The notes under the pieces were generated by a model, which saw nothing but the letters and a program-made list of their open reading frames with translations, was not told where the DNA came from and ran no database searches. Positions 1 through 64,000 of a stretch of DNA of 64,000 nucleotides are shown in pieces. The DNA is from Mytilus galloprovincialis (lineage: Eukaryota; Mollusca; Bivalvia; Mytilida; Mytilidae): assembly GCF_965363235.1 (NCBI RefSeq), contig NC_134842.1:6599112-6663111 (forward strand), read 5' to 3'. The translations under genes and the position numbers were made by a program. Positions within the stretch are counted from its first letter, which is position 1. Every line of letters starts with the position of its first letter.

Positions 1-245
1 CTATTATAAAACTTTGCGAAGAACTTTCCGCACATAGTTCCACTTTATTACAGGCTCTTACAGTCACAAACATAGGCATATCATCTTTAAGTTCGAGCTG
101 AGTTTTAACAAATGATGATGATAAAGATACATTCAAACGATCCATAATGTCACATAACAATGGCGTAGTACCAATGCATACTTCAAAATGGTCGATACCG
201 GATTGTGGGTCTTCAAATCCAATCCATGTGGCATGTAGTGATGAG
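1..245 (-). CDS. Lectin gene exon 17 (runs off the window)
   Basis: Opens at a TTCCAG acceptor (250-246) and reads SSLHATWIGFEDPQSGIDHF, EVCIGTTPLLC, then VTVRACNKVELCAESSS. It is still open at base 1, so the protein has more units or a C-terminal region outside the window. Confidence 0.87.
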
Positions 246-3200
246 CTGGAATGATATAAAAGTGTTAATATAATACACAAAAATATCTATCATATGTGTA
301 TGCGGTTTAATTGGAATTTCTTTGTTTTGAAACTTTGATACCACTTCAGCCACTTGATCTGGGTGTTTTTGTAAACTTTGTACAACAAAAGCAAATCACA
401 AAATAATGAACTTCGAGAAAAATTAAAAATGGAAAGTTCTTAAACAAATGGCAAAATCAAAAGCTCAAACATTTTAAACGAATTGATAACAACTGTTATA
501 TTCTTGACTGGGTATAGGGATTTTCTTATGTAGAAAATAGTGTAAAAAATCCGGGTGTAATAGCTACTTAAACCTCTCACATGTATGACGGTCGCATCAA
601 ATTCAATTTGTGTGAACAAAACATAAAAACTTAGAAGGTCTGGTATATGTTAGACAGAAGACTTTGTACGTGAAATCTTTCTACAAATACCAACTGATTG
701 ACTTTTATATGTTTCAGTGATTTTACTACAATAAATGTATTTAATTAATTACACGATTTTAATACATGTTAAATGTATTGCCAAAAGTCACATAGTCAGG
801 CAATTCCGAACTTCACATACGTAATAAACCTTAACTGCTGAATAGGAATACGTGATAAAAATGTATATTTCTAAATGCAATTTTTATGTAACATTTTCTT
901 TTCATTGACTAAAAGTAACCGTCAAATCCACGGTTGATCACGCGTAACTAAGGAGGGACCCGCCATTTTAAATAAATGGATCAACTAATTTTCGATAACA
1001 AGAATATGATCGAAAATAAAATAAAACCTACCTCGAATTCGCCGTTTTAATATAATTTTATCCTAATTTGAATCGTAAAGGTAACGTATTAACCTCAAGT
1101 TTGTAAGTTTTCATTTGTATTACGTCAGGTTAACCCATGACGTCTTTGCGCATAAATCATTCATGAAGGAATTTGTTTGTTTGTCAAATTTATTTTTTCA
1201 GTTTTAACGTAACATTTCCTTTCGTATTGCATTAGAATTGGAATAATTGTATATTAGTTAAATAATTGCTACCATCAATTTAGATACGCGTCAACGGAAA
1301 CTGCATTTATGACCATCAGATCGACAATGGACGGTGGCCACGCGTTAGCTACAGTACTGTTACTCCTTAATTCCTTACTATTTTAGATTTTTGCAACAGA
1401 TAATTTTACATATCGTATTCCAACTTGATTAGGTAAGCTTTCAAACTTTTTTGTATCTGAGCGTCACTGGTAAGTCCTGGTTTGACGAAACGCGCGTCAT
1501 GCATATTAAATTGAATACCTGGTACCTTTTGTTAGCTATTATCTGTGTATTTCTCTGTCCTATATGTTCTTTCATTTATTTTTATTTTAGTCCTTTCATG
1601 TAATGTTGTTATTTTGGTATCTTAGGCATGCCATAAAAGCAGGAGGTTTGACATGCCACAAGACCAGGTGCCACCCACCATTTTTTCTAACAATGTCCTG
1701 TACCAAGTCAGGAAATGGCCCTTATATTGTAGTTCGTTTCTGTGTGTGTTACATTTTAATGTTGTGTTTCTGTTGTGCCGTAGTTCTCCTCTTATATTTG
1801 TTGCGTTTCCCTCACTTTTAGTTTAAAACCAGGATTTTTTTTCAATCGATTTATGAATTTCGAACACCGATATACTCATGTTGCCTTTATTTACAATGGT
1901 GTTTTGAACATTAGGTGTTTATTGTGGTTGTTTCGTGGATGTTTATCTGACATATGCACACGATGTACAATTATCTGATATATCATTTGTATATATTTCA
2001 ATACGTACTTATCAGACTGGTATCTTGAATGAATTCCAGGTTCTCCAACAACTACTAAGCCAGGTATAGGAGCAGAGTTGTCAATTAATACACCATTTGA
2101 TGCACCATGACTACAAAGTCCTGCTCCGTTACATGCTTTAAGTATGCAGTAATACCTAACTCCTTGAACAAAGTTTGATGTCCATGTCTTTGCTAGAATA
2201 AATTTCATATACACTATCAAATAAAGTTACTATACACAAGTTCGATCTCATAACGTACAACGAATAGCAAAAACGTGTAGATAATCCAATGAAAAACATT
2301 CATAAAGCTAGCAAAACAAAATGTGTATGATTAAAAAAGCTGACCAAATTGGAAAGTGAGAAAATATCGTAATATTGAACACAGGGGTCAAATTTATTTT
2401 GTATTCAATTTCATTATAAAGGTAAAATAAAAATTGCCTTGAAACATTTCTGTTGTTGAATATTATTCTGTATATTCTAAAAATAACACGATTTTTTTAT
2501 ATTATAGTTAAATCAAATACATGTTAAAACCGCAGAGCAAATATTTTATCCTTTTTATGTGTTAATTAGAAAAAAAATCAGTTCTTACTGTTTCTCAACC
2601 CAACGTGTGTCAGTGTTTCCATATCGTCATATCCAGCTGTAAAACCAAGTCCAACATAGTATCTATCAATCTGTGAATGTGGATCATGAAATCCTCTCCA
2701 TTTACAAGATATACTTGTCGTATTCCTCTGGTAGTCTATATCCTTCTAAGATTTATACATTTAATTATTTTTAAATTACAATAGTTTATAATATACACTC
2801 TTAAAAATCAAATACAGAAATGATTGTTGATCAATGTGTGTTACTAAACATAATTCTTAAGTTTCATCTGAAAGAGTCAAATACTACAAAAGATCTACAA
2901 GCATTATTGACTTTGTATGTGAACACTCATTTTTTATCGATTTTTTGATAACTCAACACAAACTAATATCTTCACAATTTAATGAGGGGCCATTTGGGGG
3001 GCCACCTCCGAATGCCGGATGCTGGATGTGTTGCAGTCCTATTGGTGTATTTCGGCTGTAGTTTGCGCCTTTGTTGGAATTTTGTCTCTTTGATATATTT
3101 CCCATTTCTCAAATTTATCTATATTTTAAGCTTTAACCCGGAACGGTAAATGCAATATACCAGATAAGGAGAAAACTTCCAATGATAAAGAGTCTTTACA

Positions 3201-6200
3201 CTGTTTTGGATTATCGTTTGATGTCCACGTGGAACAGATGTTTTCATTTATGTTTTGCATATGACTTCTATAATGTTGATATCGAAAGTATTCAATGAAG
3301 GCTGTTTTCGAAAGACTTGTTTTAAAAGAGGGACGAAAGATACCAGAAAGATAGTCAAACTCATAAATCGTTAATAAACTGACAACGCCATAGCGAAAAA
3401 TGAAAAAGACCAACAGAAAACAATAGTAGTCATGACACAACAAAGAAAACTAACGAATAAGCAACATGAACCCCACCAAAAACTACGGGTGATTTCAGGT
3501 GCTCCGGAGGGGTAAGCAGATTCTGCTCAACATGTGGCACCCGTTGAGTTGCTCATTTAATAACACATCCGGTAAATAGTCTCATTCGATAGGTCACATT
3601 TATGAAAGGGAGGGGGATTGTAGTAACGACGTTTGGACATATGTGAAACGGTTAATCCATAACGGTGAACCAACTCGTGATGGCGTCCGTAAAATTTACG
3701 ATGGGATGATTTCAACAGTACCATTTGAAACCCTTGGTTTAGTAGCTTCCTAGCGAGCAGCAAACCTCTATCAAGAAATTCATGATAGGAAATACAAGCA
3801 CGGGAATAACGTATCAATTGGAAGATATAGACCCCGTATGCAGGAGCTGCTGAAATGTTGCTACTTTATAGAGATGGGAGGTTCACAATTGGAATACTTA
3901 AATCATCTCTTATGTTTAGTTTTCAGCCGACCTAACTGTATCTGTTTTAACCCATATCTCTAGTTAGTTCGGTGTGATAGATGCGTTCAACATAGTCACC
4001 AAATTTTAAATTATTTGGTAAGAGAACATCATCTTTACAGCGAAGAGTGAAGTTGAAGGATATTCCTAACTTCTTATCTTTCTTCTTAAGAAGTTCCTGT
4101 ATGAAGTCCGCCTCATTAAAATAAAGAAGAGGGACATAATTGGTTCCCATTGGAATGCCTCCGAACGTAACAAATATGTTTTCATTCAGGAAATCAAGCA
4201 TTTTAATGATATGTGTACTCACTGCATCTGTTTCGCCTTGATTGTCTGGAAAAGAAATATCCATGACATGGCCAATTACTGGAGCTGTACTATCAATAAC
4301 AAATGGCGTCGATACAGAAAATGAGGAAAGACCAGCTCCGTTTATTGCCTAAAATAAATCAAAGTAATTAAATATTAATTTTTTTTATAGAAACCAGGTT
4401 TTTTTTACACCAGAAGCGCGTTTCTTCTACAAAAATGTCATCGGTGTCACTCGAAAAAAAATAAAGGTAAAAAAAGTATGAATTTGCGTGTGCACATATT
4501 ATTGTTTGTTCCAAAATACTCTCAGAGAAAATGATTTAAAGATTGCGTTGATGTTTGTTAAAAAATGTTTTAAACTGTACAATGTTATTGGAATACTCCT
4601 AATGTCATAAATGGTAACAGCTTTTGATATAAACTCGGAGAATAACTAAATGAATGATTAAATGCATGGGGATACACTTATTTATAGATTTTTGAAATGA
4701 TAGATTTATTACCTGTAGTAAAAAGGGAAAGGGATGAAATGAGCATCACATCATTTGCATCATAGCAAAATCGACAAAGTATTATGGAGTTTTATGAGTT
4801 AAATATATGTCAATCTAAAATGAAACACTGAAGAAATCAGAAACCGAATCGAATGTTTATCAGCTATTCAAATAGTGTGTATTTGCGTTTGACTTTCAGA
4901 TAGTTTTGCTACTAGCATCACTAAGGACATATTATTTGTCGAAATGTGCTCTTGGTGCTGTAAAACTTTACCAATAATATTATTATTTTATTCTAAATTA
5001 GATTCTGTTATTTTTTACATACATGTATCAAGTAAAAAATAATATAATTCAAACATCTTTGAATGAATATTTGCGTAAGTATATTGTAGGTTATAAAAAA
5101 ATCCAAATGTTGTTTAAAATAAATATTGAATTTTCAATATTGAAATAAGCATCTTTAAAAAATATCGTTTAAAAGAAAACAATATTCTAATTTACAGTGA
5201 AATAGTATAATAAATATGTATAACCATTAATAGAAATCAAAATTTCATGAAATTAAACTTCTTCGTCTTTTTATTTAAAATATTAGTAGTAGTAGTAGTA
5301 GTATAATTATTATTATTATTAAAAGTTACTACAAAATTAGTAATATATAATAATAATTTTACGTATACTTTAAACTTTTATAGGTGATTTACCTTGACGA
5401 AAGCATAATACTGATGTCCATCAATCAATCGACTATCTTCGTTAATTTCTGCAAACATGTTAGTCTTATGGAAAGGCACAATATCGGCAGAGTTGTTTGT
5501 AGAACCTATTCCAATTTCGAATTGTATAATTCCACTTTCGTTATCCTCGAACCCAAACCACTGGACCGAAATGTGATGAGTTTTGACGAAATAACTAATT
5601 CCTCTTTCAACTTGTGTTGTGCCAGTTGAAGGTGGAGTGTTGTCGTAAATAACGCCTTCTGAATGTCTTTCAACTGACCGATTCAAATGATCATAAGCTG
5701 AAAATACATTTTCAATCAGATATAAATCAGGTGAATTTCTGTGTTTTAAATTAAAATCCCAAAGATAGCTGTTTAAATGCTGAACAAACTGTATCATGTT
5801 TGTTTTAAAATTAAATACTTGTCGTATTGAAAGATATATATGTCATAGAGTCAAATCCTAAGTTTATTCATCATTGTTTAAAATTTAATGTTTATTTTTG
5901 TAACCTCATTGTAGTGTTAAACCGTTCTAAGAATGAGCGCACGGTCAACGCTTTTACAACCCTATGAAATTACAAAAAGAAGCATTCAATACTTATAATT
6001 ACATTTATTAACTAGGATCATGAAAGCACATTTTTTATTAAGTTTTTATTTAATTTACATGTGCACTTTATTGTGGAACCTCGTGTCATCATTTATGCTT
6101 TTTTTGTGCAATGAAAATGATTAAGGAATATATTTGTAACGCTAGATTGCAGTGTAGCCAATCAGAATTACGGAATAACGTATTATAATGGAATAAATCT

Positions 6201-9200
6201 TATGTAATTATTTAGTAATGTCATACCCCAGTGAGAAGCCTTAAGCTTTTCCTTATTTGAAGTCATTGGTTTCTGTCTATCATATTTGGTTCTTAATGTA
6301 TTCTACATAAATCCGTCGGGATTTATTTTCGTTTGAAATGTTTATTTTAATTTCATTTTAACTGTAACTGTTTTGCTTTCTTTACGATTTGGTTGTTGTC
6401 CTTTGATGAATGCCCTACGGTGACTTTCAGTTCTTCATATTACAAACTTAATCTCTGTTGGCATTTTCTCATGGTCATTCATACCAATTCTCATGATAGT
6501 CATATCGACTAGCACCAACTAATCAGTTAAAACTATAATCATGTCTGATAATTTATTACAGTGAATTGTAATATTTGTTTGTTGCCTATTTGGCACTAAT
6601 ATTGTAACACAATAAGCTTTGTAAATAGAGCTATTGTACCGTAATCTAAAGACATTTATGCTGTAACTGTTACCTCGAATAGTAGCATAATATATTTGCC
6701 CAGGTTGTAAGCGCAAGTCTGTAACTAAAACAAAGTCTGCCAGACCAGCTGTTGTAAAGGGTACAACATCAGTTCCTCCGATACTGGTACCTACAAGTAA
6801 GCATAAATCTTAGACATCTCTATATAACCATACCTATTATTATTATACAATATTGTTATGTAATGATCTAGTTCAATTTTTCACAATCCGTTTTATTCTT
6901 AATTACTTTGTTTTTTTGAGGAAGGAATTGTTTTGTATGTTCAAAAAGACCTAAATTACGTCCTTCGTCAAGAAACATTTACATTTAATAATCATATAGA
7001 ATTGCTCTTACCTATTGCGTATTGGAAAGATGCAACTGCATTTGGATATCCCATGTCTATTACTTTTGAATTCCCACTGAACCCTGACCACTGAATGTTA
7101 ATCGATGAGCCTTCAATTACATATCCATTTCTTGATAATATAGAAACTTTGCCACCCTTGGGTATGTCATCATCAACTAAGAATCCATCACTACAACCTT
7201 CAAACGAATCTGTTACAGCGCATATATAAAATAATCCGTTTTCCTTTAAATATGGATTATCAAAATTAACGAAACCGTTCGTTGTATCCGTTGAAAACAA
7301 GCATGACAAGTCAAGAGAGCAATCTATAGATGGAATAACTTGATATTTCATAAGAAACCATTTTACTGAAACTTCGACTACTCCTAGTAAAAACCCAGAA
7401 ATTTTTACATTCTGTTCAGCGAAATCCATCTCATTGTCGTGAAGAACTTTCAAATATTTTCCAATATTAGAACTGTGTTGTAGTTCTAATATGCGCTTAA
7501 TGACAGGATTATTCAGATTAAGATCATAAATAATATTTTTATCATAGATGTTAGGATCGTCTATCACTGTAGATTTGCTGCAAGCTCGTTTGATATCTTC
7601 TGATGGACAGAATGCTTCTAAACAAACATATGTTTGATGGTGAAGATAAACTGGTATGTCTAGACAGTCAGAATCCTGTAATGTATTAAATATATTGTCA
7701 TAAAAAAACGGCAGGAACAAAATCATTATAGCATCTACGGCTGACGTTTATTTACAACTTTTTTTAATAAAAAAAAAAGTTAGAGATACCGTAGATAGCC
7801 AATAATATGGGCAGAAAAAAACTTCCTCAATAAATTAAGCAGTAATTGCCAAATACAAGAGTTACATATTTTAAGACGAAAACAGGTGATAGGTTCAATC
7901 TGCACTTAAGAAAACTCGGAAAGAGGATAATAGGACTGTGACAATGACAAAAGGAACGTGTTTTAAAATATCTATAATATATTTGTTGAAAACATACGCA
8001 ACTAACACAATTAAAGAATAATAAGGGTGAAGTAAAAGAGGCAATAACTGTCAAATACATGTTCACCGATTTGAGTAAAATTCTCACATTTGATTAATAG
8101 CATCCTTAAACGATTATTCAATTGATAAAAGTCTAAAAATAAAGTATTTACAGGTCATGGGCTCGATAATATGTATCAATGTTTCGTGAGTGTTTAAGTC
8201 TGGATGCCATCTAATTACCTGTCACGTTGACCTCTGAAGACATGCATATATGTGCATATATGCGATATTAACATATTAACATATCTTAAGATTTATATAG
8301 TTAGTGAACGCGTGCAAATGGATTTTTCTAGGTCTGTTTAATTTCATACGATAAATAAAGGCAACAGTAGTATACCGCTGTTCAAAACTCATAAATCCAT
8401 GGACAAAAAACAAAATCGGGGTAACAAACTAAAACCGAGGGAAACGCATTAAATATAAGAGGAGAACAACGACACAACACCGAAACGCAACACACACAGA
8501 AACGGACCAAGCAATAGACAAAACACCACGAGAATAACAAATATAACATCAAAACCTAATACATGAATTTGGGATAGACAAGTACCGTGCCACGTCTTAT
8601 CTAAACAATAAGAGAAAACACAAACGGCTCAACGTTAAAATGCAACACACACACAGAAACGAACAATATTATAACAATGGCCATCTTCCTGACTTGGTAC
8701 AGGACACTTTTAAAGGGGAATAAAAGTGGTGGGTTGAACCTGGTTTTATGGCATGCCAAACCTCGCACTTTAATGGCAAAGTTAAATATAACATTGAAAT
8801 GACAACATAATATTACAGGACTACAATACATCTTAATACATCTTAATCATCGTTTTTACCTTTAAAGGAGTGATTTTTTTTAGATCAAATTAGTCAATCA
8901 AATGAAAATAAACTGGCAACGGCTGGCTAAAAATGAAAGAAGACACACAAACAATAGAACACATGACACAACGCAGAAAACTAAAGAAAAAGAAACACGA
9001 ATACTTACAAAAACAAGGGTTAATCTCAGGTGCTCCGGACGGGTAAGCAGATCCTGTTCCCGAGTGTACTGATTCAAAGACCGATATTTTTTTAATTGAA
9101 ATTGAGAAAGGAAATGGGGAATGTATCAAAGCGACAACAACCCGACCATAGAACACTTTCAAAACCAATCACAATTTAGTAAGTGATGTCTAAATAATTT

Positions 9201-12200
9201 ACCGTAAAAAGTCCTTTGTTTTCATCAGATTCTTTTCCTAAATAGACCTTCCAGTCAGTCAGCATTGTATTGCCTCTGTCTTTGAATAAGGACCATCTGT
9301 AACCAGCTGGAATGGTTTCTTTATACAATACAGTGCATGTTGATTTCTGCCATTTCACAGTTGTGTTGATGCAATTATCCTCCAATTGAAGCGAAGCCTG
9401 AACTTTTATCTTCTTGGATGTTACTGTTTCAACTACAATGTCACTAGAAATGGAAGGCTTAAGACATTTCAATCCAAAACACGTCTTAACAAATACCTGG
9501 TAAATGGATTCTGTAAAATTTCCATGAAAATAATTATATCTATTAGTCCCAACCGATTCATACAAAAGTCTGTTTTCACAAGTAGTATTATTCGACATTT
9601 TACATAGTCCTACTTCATAATGGGATACATACTGCTTATAGTTTTCGCCAATCGACCAGTAAACAGGAAGTAATGAAGTCGAAGATTGCAGTTCCATGTC
9701 TGGATCACACTTATAGAGAAATAATGTAATATTTGAAGATTTATTCGACTTATTGCTGTCTACATCGATGGAAATCTTTGAGACGGAAACTAATGGAATA
9801 AATGTTATAATCATTTGATTCAAAATTTGTCTTCGAGATTTGACAAGAACATTTGTGTTTGATATTGTAAATGATTCGTTTGTATTATCCGTTAACAACG
9901 AATAACTGACGCCATGTTGAAGAGGTTGAGAAAGTTGAAGTAAAGTTTCTGATGATGAGATAATCCATTCATCTAAAACGTTGTCAACCCCACATCGAAT
10001 ACCATGGTAAATCGTCAATGACGACGTCACAGATGTACTATTCAATATCACAAACCCATCGGACGAAACTCTGTAGATTTCCCGATTTGCATAAGATGCC
10101 TTGATAGTCACATAATATTGTTTCTCTGTTCTGAGTTGGCCTAAAGATTCGCACGCTCTTTCATCATTGGTTGCGTTAAACACGTGAAAAGTTATTGCAT
10201 CATCGGATTTGTTAACGGTACCGACTCCTACCTCAAATTCAATCTCCTCATTTGTAAAACCTTTCATTACAAAACAGTAAACTTTAGCGTCATGTAAAAC
10301 GTCTACATCTTGATAAAAGCCTTTATTTCCAGTGTCAACATCTAAAACAACCCCACTTCTTGGTGGAATTATATTGGGTAGTTTGAAAGAAGGTGTATTT
10401 ATACTGCAATAATGTCCAGCATAGTTATATACATGCATTTGAATATGGAAGTCTAAACTTTTCTCGGAATCATACATTTGCAACTTTTTAACCGGATATT
10501 TGATACATTGGTGATGTATACCGCATTGACCTCCATGTGATTTTATGTCCCACTCAAGGAAAGGTGTTATATACTTATTTTCCACGCCTGCAATGATGGT
10601 AATATATATATATAGGTTGAATGCTTTCAAATGTTTGATGTTGGTACACACTTCACTATTCTTAACTTAAAAATTGTAACGCTAATTGTGTGGAAAGACC
10701 TATTTGTATTTGTAGCATACAATAAGCTATCATTTGACGATTCTAATGACATTTTAAACCTGTTTTACTACTTTCAAAGTTAAACACATGGTTTTTGGTG
10801 GAAAGACCTTCAATCCTTTCTGAACAATTGCTTTTTTTTTTTCTATTTTTCTTGGTAATTTAGGCGGTCCATTGTGTTATCATTTCAATAAGTTATTGCT
10901 AAGATTCCAGTATGCACCTCACGATTTTATTTGTTTTATCATTGATAAATAATGACCGCACTGTGTTTGGGGTATTTTATAAAGCGGTAATCATGGTGAT
11001 TAAACTCGCATGATATATCATGAAAGACCAGGTATCTTTTAACGGAACAAATTACCATTGAATGTGTCATTTGTTTAAACAAGTGTTGTGACGTCTAAAC
11101 AACATAACTGTTCTTTTCTTAAATATAACCAGAAAAATAAAATAATATCTGACTGCTCTCCTAATTGGAGATCATAAAAACTTGAATTGGCAGTACAAAA
11201 AAAAATCGTATATTAATTTTAGACTAATCAATGAACATTTGTTTTCGCATAAAGCATAGGCTGTCGTAAAAACTATAAGTATGCTGTATATAAATTTCTG
11301 ATGACTCTTTTGAATCCAAAAAAATGTAACTGTTATGAACAAAATATTCGTACAACTAATCAAAATGAGGTTCTAAATTTCTGGGACGGAATGTGAATGA
11401 ATCCCCACCTGCACTTGTTGAAATATGCGTTTTAATAGATTAGATAATATAATAAAAGATAGAGAGACGGAAGATACTAAAGTAAACTAATAATCATCAT
11501 GTTTCCTAAATCATGTCCTTTGTTCCAGCTTAACTATATAGAAGAAGCTTTAGTGATCTTATCTAATTTGTTTATTTTATGACGTAATTTGTTGCCAACT
11601 TAACTTTAGGAAACATTACTAATGTTATTTTTTCTGTTTGTTCAATTCTTTTTAATTATGGTTCTCTAACCTTATTTTTTTATTATATTTGTATATCTGT
11701 TTCTAATAAAGTAAACATGTTCTTTACTTACCAACACGAAACATTACTGATCCAATTTCTTCTGTTTGTTCTGTGTCGTAAAATGTGTTCTTATCCCATT
11801 GCGCAATGACAAATCCATTATCAATAACAGGCTTTGGAATATCCTTGCAAACGGGTGGTGTTTCATCGGCTAATATTGGTCCAAACCAAATCTTCTGGTC
11901 TAGACCAGCTCTGTTTTTCACTTTGATGAATATGAATATAGATTTTTCACCGATAAGCCCTGGATGATGTTGGATATAACTTGTGAGGTGATGTGTTTTG
12001 GTATAAACCATTAAGTTAGGACTATCAATTAAGGATACATCTTTCCCAAATCCCACATAGGCATGAGCTATCTGGCTATTATCCTCACCGATGCCCCATG
12101 TAATTTGAAAAAGATCCGTCGGTGTATAGATAAAAAAAAAATTATAACGACTAATAGTGCGGCACATGAAAGATGATACTGCTGTACCTTCGCCTGTATT

Positions 12201-15200
12201 GTTCTGTATTATAGGAAGTAAACTCAACATGTCATCATTACTCTTGTTTGTGCAAAATTTACTGCACTCATCACCAAATAACTTAATTCTTGAGAGATTC
12301 TGTTTTATAAGCCATGAAACACCGTCATAACAACCGATTGATTCTACAGTTTTTGCATGTTTAACGCTAACGTTTACTATTTCAGGAACACTTTCATCGA
12401 ATGTTATTCCGTCTGAACATGCAATCTTTGAAGGACTCATTGCGTGATTAAACGCCATAACCGTCACATAATATTTGCCTTGACCATCTGGAAACGCTAA
12501 TTTTGTAGATTCATGGGTGGTATCCAGTACAAAAGAACCGTTCATTTCACCGGCTTCTTTGTTATTCAAATTGTTGATACAGTTTCTACCGATGCCTACT
12601 CTATAGAACTTGATACCACTCTCGTGGTCGATAAATCCATGCCAGTGTACAGTGAACTGATGGATACTTGTATAGTCTATATCAGGACTTCCTATTGGAC
12701 CTTCCAAAACTACTCCTACTTCTGGTGGGGATTCGTCAACTAATATGTCTATATGGTCGTAAGCGACAAGATGAGCGTTGTTTGTTGCTGTGACGGTGAA
12801 GAAATATCTCCTGTTATGATTTCCGTTATGTTTATTGAGTGTTTTCAACTTTTTTAGTTCTGCCACATACGTTGTTGATGTACACTCGCCAATCATCGGA
12901 CAGTAACAAGTCGTTGTATTGGTGCACAAATTCTATTGTAAAAAAACATTTTCAATATACTTTACTGTAACATCCAATCAAGAAGCAATTATTACGTGAA
13001 TTTAAAATTTCTTTTGTTGTGATATTATATTTTTGGAAAATTCATTAATTGATTTTTCTTATCTCAATATCCAATCATGTTTTATAGTCCGTTACAACTG
13101 TACATCACTGTGTTATTAGCTTTTCTCAACCGATGGAATATTTGTCATTAAAAAGGTATATTTGAAAACATAAGTATATCAACAGAATTACAAATAAATT
13201 ATTCATTTTATCTAAAATTTACAACAACAACAAAAAATTCGTTTGAAACATAACTGTTCTAAATTTTATCCGCAGCCTATCTATACTGTAACTTTCAGAT
13301 TTCACGTGAACTGTTGCAGATTATCGTAAGGACCTCGTACATATCATGCAGATAGTCCGCCCTCAATGTCGAACTCTCATTATATCAGTTGTGTTCAAGA
13401 AGAAGTTTTTATCAACTTAATAATGACAAGCTTTCAAACATACGCCATCTTTAAAGTTTTTGCAGTGTTTGTTAACAGCACGAACTTTGAAGCCGAACAA
13501 CAATATTAAATCATTCTGTTCAGTGGTGTATGAGCGATTCTTTAAATGATATAAAGGATGTTACTCATTATATTCATTAAACAAAGAGAGACCGTACCTG
13601 TATCTGCTTTTGGTTATATTGGACATTTTTGGTGACTGTTGCATTAAATTAACGGTACCAATTTTCTTGCACCAGATGCGCATTTCGACAATACATGTCT
13701 CTTCAGTGATGCTCGTGGCCTAAATATTTGAAATCCAAAGCTTATATAAAAGATGAAGAGTAATAATCCAAAAGGTCCAAAAAGTATAGCCAAATCCGTG
13801 AAAGGAATCAGAGCTTTGCATGAGGGAGATACATTCCTTAATTTATGATAATTTCGAATATTTTGTAACAGCAAATTTTAATAACACAAAAAATCCGTAT
13901 TTTCATGCCAGTACCGAAGTACTGGCTACTGGGCTGGTGATACCCTCGGGGACTAATAGTCCACCAGCAGAGGCATCGACCCAGTGGTAGTAATTAAATT
14001 AACGGTACCAATTTTCTTGCACCAGATGCGCATTTCGACAATACATGTCTCTTCAGTGATGCATGTGTTCACAACCTTTCAAGAATCGTAGCAGTTTAAA
14101 TATGGAAATTTTATAGAGTTACAGAAATTCATCAATTTAATAATTTGTTGTTTTTTGGGGGTTTTTTTGGGAGGGGGGATTTCATGTCTATTATTGATAT
14201 CATCAGGGAAGGAATTTATGAGTTCAGGACGATCGTTAAAGAGGCAGTCTAAAAAAACAATTCAAGTTTGGATGTTTATTTCTTTTAACACTGATTAATG
14301 AAAGATAACAGGCTTATGAGCATGTACACAGATATTTTAAGTCTTGTGATAAAAATGGAGGACTAAAAAACAGATTTCTTCTCCATGTGAGGTAGGTGTA
14401 ACACAGGAAGAAAAAAGTCACCTTTTCTTTTTGCCTTATACCTGAATGACTTGGAGGAGTATCTGGATGATAACTATGTGGATGGTCTTAAATTTATTAA
14501 TGAAAAATTTACAGACAATCTTGATTTGTGTATCAAGTTATTCATTCTTCTGAACGCCTACGACACAATTATTTTTGAGGAGTTAGAAGGGTTATATAGC
14601 GCTCTGGATGTTTTTGAGCAATATTGTTTTGAGTGAAAACTCACTGTTAATGTATCAAAAACAAAGATTGTAATTTTTTCAAAGAGAAAGTTTTATAAGA
14701 GTGTTACTTTTAAACTAAGTAGTGAAATTATTGAAACTAAAGATTCATGTTATCTTGGTCTGCTTTTTTAATCACAACGGAATTTTTTGGCAAGCTCTAA
14801 AACAAAAGGTAGACCAATCTCAAGAATCACTATATGCTCTTAACAAGAATATACAAAATATCTCACTTCCGATTAATTTACAGTTAAAATTATTTGATGC
14901 ATTGGTGGTTCCCATTTTGACATATTCCTCGGCAATATGGGGGTTTGAAAATAAAAATAATACTGAAAAATTACATTCTACAGTTTTGTAAGTGCAATTT
15001 GGGAGTGCGATTATCTATGCCAAAATCCATGGTGTATGGGGAACTTTGAAGGTTTCCACTTGAACAATGTAAGTTTTTGGCAGAAGTTAGCAACAGACGA
15101 TAAACAACTATCGGTAAACTGTATAAGTTACTTTGGTACATGCATAAGCATGAAGGTTATACTTTCAAGTGATTTAACTATGTTAAATATGTGTTTAAAG

Positions 15201-18200
15201 ACTGTGGCGTTTGTTAACTATATAATATTCCGCAACACGTTGATTTAAATTATATAAAAACTAATGTAAGGCAGCGTCTCCAGGACCAGTTTATCAAAAA
15301 TATATATCTCTGATATAAACAACTCATCAAACAGAAGAGTTTTGCTTAGAACCATATCTGTTAAAATTGAGGTGGGGTCAAAGAGTAAATATATGTAAAT
15401 TAAGGGTATGTAATACAAAGTTTCCAATCGAAACAGAAAGATGGAAAAATGTACCACGAAATGAGAGAATTTGACCTCTTTGTAAAGCTGGTCTTGAGGA
15501 TGTATATACTATATATATAAATATACCAATTGTGAAGTTATGGATTTAAGGAGGAAGTTCAAACCTTCATATCATTTAAAATATCCAAATGAAAAAAACA
15601 GTATTTGGCTTGCTTAAATATTGTAATAGCAATGTGCTGTCTAAGCTTTCAATTTTTATTGTAAAAAAGATGCTTGTCTAGTTTAAAACTGTAATAAACA
15701 CAGACTTATTTCTGAAGATGTATAAATTAAAAATGTATACTGTTTGTATTATGAACTATGTTGTAATTGATATTGTGTATAATGTGCTACTGATACGCAG
15801 TCTTCTGCGGCTGAATTTTCTTCGATAAACTATGAAACTATGAATCATTTTAACTTTAAATATGAAATAACAAATATATAATGTAATACATTTTTTTATG
15901 TATACTAGTTTAATAATTTTTAAAGCTTCATGATCAAAACAATAACTTACTGAGTTGTTTGCTTCTTCCACACCTATTGCTTTTTCTATCAAGACGGTTT
16001 TATTTTCTTGGAGACCAAAAGCCCATTTGATTTCCCGTACTCCACTGTGTAAATCGAATGCCTTAAACTCTAAATAAATGGCAGATAAGTCTGAACTATG
16101 ATGAACATACAATTGTTTCTTTCCATTTCGAATTAACCATATATCCACTATTTCCGGTACAGATCGGTCGATATGAACTTGAACACTATCATTGAGAGTA
16201 TGGTTCATGATGTCTCTGGCTTGGAGACGGAGCATGAATGTGTCGCCATCGTTCATACTAGGATTGAGACAAATAGACTGTGACCTTAAATTCATAACCT
16301 TTCCAGAAACTACAAAAAAATGTTCGTTGCGTAATAATGTATAGAAAAATTCATTTAATCCGTTGATATTGTCCATGCCTTTTACAGGTAAAACACCAGA
16401 TAATTGATCGTAAATGCCTTCTGTTATGTTATCCGTCTGAATTTTACGAAAAGGGTTATTTATTTTGTATTTGTTGTTGAAAAATCTATTTTTCCACGAA
16501 TAACAGATACTACTATAATGTACCTGCCATGTAAAGTTTGTTTTGTTTGATGCTGAAACGACACTGAAAGGAATATTATCATTCTTCACTACGTATGACG
16601 AGTTGTCGTGCAAAACAAATCTCCTAGCCTGCCTCACATTATCCGCCTTATCTTTCACTTCTAAAACAATGGCATACAACATTGGATTTTTCTCTGGTAA
16701 TTGTATTTCAACTTCTGTTATGTCTTTTGAACAGTTGTAAACCGCTACAGCATGTGTATCTCTCATTAATGTTCCAGTCGTTGCTTCTATTACCTCGTAA
16801 ACACTTAATTCATAGGATTCTATCCCAGAAGCAAGTTTAGACGTTCCAAGAGAAGGATATGGATCAGACCAACCACCGAAAGACGCTTTTAAGAAACTTG
16901 AATGAGTTAACCTTTCTGAAATTTTCAGTGGTTCAGTGCGACGTATATTATTGCTAGGGCGAAACACTGGTGGTTCCCTATCGTAAATGTAACAAAGCTG
17001 TATAGTTTTTTCAGTTTTTTCATATGGTACGTGTTTTAATTCATTCTGGTTCTTTGAAACAAGATATCCTCCACCTTTAGCGCGATAAGTCAGGCATATG
17101 CTAAAAAATAAGTCCTGAAAGTCTTATATTCAAAATCAGCATTGAAAGCAATTATGTAAAACATGAATAAGATGAAAAAAAACGACGTAAAATCTAGTTA
17201 TGAATAAATGTGCAACTGTTAATACCCCTATAGACATAGAAAAAAAACATACAGTAAGTATATCAGGTCAGTTATCGGTAAGACAATCTTTTTCATTTTT
17301 TTACCTCGAGCTGAAGATATTTTATTATCAACATGAGAAAGAGAGATTATCGTGGTTTGTTTTTAGTTGCTGTTTGTTGTTTGCACTTTAGTTTATTTGA
17401 AATGATTAATTTAACTATTTGCTCTTTACCTTTCTCCATGAGTCAAATTAATGAGCACTGGTATTTCTATATTTTTGGACTGATAATTCGGTTTTGGGAT
17501 CGATGTAGTGCCATTTTTAATTTGTGTTGTACCAAGTGAATGATTCTTTCCTACAAAATGAATACTAAAAATATATTTTTATTCGAATACGAAATAACAG
17601 TTATTAAAGATTATCTAAAACACATAAGTTTTCAAACCCTTTACTTGCAAGAAATTGATACTTCAAACCCTTATGCCAACATGACAAAATCTAAGGAAAA
17701 GGATACAAAACAAAGATCATTATATAGATAATTTTCATATTTCTTTAGGCTTCTTGTTACATTTATCTTATAAAGTTAAGCATTACCTGTAACTGTGACC
17801 TTTTCTAACCCTATTTCCACATCCGTTATACCAAAGAGATGAGTTTTTACAAATGCCGGACTCTGTGATTTATTGACCCCGATTTCGAATTCCATTTCCA
17901 AGTCTACGATGAAATGCTGAACTTGGTTTCTGCCATATAAATTGTTTTGTTCAGAGCATTTTGACGTTCCCATATTTGAGACTACTTTCGTATTATCATA
18001 TGTTATTGCTGTGGTTGAACAGCTTTCTATTGACGGTAATCTTTTAGCTACGAGAAAACGTAAACAATTAAATTCATAAGAAATAAGTTAAATCTCAAAA
18101 ATACTGAACTCCGACCGAAATTCAAAACTAAAAATGTCCCAAATCAAATGGCAAAAAAAACAAAAGCTCAAACAGACAGATGCCCAGTATTACATTGAAG

Positions 18201-21200
18201 ATCGATTATTTGCTATAGTTACTGTGAGCCAAATATATCAATTGCAATTCTAAAATTAACGATTTGAAATTTCAACATAGACCTTCTAGTTTGTAATTAG
18301 TTATCAAAGGTACCAGGATTATAATTTAGTAACAGTGTAATTCGGCAATTGAACTCGAATTATGCAACTATTGCATACACAATTCTGACTTGAAATTTGA
18401 ATGGCATAGCTGCATAGTTTCAGTTGCAATTTTAAAACGAAAACGGGTTAATTGTCGAGTTGCTATGTTAAAAACCAAGTATTTCAACTTGGAATTTCAT
18501 AATTATTATAGCAGAATAACATACAAATTATGATACATACATTTTAAGAATTTCAAATTTGGGAGGAGAGATAAATCCTACTTTGCGTTGTCGGTTCATT
18601 TTAACCTTATGAAAATGGATGTTCCTCTGGTCTTGTCTATATTTTATGTGTGTTGAAATATTCGAAAGTTATTTGTTAACAAAATTAATAAATACTCCAA
18701 GACTATTTTTTCACATACATGTATTTTTTTGATTTTTTTTTGTTTTGATAATTCTCATAAACAATCGTTGTAACCTAACAATTCAAAACTTTATATTCAA
18801 TTCTTTGACACAAAATAAGATTACTCGTATAAAAGTCATCTTACGTTGACATCTTGCTAAAGTCAAATCCTTATCTGTTCGGAATCCATTTCCACAAGTG
18901 CAACCTGATGCCAGATCCTCATCACATGTCCCTGGCCAACACCATCTATTATCCCATGAACATTTGCCTGAAATATATTTATGTCATGCATGAACGCAGC
19001 TGGATATATACATTCATCAAGTATAACTGTTATACAAATATACTCTTTATACGAGCGAGTATTCCTCAACTGGTAGAAAGTATATAAATAGAAATCAACA
19101 CTCGTAATATCACCATTCAATACAAGAAATACGCGAATGAAAAGGAAAAGACATGTTTAAAGCTGCCAAAATTAATGCAAACAGAGAATTATTGAAACTT
19201 AGATAAATTCTACCTGACTACTCAGGTTGTATCAGTTGACGGAATACCTTTATTCTAATTTGCTTGCTAGATATGCATATCAACTGCATAACGAGTAAAT
19301 GAAAAGTGTTTCTGGATTTGAAAAAGACCAAAGATACTTAAAGTCATTAAAAAGTGCAAAGTGGTCTACATGTATGTACGTCTATTTCAAATCCTTAATG
19401 GAAAAGAAATAGGTACTTAATCATACTTTGTATTTTATACATTATTTTAGTAGGACATTGTGATTATGATTATGATATCAAAATTTAGTAGCAACTATTA
19501 ATCAATCAAACAGTTTTAATTTTGTTTTGAATTAATGTCTTTTTTAACAAAACAATAATATCATTTTCAGCATTTTTCTTTTAATAACTATTTCTATTAC
19601 AAAAATGGAATGTATAGGTGACGACGTCTTGGGTTATTTTTTGTAGCTTTTGTGATGTGCAGAAGAAATTTTCCATTGCAATAAACATAGAAATGACCAA
19701 AAAAACGCCTTATAGAAAACTCACAAACATACAACCTTAGAAATTTATTCTCAAAAGGGACACAATATATATTATCGATTTTTTTTTTATAATTACTACT
19801 TTTTGAATTTAGCAATACTGCATGATCTCGTGTTTGGTCATTGCTGTAAAGGTGTAACTAAACTCATCATCGATACCAGGATTGAAATTTCATATTTCCG
19901 CCAGACGCACGTTTCGACTACGCAAGACTCATTAATGACGCTCGAATAAAAAAATGTTAAAAAATCCAAATAAAGTACGAATTAGAAGAGGACACAAATA
20001 CCAACATTGATTCTTCTATGAGTTTTTAATAAATTTGCACCTTTCAAAAAACATGTTCAGAATAAACCTTTGATTTAAATAAAGCAATACATGACATGCA
20101 TACAATGTAACCCAGTCCAGTTCTTCAGACAACGTTTTACATAACATTTCAATGCATATAAGTAACTTTAAGTTCACCAATCATATTTTCACCTCTTTTT
20201 TCCCTGTGTACAAACTTTTTTCTAAATTTTCGGTAGAAAAATCAAATGAAAAATAATATTGCTGTTTTTAAACAACTATTTAATGCAATTAAATGTAGGA
20301 TTAATAACCTACAACTCTTAAAATCAAGAAAAATATTTTTTTCAACACTTTTTCGTATGCAACTGAATGGGAAGTAATATCATTGGTTGGTTTTACACCT
20401 AAAGGATATTTCAAATGCATCGTTTCCTAAATATAATTACTTGTACACTGTTGTGTGTATGATTTTGTTATAATAGGTATATAGATTATTGCCAATAACA
20501 AAGACCGTGATCATTTTAAAAACACTTACGCTGACAGATACCATTAACAGGTTTAAAAAGATCTTCGTCGTTGCATTGTAGACACGTTAAATTTTCACCC
20601 GATTGACAAACATCTTTTTTGCAGTTTTCTGGCTTTCCTTGTAAAACATAAATGATACGGATATGTATACATATAGAAACAACAAACAAACAAAAACTAA
20701 CTATATTCGCATGTTCATACTAATTTGTAAATTAAATTGATGAAGAAAAGGAGAAGGTTCAGTAAGACCCCTTTTTGAACCCAAAATCTAGCAGTTTAAT
20801 AAAATATTTAAAATGTAAACTTTTAATAATTTATTGGACAGTATAATGCTTCTGCTACATAAATATGGGCTGTTTTTACGATACAATGCACATATATCCG
20901 GTACTAGCACCATTAAGTCATGCTAAATTACTGAAATCTTCATAATTTTAGCATTCTAGTTACATTTTAGACGGTTTTCGTGTAAAACGATAGTAGCAGC
21001 ATTCGTGTTCATCCTAAATATTGAAATGTAAGTTGTATTTGATGATAATACATAAAATATATAAAGGTTGAGGATTAACACAGATGCGGCAACTTTCATT
21101 TTTACCAAAAACCATCTGCAAAGTGACATTTTTCGGCATATTTGTTAGATTGTTCATATTTGAGCTTGAATCGGATAGTTTTTAATGACTAAATCTGTTG

Positions 21201-24200
21201 AAATCTTTCACAAATTAGTTCAAATAAAATAGACACTTAAGTGTTTAAAAAGTGGTCGAAATCTTTCGTCAGAGGGACCTGAAATTTGAGGCCAAAATCT
21301 CCTTTATGAAAATAAGAAGATGTGAGCGAATTAATTATAAATATACAGTAATTGTTTTTGAAGTATTTAATGGCGTAGTATGACAGGATGAGAACGGGAT
21401 GAAATGGACGTTTGCAACTTTCCTTATTTCATGTACATGTAGTTGTTATTTCAATTGGACATCAACGTTGTTTGAATAGTATTTGAACCTGAATCTTATT
21501 TCTAAGCGTTCATTTCTAAAACATAAAACAAAACAATTATGTTCCCCTCTAGTATGTTTAGTTCAATAACTTTGTTATATTATTTAGATACTTATAATAT
21601 GTTAAGCTGAACAAGCGCCTAATCAGTATAAAGTATTGTACAGTTTTACGAACCTCCAACACATTCGTAGGACACAGTAAGGTACTTGTCTATACCTACA
21701 CAATGATCTCCAAAGAATTTATTTGCTGCTTGAATCCTACAGGTTTGTTTGTTGTTACATTTAGAAATTACTTTTGATGTTGTTGATTTTCTAAATGCAT
21801 CTTCGGAAAAACTGATGTATTTTATACATGGGATGATAAGATGTGTACCATAAAATGCACTACTGATATTAATTAGCCCACAAGCACAACTCAAAGTTGC
21901 TTCATCGTACACGTATTCGGTAACCTTGCCTGTTGACCTCCGCTCTGTCAATAAATAATCTAAGTTTAAAATGTATTGAAGTGTGAAATGATCGTTCAAC
22001 AGTAAACAATGATAAATGGAGATAAAAACTATCGACATGTTTGCCAGATGAACAAGTGTTTACAAATCAAGCTCTAAATTATCCGATTATTTTTATTTTT
22101 GAGCGTTTTGTTTGTTTTGTTTGGTTTTGTTTCTGAGTTTTTTTTTTATTAACTTGATCCCGAAAATATGCAATCACCAAACGCACATGGCTTAAAGGGC
22201 AAATTGAGTTTTTCTCATCAATTGGCTTCCTTCGTCCGTCGTCGTCTGTTAATTATCACAAAAATCGTCTCATCTGAAACCTCTGTCAACGTATATTTGT
22301 TCCGCCTTACAGAAGTTCCAATGGAAACTTTGTTATAAACAGTATCATAATACATATTCCTGTGGAAACAAATATTCTATACCATTTATTCCGTTAGGAA
22401 CATATCCTGTAATATCTATTCCTGTGGAAATAATATTCTAGAATATTTCTACCTTTTGGAACTTATATTATGAAGGAACTTCTATTCCGTGACACCACTA
22501 GGCCAAATGTATCCAAACTTAGCCACAATCGTCATTGGGGTATCTTGTTTAAAAAAATGTGTTTGATGACCCGGCCAACAACCGAGATTGCCACCGTGGC
22601 TAAAAAAGAACATTTATAATACTAAAATAACGAGGTCCAATTTGTCAGCCGTCATCACGTAAAAACGACGAATCAAAGAATTCAACTTTATATATAACTA
22701 ATATAGTAAAAAGGTGTAGATTAAAAATTACACCACTCCAGGCCCTTTTGTTTTCCACGTTATTAATATTGCTAATAATAAAGAAGTTCCGGGTCGAGTC
22801 CGATACCGATACCAATAGTATATTCACCTATTACCTTATCTGAACGTTCCGCATCTGACAAGCGCACCACCAAACGGTGTATTCAGGATTAATATGCTAT
22901 ATACACGGGTCATAATCACAGGATTGACACTAATAAATTGTCAAATTGTTAACCAACTGTAGTATTTTAATCAGTAATTTAGTAATTTCTAAGATAACAA
23001 TACGAATACTAAAAATCTGGACTTAAAAGAGGGCGTATAGGTACAGTTTTCAATTTGTTAGCGGGAATGACATAAAACAGCGAATCAAAGAATTCAACTT
23101 TATTTATAACTAATATAGGACAATGCTGTTGATTAAAAAATACGCCATTCAAGTTCCAGTTCGACGGGTTCAAACAGAAAGATTTGAAAGCAGAGAAAAC
23201 TGTGTATCTTATAATCGGCATGACTTTATCAGATGACAATACTAATACTAATAAAATAAGGCTTGCGCATAGTTATATACTTTAATTCAGTCACGGACCC
23301 GCGATATCATGTAAAATGTATTGGCTTATATCTCTGAAACAAAATTCTTTAGAGCAAACCAGATAATATTGCCAATCAGATCAAGATCTATCTGTCCTGA
23401 AATTTTCAGACGAATCGGACAACCTGTTGTTGGGTTGCTGCCCCTGAATTTGTTTTTTTAACGAAATTTTGCAGTTTTTGGTTATTATCTTGGATATTAG
23501 TATAGATAGAGATCATCTGTTAACAGCTTAATATTCAGCAAAGTAAGATCTACAAATAAGTCAACATGATCAAAATGGAGTTATTGCCTTTATAGTCAAA
23601 TTCTTGTTATCTTGTACAAATGTCTTCTCCTGAAACAACTGAGACGATTTAAATAAATTTGTCACAAATAAGCATAAGGGTATTTAGTTTTTAAAAATGT
23701 GTCTGGTGGTCCTGTCTGCCTACCAACATGACCGACATTGCATTAATTATAACATAAGGGAACAATGCAGTTTTTGACTTTTTCTCCGAAACAAGTGTAA
23801 AAGTATAACGGATGCTACATGTATATTTCATGCTTCAATTGTAAACAAAAATATCATGTAAGCGACACAGGCTCCTTGGAGCCTCTAGTTTGTGGAGTTG
23901 ATAAAACATAATTTGACGTAATTTTATATACATTTCATGTCAAAGTTTTTGAGGTAACGATAATGGTCAGATAGAACCGATCAAAACTATGCAAGATCCT
24001 CATATAAGTTCACCAGTTAATTGAATAGTATGGTCAGTGTTATATATCAGTGATGCAATTCTTTACTTCTTTTTTAGATACAAGTAATTCAAATAAAATA
24101 AAATGATTATCACAATCAGACCAAAAAAACGGTCAAGGTAAACGCTATTTGAAGCCAGTTTTATTTCAAATTTATTTCATATTTACCTAAAACCTGTGTA

Positions 24201-25100
24201 ACATATGCAGAGCATAAACATAAAACCGCAAAACCTAAACAAAAACAAAAACAAGATAGAATATTTCAAATTTATTTATTTATTTCTTTTCAAATGTTTC
24301 TTACCGCTGGCCACTACGAAACAAATGTTTTGCGGCGATGCATCGCTGTACTGATGAATTTGTTAATTCATAAACATGCATTGTTTCATTCGATTTAATC
24401 ATAAAATATCTTCAATTGAACGGAGGAATGTCATCGGCTGCGTTAAATCAGCAGATCTAAAACTTCATAATTGTACAAGTAATAAATTCAAATGTGGTTT
24501 AGCATATTTCCATATGTTTTAGTCTTTTTTCTGTTAGGAACCAAAAGGGGTACTTTTGTTTGAATAAAAATAGAGAGTATATATGAGCTGCTTCGGATAA
24601 AACCCCGACCTTAAGCAAGTGAATATCAAAACATATGTCATTCTTATGCGGGTTATAAAACTCGTTATGCAAATTTGCTAAAAATACATCTTTTATATCG
24701 TTATTAAATTTCCAAAATTGATCAATTTTATATCTGTTAATGACAATGTGCACTTACATTCTGTCGATATCTATCATACGCAGCTCATATAACGTAAAGA
24801 TTAGATCCAGAAAACAATAAGTAAATCAAGGGCATGACAGAGTAGTGTGTCTTGATCTTATAAACAGTATGTACTCGATATGAACAGTAAAACATCAATT
24901 CGACATGTTATCTCTTTCAATCACGGACTTACTCATATTTCCTATTTCTTCTTTGAATTACAGAGTGCATTCACTTTCAGTGTCTTTTCTCTGTTATCGC
25001 ATGTAGTAAACAAATAAAGAGGTTCCTAATTGTGTGCATTATAATTTGACTTACCTAACAAAATAGGCAGAACTATATTTACATCCATGCTTTTTTTCAT
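1..25100 (-). CDS. Large secreted/surface modular protein: signal peptide, SUEL lectin domain, Cys-rich modules, tandem FN3-like repeats (3' end beyond window)
   Basis: Seventeen coding exons were traced on the minus strand by open frame, GT/AG sites and matching phases: 25100-25055, 24234-24187, 21944-21654, 20637-20530, 18967-18845, 18047-17787, 17550-17430, 17100-15951, 12932-11732, 10587-9203, 7675-7012, 6790-6674, 5697-5393, 4348-4223, 2745-2589, 2192-2009, 245-1 (continuing). Together they give 6532 coding bases, about 2177 residues. Order: signal peptide (1-31), SUEL/galactose-binding lectin domain (about 36-127), Cys-rich module (129-164), EGF-like module (165-205), then about nine fibronectin-III-like units to the window edge, with W-x-G-F-x-D-x-x-S-G-I and D-x-x-P-P-x-x-G signatures and many N-glycosylation sequons. 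Known for the family: SUEL domains bind rhamnose or galactose. Inferred: a secreted or cell-surface adhesion/recognition protein. No membrane anchor is seen in this part. Full name unknown. Confidence 0.85.
1440..1545 (+). repeat. Short dispersed repeat (GACGAAACGCGCGTC core)
   Basis: Carries GAGCGTCACTGGTAAGTCC, GACGAAACGCGCGTC and the tail TACCTGGTACCTTTTGTTAG. Other copies or parts in this window: 4398-4460 (-), 13645-14065 (-), 19866-19975 (-), 26895-27355 (+), 35990-36070 (-), 38320-38415 (+), 55032-55160 (+), and in both arms of the 55975-56274 hairpin. Confidence 0.75.
1570..1890 (+). repeat. Dispersed repeat with AAACCAGG / ACCAAGTCAGGAAAT blocks
   Basis: The blocks GTACCAAGTCAGGAAATGG and CGTTTCCCTCACTTTTAG recur in reverse at 8345-8830 and 29440-29760 and in direct orientation at 25440-25790 and 34975-35215. 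The 72-codon open frame at 1603-1821 is part of this repeat and not a gene. Confidence 0.65.
2009..2192 (-). CDS. Lectin gene exon 16: unit linker
   Basis: A 184-base exon reading KTWTSNFVQGVRYYCILKAC, NGAGLC, then IDNSAPIPGLVVVGEPG and YQSD. Acceptor ATTCTAG, donor GTACGTAT. Phase 2 out, matching exon 17. Confidence 0.85.
2193..2588. other. Intron 15 of the lectin gene
   Basis: AT-rich intron; nothing recognised. Confidence 0.6.
2589..2745 (-). CDS. Lectin gene exon 15: FN3-like unit
   Basis: A 157-base exon starting KDIDYQRNTTSISCKWRGFH, then DPHSQIDRYYVGLGF. The SGI of the consensus is SQI here. Acceptor AATCTTAG, donor GTAAGAAC. Confidence 0.85.
3300..4222 (-). mobile_element. Broken reverse-transcriptase retroelement fragment (Penelope-like, tentative)
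   Basis: Inside lectin intron 14. Two protein patches resemble the reverse transcriptase common in bivalve genomes: around 4200-3950 (HIIKMLDFL ... FGGIPMGTN) and around 3800-3560 (GLLLARKLLNQGF, KFYGRHHELVHRYG), followed by a non-coding 3' part to about 3300 with a GGTGCTCCGGAGGGGTAAGC block. The copy is short, worn and broken in several places. The family name is from motif memory. Confidence 0.65.
4223..4348 (-). CDS. Lectin gene exon 14: unit linker
   Basis: A 126-base, 42-codon exon, phase 0-0, reading AINGAGLSSFSVSTPFVIDS and TAPVIGHVMDISFPDNQGET. Acceptor TTTTAG, donor GTGAGTAC at 4222-4215. The open frame runs on past the donor into a retroelement fragment. I end the exon at the donor because exon 15 then restores the linker-strand order (GETDA/KDIDY) seen in other units. 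Confidence 0.8.
4349..5392. other. Intron 13 of the lectin gene with short repeat and microsatellite
   Basis: Contains a worn GAAACGCGCTTC-type repeat at about 4398-4460 (-) and a mixed AGT/ATT triplet run at about 5284-5330. Otherwise nothing recognised. Confidence 0.6.
5393..5697 (-). CDS. Lectin gene exon 13: FN3-like unit
   Basis: A 305-base exon (residues 1839-1940) carrying YDNTPPSTGTT, VQWFGFEDNESGIIQFEIGI and the closing DGHQYYAFVK. Acceptor TATTTTCAG, donor GTAAAT. It has a nearly canonical unit consensus. Confidence 0.87.
5698..6673. other. Intron 12 of the lectin gene
   Basis: Almost 1 kb of AT-rich DNA; no gene or clear repeat seen. Confidence 0.55.
6674..6790 (-). CDS. Lectin gene exon 12
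   Basis: A 117-base exon, phase 1-1. Reads TSIGGTDVVPFTTAGLADFV and ends QPGQIYYATIR, the last strand of a unit. Acceptor TTGTAG, donor GTAACAG. Confidence 0.82.
7012..7675 (-). CDS. Lectin gene exon 11: FN3-like unit
   Basis: A 664-base exon (residues 1579-1799). Begins DSDCLDIPVYLHHQTYVC and ends with a unit NIQWSGFSGNS ... FQYAIG that continues into exon 12. The linker here is DDDIPKGGKV, with the usual P-P reduced to I-P. Acceptor CATTACAG, donor GTAAGAGC. Confidence 0.88.
8345..8830 (-). repeat. Dispersed repeat, same family as 1570-1890
   Basis: Opens AATAAAGGCAACAGTAGTAT and carries CAACACACACAGAAACGGAC and a GACTTGGTACAGGACA block, the reverse of the 1570-1890 copy. The open frame at 8601-8831 belongs to it. 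Lies in lectin intron 10 (7676-9202). Confidence 0.65.
8885..9165 (-). mobile_element. Retroelement 3' fragment
   Basis: Shares GGTGCTCCGGACGGGTAAGC with the fragment at 3300-4222 and AATGGGGAATGTATCAAAGC, then ACAACAACCCGACC, with the 33356 and 36814 ends. Non-coding 3' region only. Confidence 0.55.
9203..10587 (-). CDS. Lectin gene exon 10: long exon, FN3-like units
   Basis: A 1385-base exon (residues 1117-1578). Units with MKGFTNEEIEFEVGVG and VYWSIGENYKQYVSHYEVGL, many cysteines and glycosylation sequons. The unit signature is more diverged here than in exon 9 (KGF for the W-G-F). Acceptor CATTGCAG, donor GTAAAT. Phase 0 out. Confidence 0.88.
10588..11731. other. Intron 9 of the lectin gene
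   Basis: A short TA run near 10603-10615; otherwise no gene or clear repeat seen. Confidence 0.55.
11732..12932 (-). CDS. Lectin gene exon 9: long exon, three FN3-like units
   Basis: A 1201-base exon (residues 717-1116). Opens with a Cys-rich piece (NLCTNTTTCYCPMIGEC), then DESPPEVGVVLEG, HWHGFIDHESGIKFYRVGIG, a second unit with ITWGIGEDNSQIAHAYVGFG, and a third linker ADETPPVCKD. This exon gives the clearest consensus for the repeat: D-E-x-P-P-x-x-G-x-V, about 25 residues, W-x-G-F-x-D-x-x-S-G-I, x-x-Y-x-V-G-I-G. Acceptor TTACAATAG, donor GTAAGT. Confidence 0.9.
13645..14065 (-). repeat. Dimeric short repeat
   Basis: A segment of about 65 bases (containing GGTACCAATTTTCTTGCACC and GATGCGCATTTCGACAATAC) occurs twice in direct orientation, about 351 bases apart, enclosing an inner block with GGGCTGGTGATACCCTCGG and CATCGACCCAGTGG. 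It is the reverse of the layout at 26895-27355. Confidence 0.7.
14300..15845 (+). mobile_element. 5'-truncated, worn LINE (reverse-transcriptase C-terminal part and 3' tail)
   Basis: Lies in lectin intron 8, opposite to the gene. Patches match the C-terminal half of a LINE reverse transcriptase: YLNDLEEYLDD near 14440, the catalytic region now reading AYDTIIF near 14555 where Y-A-D-D is expected, FEWKLTVNVSKTKIVIFSK near 14630-14690, and ALVVPILTYSSAIWGFENK near 14910-14960. In-frame stops and shifts break it into three or more pieces, so it is inactive. The 3' end carries a short CTATGAA-type tail at about 15825-15845. Probably CR1/L2- or Jockey-related; the group is uncertain. Confidence 0.8.
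15951..17100 (-). CDS. Lectin gene exon 8: long exon, two FN3-like units
   Basis: An 1150-base exon (residues 333-716). Starts ICLTYRAKGGGY. First unit has F-G-G-W-S-D-P and LASGIESYELSVYEV. Second unit has FKAFDLHSGVREIKWAFG. Also carries the inter-unit linker DREPPVF and several N-x-S/T sites. Acceptor TTTTTTAG, donor GTAAGT at 15950-15945. Phase 0 out. Confidence 0.88.
17430..17550 (-). CDS. Lectin gene exon 7
   Basis: A 121-base exon that fixes the phase between exons 6 and 8: in-phase 1, out-phase 2. Reads KNHSLGTTQIKNGTTSIP and then a stretch ending in LTHGE. Acceptor TTTTGTAG, donor GTAAAG. Without it, exon 8 would be out of frame, which supports it strongly. Confidence 0.78.
17787..18047 (-). 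CDS. Lectin gene exon 6: beta-rich linker domain
   Basis: Encodes 87 residues (206-292) with two cysteines and the IG-type strand MEFEIGVNKSQ, related to the later FN3-like units. Acceptor CTCGTAG, donor GTAATG. Last of five consecutive symmetric 1-1 exons. Confidence 0.82.
18845..18967 (-). CDS. Lectin gene exon 5: EGF-like module
   Basis: Encodes about 41 residues with six cysteines in EGF-like spacing (KCSWDNRWCWPGTC ... SGCTCGNGF ... ARCQ). Acceptor TTTCAG, donor GTAAGATG, symmetric 1-1 phase. The C-x-C-G-N-G-F segment is typical of an EGF C-terminal half. No calcium-binding consensus seen. Confidence 0.82.
18968..20529. other. Intron 4 of the lectin gene
   Basis: Contains one short dispersed repeat at about 19866-19975 (-) with CGCCAGACGCACGTTTCG. 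Nothing else recognised. Confidence 0.55.
20530..20637 (-). CDS. Lectin gene exon 4: small Cys-rich module
   Basis: Encodes 36 residues with five cysteines (PENCKKDVCQSG, LTCLQC, NGIC). Acceptor ACAAG, donor GTAAGTG. Symmetric 1-1 phase. Resembles a small disulfide knot of the EGF/furin-like kind, but I cannot assign a named family. Confidence 0.8.
20638..21653. other. Intron 3 of the lectin gene
   Basis: AT-rich; no gene or clear repeat. Confidence 0.5.
21654..21944 (-). CDS. Lectin gene exon 3: SUEL / galactose-binding lectin domain
   Basis: Encodes about 97 residues (32-128). Family marks seen: the first strand with LSCACG, an AFYG turn (usually A-x-Y-G-R; the Arg is replaced by Thr here), the C-N-N-K-Q-T-C segment, the A-N-K-F-F-G-D-x-C motif, and the closing K-Y-L-T-V-S-Y-E-C-V. 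This is the usual layout of a sea-urchin-egg-lectin domain. Acceptor TTGACAG. The donor is GTTCGT, unusual at positions 3-5 but the only one that keeps the frame into exon 4. Symmetric 1-1 exon. Loss of the YGR Arg may change or weaken sugar binding. Confidence 0.9.
22185..23905 (+). mobile_element. Diverged AGCTCACCTGG-family element, interrupted in the middle
   Basis: Left part 22185-22625 has the TTTTTCTCATCAATTGGC start and a CGTCCGTCGTCGTCTG tract. Right part 23310-23905 has TGTTGTTGGGTTGCTGCCCC and the family 3' end AGGCTCCTTGGAGCCTCTAG. Between them, about 22630-23250, lie two diverged direct copies of another sequence. Older than the copies at 40719 and 44625. Lies in lectin intron 2. 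Confidence 0.65.
22640..23240. repeat. Two diverged direct copies of an unknown repeat
   Basis: The block CGAATCAAAGAATTCAACTT, followed by TATAACTAATATAG, occurs near 22668 and near 23080. Both copies sit inside the AGCTCACCTGG-family element. Confidence 0.55.
24187..24234 (-). CDS. Lectin gene exon 2: second half of signal peptide
   Basis: A 48-base exon between a pyrimidine-rich acceptor (ending TTTAG) and the donor GTAAAT. Joined to exon 1 it reads G-FAVLCLCSAYVTQVL-E, completing a hydrophobic core with a small-residue cleavage region (C-S-A). Phase 1 on both sides. It is too short to be found by ORF length; the support is the exact phase match and the signal-peptide chemistry. Confidence 0.75.
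   Translation of the reverse strand, partial: VLRFYVYALHMLHRF
24235..25054. other. Intron 1 of the lectin gene
   Basis: Separates the two halves of the signal peptide. No recognised feature. Confidence 0.55.
25055..25100 (-). CDS. Lectin gene exon 1: start codon and first half of signal peptide
   Basis: ATG at 25100-25098, reading MKKSMDVNIVLPILL and then one base of a split codon. Donor GTAAGT at 25054-25049. Two bases before the ATG, at 25105-25103, there is a CAG preceded by a pyrimidine-rich tract, so an untranslated exon probably lies further upstream (higher coordinates). Phase 1 out, matching exon 2. Confidence 0.75.
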
Positions 25101-26225
25101 AGCTGAAATGCAGTAAAGAGTCAAATAACAAAAATACTGAACTTGTATGAAAATTCGTAACGGAAAGTCTCTTATGAAATTGCAAAATCAAAATACGCAA
25201 AGACATAAAACAAATGAAAAATAACTGTCATATTCTGGTTAATCCTCAATTAGTCCGTTAGACACTCAAATCAATCAATGTGTTCGTAGATAGTAGATGT
25301 TTTTGTGTTCTGTTAAATTGTTACTTTTAATTGTTATGGGATGATGACTGATGTACCCATATTTTGACTATTTTATTCGTTGTGTCTGTTTATTGAACGC
25401 ATCAATGTAAATATAACGGAATTTGATGAGATTGTCATTAAAGTAAGAGGGTTAGCGCTATAAAACCAGGTTTAATCCACCATTTTCTACATTTGAAATT
25501 GCCTGTAACAAGTCAGGAATATGACAGTTCTTGTCAATTCGTTTTTGATGCGTTTTGTTATTTGATTTTGCCATGTGATTATGGATTTTCCAAATTGATT
25601 TTCCTCTAAGTTCAGTATTTTTGTGATTTTACTTTTTACTGTGTATGTTGGCGTTTGTTTTTGTAATAGTTCAGTGTGTCTGTTGTTTCGGTGTTTCTAT
25701 CATGATTTTTGTCTTACCCTCAGTCTTGGTTTGTGACAGGGATTTTTTTCAGTTAAATAGAACAGTGGTATACTACTATTATCTTTAAATACAGACATTT
25801 TATTGTGTACAAAATGGTGAATAAACCTGGTTTTATTGCTAGCTAAAACTCTACCGTATAAAATGTACTGTAGTCATCTGAATTTAGAATAACAATTCAA
25901 CTAAAAAACTAACAATATAAAGAGTTATATCAAGTCATTGTTCAACCAATGTTTGTATATTAAGTCCATATATTGATATTAGGAGGAAATCGTTTTAATT
26001 TTCGGAGGATGAGCAGGGAAATCTTTGCTGTAAGGATTATTCATTAACCAGTTGTTCAGTCACCGTTTTTTTTAAAGTTTAATTTGTACACACCAAGTTC
26101 TGCTGTAGTTTTAATTTGAATTCATCAATCCAACTTATTCATTATGGTTTTCACGAAAATGCTGGTGTCAAACAATATATGTTTTTATCAATGTTATATA
26201 TATCGACCGCCGATAAAGATCTTAA

Positions 26226-26777
26226 GGTGGCTCGGGACTATTCGACTGCGCATAATTTCACGCATGAATTACAAAAGTATTTGTCGTAAATTGGATATAT
26301 TTTTAATATTTTGATTGATTAGAAATGTTAAATCATTGTAGTTATGTGGCTTATAGAATATTTTCGATGTCATTCATATTTTTTAAAGGGTCACAATGAC
26401 ATTTCACCCATTTTCACCATTTTTTCGCCAAAATTTGGGTTTGAAGGCAAAATATTTTTTCCCCTTATCGGTGACCTATGTTTTTTACTTGCTCATTCTT
26501 TGAAGCTATATTTCAGTTTTTATATTACAGTTTTGGACCAAGTGTCAGAGAACGTTTTTTTTTTATATTACGATAAAAATATATCACCAACTCCATTTTC
26601 CTTATCATTTCATTGAAAAACGGTCTCTTTTACAAACCAGTTTAAAAGTAAAATTTTGAGCCTAAATGGTCCGTGACCCTCTATTTTTTTCGACCAATTT
26701 GAATCACTTTCTGTAAAGAATAAAATAACGAAAAATACAAAACTTCTGATAGAAACTTCGAATAGGCCCGAGCCCCC
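26226..26777. mobile_element. Non-autonomous DNA element with GGTGGCTCGGG termini flanked by TTAA
   Basis: A 552-base element. Left end GGTGGCTCGGGACTATTCGA. The right end is its imperfect inverse (TTCGAATAGGCCCGAGCCCC). TTAA sits directly outside both ends (26222-26225 and 26778-26781), which would fit a TTAA or a shorter TA-type duplication. No transposase inside. Confidence 0.65.
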
Positions 26778-26894
26778 TTAATGAACTAATGGTGATTTTT
26801 TTTTAGTATTTCGAATGGTAATGAAACAAAAATGCTTAGTGAGAAAGTTTCGCGATTCAAGAATACAATTGGTATGGTCTAAATCAACGGTATC

Positions 26895-27355
26895 TTTCTT
26901 TAAGTAGACGAAACGCGCGTCTGACGTACTTAATAATAATCCTGGTACCTTTGATAACTATTTACACCACTGGGTCGATGCCACTGCTGGTGGACGTTTC
27001 GTCCAAGAGGGTATCACCAGCCCAGTAGTCAACACTTCGGTGTTGACATGAATATCAATAACGTGGTCATTTTTATTTATTCCATTATATTTACAATGAT
27101 GCGTGAACTAAACAGACAAATTAATTTGGACGAATTAAAACGTTTTGAAAAGCTAATGATTTTCTTATCCCAGGCATAGATTACCTTAGCCGTATTTGGC
27201 ACAACTTTTTGGAATTTTGGATCCTCAATGCTCTTCAACTTTGTACTTATTTGGCTTTCTAAATATTTTGATATGAGCGTCACTGATGAGTCTTATGTAG
27301 ACGAAACGCACGTCTGGCGTACTAAATTATAATCCTGGTACCTTTGATAACTATC
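26895..27355 (+). repeat. Dimeric short repeat, forward copy
   Basis: GTAGACGAAACGCGCGTCTG near 26907 and GTAGACGAAACGCACGTCTG near 27297 enclose a block with CACTGGGTCGATGCCACTGC and ATCACCAGCCCAGTAG. Mirror of the layout at 13645-14065. Confidence 0.7.
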
Positions 27356-30300
27356 TCCCCTCTTTTGCTGTGTATGACATTTTAGCTTAAAACTAATGGG
27401 CACACGAAAAGCAGGGGTAGGAAAAAATGTCCTCCTACATATTCTTATGAAAGGGCAAAACCATCTATTTAGAAAATTATATTGATAATTCACGTATTTA
27501 ACTTTTGAAAATATTTGCTGACAAAAAGAATAAACTCGAACATATCCTTAAATCGCAACTATCTACTGGTTTCTAGTTTAGTATTTCACCCATATGCATG
27601 ACGATCTCAAATCAATAATTGGTTAGCAACAGTGCTTCCACACTATACGTGCATGTTGAAAGAAATAATATATTCGATGCTACATAAAAATATAGTTTGA
27701 ATTGGACGGAATAAACTATAATACAAATTTTGACACAGGGGTTTGGATATTGCATAAAACGAAAAGACCGCTATTAAGAAAACTGTGGGAGATATCGATT
27801 CACCTGTGGGCCCACTTGACATAAATTTAAACAAAAATAGTTACCAAAATATTTTATCATTCGAATGAATATATGTTTTGTCTGCTTAGCTTTCTTTGTC
27901 AATCTATTCATCATATGTGTATATATTTTAAATTACAATTTGAACTTGTCTTGAAAATTAAATAAAAATAATCAATCTTATTTGAATATAAAATGCAACT
28001 TACTTCTAAAAATCCTAAAAATGAAATAAGCCACTCACAACTTAGCTCTGATCTTCTAAGGATATTCAGTTGGTGTATTTATCTTTTTAAAGTCTTTAGA
28101 TAACATTATTTGTTGACGCTCAGATTAATGTCGAAGGTTCCTTGTTTAGTTTGTCAAGTTTGACACAATGGCATTTGTTACATTAGCATTATGATAAACA
28201 ATAATAATACCAGTGAATATAATACTGCAGTTTGTTCTGTTCTGGTCAGGCTTTATGTCATTCACATTGCTGTCTAGCCATGTGCATATTTGATACGTGT
28301 ATAGATTTGGTCAGTTTGAAACTGCGTCTAAAATACACACTCACATAATGAACCATAACAACTAGACAAATCATGAAAGATGTACCATGAGCTCAAACTT
28401 AAACTTTAAGTTCAATAAACAATATTAATCAATAGGTTAGGAAAAAAGATAAATCGTGTAAAAATAATTGAAATAGTGATATCCTATGGAACAAATGTCA
28501 AAATCGACCAAATGGCTATATAATTGCAGTACAGACGCCATACTATTCCAGACGCTAGTTTTATTACCTGACAAAATACAGAAGTAATAGAAAATATAAC
28601 AACTTTATAAATTCACTTGTTGGATTGCAGGTCATTGCTTATCGTATTAAATGAATTTGCGAATTTTAATATAATTTATTCTGTTTATTTATCTCAAAAA
28701 AGAGAACAACTGGATGTATAATCTAGAAGTTAAATGTGTGTACTGATTATTTCTCTTTATAGTTTTGTACATGTTTGTCAATCTGTCGGTATTGGGAGAT
28801 TACTATTTCTTGTCAAATCTAAATCAATGGACATATCATTATCAAAACATAATATGTAAACCCTAAGCAAATAAAGTAAATATCCACCTCTCTCGTGACC
28901 CAATTAATATAGGTTTTTAAAAATTACTAATCTTACATGCATACTAGGAATCTGATGTACAGTAGTTGTCGTTTGTTTATGTAATTTATACGTGTATCTC
29001 GTTTCTCGTTTTTCAAATGGTTTTTTATATAAATTAGACTTTTGGTTTTCCCGTTTGAATGATTTTACACTAGTAATGTTGGTGCCTTTTATAGCTTGTT
29101 GTTCGGTGTGAGCGCCAGGGTTTGATGATGAAGACCGTACATTGACCTATAATGGTTTACTTTTTTAAATTGTTATTTGGATGGAGAGTTGTCTCCTTGG
29201 CACTCAAACCACATATTCCTATATTTAGTTATCTAAAAAAAAATTGTTGACTGATTGAAGTTACGTTTCAAACGAGTCCCACTATATAATTATGTGCTAT
29301 AAAGATAGTGGGTAAGATATATTCGTTACAGAGTGTGCTAGTGATGGTCAGTAGGTTTCGTATGGGAATGTAGGCTTCACTTACATATAGAACAATGAGC
29401 GTCGGTTGAGGAGTAAACGTTACTGCTATAGTGACGATTAAATAAAGGCAAAAGAAGTATACCGCTGTTCGAAATCCATAAATCGATTACATTTTTCTTA
29501 GTAGGCAATTTTCCATTTCTGTTTGTCGATATGCCAGCAGCGCCTGATTGCTGAACTACACGGAAAATTCAAAACGGAAACCAAATGATAATGTTAAAAC
29601 GTCAAACACATGAAAAAAATGAAAAACAATTGTCATATTTCTAACTTGGTACAGGCATTTCCTTCTTTAGAAAATGGAGGCTTTCACACAGTTTTATAGC
29701 TAGCTAAACCTCTAACGTGTATGACAGTCATGTGGAATCTTATGATGCCTTCGATATATTACCTAAATGTTTTACTCTTTTGAGCATTTGATTGAATGAT
29801 TGATTGGCAAATATTAAACAGTAACTACTAGTAATCCAAGTCCACTTACTAAAGTAAATACAATGATAGATTTATGAAGTAAATATATTTGCACGTTTCT
29901 GGTTTGATTGACACTAAATAGTTTCATTGATCAACTCAAAGAACAAACCGTTTGGCATATATGTTTTATAGATAAAAACGCGATGTGGATTTATCTTTGA
30001 TAACCAGATAAATTTAACCTGAAATTCCTTCTGGTTCGAGTTATTAACTTGCCTTCTTCAAGCGGCTTTGAAACGAAAATTGTGCGTATATTACAACTAG
30101 CAAAATTAGAAATCAATATAATGTTTTAGTAAAACAAATCCTTTCCGACATGCTTATTACATTTGATGTTTGAAAACAAATTACGTTACCCTTACTGTGA
30201 CATTTCAAGTACTTGCAACAGTAAAGGTTAAATTCAGTAAACATATATATCTTTTCGTATGTCACAAAATCCTTGTGAGGGTTACCTAGTGATCTCAAGA

Positions 30301-31293
30301 AAGGTTTAACCGGTGGGTAGTGTATCATTCTTTAATTGTCAACATATTTGTCGGTTCTTAAATGCAAAAGAGTAGAACTGTCTTCTTTATTGTAATAATC
30401 AATACAAGGTTGCGGCATGATCATAAACGCATGCTACCCATCGCTTTTTCAAAGAATAGAGTTTTATAACTGTTCATTGTCTTATCAGAAGTTTATAAAA
30501 AAAAAGGTTTTTAAATGGATATAAAACAGTCACCAAAATATGTTTAAAGCACATCTGAGGTATTGTCTGCAAACAGGAAAATCTACTTTATTTTCGATTT
30601 ATGAGTTTGACTGTCCCTTTGGTATCTTCGTCCCTCTTTTAATAAATGAAATCCCAATTTTCGGAAACATCAAATTTAAAATTTATAAAAATAAAAAAAG
30701 GAGCACACGTCAATAGATATAAACAAAAACATAAGTATTTTGTATAAGGCACTATACCAATTATAAAAGTTCGTAATTGCTATTATACCAAATACAAAAT
30801 CAACGCGGTCCGTCTATCGATAATGTGATTTCTGGACAACACAAACTCGAATTGGTTTAGGAAATGATCAACTGTTGCATGTTTTCATCAAATAAATTAA
30901 GAAAAATACGTCAATTGTTCTGATAGTGTACAAAGTAATATACATAAAAGAGAAACAGAAGCTAAAGTAGAAAATATCGGCGATTTATATTTATAAATTA
31001 AATATTCTATATTGAAATTATGTTTAACAAAATAACTATAGTATCTCCTGGTAGTATTTACTTTTCTATCATTTATCACAATCTATTTTAAGTCCAGTTA
31101 CTAGATTTTTTCAATATCTGAACCAGAAACTTTAAACTTATTGTTATAGAAGCATTCTTTAACACAAATCTTTGTGTCAATCCTGATATGACAAATCAAT
31201 ATCGGCCCCGACTATTTTATCTTAACTACTTCTCTAAACCTCAATGTAATCTTTGAAGTCAAAGTAACCTTTTTGAACTAACAAAAAGATTGG

Positions 31294-31301
31294 TATAAAA
31301 A
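31294..31301 (+). promoter_or_regulatory. Candidate TATA box of the LLTP gene
   Basis: TATAAAAA lies 75 bases before the LLTP start codon at 31369. If used, transcription would begin near 31320-31330 and leave a short leader of about 40 bases. Only the motif and its spacing support this; AT-rich DNA gives such motifs by chance. Confidence 0.4.
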
Positions 31302-31368
31302 TCTTAGGTGTTTTGTCCGTAATATAAAATATGAGAAAAGATGTCAAATTAGCTACTTTTCATGAATA

Positions 31369-31500
31369 ATGTTGTTTCTCATACTGTTATTTTTAAGTCC
31401 CGCGGAGGGTTTTAATTATGAAGCAGGATACGAGCATCACTATACTTATTCGTCAACATCAGATACACTTGGGATGCACAATGTCACCACGGTACTAAAG
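31369..31500 (+). CDS. LLTP exon 1: signal peptide and first strand
   Basis: ATG at 31369 opens MLFLILLFLSPAEG, a clear signal peptide with likely cleavage after Gly14, followed by FNYEAGYEHHYTYSSTSDTL, the usual Y-rich start of a vitellogenin-N domain. It ends in VTTVLK at the donor GTAGGC. The hydrophobic core directly behind the ATG fixes the start. Confidence 0.85.
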
Positions 31501-34500
31501 GTAGGCCTATGTCTTAACATGTGATTCGGTATATTGAATGTATTATTATGAAACATTTATAAAAAAAAAACTTAGTAAGGTTTTTTTTCAAATTATGTTT
31601 GCCTTCTTAATTATGTATTGTATTTTATACTGCAAATAGTTGTGTTTATTTCCTAGATATAGTATCGCAGCTATAGTTTGTACAATGTCAATTTCATCAT
31701 TGAACACTTTTTCCGCAGTCAGGGGTTCATTAAGGGATGAAAAAAAGTTTGAAATTTGTGTTAAAATTTAAATAGCTATGAATTTATTTATGAAAAGTTG
31801 CAGTATAAAAACATTATTAGGTCAATGTCAGAAAAATATCAACATGTTTGTACTCAGGGTAAAACTGGGAAGGACTCGGTACAACCTCGCCCTTCCCCAG
31901 TTTCTCATCCTCATTAAAAAAAAGTTGATATTTTTCTTACATTGACCTAATATTGTATATATATTTATATATTTTATAGATAAATTAAATAGATCTAGCT
32001 TATATAGATCGGAAATTGCTGCTTCTTCGCAAAAAACGCGAAATATAAGAGTATAAGCAAAGACTGTTCAGCTCAGAGTTAGAATAATGTCAATGATGAC
32101 GAGATTATATATATATATGCAACATAATAAAGGTGTTCATGTTTATGCAACGTTATATATATTGGTACAGATTGTTAATGGTCTTCGTGTTCATGCATAT
32201 ATATAATAAAGGTTTGGGTTTTTTTCCAGTTTCGAATACAGAAGATAAACGAAACAAACACCGGTATAAAATTCCATCAGTTATCGGTAGACAGCTTTGT
32301 TCAACATGCACAAAATGGTGAATGTAAGAATTTTTATTTTTCGTTTTTGATTTTTTTCTAATTTTCTAATTTTCTTGGTTATCATATTATCTATACATTT
32401 TATACGTTTATATGTTAAGGTATAAAATAAGCTTTGAATAAATCTATCAGCGACTGCCAAAGATAATCATTCGAAACTAAAAAAACAATAATGATAATTA
32501 AGCAATGAGATATAAAAACAGCTAACTACTGACTAGGTTCTTAACTTGGATGTCGACAAATATTGTATCAAACTAGGAGTCGATACCTTACATATCTACT
32601 TCTTAAACTGTAACCAAATAAATAACACAAAGGTACACAAAAGAAAAACACTTAAAATCAACCGACATGATAGATAACAAACGTACAAGTGTAGGAAATG
32701 CAATGATAAAGAATACAATATCAAGTATTTACCCTGCTGGTATCGTACTATGCTATTACCTGACTTAAATGAATGAAAATTGAAAGAACAAGAATGTGTC
32801 CCTTGCACACGCATGCCCCATCCACACTATCATTTTCTATGTACAGTTGACCCTTGGGAAAAGGGGGAAATCTCTAATATGGCATTAAAATTAGAAAGAC
32901 CATACCATAGGAAACATGTGTACTAGGTGTTAAGTTGATTGGACTTCAACTTTGTAAGAAAATTCCTCGACCAAAAACTTTAACCAAAACTTTAATCTGA
33001 AGCGGGACGAACGGACGGACGAACAGACGAACAAACCAGAAAACACCATGCCCATAAATTGGGCATTAAAAAAACAGGAGCACACATAACATGTATGACT
33101 TAGGCATTTCGTTGGTTACGTTGCTATAAACCTACATCTAAGCAAGGGTAAAAAAAAATTTAAAAAGATGGAAAATATCACGTTAACCCTCAGCATTCTT
33201 TCATGGCTGTTTTGATGTTTTATGTCCTCAATTTGTTATATGCATTTGAATAAATCCTTTTTATTTCTTTTACCCGATAATACAACAACTTCAGTCGGAA
33301 TCAGGGTTTTATCCAAAAATAAATAGCAATACATTGTTACTTATTACATAAAATTGAGAATGGAAATGGGGAATGTGTCAAAGAGACAACAACCCGACCA
33401 AATAAAAAAAACAACAGCGGAAGGTCACCAACAGGTCTTCAATGTAGCGAGAAATTCCCGCACCCGGAGGTGTCCTTCAGCTGGCCCCTAAACAAATATA
33501 TACTAGTTCAGTGATAATGAACGCCATACTAATTTCCAAATTGTACACAAGAAACTAAAATTTAAATAATACAAGACTAACAAAGGCCAGAGGCTCCTGA
33601 CTTGGGACAGGCGCAAAAATGCGGCAGGGTTAAACATGTTTGTGAGATCTCAACCCTCCCCCTATACCTCTAACCAATGTAGAAAAGTAAAAACATAACA
33701 ATACGCACATTAAAATTCAGTTCAAGAGAAGTCCGAGTCTGATGTCAGAAGATGTAACCAAAGAAAATAAACAAAATGACAATAATACATAAATAACAAC
33801 AGACTACTAGCAGTTAACTGACATGCCAGCTCCATACTTCAATTAAACTGACTGAAAGATTATGATTTCATTATATGAACATCAGGCACAATCCTTCCCG
33901 TAAGGGGTTTAGTATCATACCATCATAACATATATGAGAAGAACATAACCCGTGTCATGCCAACAACTGTTTTTAAAATAAATGTGTTTAGTTCCGACGC
34001 AAAGACCTTATCAGTGACTCAATATTAACGCCAAAATATGCAATTTTTAATGACTTGACAACAGTATCGTAATTATATCCCTTCTTAATAAGTCTATTCA
34101 AAGGTTTTGTAAGTTTTTGAGGTGAATACTGACACCTTTGTGCTTTATAAAGAATATTTCCAAAAAAAATTGGATGTGAAATACCTGAACGTATAAGAAG
34201 TCTGCATGTTGAGCTATATTTACGAATGATGTCTTTATACCGATGATAAAATTTAGTAAATGTTTTGACTAGTTTGTGATATCGAAAACCCTGGTGTAAT
34301 AATTTTTCAGTAATACATAAATTTCTCTCGTTAAAATCTAAAACATTGTTACATACACGAGCGAATCGTACAAGTTGAGATATATAAAAACCGTAAGATG
34401 GTGACAATCAGTTGTTGTCCATTCATTTTTGATGTGTTTTTTCATTTGATTTTGCCATTTGATTAGGTACTTTCCGACATCTTTTTTTCCGTGTCTTGTC

Positions 34501-37500
34501 AAATTATCATGGAAAAAAAATAATAATTTGTTCCAACATTGAATATAAGTTCTTCGGAACACAGATGAATATGTGTGAACGTCCCATTATCTTTATCTTA
34601 CAGATGCTGACAATCCGTTCAAATGGGATCTTACTAAGAGGTATACTAGCATTCTTACATACACGTTGTGTATGAGAAATAATGTGTGCTCTCGTGTAAT
34701 TATGAATGTGTTTTATGTGTTGTGTCGTCTATTTCTTGTGTTTCTTGTTTGTCATGTTCTTTTCATTTCAGAAAAGATGAATTATATTTTAGTTTCGATT
34801 TCTAAAAGTATGACTAGATTTTGCTCAAAAATTTGACTTCATATTTTTGTTTAAATTGCTGTTTTTGTGCCTACATTTATTTGTTAACTGATGTATATTC
34901 TTCAAATAATCGTTCATTAATTTGCTTATAAAATCGTCCAAATTAATTTGTCTGTTTAGTTCGCGCATCATTATAAATATAACGGAATTTGGTGAGACTG
35001 TCCTCAAAGTGAGAGGTTTAGAGCTATAAAACCAGGTTTAATCCACCATTTTCTACATTTGAAAATGTCTCTACCAAGTCAGGAATATTGCAGTTGTTGT
35101 CCATTCATTTTTGATGTGTTTTTTCATTTGATTTTGCCATTTGATTAGGTACTTTCCGACTAGATTTTCCTCTGAGTTAAGTATTTTTGTGATTTTACTT
35201 TTTACTTATACAAAGTCCTAAATATGATTTTGTATATAAAATCGTACATGTATGTATTAATGAATTTAAATAAATTTATTTAAATAGTTGTTATTTTTAG
35301 ATTTTTGTTCGAAATGGAACCGGATGGTTTGGTTCATTTCATTCACTATCACCAGGAAGATAAGACAGAAATGGTCACCTTAAAGAAAGCTTTGGTTGGA
35401 ACAATGTCAGCTAAATTCCAAGTAAAAGAAGTATAATACATAAAAAGCATAGCCCTTGCAATAGCTTTAAAAACCCTGTTTATTTATTTATACAACGCAT
35501 TGTATGTATCGGATCTTTGGCCGTTCGGTTTTTGTAAAATATGTAGCACTTAGAACGTTTTAAAAAAATATACAAGGGTTATAAAATGACAAAAGTTACT
35601 AATAGAAAGAAAAAACATATAAGAGACATATAATAACAATTTACCGAATACTTTGTATTATATTGCCAAAGAACATGTGGACTGTGGACATTTTAAAAAA
35701 AAACCTAATTATGAATTCGATTTAGTGTGTTAAAAACATCAATATGTTATAGGATAAAACATTGCAATATATTTTTTCCAGAGAAGCGACCACCAGACAT
35801 GGAGGTATTTATCAACTGATGGCGATCATGGTGGTAATATGTCAAAATAAAATGCATTTTATGCAATCAATTAGCTAGTAATATGTATATTACTTTTTTC
35901 ATAGAATTAAAAGTTTCATTCATTATACAAAATGTATATATGAAATATAAATCTTCTAGCAACCTGGTCGTATATGCACTCATCATAGATACATTGATTA
36001 AAATTGTTTGCGCCAAACATGCGTTTTGTTTTCAAATGACACATCAGTGACACTCGAAACAAAAGAGTAAAAAAGGCCAAATAAGGTACAAAGTTGAAGA
36101 GAAGTGAAGACTAAACATGTGATAATCCGAAAAATTTTGTTTCAAGTCTAAATTGAAATTAGAAAACATTAGATATTATGGAAAAAGGATATAAAACAGT
36201 TGTTGGCATGACACGGGTTATGTTCTTCTCATATATGTTATGATGGTGTGATACTAAACCCCTAACGGAAAGGATTGTGCCTAATATTCATATGATGAAA
36301 TCATAATCTTTCAATCAGTTTTATTAAAGTCTGGAGCTGGCATGTCAGTTAACTGCTAGTAGTATGTTGTTATTTAGGTAAAATTGTCATTTTGTTTATA
36401 TATATTTTCTTTAGTTACATCTTCTGACATCAGACTCGGACTTCTCTTGAATTGAAATTTAAATGTACGTATTGTTATGCGTTTACTTTTCTACATTGAC
36501 TAGAGGTATAGGGGGAGGGTTGAGATCTCATAAACATGTTTAACCCCGCCGCATTTTTACGCCTGTCCCAAGTCAGGAGCCTCTGGTCTTTGTTAGTCTT
36601 GTATTATTTTAATTTTAGTTTCTTGTGTACAATTTGGAAATAGTATGGCGTTTATTATCACTGAACTAGTATATATTTATTGAGGGGCAGGCTGAAGGAC
36701 GCGTCCGGGAGCGGGAATTTCTCGTTACATTGAAGACCTGTTGGTGACCTCCTGCTGTTGTTTTTCTATGGTCGGGTTGTTGTCTCTTTGATACATTCCC
36801 CATTTCCATTCTCATTTTTATATGTAAATTCTAACACTGTTTCAGGTTACCTTGATCACAAGTATGATGGGGAAAAGACAACCAACGGATACACACTGAC
36901 ACGTCATCATTATAGTTCCCGAACTGTCATGAGAACACATAAAAAGGTAAGCACTGACTTCGATTCATAGTTCTGAGAAATATAAGAATATCATTATGAA
37001 ACAACTATTTTTCTAACCAATATATGCCATTGATATGTATCTGTCTAGAATTAGCTATAAGTATCATAAAGATCTAGAGAAAAAAGTTCAGAACTCTGAA
37101 GTTCGAAAATATTGTCACAGATCTTTTTTATTCAGCAAGTTAAGAAATGGTATCTGTGAATCTGAAGAAAACAGGAATACTTGTGTAAGTAATGAATATA
37201 AATGACAGTCTTATAACCTGTGGACACCAGTGTGAAGATAGCCGTTGATAAAAGCCAGTTCAAAATTCACGAAATATCAATATAAATGTTTATGAAACGA
37301 TCTGCGTTTTGGGAATATGTTTTAAAGTGCTAACATCAGTGCTATTGTTTCGCACCAAGTTTCAGGTTACCCCTCTCGGACACGAATAGTGAAGTTTGAT
37401 TTACCGTCTATAACATTTTTCCGTTTGTACAAACTTTTTTATTACAGGTGATGCATGTTGATCATTCTGATAATATCAGGGAAGTGAAAGCTTTCGATAA

Positions 37501-40500
37501 TATTACCATGAATGGTGATGCTCCAGCCACACAGCGCACTCTAGGGTATGTAATGCATTATTAAGAAACCTTCCTGGCGAATTCAGTACTAGTGATATTT
37601 TGCCTCGTGTCGCACTTTTTATAAGCTATCACATTATCAACCTGTTATACTGTCGATACTCCATATATCGAATTTTGATCACGGATCATTATACTTTTAA
37701 TAATCATATGTGCATCGTACAGAGTCTGAGAAGATATCATCCATGAACGCAATCAGAACCCTCAGGTCTAAGAAAGATTTGCAACATTATGGTCGAAAGA
37801 AAAAGACGAAAAGACGACATTAAAAAAAACACAAATCCAAAATTAATTGGATGAAGTAAACTCGTGTTTTCCGGCTAACCATTATTTAATGTATATCTAT
37901 ATACTATTTCATGTAAATGTGCTGATGTTCAAACGGTGAAAAAGCATATTAAGATATCGGATCCGAAGTGTCTAGTCTAACTAATTTATTTACCACGATA
38001 CATAGGATTTTAATTTCTCTCTGAACACTAAGACAAAATACAGGAATGTGAGTTTTACATATATAATTATATTCTTTGTCTGAAATTAAGCCCAACATTG
38101 CTCTATTAAGGTTTTTTTATTTTTTTATTTAAAGAAGACTGGTGTATTTGTTCCAGACCATACGAGTATTTGAACCATCGGCGTACGGTCTAATACTAGA
38201 TGGCCATACATTGGTTAATTTTAGACAAACATTTATCAAAATCTTTTACTGAGTTTTACAAATGATCATTATTCATGTTACTAGTATTACAATTATATAA
38301 ATAAATTATTCGACCTTTTAAACTTTTTTGGATTCGAGCGTCACACTGATGAGTCTTTTGTAGACGAAACGCGCGCCTGGCGTATATACAATATTTAATC
38401 CTGGTAGCTAGGATGAGTTTATTTGAATAAGTGAACATTCAATCAATTGAAATTAAGCAATTATTGAATTGTCTTTCTGAATCCTATTTAAATTTGGCAC
38501 TCTCTATCAGGGCGACACTTGCTGGCTTTTTATCTTTTGTTCATGCATGTTCTTTGGTATAATTGCATTTCTTGCCAGAAAGAGAAAAGCTGGCTTGTTT
38601 TGCAGAGGCCGTTGTAATTAGAATCCTTCTGTCTTCCAATGTGCATTTTCAATTTTTCTTGTCAATGGTTCACTATCACCATTATCATAACAAGAGGTTA
38701 ATATGCCAAATTCACATGATACTGAGTTGTACAAACTTTCATCTGTACCAATTATATCATCCACCCTACATAATAATCGGTGAAGATCAACAACTGATAT
38801 TCTTAGAGTAACAAACATAACAAGGCTACCTTTTTTTAATCTTTGCATGAGTTTGCGATATTTTTGTAATTTTTTACAGTATTTTTGACGTTTTTTTAAA
38901 AGTAAAGTTCCAAATATAAACTTTTGAGATTCAAGTACCACCGGAGACTGTCGATCTATAAACATAAACATATATATAAACAAATAGCGACCTCGTGCAA
39001 TTTGATTTTTCTGGGTCTGTTTGATTTCATGTTAATTGTCGTTTTACCTGAAAAAGAATGATTTTTAGGTGGATCCGATTCGTCAACGTAATTGCGGTAC
39101 ACGATTGTTTTGCTTTCAATATTGAAATTCTGTTCCTTTTAAAGGTCGGCTGACCACGATTTATACATGAGTAACCAATATTTAGCTATTGTGTTAAATT
39201 GAAGGTCACATGAATACGGATTCACTGAGGTCGAATTATTTACTTGCAAGTGGATAATTTATCAGCAGTGTTTCTTTGCTTATCTTTACAGAATTGAGTC
39301 AACCTGATCAAATTCAAGTGGGTTGGTAAAAGCTCATTATGATTTCATCTTTTCACTTATATTTAATTATGATTAAACTATACATGTACACTTGAAAAAC
39401 CATATTCCATTTTTTCCTTACCTCGTAGCTAGTATAGTGTCCCGTTAAACATGCTACAAGTACCAAAATGTTTGGGTTATATAAGCTACGTTTGGCTGGG
39501 TCTTTTATTCTATAGTTAGTATAATAGTCCTAGTGATTGGGAAGTAGTTACTCCATCTGAGTGAAGAACTAAACATATCATATATCATGTATATATCTTT
39601 ATCAAATATTGGTGATGGGTGCACGATACGGAGGTCGTCGCAAAAATAAATGATTAATTTGTTAATTTCGAGCCATTCTTTTTTAAATTTGTCTCAAGAG
39701 AACTGAATCCTTCGCATTAATCCATCTAGTTATCATAAATAATTTGGGTAAATGGTCCCACCTGTTTGTTGCAGGAAATTGGCAGGTTATTAGATATACC
39801 AAATTTCAAAGGTAGGTAACTCTTTAGGCGGCCATTTAAAAAAAAGTTTCAGCTTACTTTTGAAGTTTCTACTTTTCTTACAGCTCACCTTTGCCAGTCG
39901 ACAGAGAAATTAAAGTCTATTCCTCAGGAGGTGATAATCGTAATTCTATATTTTGCTCACAACTGCAGTTGATAGCGCTGGAATTATTATAGAACATTTA
40001 TATAAAATAAATACACACAAAAAAAAATACAAACATAAATATAAACAAACAAATATCATTCTACAAACCAAGAACACAAAGAAAGGAACTATTCATGAAC
40101 ACATAAAAAAAATCAAGTCAATATGATAAAGGAATTGGTGAAATAGAAGAATAAAACTAAAAATGTAGATTATTTTTTTTTAATAAGAAAATAAAAAATA
40201 TGATTTAAAAAAGATAAGAATGGTAAGGTTACAGTTAATACTTTATTAAAATGTATATACATTGTATTATAATTGTCTAAAAAAACAACTATAAACATGT
40301 ACATGTACTTGTGTTGTACATTTGAGTCTGATTTCAAAGTGCCTGTGTACAAATGTTGTATAATCCTTATGGTATACATTAGTCCAAACAAGAAAAAAAT
40401 AAATATAGCCTTGCCAGACGTCATAATTTTTTGGACTAGGTATACATGTACAACAGTGTATTACTATATGCTCCAATGATTGAACTATCTATATTTTGTA

Positions 40501-43500
40501 TTTTAGATTTTCCAGGTATCTCAGCCACAGCTGAAACAAGAATACATCTAACACTGAAAAGGTTTGTATACGGTTATATTATATATTATGCAGGGTTTCC
40601 CCTGGGTCAATTACTTTTTTCGCCACCTCTTTAGCCAAAACAATATATTTTTCGCCACTTTATTATTTGTTTCGCCAAGTAACACAAATATATTTTTCTA
40701 TTAAAATTTTTCTTTTTTAGCTCACCTGGCCCGAAGGGCCAAGTGAGCTTTTCTCATCACTTGGCGTCCGTCGTCCGTCATCGTCGTCGTCTGTCGTCGT
40801 TAACTTTTACAAAAATCTTCTCCTCTGAAACTACTGGGCCAAATTAAACCAAACTTGGCCACAATCATCATTGGGGTATCTAGTTTAAAAAATGTGTGGC
40901 GTGACCCGCCAAACCAACCAAGATGGCCGCCATGGCTAAAAATAGAACATAGGGGTTAAATGCAGTTTTTGGCTTATAACTCAAAAACCAAAGCATTTAG
41001 AGCAAATCTGACACGGGGTAAAATTGTTTATCAGGTCAAGATCTATCTGCCCTGAAATTTTCAGATGAATCGGACAACCCGTTGTTGGGTTGCTGCCCCT
41101 GAATTGGTAATTTTAGGTAAATTTTGCTGTTTTTGGTTATTTTCTTGAATATTATTATCGATAGAGATAAACTGTAAACAGCAATAATGTTCAGCAAAGT
41201 AAGATCTACAAATAAGTCAACATAACCAAAATGGTCAATTGACCCCTTTAGGAGTTATTGCCCTTTATAGTCAATTTTTAACCATTTTTTGTAAATCTTA
41301 GTAATCTTTTACAAAAATCTTCTCCTCTGAAACTACCAAGCCAAATTAAAACAAACTTGGCCACAATCATGATTGGGGTATATAGTTTAAAAAATGTGTG
41401 GCGTGACCCAGCCAATTAACCAAGATGGCCGCCATGGCTAAAAATAGAACATAGGGGTAAAATGCAGTTTTTGGCTTATAACTCAAAAACCAAAGCATTT
41501 AGAGCAAATCTGACAGGGAGTAAAATTGTTTATCAGTTCAAGATCTATCTGCCCTGAAATTTTCAGATGAATTGGACAACACGTTGTTGGGTTGCTGCCC
41601 CTGAATTGGTAATTTTAGGGAAATTTTGCTGTTTTTCGTTATTATCTTGAATATTATTATAGATAGAGATAAACTGTAAACAGAAATAATGTTCATCAAA
41701 GTAAGATCTACAAATAAGTCAACATGATCAAAATGGTCAGTTAACCCCTTTATGAGTTATTGCTCTTTACAGTCAATTTTTAACCATTTTACGTAAATCT
41801 TAGTAATCTTTTACAAAAATCTTCTCCTCTAAAACTACCAGGATAAATTAAAACAAACTTGGCCGCAATCATTATTGGGGTACCTAGTTTAAAAAATGTG
41901 TGGCATGACCTGGCCAACCAACCAACATGGCTGCCATGGCTAAAAATAGAACATAGGGGTAAAATGCAGTTTTTGGCTAAAACTCAAAAACCAAAGCATT
42001 TAGAGCAAATCTGACAGGGAGTAAAATTGTTTATCAGGTCAAGATCAATCTGCCATGAAATTTGCAGATGGATCGGACAACCTGCTGTTAGGTTGCTGCC
42101 CCTGAATTAGTCATTTTAAGGAAATTTTGCCGTTTTTTGTTATTATCTTGAATATTATTATAGATAGAGATAAACTTTAAACAGCAACAATGTACAACAA
42201 AGTAAGACCCAAAAATAAGTTAACATGACCAAAATGGTCAATTGACCCCTTAAGGAGTTATTGTCCTTTATAGTGCATTTTTAACAATTTTCATAAAATT
42301 TGTAAATTTTAACTAACATTTTCGACTAAAACTTTTAGGCCAAGTTCAATATAGATAGAAATAATTGTAAACAGCAAGAATGTTCAGTAAAGTAAGATGT
42401 ACAAACACATCACCATCACCAAAACACAATTTTGTCATGAATTCAAATGCATCCTTTGTTTAATATTCACATAGACCAAGGTGAGCGACACAGGCTCTTT
42501 GGAGCCTCTAGTTTTCGAGCCCCCCCCCCCTAAAAAAGAAGTGGTTTTTACAATAGATCAAAGTATCTTATCACTTGGAATTGATCCCTCGTGTAAGGTG
42601 TAATCATTACATTGGAGGGTTACTCTCATGCCAACCTTTTGAATCGATTTTTCCATAACGACAGTTTTCTTTTCTAAACCATCGTAAATAAGTAAAACTA
42701 TATGCTTGAAACACGTGTGTCACTGAAACGACTTTGAATTACCCACTCAAATAAATGATCTATACGAAAGTTAAATAATAAAGTTTTAAATCAGAGACTT
42801 TTCTTGCTTTTGGACATTTTTCGTCATAACAATAATTTTCTTTTCTGGACTATCATTTTAAAAAAGGAGAGAAAGCGAAAAACTTTGCTTCAAACACGTG
42901 CGTTCCTTTTGTGACATTTGACAAAAGCCATTTAACCATATCATACAATCAACACCTTAATTAATTAGTCCTTTGATGTCGATAGCTATGAATGCAATCA
43001 GCTGGTTATTGATTTTCTGTCAAAATCTTAACGAGTTCAAGGTGAATTCCGAGTATTGTCTGATCGGTAAAGTCAGAGAAACCTGAAAAAAGTAAATAAA
43101 CAAGATGGCTGAAATTAATCGTTCTATATATTTCTATCGCCAAATTCTTTCGCCAATGACGAATTTTAATCACCATAATTATTATTTTTTCGCAAATTGC
43201 GAAAATGGGGACTGCCAGCGGAAACCCTGTATTATGCCTTTTATAAATTATACATACATGACATATTGTTCATGTTGTTACATCATGCATATACAATGTA
43301 TTGGTACAAAATGCAAAAAGTTAAAATAAAAGTTTAAAACAAATCAAATAAGTCTCTTTTAAATATGTACTATTTAATTAATATCTACCCATATATGGAC
43401 CATAATTCGGTATTCAGCTTTTGGTTTCTTTTTCTATCCTTTTTTATTAGTTCTAAAACTTTAACTTTTATTCTGTGGGTTGTGTTGGTATTTGAATAGT

Positions 43501-46500
43501 ATGAATGGAACAATTGAGTTTTTCGAGAAAAAATTAATACATTTTGATTCACCGTTTACGTGACAGGAAACCAAACAGGAAAGCAATTTTTATTTTCTTT
43601 ATTTTGCACAATATATTTCAAAAGACATAAATGAACACCATTACTAGTGTGACTTGCTTCATGTTAATATTTAAAATCTATTTTCAATGTTAAATTCAAG
43701 TTTTTTTTAAACGTGACAGGAAACCATAAGAAACCGAAAGCATTTTTTTAGTTTTATTTTATTGCAAAATCTGCATAAAATAATCTGAACAGTATACTTT
43801 TTCTTAAAATCCATCTTAAATGTAACAGTATTATAAAACTCCTAAATATGTGCTTGTTTTGAAAACAATTAGTACAATTTATTCAGAAATTTCCATATTT
43901 TCTTTATTGATACAGGATACCATAATCGTTGTATCTTGATGTTTTAGCCAAAAAAATATTTTTATATTTGGTTTTGAACTTCCAGTTATATACAATTTAT
44001 TCCAAATCATTGGCAATGTAAAATTCTTTAAATCCAGTAAAGAAAAAAACTTTTAACTTGGAATTAAAATCTTTAAAATAGGCACCATGTGATATTTGTG
44101 ACCTGTACACCATCTACATGGTTTCCTCATTTTAACCTACTTTAGTGGGCTAAAATCAAGAAAGTACTTCCTTTCAAGTCATGCCTGGTAAAAGTTTACT
44201 TTTCCTTTGACAAGTTTATTGTGTTTCTGAAAGGTGTTTGCAGAACATGAATAAAAAAACTTAATTAAAAATTGTGACAAAGATACCATCTTTGTACATT
44301 CCAAGTGTAACGGTATATTAACATGTATTTTTTATTAAATGATCTTTATTCACCTAAAATATCCAGTAATATTTACTGCTGAAGCAAAATCAATCCAACG
44401 AACATCGGCACCATGATAAAAGAGGTAATTTCGATTGAATTTTCCAAGGACCCTTTACATCGTTATTGGGAGACGAAGTGTGTTAAAACGTCGGTCAAAT
44501 CTGAAATCGATTTTGTCAAGTCATTGGGCATTTGTTTTCACACAAGATTGTATGTAGCATTATGCACATAGGAAAAATAATAGACCCCCGGCGCAATCTC
44601 TTTGAAAATTGAATTTTCCTTTTTAGCTCACCTGGCCTAAAAGGCCGTGTGAGCTTTTCTCATCACTTGGCGTCCGTGTCGACGTCGTCGTCTATCGTCG
44701 TTAACAATTTTTCAAACATCTTCTCCTCTGAAACTACTGAATGGATTTGAATGAAACTTAGCATGATTGTTCCTTAGTATATCCTGCACAAAATGTGCGC
44801 TTCGATTTTTGATCCTTCAAAAAACATGGCCGCCGTTACTTAAAATAGAACATAGGGGTCAAATGCAGTTTTTGGCTTATATCTCAAAAACGAAAGCATT
44901 TAGAGCAAATCTGACATGGGTTAAAAATGTTCATTAGGTCAATATCTATCAGCCCTGAAATTTTCAGATGAATCAAACAACCAATTGTTGGGTTGCTGCC
45001 ACTTAATTGGTAATTTTAAGGAAATTTTGCAGTTTTTGGTCATTATCTTGAATATTATTATAGATAAAGATAAACTGTAAACAGCAAAAGTGATCAGCAA
45101 AGTAAGATCTACAAATAAGTTAATATGACCAAAATTGTCAATTGACCCCTTAAGGGGTTATTGTCCTTTAATGACAATTTTTCACAATTTGTTCATCATA
45201 TTTGCTATCTTTAAAAAATCTTCTCCTCTGAAACTACTGAATGGATTTGGTTAAAACTTAGCATGATTGTTCCTTAGATTATCCTGCACAAAGTGTGTGC
45301 TTAGATTTTTGATCCGTCAAAAAACATGGCCGCCATTACTTAAAATAGAACATAGGGGTCAAATGCAGTTTTGGGCTTATATCTCAAAAACGAAAGCATT
45401 TAGAGCAAATCTGACATGGGATAAAAATGTTCATTAGGTCAAGATCTATCAGCCCTGAAATTTTCAGATGAATCAAACAAATCGTTGTTGGGTTGCTGCC
45501 ACTTAATTGGTAATTTTAAGGAAATTTTGCAGTTTTTGGTCATTATCTTGAATATTATTATAGATAAAGATAAACTGTAAACAGCAAAAGTGATCAGCAA
45601 AGTAAGATCTACAAATAAGTTAATATGACCAAAATTGTCAATTGACCCCTTAAGGGGTTATTGTCCTTTAATGACAATTTTTCACAATTTGTTCATCATA
45701 TTTGCTATCTTTAAAAAATCTTCTCCTCTGAAACTACTGAATGGATTTGGTTAAAACTTAGCATGATTGTTCCTTAGATTATCCTGCACAAAGTGTGTGC
45801 TTAGATTTTTGATCCGTCAAAAAACATGGCCGCCATTACTTAAAATAGAACATAGGGGTCAAATGCAGTTTTGGGCTTATATCTCAAAAACGAAAGCATT
45901 TAGAGCAAATCTGACATGGGTTACAAATGTTCATTAGGTCAATATCTATCAGCCCTGAAATTTTCAGATGAATCAAACAACCAATTGTTGGGTTGCTGCC
46001 ACTTAATTGGTAATTTTAAGGAAATTTTGCAGTTTTTGGTCATTATCTTGAATATTATTATAGATAAAGATAAACTGTAAACAGCAAAAATGATCAGCAA
46101 AGTAAGATCTACAAATAAGTTTTATATGACCAAAATTGTCAATTGACCCCTTAAGGGGTTATTGTCCTTTAATGACAATTTTTCACAATTTGTTCATCAT
46201 ATTTGCTATCTTTAAAAAATCTTCTCCTCTGAAACTACTGAATGGATTTGGTTAAAACTTAGCATGATTGTTCCTTAGATTATCCTGCACAAAGTGTGTG
46301 CTTAGATTTTTGATCTGTCAAAAAACATGGCCGCCATTACTTAAAACAGAACATAGGGGTCAAATGCAGTTTTGGGCTTATATCTCAAAAACGAAAGCAT
46401 TTAGAGCAAATCTGACATGGGTTAAAAATGTTCATTAGGTCAATATCTATCAGCCCTGAAATTTTCAGATGAATCAAACAACCAATTGTTGGGTTGCTGC

Positions 46501-49500
46501 CACTTAATTGGTAATTTTAAGGAAATTTTGCAGTTTTTGGTCATTATCTTGAATATTATTATAGATAAAGATAAACTGTAAACAGCAAAAATGATCAGCA
46601 AAGTAAGATCTACAAATAAGTTTATATGACCAAAATTGTCAATTGACCCCTTAAGGGGTTATTGTCCTTTAATGACAATTTTTCACAATTTGTTCATCAT
46701 ATTTGCTAACTTTAAAAAATCTTCTCCTCTAAAACTACTCAACTAAATTCAACCAAACTTCAACTGAATGATCAGTAGGGTGTATAAAATAAACTTTGTG
46801 CTTTATTTTTTATTTCGTCAAAAAACATGGCCGTCATGGCTAAAAATAGATCACAGGGTAAAATGCAGTTTTTGGCTTATATCTCAAAAACTCCAGCATT
46901 TAGAGCAAATAAGACAAGATGTTCAAGTATTTATTAGGTCAAGGTCTACCTGTCCTGAAATTTTCAGCCGAATTGGGTAACTGGTTTTTCAGGTATAATG
47001 CCCCTGAATTGATGATTTTAAAGAAATTTTGCAGTTTTTGGTTATTATCTTGAATACTATTATAGATACAGATAAACTGTTAATAGCAAAAATGTTAAGC
47101 AAAGTAAGATCTACAAATAAGTCAATTTGACCAAAATTGTCAATTGACCCCTTAAGGAGTTATTGCCCTTTAAAGACTTTTTTCACAATTTGTTCATCAT
47201 GTTGACTTACTTTTTTCTTCTGACTATTCTTATTGGTCGATGTTCTTTGTTATTTGAAAGCAAAAGTTACGAATTTGCCGGTGACGATTATCTATAAATC
47301 AGTCAGCGTTATGCACTTTGGAAGCAAAAAGTAATGTGAGAAAGGACACAAAAATGCGGTTGTATAATCTTTGAAATTTGTTAATTTCAATTTTTTTTCT
47401 AGGGAAGAGTATACGTAGCATACACTTGTATGTTGATAAAAATAATAGCATCTTTAGATGTAGTTAAAACTTTTCTTACAGTAATTCACAATTTTATCAC
47501 TTTTCTATAGTTATAGGAAACGAGCCCAATAGCAAATTATGGTCCATATGCAGTATTTGCAATATATTTTGGAATTGGCTGGAAAACTATCACTAATCAC
47601 TTGATTGGAATAATTATACAGATTATCAATGGATATTGACTTGTTAAAATAATTTATCATATACTTAGACTAGATAACATATAAATTTTACTGTATGATA
47701 ATAGCATTAAATTGACATAAATTTCATATTTTTGAATTGGAGCTTAGCGGGCTGATATGAAAAGTTTATAACATGCTTCAATTGTTATCACATGCCTTTC
47801 CGTAACGTTATCACATGGCATTCCGGTGATACTCGGCCAATTCCGGAAAATATACTTCAATGCTACGCTTTCAGTGAAAAACATTACAAAGTAGTGTACA
47901 AAACAATTATAATGGAAAGTATATCGTGTAAAATAATAAAAATAATTAAAAAACAAACAAATTATTAAATAAATGCATTTTTTAATTTTTTTCTGAAACA
48001 TAATTTAAAAAGTTTCTTTTAAAACATTGACTTTTCCGAACAATGTTCATAATTATGTATACATGTGTATTGTTGAATTTATTTTTTTTTGGTAGATTCG
48101 TTTTAATTAAACTGTTGTTTGTTTTTCTTTCTGTCGAGGCATATGATAGAAAAAAAATATATTGAATGTATCAAATTTTGGGTCCGACGTTCGTGAACGT
48201 TTTTACTCTTTAAACTTCGGGAACCATGTAAAAGGATCAATACATTAATCTGTTTACTGTTGAAGCATATGATAAAAAGATCATAACATGTCATTTTTCA
48301 TATCGTATGTATTATCAACCCTCGAGCCATGCGGCTCTTGGGCTGATATTAAACCTAGGGCTGATAATACATGCGATATGAAAAATGCCATGTAATAATC
48401 TGATATCATTTAACATACAAAATTTGTAAGTGCAGTTCCTTCTTGTGAATAAAGATTATTTTAAGTGATTATGTCTGATCAGAGAATGATTGAGTGATTA
48501 CAACTTATTCATAATTTTGCAGGAAAGTTCCTTCTAGTGAGTTAAGTGATTCAGTCAGTGATTGTTTAGTAAGAGACAGTATAGTAGTAACTAAGGTAAT
48601 ATCATTCTCTCCCATTTAAAAAAACCCTCAATAAAACACCAGCAGAAGATATCAATAAGTAGAGATCATATTTTTCTGAATGATTGCATTTGTTAAACCA
48701 AAATTCTTAATTGTCAAATGATTGTCATTATTGTAAAGAATTATCAACTGATCACAAATTATGTTCAATATTATCTGTATTTACCACCAAAAAAAACCTG
48801 TATATTAATTTTTCTCGTAAGTTCTGTTTACCTTAAAATTACTAATAATATATTAAGATTTGATGTTTATGAAAATGAAGTTCCTATTTGTCTGTTAGTT
48901 TTATTTTTCTAATCATAAACCCTTGTTTTGTAGAAACCTCCAAAACCAACAACTTTAAAGGAGACAGGAGAAATAATCAAAGATTTAATCTTGTGTGTGC
49001 AGAGACATGAAAATAAATGTAGGTATACTCCTGATAGGAGAAATTACTAACTCACTGATTTCAAACAAAATTATATGTTAGAGAAATGTCAGTAACATCA
49101 AAGAAATATGATATATATGTATTTGCATTTAGCCAGACACTAGATAGGCATGATCTGTCAGATCCATATTTTGCACTGCTTAGCACTTTAAATCACATTT
49201 GAGAGGTTTTATATTCCATTTTGTTATGAAGGAGCATTATTAGATAACTCCTCAACATTTGATTTAGTCTCTGTTTATTTTGCAGATGCACCCAACAGAA
49301 CAAATTGTGTCAGGAACCTTACATGGGAGGTCAGTAAGCTGGATGAAAAGAGTTTTCTACAACTGTCTCACTCGGCCTTGAATAATACATGCAGAATCTC
49401 AGATATCAAATGTCTGGAGGAGAGATATCTCATGATAGATGTGATATCTCAGATGAGATCCAATGTATCACAACAGATCATTGTAGATTATGTCTTGGAG

Positions 49501-52500
49501 AGGAATAGCAGTGTAGAGGAAGTCAGAAGATGTCTAATTCATAGTATAGCTACCAAACAACCTACATCTGTAAGTAACAGTATGTCACCACAATATAACA
49601 TTTAATTGAATGGTGACAAAGGTTAATCAGAAAATCTACATTATATATAAATAAGATTTGATGTGATGTGATTGCCAATGAGACAACTCTTCACAAGAAA
49701 CCAAAAAATTAACATCTTTAGGTCACTATGGCCTTCAACAATGAGAAAAGCCCATACCACATAGTCTGCTTAAAAGACCTTGAAATGACAAATGTAAAAC
49801 AGTTCAAATGAGAAAACTAACAGCCAAGTAATTAAAAATAAAAGAAAACAAATTTGTAACACAGCAACAAGCAACAACCTTTGAATTACAGGCCTTTTAC
49901 TTTGGACATGTACATACATTCAGAATGTGGAGGTGTTATACTTGTTAACCAGATCTCAACCCTCCCCCTAACCTGAGACAGTGGTTATTGTTAACAAGAG
50001 GTGACATCTAGCATACATGTCTAGTGTGTGATTTACAGCAATTGGCAACTTGAAGTGCAATGATTGGACCAAATATACAATGTGGTATTTTTTTCTTTTC
50101 AGTACCTTGTTCAAGCTGTAGAACATTTATGCCTTGGAAATAATCACTCATTTCATGGTAATGTATTAAATCGTGATCGTGTTTTATAGCAATAGTTACA
50201 TTTGTTGTTCAACCAAATGGCTTTGCCAAGTATATGAAGTATATTTGAATTTCCCATGGATTAAGATAATTATCTCCCTTATCTACGTTAGACCAGTCAG
50301 GTCAATTTTGAAATCCAATTGATAAATTCCATCAAGAATTTATTGGTCAATATCTTGAGGAACTCAAGTCTTCATGCTTAACCACAAGTTCACAAGCCCA
50401 AGCTTGTAAAATTGCTTTCAGTCTGGTAATATTTTTCTCTACAAGCATAAAATTGAACTTTTGCTTGTTGCTTTGTGAATTTTTAGGAAAAGTAGCAGAC
50501 TGTTTGTTTAAAAAGAAAATAAAAGAATGAAACTAAGGCATGATACTGTTTGCCTATATGTAGTTGCTTACATTTACTTGATTTAAACTTTGGTTGATAG
50601 TTATCTCATTGGCAATCAAATCCTTATTTTTATAAGAGTTTTTTGAAGTAACTTTATTATACAAAAGTTTGAAATATATTTGATATGTATGAAGTTCAGG
50701 CAAAACATATAGTATCTAGAGTCTGTATACAATGGTCACATTCAGGAAAAGAGTCAAGGGATTACCGTTCTCATAAGATTTGTCACCATTGACAAAAAAA
50801 ACAAAATTACTCATGACAAACAAGATTGATAAGAATATGCTTTTATGTCTAATTTAAACAGGTAATAAAGATATGACCTTGACTCAGAAGAGAGCTTGTC
50901 TTACCCTAGGAGCTCTGGCTAAGAACCTCAAAGACATTGAGAATGATACAGAAGCTCAAAAAATAATAGAAAAGTTTGAAACCTGGCTGGGAATACATAA
51001 TGAAGGTATTGATAACATTGAAATTCTATTCCCCAATCCAATGATATCCACTTGAGTATACATATAGAGATATAAGGGATATTGGATATTCTTGATAAAG
51101 TATGACATCATTCAAGAACTTTTTATACCCCTGCTTTAAAAAAGGATACCCCCGCTTTAAAAAAGGGGGGTATACTGTTTTACCTCTGTCTGTCAGTCCG
51201 TCCGTCCGTCAGTCCGTCAGTCAGTCCGTCCTATGAAACTTTCGTCACATTTTTCTCAGGAACTACACATCCGACCTTTCTGTAATTTGGTATCAACATT
51301 TATATATGTCAGCCATACCGTGTGATGCGTTTTCAGATTCATCACTTGACAACTTCCTGTTTACCGAACACTTGTATGATTTTACACATGATAGCCAAGT
51401 TGAAAATTTTCGTCACATTTTTCTCAGGAACTACAATACAAGGATTTCTGAAATTTGGTTTCAGGGTTTATTTAAGACAGCTATGCCCTGTGATGCGTTT
51501 TCAGATTGATCACTTGACAACTTCCTATTTACCGAACACTTGTATGATTTTACACTTGATAGCCAAGTTGAAAATTTTCGTCACATTTTTCTCAGGAACT
51601 ACAATACAAGGATTTCTGTAATTTGGTTTCAGGATTCATATAAGTCAGCTATACCGTGTGATGCGTTTTCAGATTCATCACTTGACAACTTCCTGTTTAT
51701 TGAACACTTGCATATTTTTACACTATTAATATTATCCACTTGCGGTGGGGTATCATCAGTGAGCAGTAGCTCACAGTTTCACTTGTTTTAATGAGTTGCA
51801 AATTAATCCATTATTTCTTTTTCTCTTGATTGTTATTGATTTTTTTCATTTCAGGCTCTACATAGTCGAATGTGTACCTCATTGTTGAAGGCTGCATTTT
51901 GGCCTATAATTGCTAAGTACTAGGGAAAAAATACACAGGAAAGTTGCTCTTATAATTGAGGGCATGTCTTATAAACTTGATTTTTTTTAGTTAATATATA
52001 ATTTTGCTTTGTTTTAAAATATTTAAGCTGAGTTTATAGAGATAGTAAAACCAAGAGAGAGACGATCCCTAGGTAGAAAATACCATGACAGAGATAACCA
52101 TGTAGCTCTGAAGAGATCACTGATACATATTCTGGGGAACGCTGGTCATTCTAGATCTCTCCAGCATATCACATCTTATATGGAGCTGAATAAAGCCAAC
52201 CCAGAGTTAAGGAGGGCTGCTACCCAGGCATTGAGACAATTTACCTGTAACGAGGTAATATTACAAAGTTTTACATATTATGTTAAATGAAAAGATTGAG
52301 ACATAGAATCAATGTGACAGCTTGGCAAGTAATACTATGAGACTTTCACATGAATATTATCAAATAGAAATATTAGATTTTTTTCAAATCTGATGAGATC
52401 AATTAAAAGCAAAGTCTGATTGAATATTCTTATGTTTGCACAAGAGACCAAATAACGTGATGTTAAAAACTGTAGGTCATCTTAGGACCTTCAACAATGA

Positions 52501-55500
52501 GCAAAAAATATACCTTAAGATATACTCTATATAATTCTACTCTTTTATGCATGTCTACATTAATCTTCTAGGTGGAGATAGAAGAATTGTATTTTCATTT
52601 TTATATTTTAGAGTGCTGCACATCTTTTAAGATCAACCTTGTTTGACTCTGAAGATATAGTGAGACATAGTGCCTATGAGATTTATGTAGAACACCCTGA
52701 GAGTAAACAACTGACAAAAGAGCAAGAAGATGCTGTGCTGGCGTAAGTTTACTTTTCATGTTAATTTTGGGTAATATTAAATAGCAAAAGGGTCTGAAAT
52801 GGTGTAATTTTAATCAACAGCTTGTCCTATATTAGTTTTATATAAAATTGAATTCTTAGATTCATAGTTTTTATGTCCTCCCAACTTATGAATTGAGCCA
52901 CATATTTTTGTATTATAGATATTATTGCAAAGTTAATGCTTTATGGTAAAATTTTCAAAAGTGCAGCCTGCAATGTTAGCCACTAGTTGGATGCCCTAGA
53001 CTAGTAAAATATTATTCAGACTAGTAAATTTTTGTTTAGGCATACACATGTACAAAAAGTAATGAATATTTGTCTTTCGACTAATTGTTGGAAAATGATT
53101 AAATGTACTGCATTATATTATGATTGGTTAGGAACACCTTTTAAAACAATCATACCTGTCAACCTCTGAAAATGAAAAGTCAGGTCATGACCTGCATTGA
53201 GAAAAAAAATCTCAGGTCATAACGCGTACGACATTTTGCGGGCTCAATTGAAGAACAAAAATATGTTTACATATAATTTATATAGTCAATATGTATATGA
53301 AACAGTTAGAACATGTATACAAGTTTATTTCAGACTATTGTTATATTCCATAGTAGCAGACTTGGCATTCTTTAAAAGAACTGCACTTGGTTTCAGTTCA
53401 TAGCAATGCAAATGTGTATTCATTTTACAAGAAAGAAGAGCACACAGTGTATCCTTATTAAGATCAGCCCTAAACTCTGTAGCTATTTTCTTTACTAAAG
53501 AAAATGCCCTCTCACTGCCTGCATTGCTGTTTGGCAAAACCAGTAATGTTTTAGCAAGTTTTGACAAAACAAAAAATCTTGGCTTGTTAATAAAAATGTC
53601 ATGCAACTTGGACATTTCTCCCCAAAATGTACCAATGTCAGTTTCAGGGGAAGTGCAAAGTGGAAGTTCATCTAATGGGGTCAACTGATAGTCACTGAAC
53701 TCATCTTGTAGCTTTGTTGTCTCTTCATTTCGTTACGTAGCTCAGGTAAACAGTCCTACATTTTGACTTTTGGTTACATTGAAAAAGACCGATAAAACCG
53801 AAGGTCGTATTACTTCAAAATACCGGAAACAATTCCGGTCAGAAATCCGGGTGAAACGGGTAATGTTAGAAATTCCCGGGACCCGCCGGGTAAAGAAAAA
53901 CTCCCGGGTGAGAGGTGAAAATAACGGGTGTCACCCGCAAAAAACGGGTGAGTTGACAGGTATGAACAATAGATATCCAACAAAATCTTTATTTTTTCAC
54001 TTTGGTGTTCAAGCAATAAAATTAAATCTTTCACATTTTTGAAATTATGATTTAAGTTTGTTTACAGTGATTTTATATATCTTTACATTACAGACAATAC
54101 TATACTTACCCAGTTGTAACAAGAGTCAGACGAGGAACTCTAGCAGACATTCTAAAGGCATTAAGTTTCCATCTTGGCATGCCAAAGTTTGACTGGAGTA
54201 AGACAGTTGGCAGTAAGAAGTTAGGAGCATCCTTTGGATTCAGACAAGAAAATTTTGTAGACTTGCATCTAGGTATGAATCTAATTACAAATGGAAGATC
54301 ATACAATACAATATAAGGAAAGACTCTCAATAGCATGGTTTTACTTGAAGTTGCCATTCTGCTTTCAGTTGCTAACTAATTCTATATGACATAAATATTA
54401 ATATTAGTAATAGACTAAATATGATAGTGAAATAATTTGATAGTAATAGTTACTGTTGTCAAATTCAACATTTAATTACTTCCTAGCGTTTGCCCTTAAT
54501 CTGGATTTGTATGTCAAGTATTTAATACAAAAATAAGGGGGAGTGTCTGTTTGTTGGGTCACATATCGTTGTCAACATATATGGAATTTGAAGCGATTTT
54601 TATGATTGTCAATGAGACTTAAATCAACCAAAGTTAAACAAAGTGGATGTAAGCTATTATAGGCAATTCAACAATACAGCTTTCAAACAATGAAAAAAAT
54701 CCCATACCTTATAGACTGCTATCCTGTGATCTTATACCTTTAAAACATGTACCTTATATTCTGAAATAAGAGATTGACACCCAAATCTCTTCCCATACAA
54801 GTTTGGCATATGAAATATGTTGAACAAAACTTATTTCAAAAATCATAATCAATTAGATAATATTCTGTCCTGTTTTTCAGAGCCATTCCAAGGGAAGTTT
54901 GAACTGAAAGTAGATAACATGGCTTTTGCTGAAGTAAATGTTGGTCTCATTGGAAAGAAATTTGACATCTTCAAAGTGTCTCTTTGTTACAAGAAAAAAG
55001 TGGAATATGATCTAAATGTGCTGAAGGTAATATGCTCTTCAACTTTGTACATGTTTGGCTTTAGAAATATTTTGATATGAGCGTCACTGATGAGTCTTAT
55101 GTAGACAAAATGCGCATCTGGCGTACTAAATTATAATTCTGGTACCTTTAATAACTTTTTATTAGAGGTATAAAACTTCAGCTTGTAAACACTGGTATAT
55201 GTCTTTTAAATGTCCATTTACGGTTTGTTTTCCATTTTGTAATATTTTAATTTAACTTTTCTTTAAAAAAAAAAGAAGACCTACTTAAGATTTTAAGTTT
55301 TTTTTTATGATAATTATAGTCTTACAATCTTTCTTTGTTATTATTTGAAATCCTTTATAAGCCCATTTGTATATTTAAACACTACAGTTATAGGACTATT
55401 GCTGAAGTAGATTGATATCCCATATTGTTAGGAAAAACCTGTAGATTAGAATACAAATGTATTTATGTTTTTAGAATTGTTCCAATTTTTGTTACTTTGA

Positions 55501-58500
55501 GAAAAACTTAGTAATTTACCTTATTTTGACATATCATTATTTGACCATCTTAGGTCAGGATTTTTTAATTTGTTGGTTTACGGATCCGCCTACCCGATTT
55601 TGCCGATTCCTAGAATAAAAATAAAATTGAATTTTCATGCTTTTTTATTCCCGCCGACCCAAACAAATACATTATCCCTGAAAAATAATTTAAATTCTTC
55701 TTTTTTTATGAAATGAAATGCATGAATCAATAACAAAAATGATAACACTCTCTGTTGTGAAAAAATAAAACTTCCAGTTTACGTTTCTAAAAATAGACAA
55801 ATCAATTATAACTGACCTTGAAATGTCGTTTACGCAAATAATTTTGCGGAACGAAATCTGTGTTTAAAACCCATTACACAATAAGTTCGTTTTCCTTATT
55901 TGTCATCAGTCTGTAAGATGCATAATCTCATAGAAATAGACTTGTCCAAATGTGGACAGGGAGGGTCCGAGTGGAAAGCACCTTGGAAATAAACTCATCA
56001 TAGATACCAGGACTAAATTAAGTATATACGCCAGACGCGCCAGACGTTTGACTGGAGTAAGACTGTTGGCAGTATACTCTGATCTTCCATTTGTAAATGT
56101 TGTAATTAGAGTCATACCAAGATATAAGTCTACAAAATTTTCTTGTCTGAATCCAAAGGATGCTCCTAACTTCTTACTGCCAACAGTCTTACTCCAGTCA
56201 AACGTCTGGCATGTCTGGCGTATATACTTAATTTAGTCCTGGTATCTATGATGAGTTTATTTCCAAGGTGCTTTATAAGCCCATTTGTATATTTAAACAC
56301 TGTTGGAGTAAGACTGTTGACTGTTTACTGGAAGTAAAAGTTCTGAATATCAACAAGTCATTTAGAATTTTCTTGTTTCATGGATAATAAAAGAAAAATA
56401 TCGTCCATTTGGATTAAAAACGGGAATGCATGACACTAGATTAACCAGATATTCTCGTTTTTTCCGTGGACGAGTCTATTACGTTTTTGACACATGTGTT
56501 GAAACTTATTTTCGTACGACGTTTTTTACATTTTTTTCTTTATCAGTTTTCGTTTTTGAAGATCATTACTCACCAAGTTTTCTGGAATTGATTAAGAGCT
56601 ACACGAATTTGTTTTTCTTGTTTGTGAAAAGACGATTTAATTTTGTCTTCGTCTGTGAACATCCCCCCTTTTTTTACGGCAAATCATTAGACAATGTCAT
56701 GCGATATTTATGACAGCTGAGCAAGAATATTTCATCGAACGTAAATTTGAAATGATGACAAAATAGCATAAAAACATTCATTTTGACATTTTGTTAGAAA
56801 GGTGAAATGTATATTTATTTTGCATTTTTTTTCTGTCTTGAAAGATATTTTTTTTCTTTTTTTCCCCGACCGACTGACCCGACTTTTTCATGGGGAAAAT
56901 CCGTTAACCAACAAATTAAAAAACCGTGGCCTTAAAGTCTGACAGCAATTTTTTTTTTAAGTATTTAAAGTTGTCTTTTCCCTTACCCATTTAAATTAAT
57001 ATACCACCAATATCAATGCATACAGTATTGCCTTTCTATCTAAAAAAAACAAAAAACAACAAATTGACTTTTTAATTTTTTTATTTGAAATACATACTAA
57101 AAAAGATGGTATTTTTTCAGGACTTTGGTTTTGATGATATTCAGAATGTAGCCACACTATTTGACAGACTATACAACATGATTATAGATCCAGTCTTAGA
57201 AGCTGCAAAAACCATAAAGGAACTCATTGAGATGGTGACAGAAATGACATTTGTCCAACTTGTCAAGGAAATCATAAAAATATTCAAAAATCTCCCAGAT
57301 ATAATTCACAAAATAGTTGAGTCAGTAGTTGCAGCGTATTATAAATTAATTGATTATGATGGCTATCCGTTAATTGACAGATTCAAGAAAGTGATTAACA
57401 GAGTAACGAACTTCATCACCGATGTAAAGTCTGATGTGTTAGGATTTTACCATGTAAGTGAACTGTTCCAACGTAATGATTAGTTCAGACTTAATCTTTT
57501 TCATCAATTTATTAAAGAATAAGTAAGGATCAGAATTATTTAAGAACTGCACATGTTAAAAATCTTTAAAAGAATAAGTGGAAATAAAAATCAAGCCACT
57601 GTGTTAAATTAAATTAATATCATGCTTTTTATCAAAATTATTATGTGTCTGACAGCTTTTTTAAGCTACATTTTGTGCAAAATTGTCAGATTTTAGAAGG
57701 ATTATACATAGAAAAAGCCACTTTTGTTTAAATAGAAAGACAACAAAAATGTCTATATTATTAGATCAAAACTATTGGAGTTAACTCCCCTTACATTAGT
57801 ATTTGAAAGAAGAAAAATTATCTTGAACATATGCATGAAATATTCTTAAAAAAATCAATCCAACAAACACAATTTCAATATTGATATAGGGAACTTTCCA
57901 TTTTTGAATTTTCCTCAGAGTTTAGTATTTTTGTGATTTTACTTTTTTCTAGAAATGAAATTCCCCAGTTTTTATGTCCCACCTACAATAGTAGAGGGGC
58001 ATTATGTTTTCTGGTCTGTAGGTCCGTTCGTCCTTCCTTTTGTCCGTTTGTTCCTTCATCCCACTTCATGTTAAAGTTTTTGGTCAAGGTAGTTTTTGAT
58101 GAAGTTGAAGTCCAATCAACTTGAAACTTAGTACACATGTTCTCTATGATATGATCTTTCTAATTTTAATGCCAAATAAGAGTTTTTACCCCAATTTCAA
58201 GGTCCACTGAACATAGAAAATGATAGTGCACAGTGATATTGTTTGCCTTAAATTAGTGGAGAATAAAGGCTTTTTCCCCTGGAGAAGAATTTGAAAAAAA
58301 ATGGCTTAAAATTATTCCCAAAAAGACAACTTTTTTCCCAAACAGTGCAATCTCAGTAGTAATTGTGCATGCATACAAACTGAAAAACACTCATTTAAAC
58401 ATTTTTATGCCTAAAATGACTATATGTGCACATTTGAGTGTATATTTATGTATCATCACTGACAAAATGTGGTCTTATTTTAAAGCAGGGTTTTTACTCT

Positions 58501-60606
58501 TGAAAATGGGTCTGTAAATTGAGGTTTCAGTCAAATTCATGGTTAATTTTAAATTTCCCAATTTAATGAAAATGATGCATATTTTCCCAATGAAAAAGGG
58601 AAGTGGTAGTTTTGAAAAAAGCCAACAATATCACTGGTGCAAGTGGGGCATCTGTGTACTTGGGACACATTCTTGTTATGCCCCACCTACGATAGTAGAG
58701 GGCATTATGTTTCTGGTCTGTGGGTCCGTCCGTCCGTTCGTTCATCCTGCTTCAGGTTAAAGTTTTTGGTCAAGGTAGTTTTTGATGAAGTTGAAGTCCA
58801 ATCAACTTGAAACGTAGTAAACATGTTCCCTATATGACATGTATGATATGATATTTCTAATTTTAATACCAAATTAGAGTTTTTACCCCAATTTCAAGGT
58901 CCACTGAACATAGAAAATGATAGTGTGAGTAGGGCATCCATGTACTTGGGACACATTCTTGTTTTAATATTAAGCTGTGAAAGACCCCTCAAATGTCAAA
59001 ATGTGAAACAAGTCTACTTTTAAACAAAAATTATATGTTTTATTGTGTATTAGTTGTAATGTAAGGGCATCTTGTTTGTTTCAGTGTATTGTATTGTAAA
59101 TTGAAAACTGTATGTTTTAGAGTATAGCAGATGCAATGACAGTTACTCTACCATTTGTGGCCCATGAGATGGGGGAAGGATTTATCTTAATCAAAGACAG
59201 CTGGAAATTCTGGGAAAATCCTGTGCAATCATTTAATGGCATTGAAATGGCACTTCTCAAGTAAGTACGAACAATGTATTGCACACATTTCACAAAATCA
59301 AATGTCAAATGAACTATATTTTCTTCCTCAATCCACCCAGAATGCTGCTCATATTAAATTCAATGAACAAATTAACATTAAAAAATGTCCCTCTGGATTT
59401 GTTTTTCAGGAACCCAAGAAATAATTTCTGTTGCTTCAAATTCCAAATCTCAATGTATTGATTTTCAGATTTAAATTAGCTGTTGCAACCTTCATTGAAG
59501 CCAAGAACAGAATAATGGATTCCTGTTTTTTTGCTAAAGGTAAAATTAAATTATAACTTCACAATTAATGTAATATACTGCACACAAAGTTCATCAACAT
59601 TTTCATTTATGGGCATTATGTTTTCTGGTCGTCTGTTCGTTCGTCTGTCAGTCTGTCCGGCTTCAAGTTAAAGTTTTTGGTCAAGGTAGTTTTTGATGAA
59701 GTTGAAGTCCAATCAAGTTGAAACTTAGTACACATGTTCCCTATGATATGATCTTTCTAATTTAATGCCAAAGTAGAGATTTTCCCCCATTTTCACGGTC
59801 CACTGAACATAGAAAATGATAGTGCAGATTGGGCATCCGTGTACTGGGGACACATTCTTCTTGATATATTGATATGAGAAGACTATAGATTTACTAAGTT
59901 CATAATGACTTCATATTTGTTTAGCAGCAATGACGTATACAACATATGAGTTATGCATACTTCTCTGTAGTCCAAATAATTATGACGTCTTGAAAGGCTC
60001 TTATATTTTTTTTCTTTGACGCCTTAGTCGAAGTAAGGCGTCAAAAAAAAAATATAATAGCCTTTCAAGACGTCATAATTATTTGGACTAACTTCTGTAG
60101 CTAGGACATTCTTATTAAACAGATATTTCTAGTTGACATAAATAAATATAAGTTGTAGAACAGGCATCACTGCCAAAAGAAGGAAAATCAATGAAAGCAA
60201 AATAATATACACAGAATAAAAGATTGAGTAATACAACTTAGGTCAAGTAGCTTATACATATTATATAGTTCCTGCTGAAGGTATGACATCATTCAGTTCT
60301 TACTATGGTCCTCCTTAGAATATGGTCAGAATAAGTTCCATGGATGGCTAAACCGTTCTTGTTCTGCTGACCTTGTGACATGTAATGATACATTATATTG
60401 TATTGTATATGATAAAATTGTACATGACGATTTTTACAGGACAAACTCCATACTGGTTTCATCCTGTAGTAGAAATTAAAGGTATACTAACAGACTTGAA
60501 GGATATTTATAACATGACTAAAGAGGAAATCCATGATATATACCATAACCCAACAGCCAGTTCAAGTCTGTCACCAGATATGATTACTGATGGGTTTAAT
60601 GTTAAT
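31369..60606 (+). CDS. Large lipid transfer protein (vitellogenin/apolipophorin/MTP superfamily), N-terminal 927 residues; 3' end beyond window
   Basis: Twenty-two exons with matching phases: 31369-31500, 32230-32323, 34604-34640, 35301-35430, 35782-35833, 36846-36946, 37448-37545, 39884-39930, 40507-40561, 48523-48595, 48934-49018, 49286-49569, 50103-50157, 50862-51005, 52028-52254, 52612-52742, 54094-54272, 54881-55026, 57121-57453, 59121-59260, 59469-59539, 60440-60606. They give 2781 bases, 927 codons. Layout: signal peptide 1-14; vitellogenin-N beta barrel to about 300; alpha-helical superhelix about 300-620 (for example HILGNAGHSRSLQHITSYME and LRRAATQALRQF); start of the lipid-cavity sheets about 620-690; then a helix-rich stretch 691-927 that I do not recognise. 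Family knowledge: LLTPs bind and move lipids in hemolymph or the secretory route. Whether this is a yolk protein, a lipophorin-like carrier or an MTP-like protein cannot be told; the C-terminus (vWD or other) is missing. Confidence 0.82.
31811..31956. repeat. Short inverted-repeat (hairpin) element in LLTP intron 1
   Basis: Left arm ATTAGGTCAATGTCAGAAAA and right arm TTTTCTTACATTGACCTAAT are near-perfect inverses, about 30-35 bases each, with an inner stretch of about 80 bases. No coding content. Confidence 0.7.
32230..32323 (+). CDS. LLTP exon 2
   Basis: Acceptor TTTTTTCCAG, donor GTAAGA. Reads FRIQKINETNTGIKFHQLSV, then DSFVQHAQNGE. Phase 0 in, 1 out. An alternative donor six bases earlier (GTGAAT) keeps the same phase. 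Confidence 0.75.
32787..33070 (-). repeat. TGTCCC-family repeat, reverse copy
   Basis: Runs AACAAGAATGTGTCCC ... CACTATCATTTTCTATGTAC ... GACGAACGGACGGACGAAC ... CCAGAAAACACCATGCCC. It is the reverse of the copies at 57973, 58678 and 59605. Lies in LLTP intron 2. Confidence 0.7.
33356..34407 (-). mobile_element. Broken retroelement: reverse-transcriptase C-terminal part plus 3' non-coding end
   Basis: In LLTP intron 2. The protein patch at 34407-33988 contains YGFYISQLVRFARVCNNVLD and LLHQGFRYHKLVKTFTKFYH, matching the C-terminal region of the reverse transcriptase common in bivalves (tentatively Penelope-like). It is followed by a 3' non-coding part to 33356 that ends in the AATGGGGAATGTGTCAAAGA block. 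5'-truncated and non-functional. Confidence 0.65.
34604..34640 (+). CDS. LLTP exon 3 (37-base micro-exon)
   Basis: Acceptor ATCTTACAG, donor GTATAC. It encodes Y-ADNPFKWDLTK-R across both junctions and is the only piece found that turns the phase-1 end of exon 2 into the phase-2 start of exon 4. It lies between retroelement debris on both sides. Confidence 0.78.
34975..35215 (+). repeat. Dispersed repeat, same family as 25440-25790
   Basis: Carries CTATAAAACCAGGTTTAATC, CCACCATTTTCTACATTTG and TGATTTTGCCATTTGATTAG. A partial second copy lies at about 34405-34500. In LLTP intron 3, ending about 85 bases before exon 4. Confidence 0.65.
35301..35430 (+). CDS. LLTP exon 4
   Basis: Reads FLFEMEPDGLVHFIHYHQED, KTEMVTLKKALVGTMSAKFQ. 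It matches the place in LLTPs where a short strand leads to the helix before the N-sheet ('..D..V..I......E....N.K+G+.S.FQ'). Acceptor TTTTTAG, donor GTATAA. Confidence 0.85.
35782..35833 (+). CDS. LLTP exon 5
   Basis: A 52-base exon, RSDHQTWRYLSTDGDHG, followed by a split Gly codon. Acceptor TTTTTTCCAG, donor GTAATA. The G-x-H-G-G turn leads into the next exon. Confidence 0.8.
36197..36814 (+). mobile_element. Retroelement 3' end, inverted relative to 33356-33969
   Basis: The same 3' non-coding sequence as at 33969-33356 but on the plus strand: CAGTTGTTGGCATGACACGG at the start, ACATCTTCTGACATCAGACT in the middle, GGTCGGGTTGTTGTCTCTTT near the end. No coding part. Ends 32 bases before LLTP exon 6. 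Confidence 0.7.
36846..36946 (+). CDS. LLTP exon 6
   Basis: Reads YLDHKYDGEKTTNGYTLTRH and ends RTVMRTHKK. Acceptor TGTTTCAG, donor GTAAGC. A retroelement 3' fragment ends about 32 bases upstream of the acceptor. Confidence 0.85.
37448..37545 (+). CDS. LLTP exon 7
   Basis: Reads VMHVDHSDNIREVKAFDNIT and ends APATQRTL. Acceptor TATTACAG, donor GTATGT. Phase 2 out. Continues the alternating strands of the N-terminal barrel. Confidence 0.84.
37546..39883. other. LLTP intron 7
   Basis: Contains a short GACGAAACGCGCGCC repeat at about 38320-38415 (+). A 121-codon open frame on the minus strand (38983-38618) has no recognised motif and is probably chance or element debris. Nothing else seen. Confidence 0.5.
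39884..39930 (+). CDS. LLTP exon 8 (47-base exon)
   Basis: Reads SPLPVDREIKVYSS with split Gly codons at both ends. Acceptor TTTCTTACAG, donor GTGATA. Supported mainly by phase (2 in, 1 out) with its neighbours. Confidence 0.72.
40507..40561 (+). CDS. LLTP exon 9 (55-base exon)
   Basis: Reads FPGISATAETRIHLTLK. Acceptor TTTTAG, donor GTTTGT. It is followed by an 8-kb intron packed with repeats; a hAT-like element begins 30 bases downstream at 40591. Confidence 0.76.
40591..43229. mobile_element. hAT-like non-autonomous element carrying a nested element
   Basis: Ends CAGGGTTTCCCCTGG (left) and CAGCGGAAACCCTG (right) are inverted repeats. Direct repeats TATTATG stand directly outside (40584-40590 and 43230-43236), close to the 8-bp hAT norm. 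The subterminal parts repeat TTCGCCA-type words (40620-40680; 43135-43200). The middle, 40719-42516, is a separate inserted element. No transposase seen. Lies in LLTP intron 9. Confidence 0.72.
40719..42516 (+). mobile_element. AGCTCACCTGG element with three tandem units (~502 bp); Helitron/Helentron-like in structure
   Basis: Begins with a palindrome (AGCTCACCTGGCCC / GGGCCAAGTGAGCT), then a GTCCGTCGTCCGTC tract, then three units of 502-503 bases (CTTCTCCTCTG at 40816, 41319 and 41821), and ends in a hairpin AGGCTCTTTGGAGCCT followed by CTAG and T's. A terminal hairpin with CTAG resembles Helitron-type 3' ends; internal tandem units are known for non-autonomous Helentron relatives. The class is inference. 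Confidence 0.7.
43237..44624. other. Part of LLTP intron 9
   Basis: AT-rich; some T-rich runs; no gene or recognised repeat. Confidence 0.5.
44625..47210 (+). mobile_element. AGCTCACCTGG element with five tandem units (500 bp)
   Basis: The opening palindrome AGCTCACCTGGCC / GGCCGTGTGAGCT and the GTCCGTGTCGACGTCGTC tract are followed by units whose CTTCTCCTCTG mark stands at 44720, 45220, 45720, 46221 and 46721 (spacing 500, 500, 501, 500). Units 2-4 are almost identical; unit 5 is the most diverged. The CTAG hairpin end of the family is not present, so the 3' end is truncated. In LLTP intron 9. Confidence 0.75.
48287..48400. repeat. Small inverted-repeat element
   Basis: Left arm TTTTTCATATCGTATGTATT and right arm AATACATGCGATATGAAAAA are inverses with a loop of about 40 bases containing GAGCCATGCGGCTC. 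It ends about 120 bases before LLTP exon 10. Confidence 0.65.
48523..48595 (+). CDS. LLTP exon 10
   Basis: Reads KVPSSELSDSVSDCLVRDSI, VVTK. Acceptor TTTGCAG, donor GTAATA. Phase 0 out. Confidence 0.8.
48934..49018 (+). CDS. LLTP exon 11
   Basis: Reads KPPKPTTLKETGEIIKDLIL, CVQRHENK; the first helices of the superhelical domain. Acceptor TTTTGTAG, donor GTAGGT. Phase 1 out. Confidence 0.82.
49286..49569 (+). CDS. LLTP exon 12: superhelix
   Basis: A 284-base exon with the helical repeats VRNLTWEVSKLDEKSFLQL, CRISDIKCLEERYLMIDVIS and a C-x(7)-C pair. Ends ATKQPTS. Acceptor TTTGCAG, donor GTAAGT. Confidence 0.88.
49665..49985. repeat. Dispersed repeat (GATTGCCAATGAGACAACTC block)
   Basis: Reads GATTGCCAATGAGACAACTC, then GGCCTTCAACAATGAGAAAA and CCATACCACATAGTC. 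Shorter copies at about 52445-52510 and 54590-54760; reverse pieces at about 29160-29215 and 50575-50630. In LLTP intron 12. Confidence 0.6.
50103..50157 (+). CDS. LLTP exon 13 (55-base exon)
   Basis: Reads YLVQAVEHLCLGNNHSFH, one superhelix helix. Acceptor CTTTTCAG, donor GTAATG. Phase 1 out. Confidence 0.82.
50862..51005 (+). CDS. LLTP exon 14: superhelix
   Basis: Reads NKDMTLTQKRACLTLGALAK, then NLKDIENDTEAQKIIEKFET. Acceptor TTTAAACAG, donor GTATTG. Phase 1 on both sides. Confidence 0.86.
51124..51787 (+). mobile_element. Tandem-array element, 168-bp units
   Basis: Opens with a palindromic TACCCCCGCTTTAAAAAAGG / GGGGTATA end and a CTGTCAGTCCGTCCGTCC tract. Units are marked by CGTCACATTTTTCTCAGGAA at 51243, 51411 and 51579 (period 168). 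Near the 3' end is a hairpin GTGAGCAGTAGCTCAC. Overlapping open frames here (51306-51791) are products of the repeat. In LLTP intron 14. Confidence 0.7.
52028..52254 (+). CDS. LLTP exon 15: superhelix core
   Basis: A 227-base exon. Reads EFIEIVKPRERRSLGRKYHD, ALKRSLIHILGNAGHSRSLQ, LRRAATQALRQFTCNE, the most typical vitellogenin-N helical segment in the window (L-x-N-A-G-H, R-x-A-A-x-x-A-L). The RERR stretch is rich in basic residues and could be a processing site, which is only a guess. Acceptor TATTTAAG, donor GTAATA. Confidence 0.9.
52612..52742 (+). CDS. LLTP exon 16: superhelix
   Basis: Reads SAAHLLRSTLFDSEDIVRHS, AYEIYVEHPESKQLTKEQED. The R-H-x-A-Y-E-I-Y segment corresponds to the 'V..+A+......P' helices late in the LLTP superhelix. 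Acceptor ATTTTAG, donor GTAAGT. Phase 2 out. Confidence 0.88.
53151..53964 (-). mobile_element. hAT transposon remnant with transposase C-terminal domain
   Basis: 814 bases with inverted ends CATACCTGTCAAC / GTTGACAGGTATG and the direct repeat AACAAT outside both ends (53145-53150, 53965-53970). The minus-strand frame at 53684-53325 has the hAT dimerisation signature: LAKTLLVLPNSNAGSERAFS, then LVKKIATEFRADL and LLSCKMN. Only this C-terminal part of a transposase survives, so the copy is non-autonomous. The right 100 bases repeat the words CGGGT / ACCCG many times. A single related end lies at about 60799-60935. In LLTP intron 16. Confidence 0.8.
54094..54272 (+). CDS. LLTP exon 17: start of lipid-cavity sheet
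   Basis: Reads QYYTYPVVTRVRRGTLADIL, KALSFHLGMPKFDWSKTVGS, KKLGASFGFRQENFVDLHL. Acceptor CATTACAG, donor GTATGA at 54273. The 3' part of this exon plus its donor region (about 54185-54302) is copied in reverse at about 56083-56204. Confidence 0.88.
54881..55026 (+). CDS. LLTP exon 18: beta sheet
   Basis: Reads PFQGKFELKVDNMAFAEVNV, GLIGKKFDIFKVSLCYKKKV; amphipathic strands as in the lipid cavity. Acceptor TGTTTTTCAG, donor GTAATA. A dispersed repeat begins only a few bases inside the following intron. Confidence 0.88.
55032..55160 (+). repeat. Short dispersed repeat starting just inside LLTP intron 18
   Basis: ATGCTCTTCAACTTTGTAC, GAGCGTCACTGATGAGTC and TCTGGTACCTTTAATAAC, the same family as 27230-27355. 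Begins 5 bases after the donor GT of exon 18. Confidence 0.75.
55553..56931. mobile_element. PIF/Harbinger-like non-autonomous element containing a hairpin
   Basis: Imperfect inverted ends GGTCAGGATTTTTTAATTTG (left) and the reverse of GGCCACGGTTTTTTAATTTG (right), flanked by TTA on both sides (55550-55552, 56932-56934), as is usual for PIF/Harbinger. No transposase seen; the open frame at 56426-56713 has no recognised motif. Carries the 300-bp hairpin at 55975-56274. Confidence 0.62.
55975..56274. repeat. Long hairpin: two 100-bp arms around an inverted copy of LLTP exon 17
   Basis: Arms 55975-56074 and 56175-56274 are inverse copies with 2 mismatches in 100. The 100-base loop plus the inner 30 bases of the right arm (about 56083-56204) is an antisense copy of exon 17's 3' part, its splice donor and the start of the next intron (about 54185-54302). 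The inner 30 bases of the left arm are the sense copy of exon 17. The outer arms are a dispersed mussel-type repeat (GGACTAAATTAAGTATATAC). Confidence 0.85.
57121..57453 (+). CDS. LLTP exon 19: long amphipathic helical segment
   Basis: A 333-base, 111-codon exon, phase 0-0. Reads DFGFDDIQNVATLFDRLYNM, then helices such as IKELIEMVTEMTFVQLVKEI and FKKVINRVTNFITDVKSDVL. Long amphipathic helices with few cysteines; I do not recognise a named domain. Acceptor TTTTTTCAG, donor GTAAGT. Confidence 0.86.
57973..58677 (+). repeat. TGTCCC-family repeat, copy 1 (interrupted)
   Basis: TATGTCCCACCTACAATAG start, GTTTTTGGTCAAGGTAG and GAAGTTGAAGTCCAATCAAC inside, GGGACACATTCTTGTT end at about 58677. Interrupted at 58231-58636 by another element. 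In LLTP intron 19. Confidence 0.72.
58231..58636. mobile_element. 406-bp terminal-inverted-repeat element inserted in a TGTCCC-family repeat
   Basis: Ends CAGTGATATTGTTTGCC and GCCAACAATATCACTG are inverted repeats; GTGCA is duplicated on both sides (58226-58230 and 58637-58641). Removing the element restores the host repeat, whose other copies give the empty-site sequence. No protein-coding content recognised. Confidence 0.75.
58678..58965 (+). repeat. TGTCCC-family repeat, copy 2
   Basis: Directly follows copy 1. GCCCCACCTACGATAGTAGA start, a GGTCCGTCCGTCCGTTCG tract, and the GGGACACATTCTTGTT end. Uninterrupted. Confidence 0.72.
59121..59260 (+). CDS. LLTP exon 20
   Basis: Reads SIADAMTVTLPFVAHEMGEG, FILIKDSWKFWENPVQSFNG. 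Acceptor TGTTTTAG, donor GTAAGT. Phase 2 out. Continues the helix-rich stretch. Confidence 0.84.
59469..59539 (+). CDS. LLTP exon 21
   Basis: Reads FKLAVATFIEAKNRIMDSCF, FAK with split codons at both ends. Acceptor ATTTTCAG, donor GTAAAA. Confidence 0.82.
59605..59870 (+). repeat. TGTCCC-family repeat, copy 3
   Basis: Starts inside the family consensus at GGGCATTATGTTTTCTGGTC and ends GGGGACACATTCTTCTTG. In LLTP intron 21. Confidence 0.7.
59969..60089. repeat. 121-bp palindromic element
   Basis: Left arm AGTCCAAATAATTATGACGT and right arm ACGTCATAATTATTTGGACT are exact inverses; the match runs with few changes to a tiny loop around TAGTCGAAG. A single similar end occurs at about 40419-40440. 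In LLTP intron 21. Confidence 0.8.
60440..60606 (+). CDS. LLTP exon 22 (last exon seen in window)
   Basis: Reads QTPYWFHPVVEIKGILTDLK, DIYNMTKEEIHDIYHNPTAS and ends DMITDGFNVN. Acceptor TTTTTACAG, donor GTAAGT, phase 0. A normal donor and no stop mean the gene continues; I found no further exon up to 64000. Confidence 0.85.
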
Positions 60607-61886
60607 GTAAGTGTGCATGTATATTGTTTTATATGATTTATTTAATTTACAGCAGGCCTCTAGGTGAAGGTTTTTTTGGCTCTGTTATGACACATGGTGG
60701 CCTTCAGGTGTTTTGTACACTTTGGTCAGGTTGTTGTTTTTGTGAAACATTTCCCATTCTTTAATATTTGGATTTTACTCTGATATTCCACCTCAAGGCA
60801 TACCTGTCAACTGACCCGGATTCTGCGGGTGTGACCCGAGATTTTCACAATTCTGAGGGTTCACCCGGATCACCCGCCGGGTCATTGAAATAACCCGGAA
60901 ATTCCGAAAATGACCCAATTTCACCCGTATTTCTTAGCCTTGAGATTGATTTTCATATAAAGTAATATTCCTTTGAAATACCGGCAAATTCATAATTCTT
61001 CCATGAACATGCAGTTCATCTAGCTATGTAAACTGTCAAATTAAGTGACCCATTAAGTGCATGGCTTCACTTGACAGTTTTGGTGTCAAACACACTGTTG
61101 ATTAACACCAATTACCTTAGCTTTAAGTCGTAAATAAATTGCCCTGTTGTTTTACAAAGATATTTCAACTAAGAGTTACTTCCCCTTATTTGTCAGCATT
61201 CAAAATTATTCCTTATATTTACGTTTTATGGGTGAAGAAGATTAAATCATAATAATATAAAATTCAAATACATATTGAAAAATAACTTTTCATTATTTTT
61301 ATACCTTTATACAATTTTTTTTAAAAAGTTGAAAATTATTTTTTACATTTATACTTCCTTTAACTGTGTTACTATATTTTATCATATAGTCCAGTCGATT
61401 TGTGCAGATTTTTGACAAAATTGCTCAGATTGTGGTAAAAGCATGAAATTTGGCATAATAGTAGTATATGTCATGGACAACATTTTAAGCTATGGACCCA
61501 CTCTGAAAGTCAAAATTTGTGGATGAGGCGGCCATTTTAAAATGGCGGCAGTTTGATCTCTGTAGATTAATTAAAAAAATCATGAAAATGATATTAGAAA
61601 AGATATTGACATGAAACCTAGTAAATAGAACAACAGTGCTGATTGCAATTGTTTTGTTGAACAAAAGTTTTGGAAATATAATCCATATTGAATGGCAGCC
61701 ATCTTGAAAAAATGTTGATTTTTTAAGCCAAAATATATAGTCATTTTTCGATAAAAAAAATAAAATGCATTGTCGAAGATATACAAATGTATTTGTTTGA
61801 GCTATATAAACAGGGAAAAAAGTGAGCATACCCCCCTCCCCGAGTTATTTTTCTGTTTCGTATAGGGTATAACAGCATTAAAACGC

Positions 61887-62749
61887 TAGTCCGAGATTAC
61901 TCTGACGTCCAACGGCTGTTTTGCCAGACAAGCTGGGGCCGTAGGACGTCAGAGCTCGTCCCATATCAAAAAGTGGATATTTGCCCACCCAAAGTAGATG
62001 CGCTGCTTCGTCGCTTCTGGTGCCGACTGACGGCCTTGGAATTATATAAATCGGGCATCAATCTGTTAATTTTTCATTTATCTTTTCATTTATGTAAGTT
62101 TCACCTACCTGCCAACCTTTATTTGTCCATATTTTAACAGTTTTCACAGAGACCCATCGGTTTCTGCATTTTGCCTTTCATTTTCAAAGATTATCACGTG
62201 ACCGCGAGAAAACAATGATGATTTATGCAAATGACCATAATGTAACACCTCGTTCATTTACGATGCAAGTTATCTAAATGTCCGAGAGCTTCCGATTGTT
62301 CTCGTGGTCTGAACTAAATGCTTAATACCGATCTCCTGTAAAGGAGGTGAAAAATCGTGGTTGGCTACTAAATGTTAAACATCGATCTCCTTCAAATTTG
62401 AATATTTGAGTCTCGAGGCCACGAACTCTCTCGTAACTTGACGTCCATCTGAAAGTGAAAGTCAAAATGCAGAAATCGATGGGTCTCTGAGAAAACTGTT
62501 AAAATATGGAAAAATAAAAGTTGGGAGGTAGGTGAAACTTACATAAATGAAAAGATAAATGAAAAATGAACAGATTGATGCCTGATTTATATAATTCCAA
62601 GGCCGTCAGTCGGCACCAGAAGCGACGAAGCAGCGCATCTATTCTGGGTGGGCAAATATCCACTTTTTGATATGGGACGAGCTCTGACGTCCCACGGCCC
62701 CAGCTTGTCTGGCAAAACAGCTGTTGGACGTCAGAGTAATCTCGGACTA
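61887..62749. mobile_element. 863-bp foldback element with ~300-bp inverted arms and 8-bp target duplication
   Basis: Ends TAGTCCGAGATTACTCTGAC and its inverse. The arms extend from 61887 to about 62190 and from about 62450 to 62749 with only scattered differences. TAAAACGC stands directly outside both ends (61879-61886 and 62750-62757). The central 260 bases carry no open frame. An 8-bp duplication and TAG ends fit a hAT-type non-autonomous element. Beyond the last LLTP exon seen. Confidence 0.85.
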
Positions 62750-62757
62750 TAAAACGC

Positions 62758-64000
62758 GGACCACCAAGAGGATCATAAAATTAACTATTACTCTAAAAGC
62801 AATATTCGTTCCACCGCTTTTTCAACATAAAAAGCAAGTAAAAATAAAGCAAGAAAATATGTGTATACCTGTCGTTTATAATATTTGTCTGATTACAGGA
62901 TAATTCGTTTTGTTGATATTGTTCATTTTAAACAACTTTCAAAAACCTTATTTGCAGACATAATGAATTTCATATCACGCAAGTAATGTTAAAAGAACAT
63001 CAATTACTCAAATGTTTTCAATTGACGTTAAAAATATCTAACAATAAATGATATGCACATGTTTTGCCAAACCACACTCTGTCTATCAAATCGATCACAT
63101 TGTCATTGACATTTACATATCGTAGTACTACTTAATACTGCCTTTAAACATTTGCATTTCCTTAGTAACCGTGTTCACTTTGACTTATAGCATGTATAAG
63201 TTGAGCGCTTACTGCAGGAAGTTCATATATTGATTTTTTGGGGGTAGCCATCCTGAATGATGGCCATTTTGAAAACATGATTTTCCAGTATATCATTATT
63301 CGCTAATCTTATTAATTCACTGTTTGCATTCATACATTTTTTACCAAACTTTATTTGATATTCACAAAGAAGTTAGATAAGGCATGCACATGGTTACAAA
63401 ATAAAGATATCAGTATCAGAATTTTTGTTACTTACATGTTTGCCTAAGTAACTTTTTAAAACAGAAATTACGTATATATGATATAATTTATGACCGAAAG
63501 TTTTTTTTTGAAAAGATCAAAATTGTATTGGTCGAAAACCCTGGGGCTAGATATCAGAAAAACATTATGGGCGATTAGACTGGAAGGAATGTGTGAAACG
63601 GCAAGAGAGGACATGTGAGGGTTTGCAATGCCAAGCAGATACAAATGGAACAGACATAGACATTTGAGCTGGCAATCACTCTTTTGATGCAAACATATGA
63701 AGATGTTGGGTTTAAATGATTTTCCTTTCGCTTAATTCGAAACAGTTGAATGAGGGCTATGGAACTGCAGAAGCACCCCAGAATCACAAGGCATAATGGA
63801 ACAAATCATGTCAAACAAATGTTCAGATCTCAAAATATTTCATCAGTAAAAGGGAAAACATGCTAGATAAGTTGCCAATTGAAAGAAAACAATAAGTAAC
63901 CAGACACTGTAAGGTGATACTGGATCAACAAAATCAATGACTGAAGTGTATTTTTTCTGTGGTGATGTATCTGAAGATCTCCGTGATACATCGACATTTT
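62758..64000. other. Right edge of the window, probably LLTP intron 22
   Basis: Contains a sequence with GATGGCCATTTTGAAAAC near 63260, related to GGCGGCCATTTTAAAATGG near 61528. No exon found. Confidence 0.5.

Follow-up and report, generated by a model that had tools for sequence, protein, structure and literature searches.

Single-copy Pack-TIRs of animals, as described by Tan et al. (2021), arise by transposition-independent gap filling (PMC8277862). According to the figures in that survey, the parental copies are located in cis within 15 kb in 160 of 281 cases (56.9%), most of them at less than 5 kb, microhomology is present at one or more breakpoints in 190 of 281, the median gap amounts to 4.6% of the element, and breakpoints are skewed inwards (PMC8277862); its main text has no occurrence of 'mollus' or 'Harbinger'. 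A second type of repair product is represented by the inserts of polymerase theta, which average about 10 bp in the account given in PMC5068794, where snap-back forms a minor part.

The hairpin described here, at 6655086–6655385 on contig C5, occupies positions 55975–56274 of the window, i.e. the whole stretch of 64,000 nucleotides of Mytilus galloprovincialis DNA that was analysed. Like the gap-filled Pack-TIRs portrayed in PMC8277862, it contains host sequence in an otherwise intact TIR transposon, with a source in cis at less than 5 kb and an internal breakpoint.

The recipient transposon and its host gene

The sequences flanking the hairpin on the left and on the right are the two halves of one multicopy transposon, the boundaries of which are as follows.

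55550–55552, no strand: left target-site duplication, TTA
55553–56931, plus strand: TIR transposon located in an LLTP-gene intron, about 1.0 kb long when the filler is subtracted and bounded by terminal inverted repeats of about 33 bp
56932–56934, no strand: right target-site duplication, TTA

A perfect 3-bp target duplication is found in all 11 copies inspected (the window copy and the ten best-scoring others), being TTA or TAA in nine, TAT in one and TGA in one. The PIF/Harbinger superfamily makes 3-bp target duplications of the TWA type, and the nine TTA/TAA duplications suggest membership in this superfamily, the name being provisional. Searches with the two halves returned at least 39 other copies for each, and in the 23 copies common to both lists the halves are 8–13 bp apart, which is the native sequence at that place; the remaining 16 copies per list have no partner among the matches listed for the other half. 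When a copy was queried across the site, 40 of 40 copies scored, among them that of the query itself, were uninterrupted, a count to be read with the ranking in mind, as such lists put uninterrupted copies first and thus favour them. Since the scored copies are uninterrupted at the site, about 340 bp would have been added to the window copy after it landed. Both TIRs and the TTA duplication enclose this 340-bp filler, the breakpoint is internal (425 of 1023 transposon bases, 0.42 along), and at the entry and exit of the filler no transposon base is lost while five (TGGAA) are duplicated.

The host gene is tentatively labelled LLTP (large lipid transfer protein) from one Pfam match just above the cut-off, a weak match of the joined exon translations to Vitellogenin_N (26.6 bits; cut-off 24). 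Three exons alone matched no LLTP family in Pfam, none was hit when an LLTP structure was sought among solved structures, and an ANTH match (23.1 bits, cut-off 21.5), which scored 20.9 on a longer translation, was taken for chance. A paralogous LLTP gene (L003) is located on contig C5 at approximately 6.920–6.946 Mb, on the opposite strand and about 276 kb away, with many exons matching at roughly 76–96%. Upstream of the exon that served as template, an intron contains a remnant of a hAT transposase C-terminal dimerisation domain (53325–53732, minus strand; Pfam PF05699, E 9.1e-9). Farther away, a long tandem array with a spacing of about 500 bp (40714–47197) aligns to a stretch of the paralogue (L026) that lies between the exons corresponding to those at 54881 and 57121, and an imperfect inverted repeat (33348–33973 and 36193–36821) has arms of about 630 bp, 92% alike, and a 2.2-kb spacer.

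Composition and sources of the filler

The filler is a mosaic, the pieces and templates of which can be read directly.

54187–54302, plus strand: source of the exon copies, comprising the 3' part of the exon 54094–54272, the splice donor and the first intron bases
55353–55383, plus strand: template of the 31-mer, located outside the transposon at a distance of 170 bp
55961–55971, plus strand: 11 extra bases, absent from 10 aligned copies
55975–56074, plus strand: left arm of the hairpin, 100 nt
55975–55988, plus strand: native transposon sequence AAAGCACCTTGGAA, the first 14 bp of the left arm
55989–56040, plus strand: dispersed-repeat fragment, 52 bp, with 100% identity over 54 bp in several copies elsewhere
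56046–56074, plus strand: sense exon copy, 29 nt, source 54187–54215, 28 of 29 identical
56080–56203, minus strand: antisense copy of exon and donor, source 54301–54187, with a 6-nt re-copy within 56091–56105
56175–56274, minus strand: right arm of the hairpin, in which the left arm is copied again in inverse orientation, the 14 native transposon bases included
56271–56301, plus strand: 31-bp exact copy of 55353–55383, sharing CTTT with the arm end
56304–56319, plus strand: second exon scrap, 16 of 16 identical to the filler's own exon copy and 15 of 16 to the exon
56329–56333, plus strand: transposon resumes, TGGAA repeating 55984–55988

The two arms are 98% complementary over 100 nt (2 of 100 differ) and are separated by a 100-nt spacer, as had been proposed in the first-pass annotation. 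The two mismatches lie side by side at 56037 and 56038, where the left arm reads CGCG and the right arm CATG; the latter equals the CATG of the exon, but two CpG losses would account for it equally well. The predicted RNA fold of the hairpin has an energy of -195.6 kcal/mol (shuffle mean -62.0, z -28), and since none of 200 shuffles equals it, the fold is not due to chance.

Alignment to the exon 54094–54272 bears out the same annotation's reading of the loop as antisense exon with a splice donor, places its source range (54185–54302) correctly to within 2 bases, and trims its sense piece of 30 bases in the left arm to the 29 nt at 56046–56074. The segment 56100–56203 matches 54187–54290 in antisense over 104 nt with 5 mismatches, and 56080–56096 matches 54285–54301 in antisense at 17 of 17 positions, thus including intron bases past the donor. 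The three exon-derived copies all carry T where the exon has A, and at 54265, one of the sites where the filler differs from the exon, the filler has the base of the paralogue. A genome search with the exon returned itself, the paralogue and the filler. The paralogous gene was rejected as the exon source because its similarity is lower (91% over about 101 bp, compared with 94% over 114 bp for the local exon) and it has no match beyond the donor, where the local gene has the intron bases present in the filler. The exon source lies 1.7–2.0 kb from the filler.

The 14 native bases at the start of the left arm occur at the same place in 10 aligned copies, with one change each in L009 and L010. The dispersed-repeat fragment is followed by a 9-bp doublet (56029–56046) and then by the sense exon piece, and a few bases without a template stand between the end of this piece at 56074 and position 56080. 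After 56203 the sequence leaves the upstream order of the exon and becomes the inverse of the left arm to 56274, where the right arm holds the inverse of the 14 native transposon bases. This feature is decisive, since a recipient copied in inverse would be expected only with the left arm present beforehand. In the genome, 331 bp surrounding the source of the 31-mer match themselves and the filler, and nothing else. Short motifs that are apparently shared or re-copied are present at the joints, namely TGGAA at the rejoining, CTTT at the 31-mer, the 9-bp doublet and TTGTAA within 56091–56105, their lengths being readings by eye. For the 11 extra bases at 55961–55971, no template was found in the window, and they may belong to another event.

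In the 1.385-Gb assembly, the 300-bp hairpin unit has one full-length match, which is itself (best 40 of 933 candidates scored); presence of the whole unit at many loci, which the first-pass annotation had named as a finding that would speak against its reading, was thus not encountered in this genome-wide search. Partial matches are those of query bases 5–66 or so to the dispersed repeat, and of the exon part to one paralogue besides the local exon. Of the 370 bases of 55961–56330, 143 are covered by exact 16-mers that also occur in the 5-kb flanks. As controls, 20 stretches of 10 kb were taken (seven around the paralogue, one adjoining the window and 12 on C1 and C2), and coverage was zero in 17 of them, the exceptions being L026 (71 bases), which contains the paralogous exon, and L033 (52) and L042 (58), which match the dispersed repeat. 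With 12-mers the local coverage is still 143, but 12 of the 20 controls are non-zero (12–97 bases) and the contrast is weaker.

The dispersed repeat makes up about half of each arm. A search of 264 kb (E below 1e-4) found it 18 times, twice in the hairpin arms, and other copies are located at 55079–55158, 38330–38422, 19859–19947 and further places. The best match of the filler's piece within the window reaches 87% (38371–38424), so that this one template was not local, and is either elsewhere or since lost.

Other hairpins are present in the vicinity, the window containing two with arms of at least 40 at 95% or more and a spacer of at most 500 (61887–62749 and 59968–60090). The former (61887–62186 and 62450–62749) has 300-bp arms that are 96% complementary and belongs to an ordinary foldback family, its left arm being 96–98% identical at the loci listed, several of them inverted pairs (best 40 of 1593 candidates scored), while the latter is a near-palindromic 123-bp element, multicopy genome-wide at about 91–97%. 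A background survey of 120 kb (12 stretches of 10 kb at regularly chosen positions on C1 and C2; arms of at least 60 at 95% or more, loop of at most 500) gave one such hairpin, L036:220–626, in which a tandem repeat unit is joined to part of a unit in inverted orientation; arm and loop alike are multicopy tandem repeat, and the whole is matched fully at its own place only (best 40 of 626 candidates scored). This BLAST-based survey undercounts, as it missed the hairpin 55975–56274 (self-alignment 78% end to end). Hairpins, even one-off inverted joins, are not rare in this genome, the four at hand being too few for a rate. Judged from its sequence, what is unusual at the locus is the composition of the filler from single-copy local sequence and not the hairpin as such.

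Proposed origin and alternative explanations

The hairpin was very probably built in place inside the TIR transposon by template switching and foldback within one repair. The mosaic, its sources, the empty-site copies and the re-copied recipient bases are seen in the sequence itself; the break, the order of the steps and the polymerase are inferred. The transposon would have inserted in the LLTP-gene intron with a TTA target-site duplication, and later a break or stalled fork would have occurred inside it, about 0.42 along. The 3' end at CACCTTGGAA may then have been extended by serial template switching, first onto a dispersed repeat and next, over about 1.8 kb, onto the exon of the gene itself, which would have been copied in sense and then in antisense. 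As the antisense copy is complementary to the new sense copy, the strand could have folded back and copied the left arm as far as the native transposon bases, before switching to the site 170 bp outside the transposon and then to the exon again, and the transposon would have been rejoined at the same five bases, TGGAA. The reverse polarity, starting from the right end, also fits.

Formation in place and not by transposition is indicated by the transposon bases re-copied in the right arm. The first-pass annotation had likewise preferred template switching to ordinary transposition, a preference now backed by the post-donor intron bases and the inverted recipient bases in the right arm, but it overlooked the multicopy TIR transposon as host, the dispersed-repeat origin of about half of each arm, the pieces at 56271–56319 and the extra bases at 55961–55971. 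Several observations fit the proposed origin less well. For the dispersed-repeat piece the window offers no close source, the joint into it shares six bases with one repeat copy (L004) and about two with each of the other three copies read, the locality contrast weakens with the shorter words, the bases at 55961–55971 have no template, and copied tracts reach 124 nt, far above the average reported for polymerase-theta inserts in PMC5068794.

Long, near-perfect arms with a gene fragment in the loop would also be expected of a Pack-type element, foldback or MITE-like and bounded by 100-bp terminal repeats, that brought the exon fragment by transposition and came to lie within the larger transposon; such families exist here, as seen from the 61887–62186 arms in inverted pairs and the multicopy 59968–60090, and the 5-bp TGGAA repeat flanks the filler like a target duplication. 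However, the 300-bp unit is found only once among the candidates scored, transposition gives no explanation for 14 recipient bases inverted in the right arm, and the filler runs past this arm into a copy of DNA outside the transposon, which makes such an origin extremely improbable; movement of arms and loop as a unit was rejected on the single full match and the inverted recipient bases. Inverted chimeras are a known class of artefact, and the structure is known from one assembly haplotype of one genome. A chimeric or template-switched read, in the library or the assembly, should nevertheless have left exact copies, whereas the exon copy differs at 5 of 104 positions and by small insertions, the arms differ at two, and at 54265 the filler carries a paralogue base that the exon does not have, so that an artefact is scarcely to be credited.

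More weight, though still well short of favouring it, is due to a history of two or more events, in which the repeat and exon pieces were inserted first and an inverted duplication made the hairpin later. The divergences of the parts would permit this, as they do not date them finely. The window transposon differs from the majority of ten copies at 23 of 996 positions, these references being picked as best hits and hence biased to alike copies (they differ by 0.3–1.1%); between filler and exon there are 5 differences in 104 positions (Fisher test versus the transposon, p 0.18), and between the two arms 2 in 100, compared with 4.6 predicted from the transposon's rate (Poisson p 0.16). An attempt to date the parts separately failed to separate their ages, and error-prone synthesis could contribute to the differences of the filler. 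A succession of events is opposed by the arm-loop layout, for which one event suffices, since pairing of the antisense exon with the sense copy takes the sequence on into the left arm, and by the T common to all three exon-derived copies, which is expected from one source or from self-copying. A single repair in place is thus the preferred explanation.

Possible function and comparison with known systems

The hairpin most likely has no function and is a neutral intronic scar. A functional element, in which the intronic hairpin and its antisense exon copy control how the exon is spliced or give rise to small RNAs directed against the gene, appears very unlikely. In its favour are the 98% paired stem formed by the arms and the predicted duplex between the antisense stretch and the exon with its donor (-181 kcal/mol, compared with -128 for the loop alone), and hairpin-RNA loci of Drosophila are reported to produce siRNAs (PMC10317233). 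Against it, the exon-derived part of the paired stem is only 29 bp, while 52 bp are common repeat, and the exon would be transcribed, and possibly spliced, before the hairpin exists. Altered splicing and small-RNA production from the hairpin, both suggested by the first-pass annotation, are conceivable effects of a loop-exon duplex. In a nested fold of 3.2 kb, 240 of the 300 bases of the hairpin are paired with one another and none of the 116 source bases with the filler; pairing of exon and filler is not predicted there, by an algorithm that cannot draw the pseudoknot needed for loop-exon pairing. A scan of the window with Rfam at gathering scores gave no matches. That the element could be moved in trans, and would thus be a newly born mobile hairpin-RNA locus directed against its gene of origin, is a highly doubtful prospect; if true, Pack-TIR gap filling would be connected with the way in which gene-derived hairpin RNAs originate. 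The strength of a hairpin and the presence of an antisense exon in it are not in themselves evidence of function.

Limited literature searches, by the repeat sequence and by bivalve combined with template switching, microhomology and inverted, found no paper, although one on bivalves may exist. With respect to the features by which gap filling is recognised in PMC8277862, the locus is single-copy, has a cis source within 15 kb and an internal breakpoint, and has lost no transposon base; short shared bases at the joints are a further likeness to the Pack-TIRs described there. As for the definition of a Pack-TIR in the same source, the non-TIR sequence between both ends of one TIR element falls within 100–5000 bp, and the parental copy is unambiguous at 90% or more (local exon, 94% over 114 bp), but the internal sequence lies outside 80–120% of the parental length, the exon source of about 116 bp amounting to a third of the 340-bp filler. 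By this length filter the locus is not filed as a strict Pack-TIR, only as working in the same way, and mosaics of this kind, which the filter as published excludes, may be under-counted. Unlike the Pack-TIRs of PMC8277862, the hairpin has a filler with several templates in both orientations and a foldback that made 100-bp arms.

Resemblances to scars of polymerase theta, as presented in PMC5068794, are re-iterated priming, templates near the break, error-prone copying and snap-back reverse-complement inserts, whereas the present filler has 340 bp in tracts of 16 to 124 nt. Local foldback inversions of yeast (PMC11724301) similarly involve an inverted copy of the break side made by hairpin priming, followed by capture of the other end; those in that report mostly measure 5–34 bp, with a maximum near 150, and are copies of the break end, while here an assembled patch is copied. 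Template-switch hairpin mutations (PMC8794818) likewise produce a stem in a single mutational step, the nascent or the complementary strand serving as template, but the cases given there concern RNA genes, in contrast to a 100-bp stem and switches over kilobases. Small inverted triplications (PMC13334657) share the inverted copy, in segments of about 150 bp there and 100 bp here, and the short junction, but the third, direct copy is only 5 bp at this locus, which differs from their DUP/INV/DUP structure.

The hairpin is a readable fossil of multi-template repair, most steps of which are traceable because the multicopy recipient shows what the empty site looks like and because two of the sources have no further copies other than the paralogue of the exon. 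It suggests that gap filling in animal transposons can include foldback synthesis, giving rise to hairpins with a host exon. In comparison with the systems above, the hairpin is apparently a specimen of a known kind of DNA-repair scar, to which it adds a filler made from multiple templates and by foldback.
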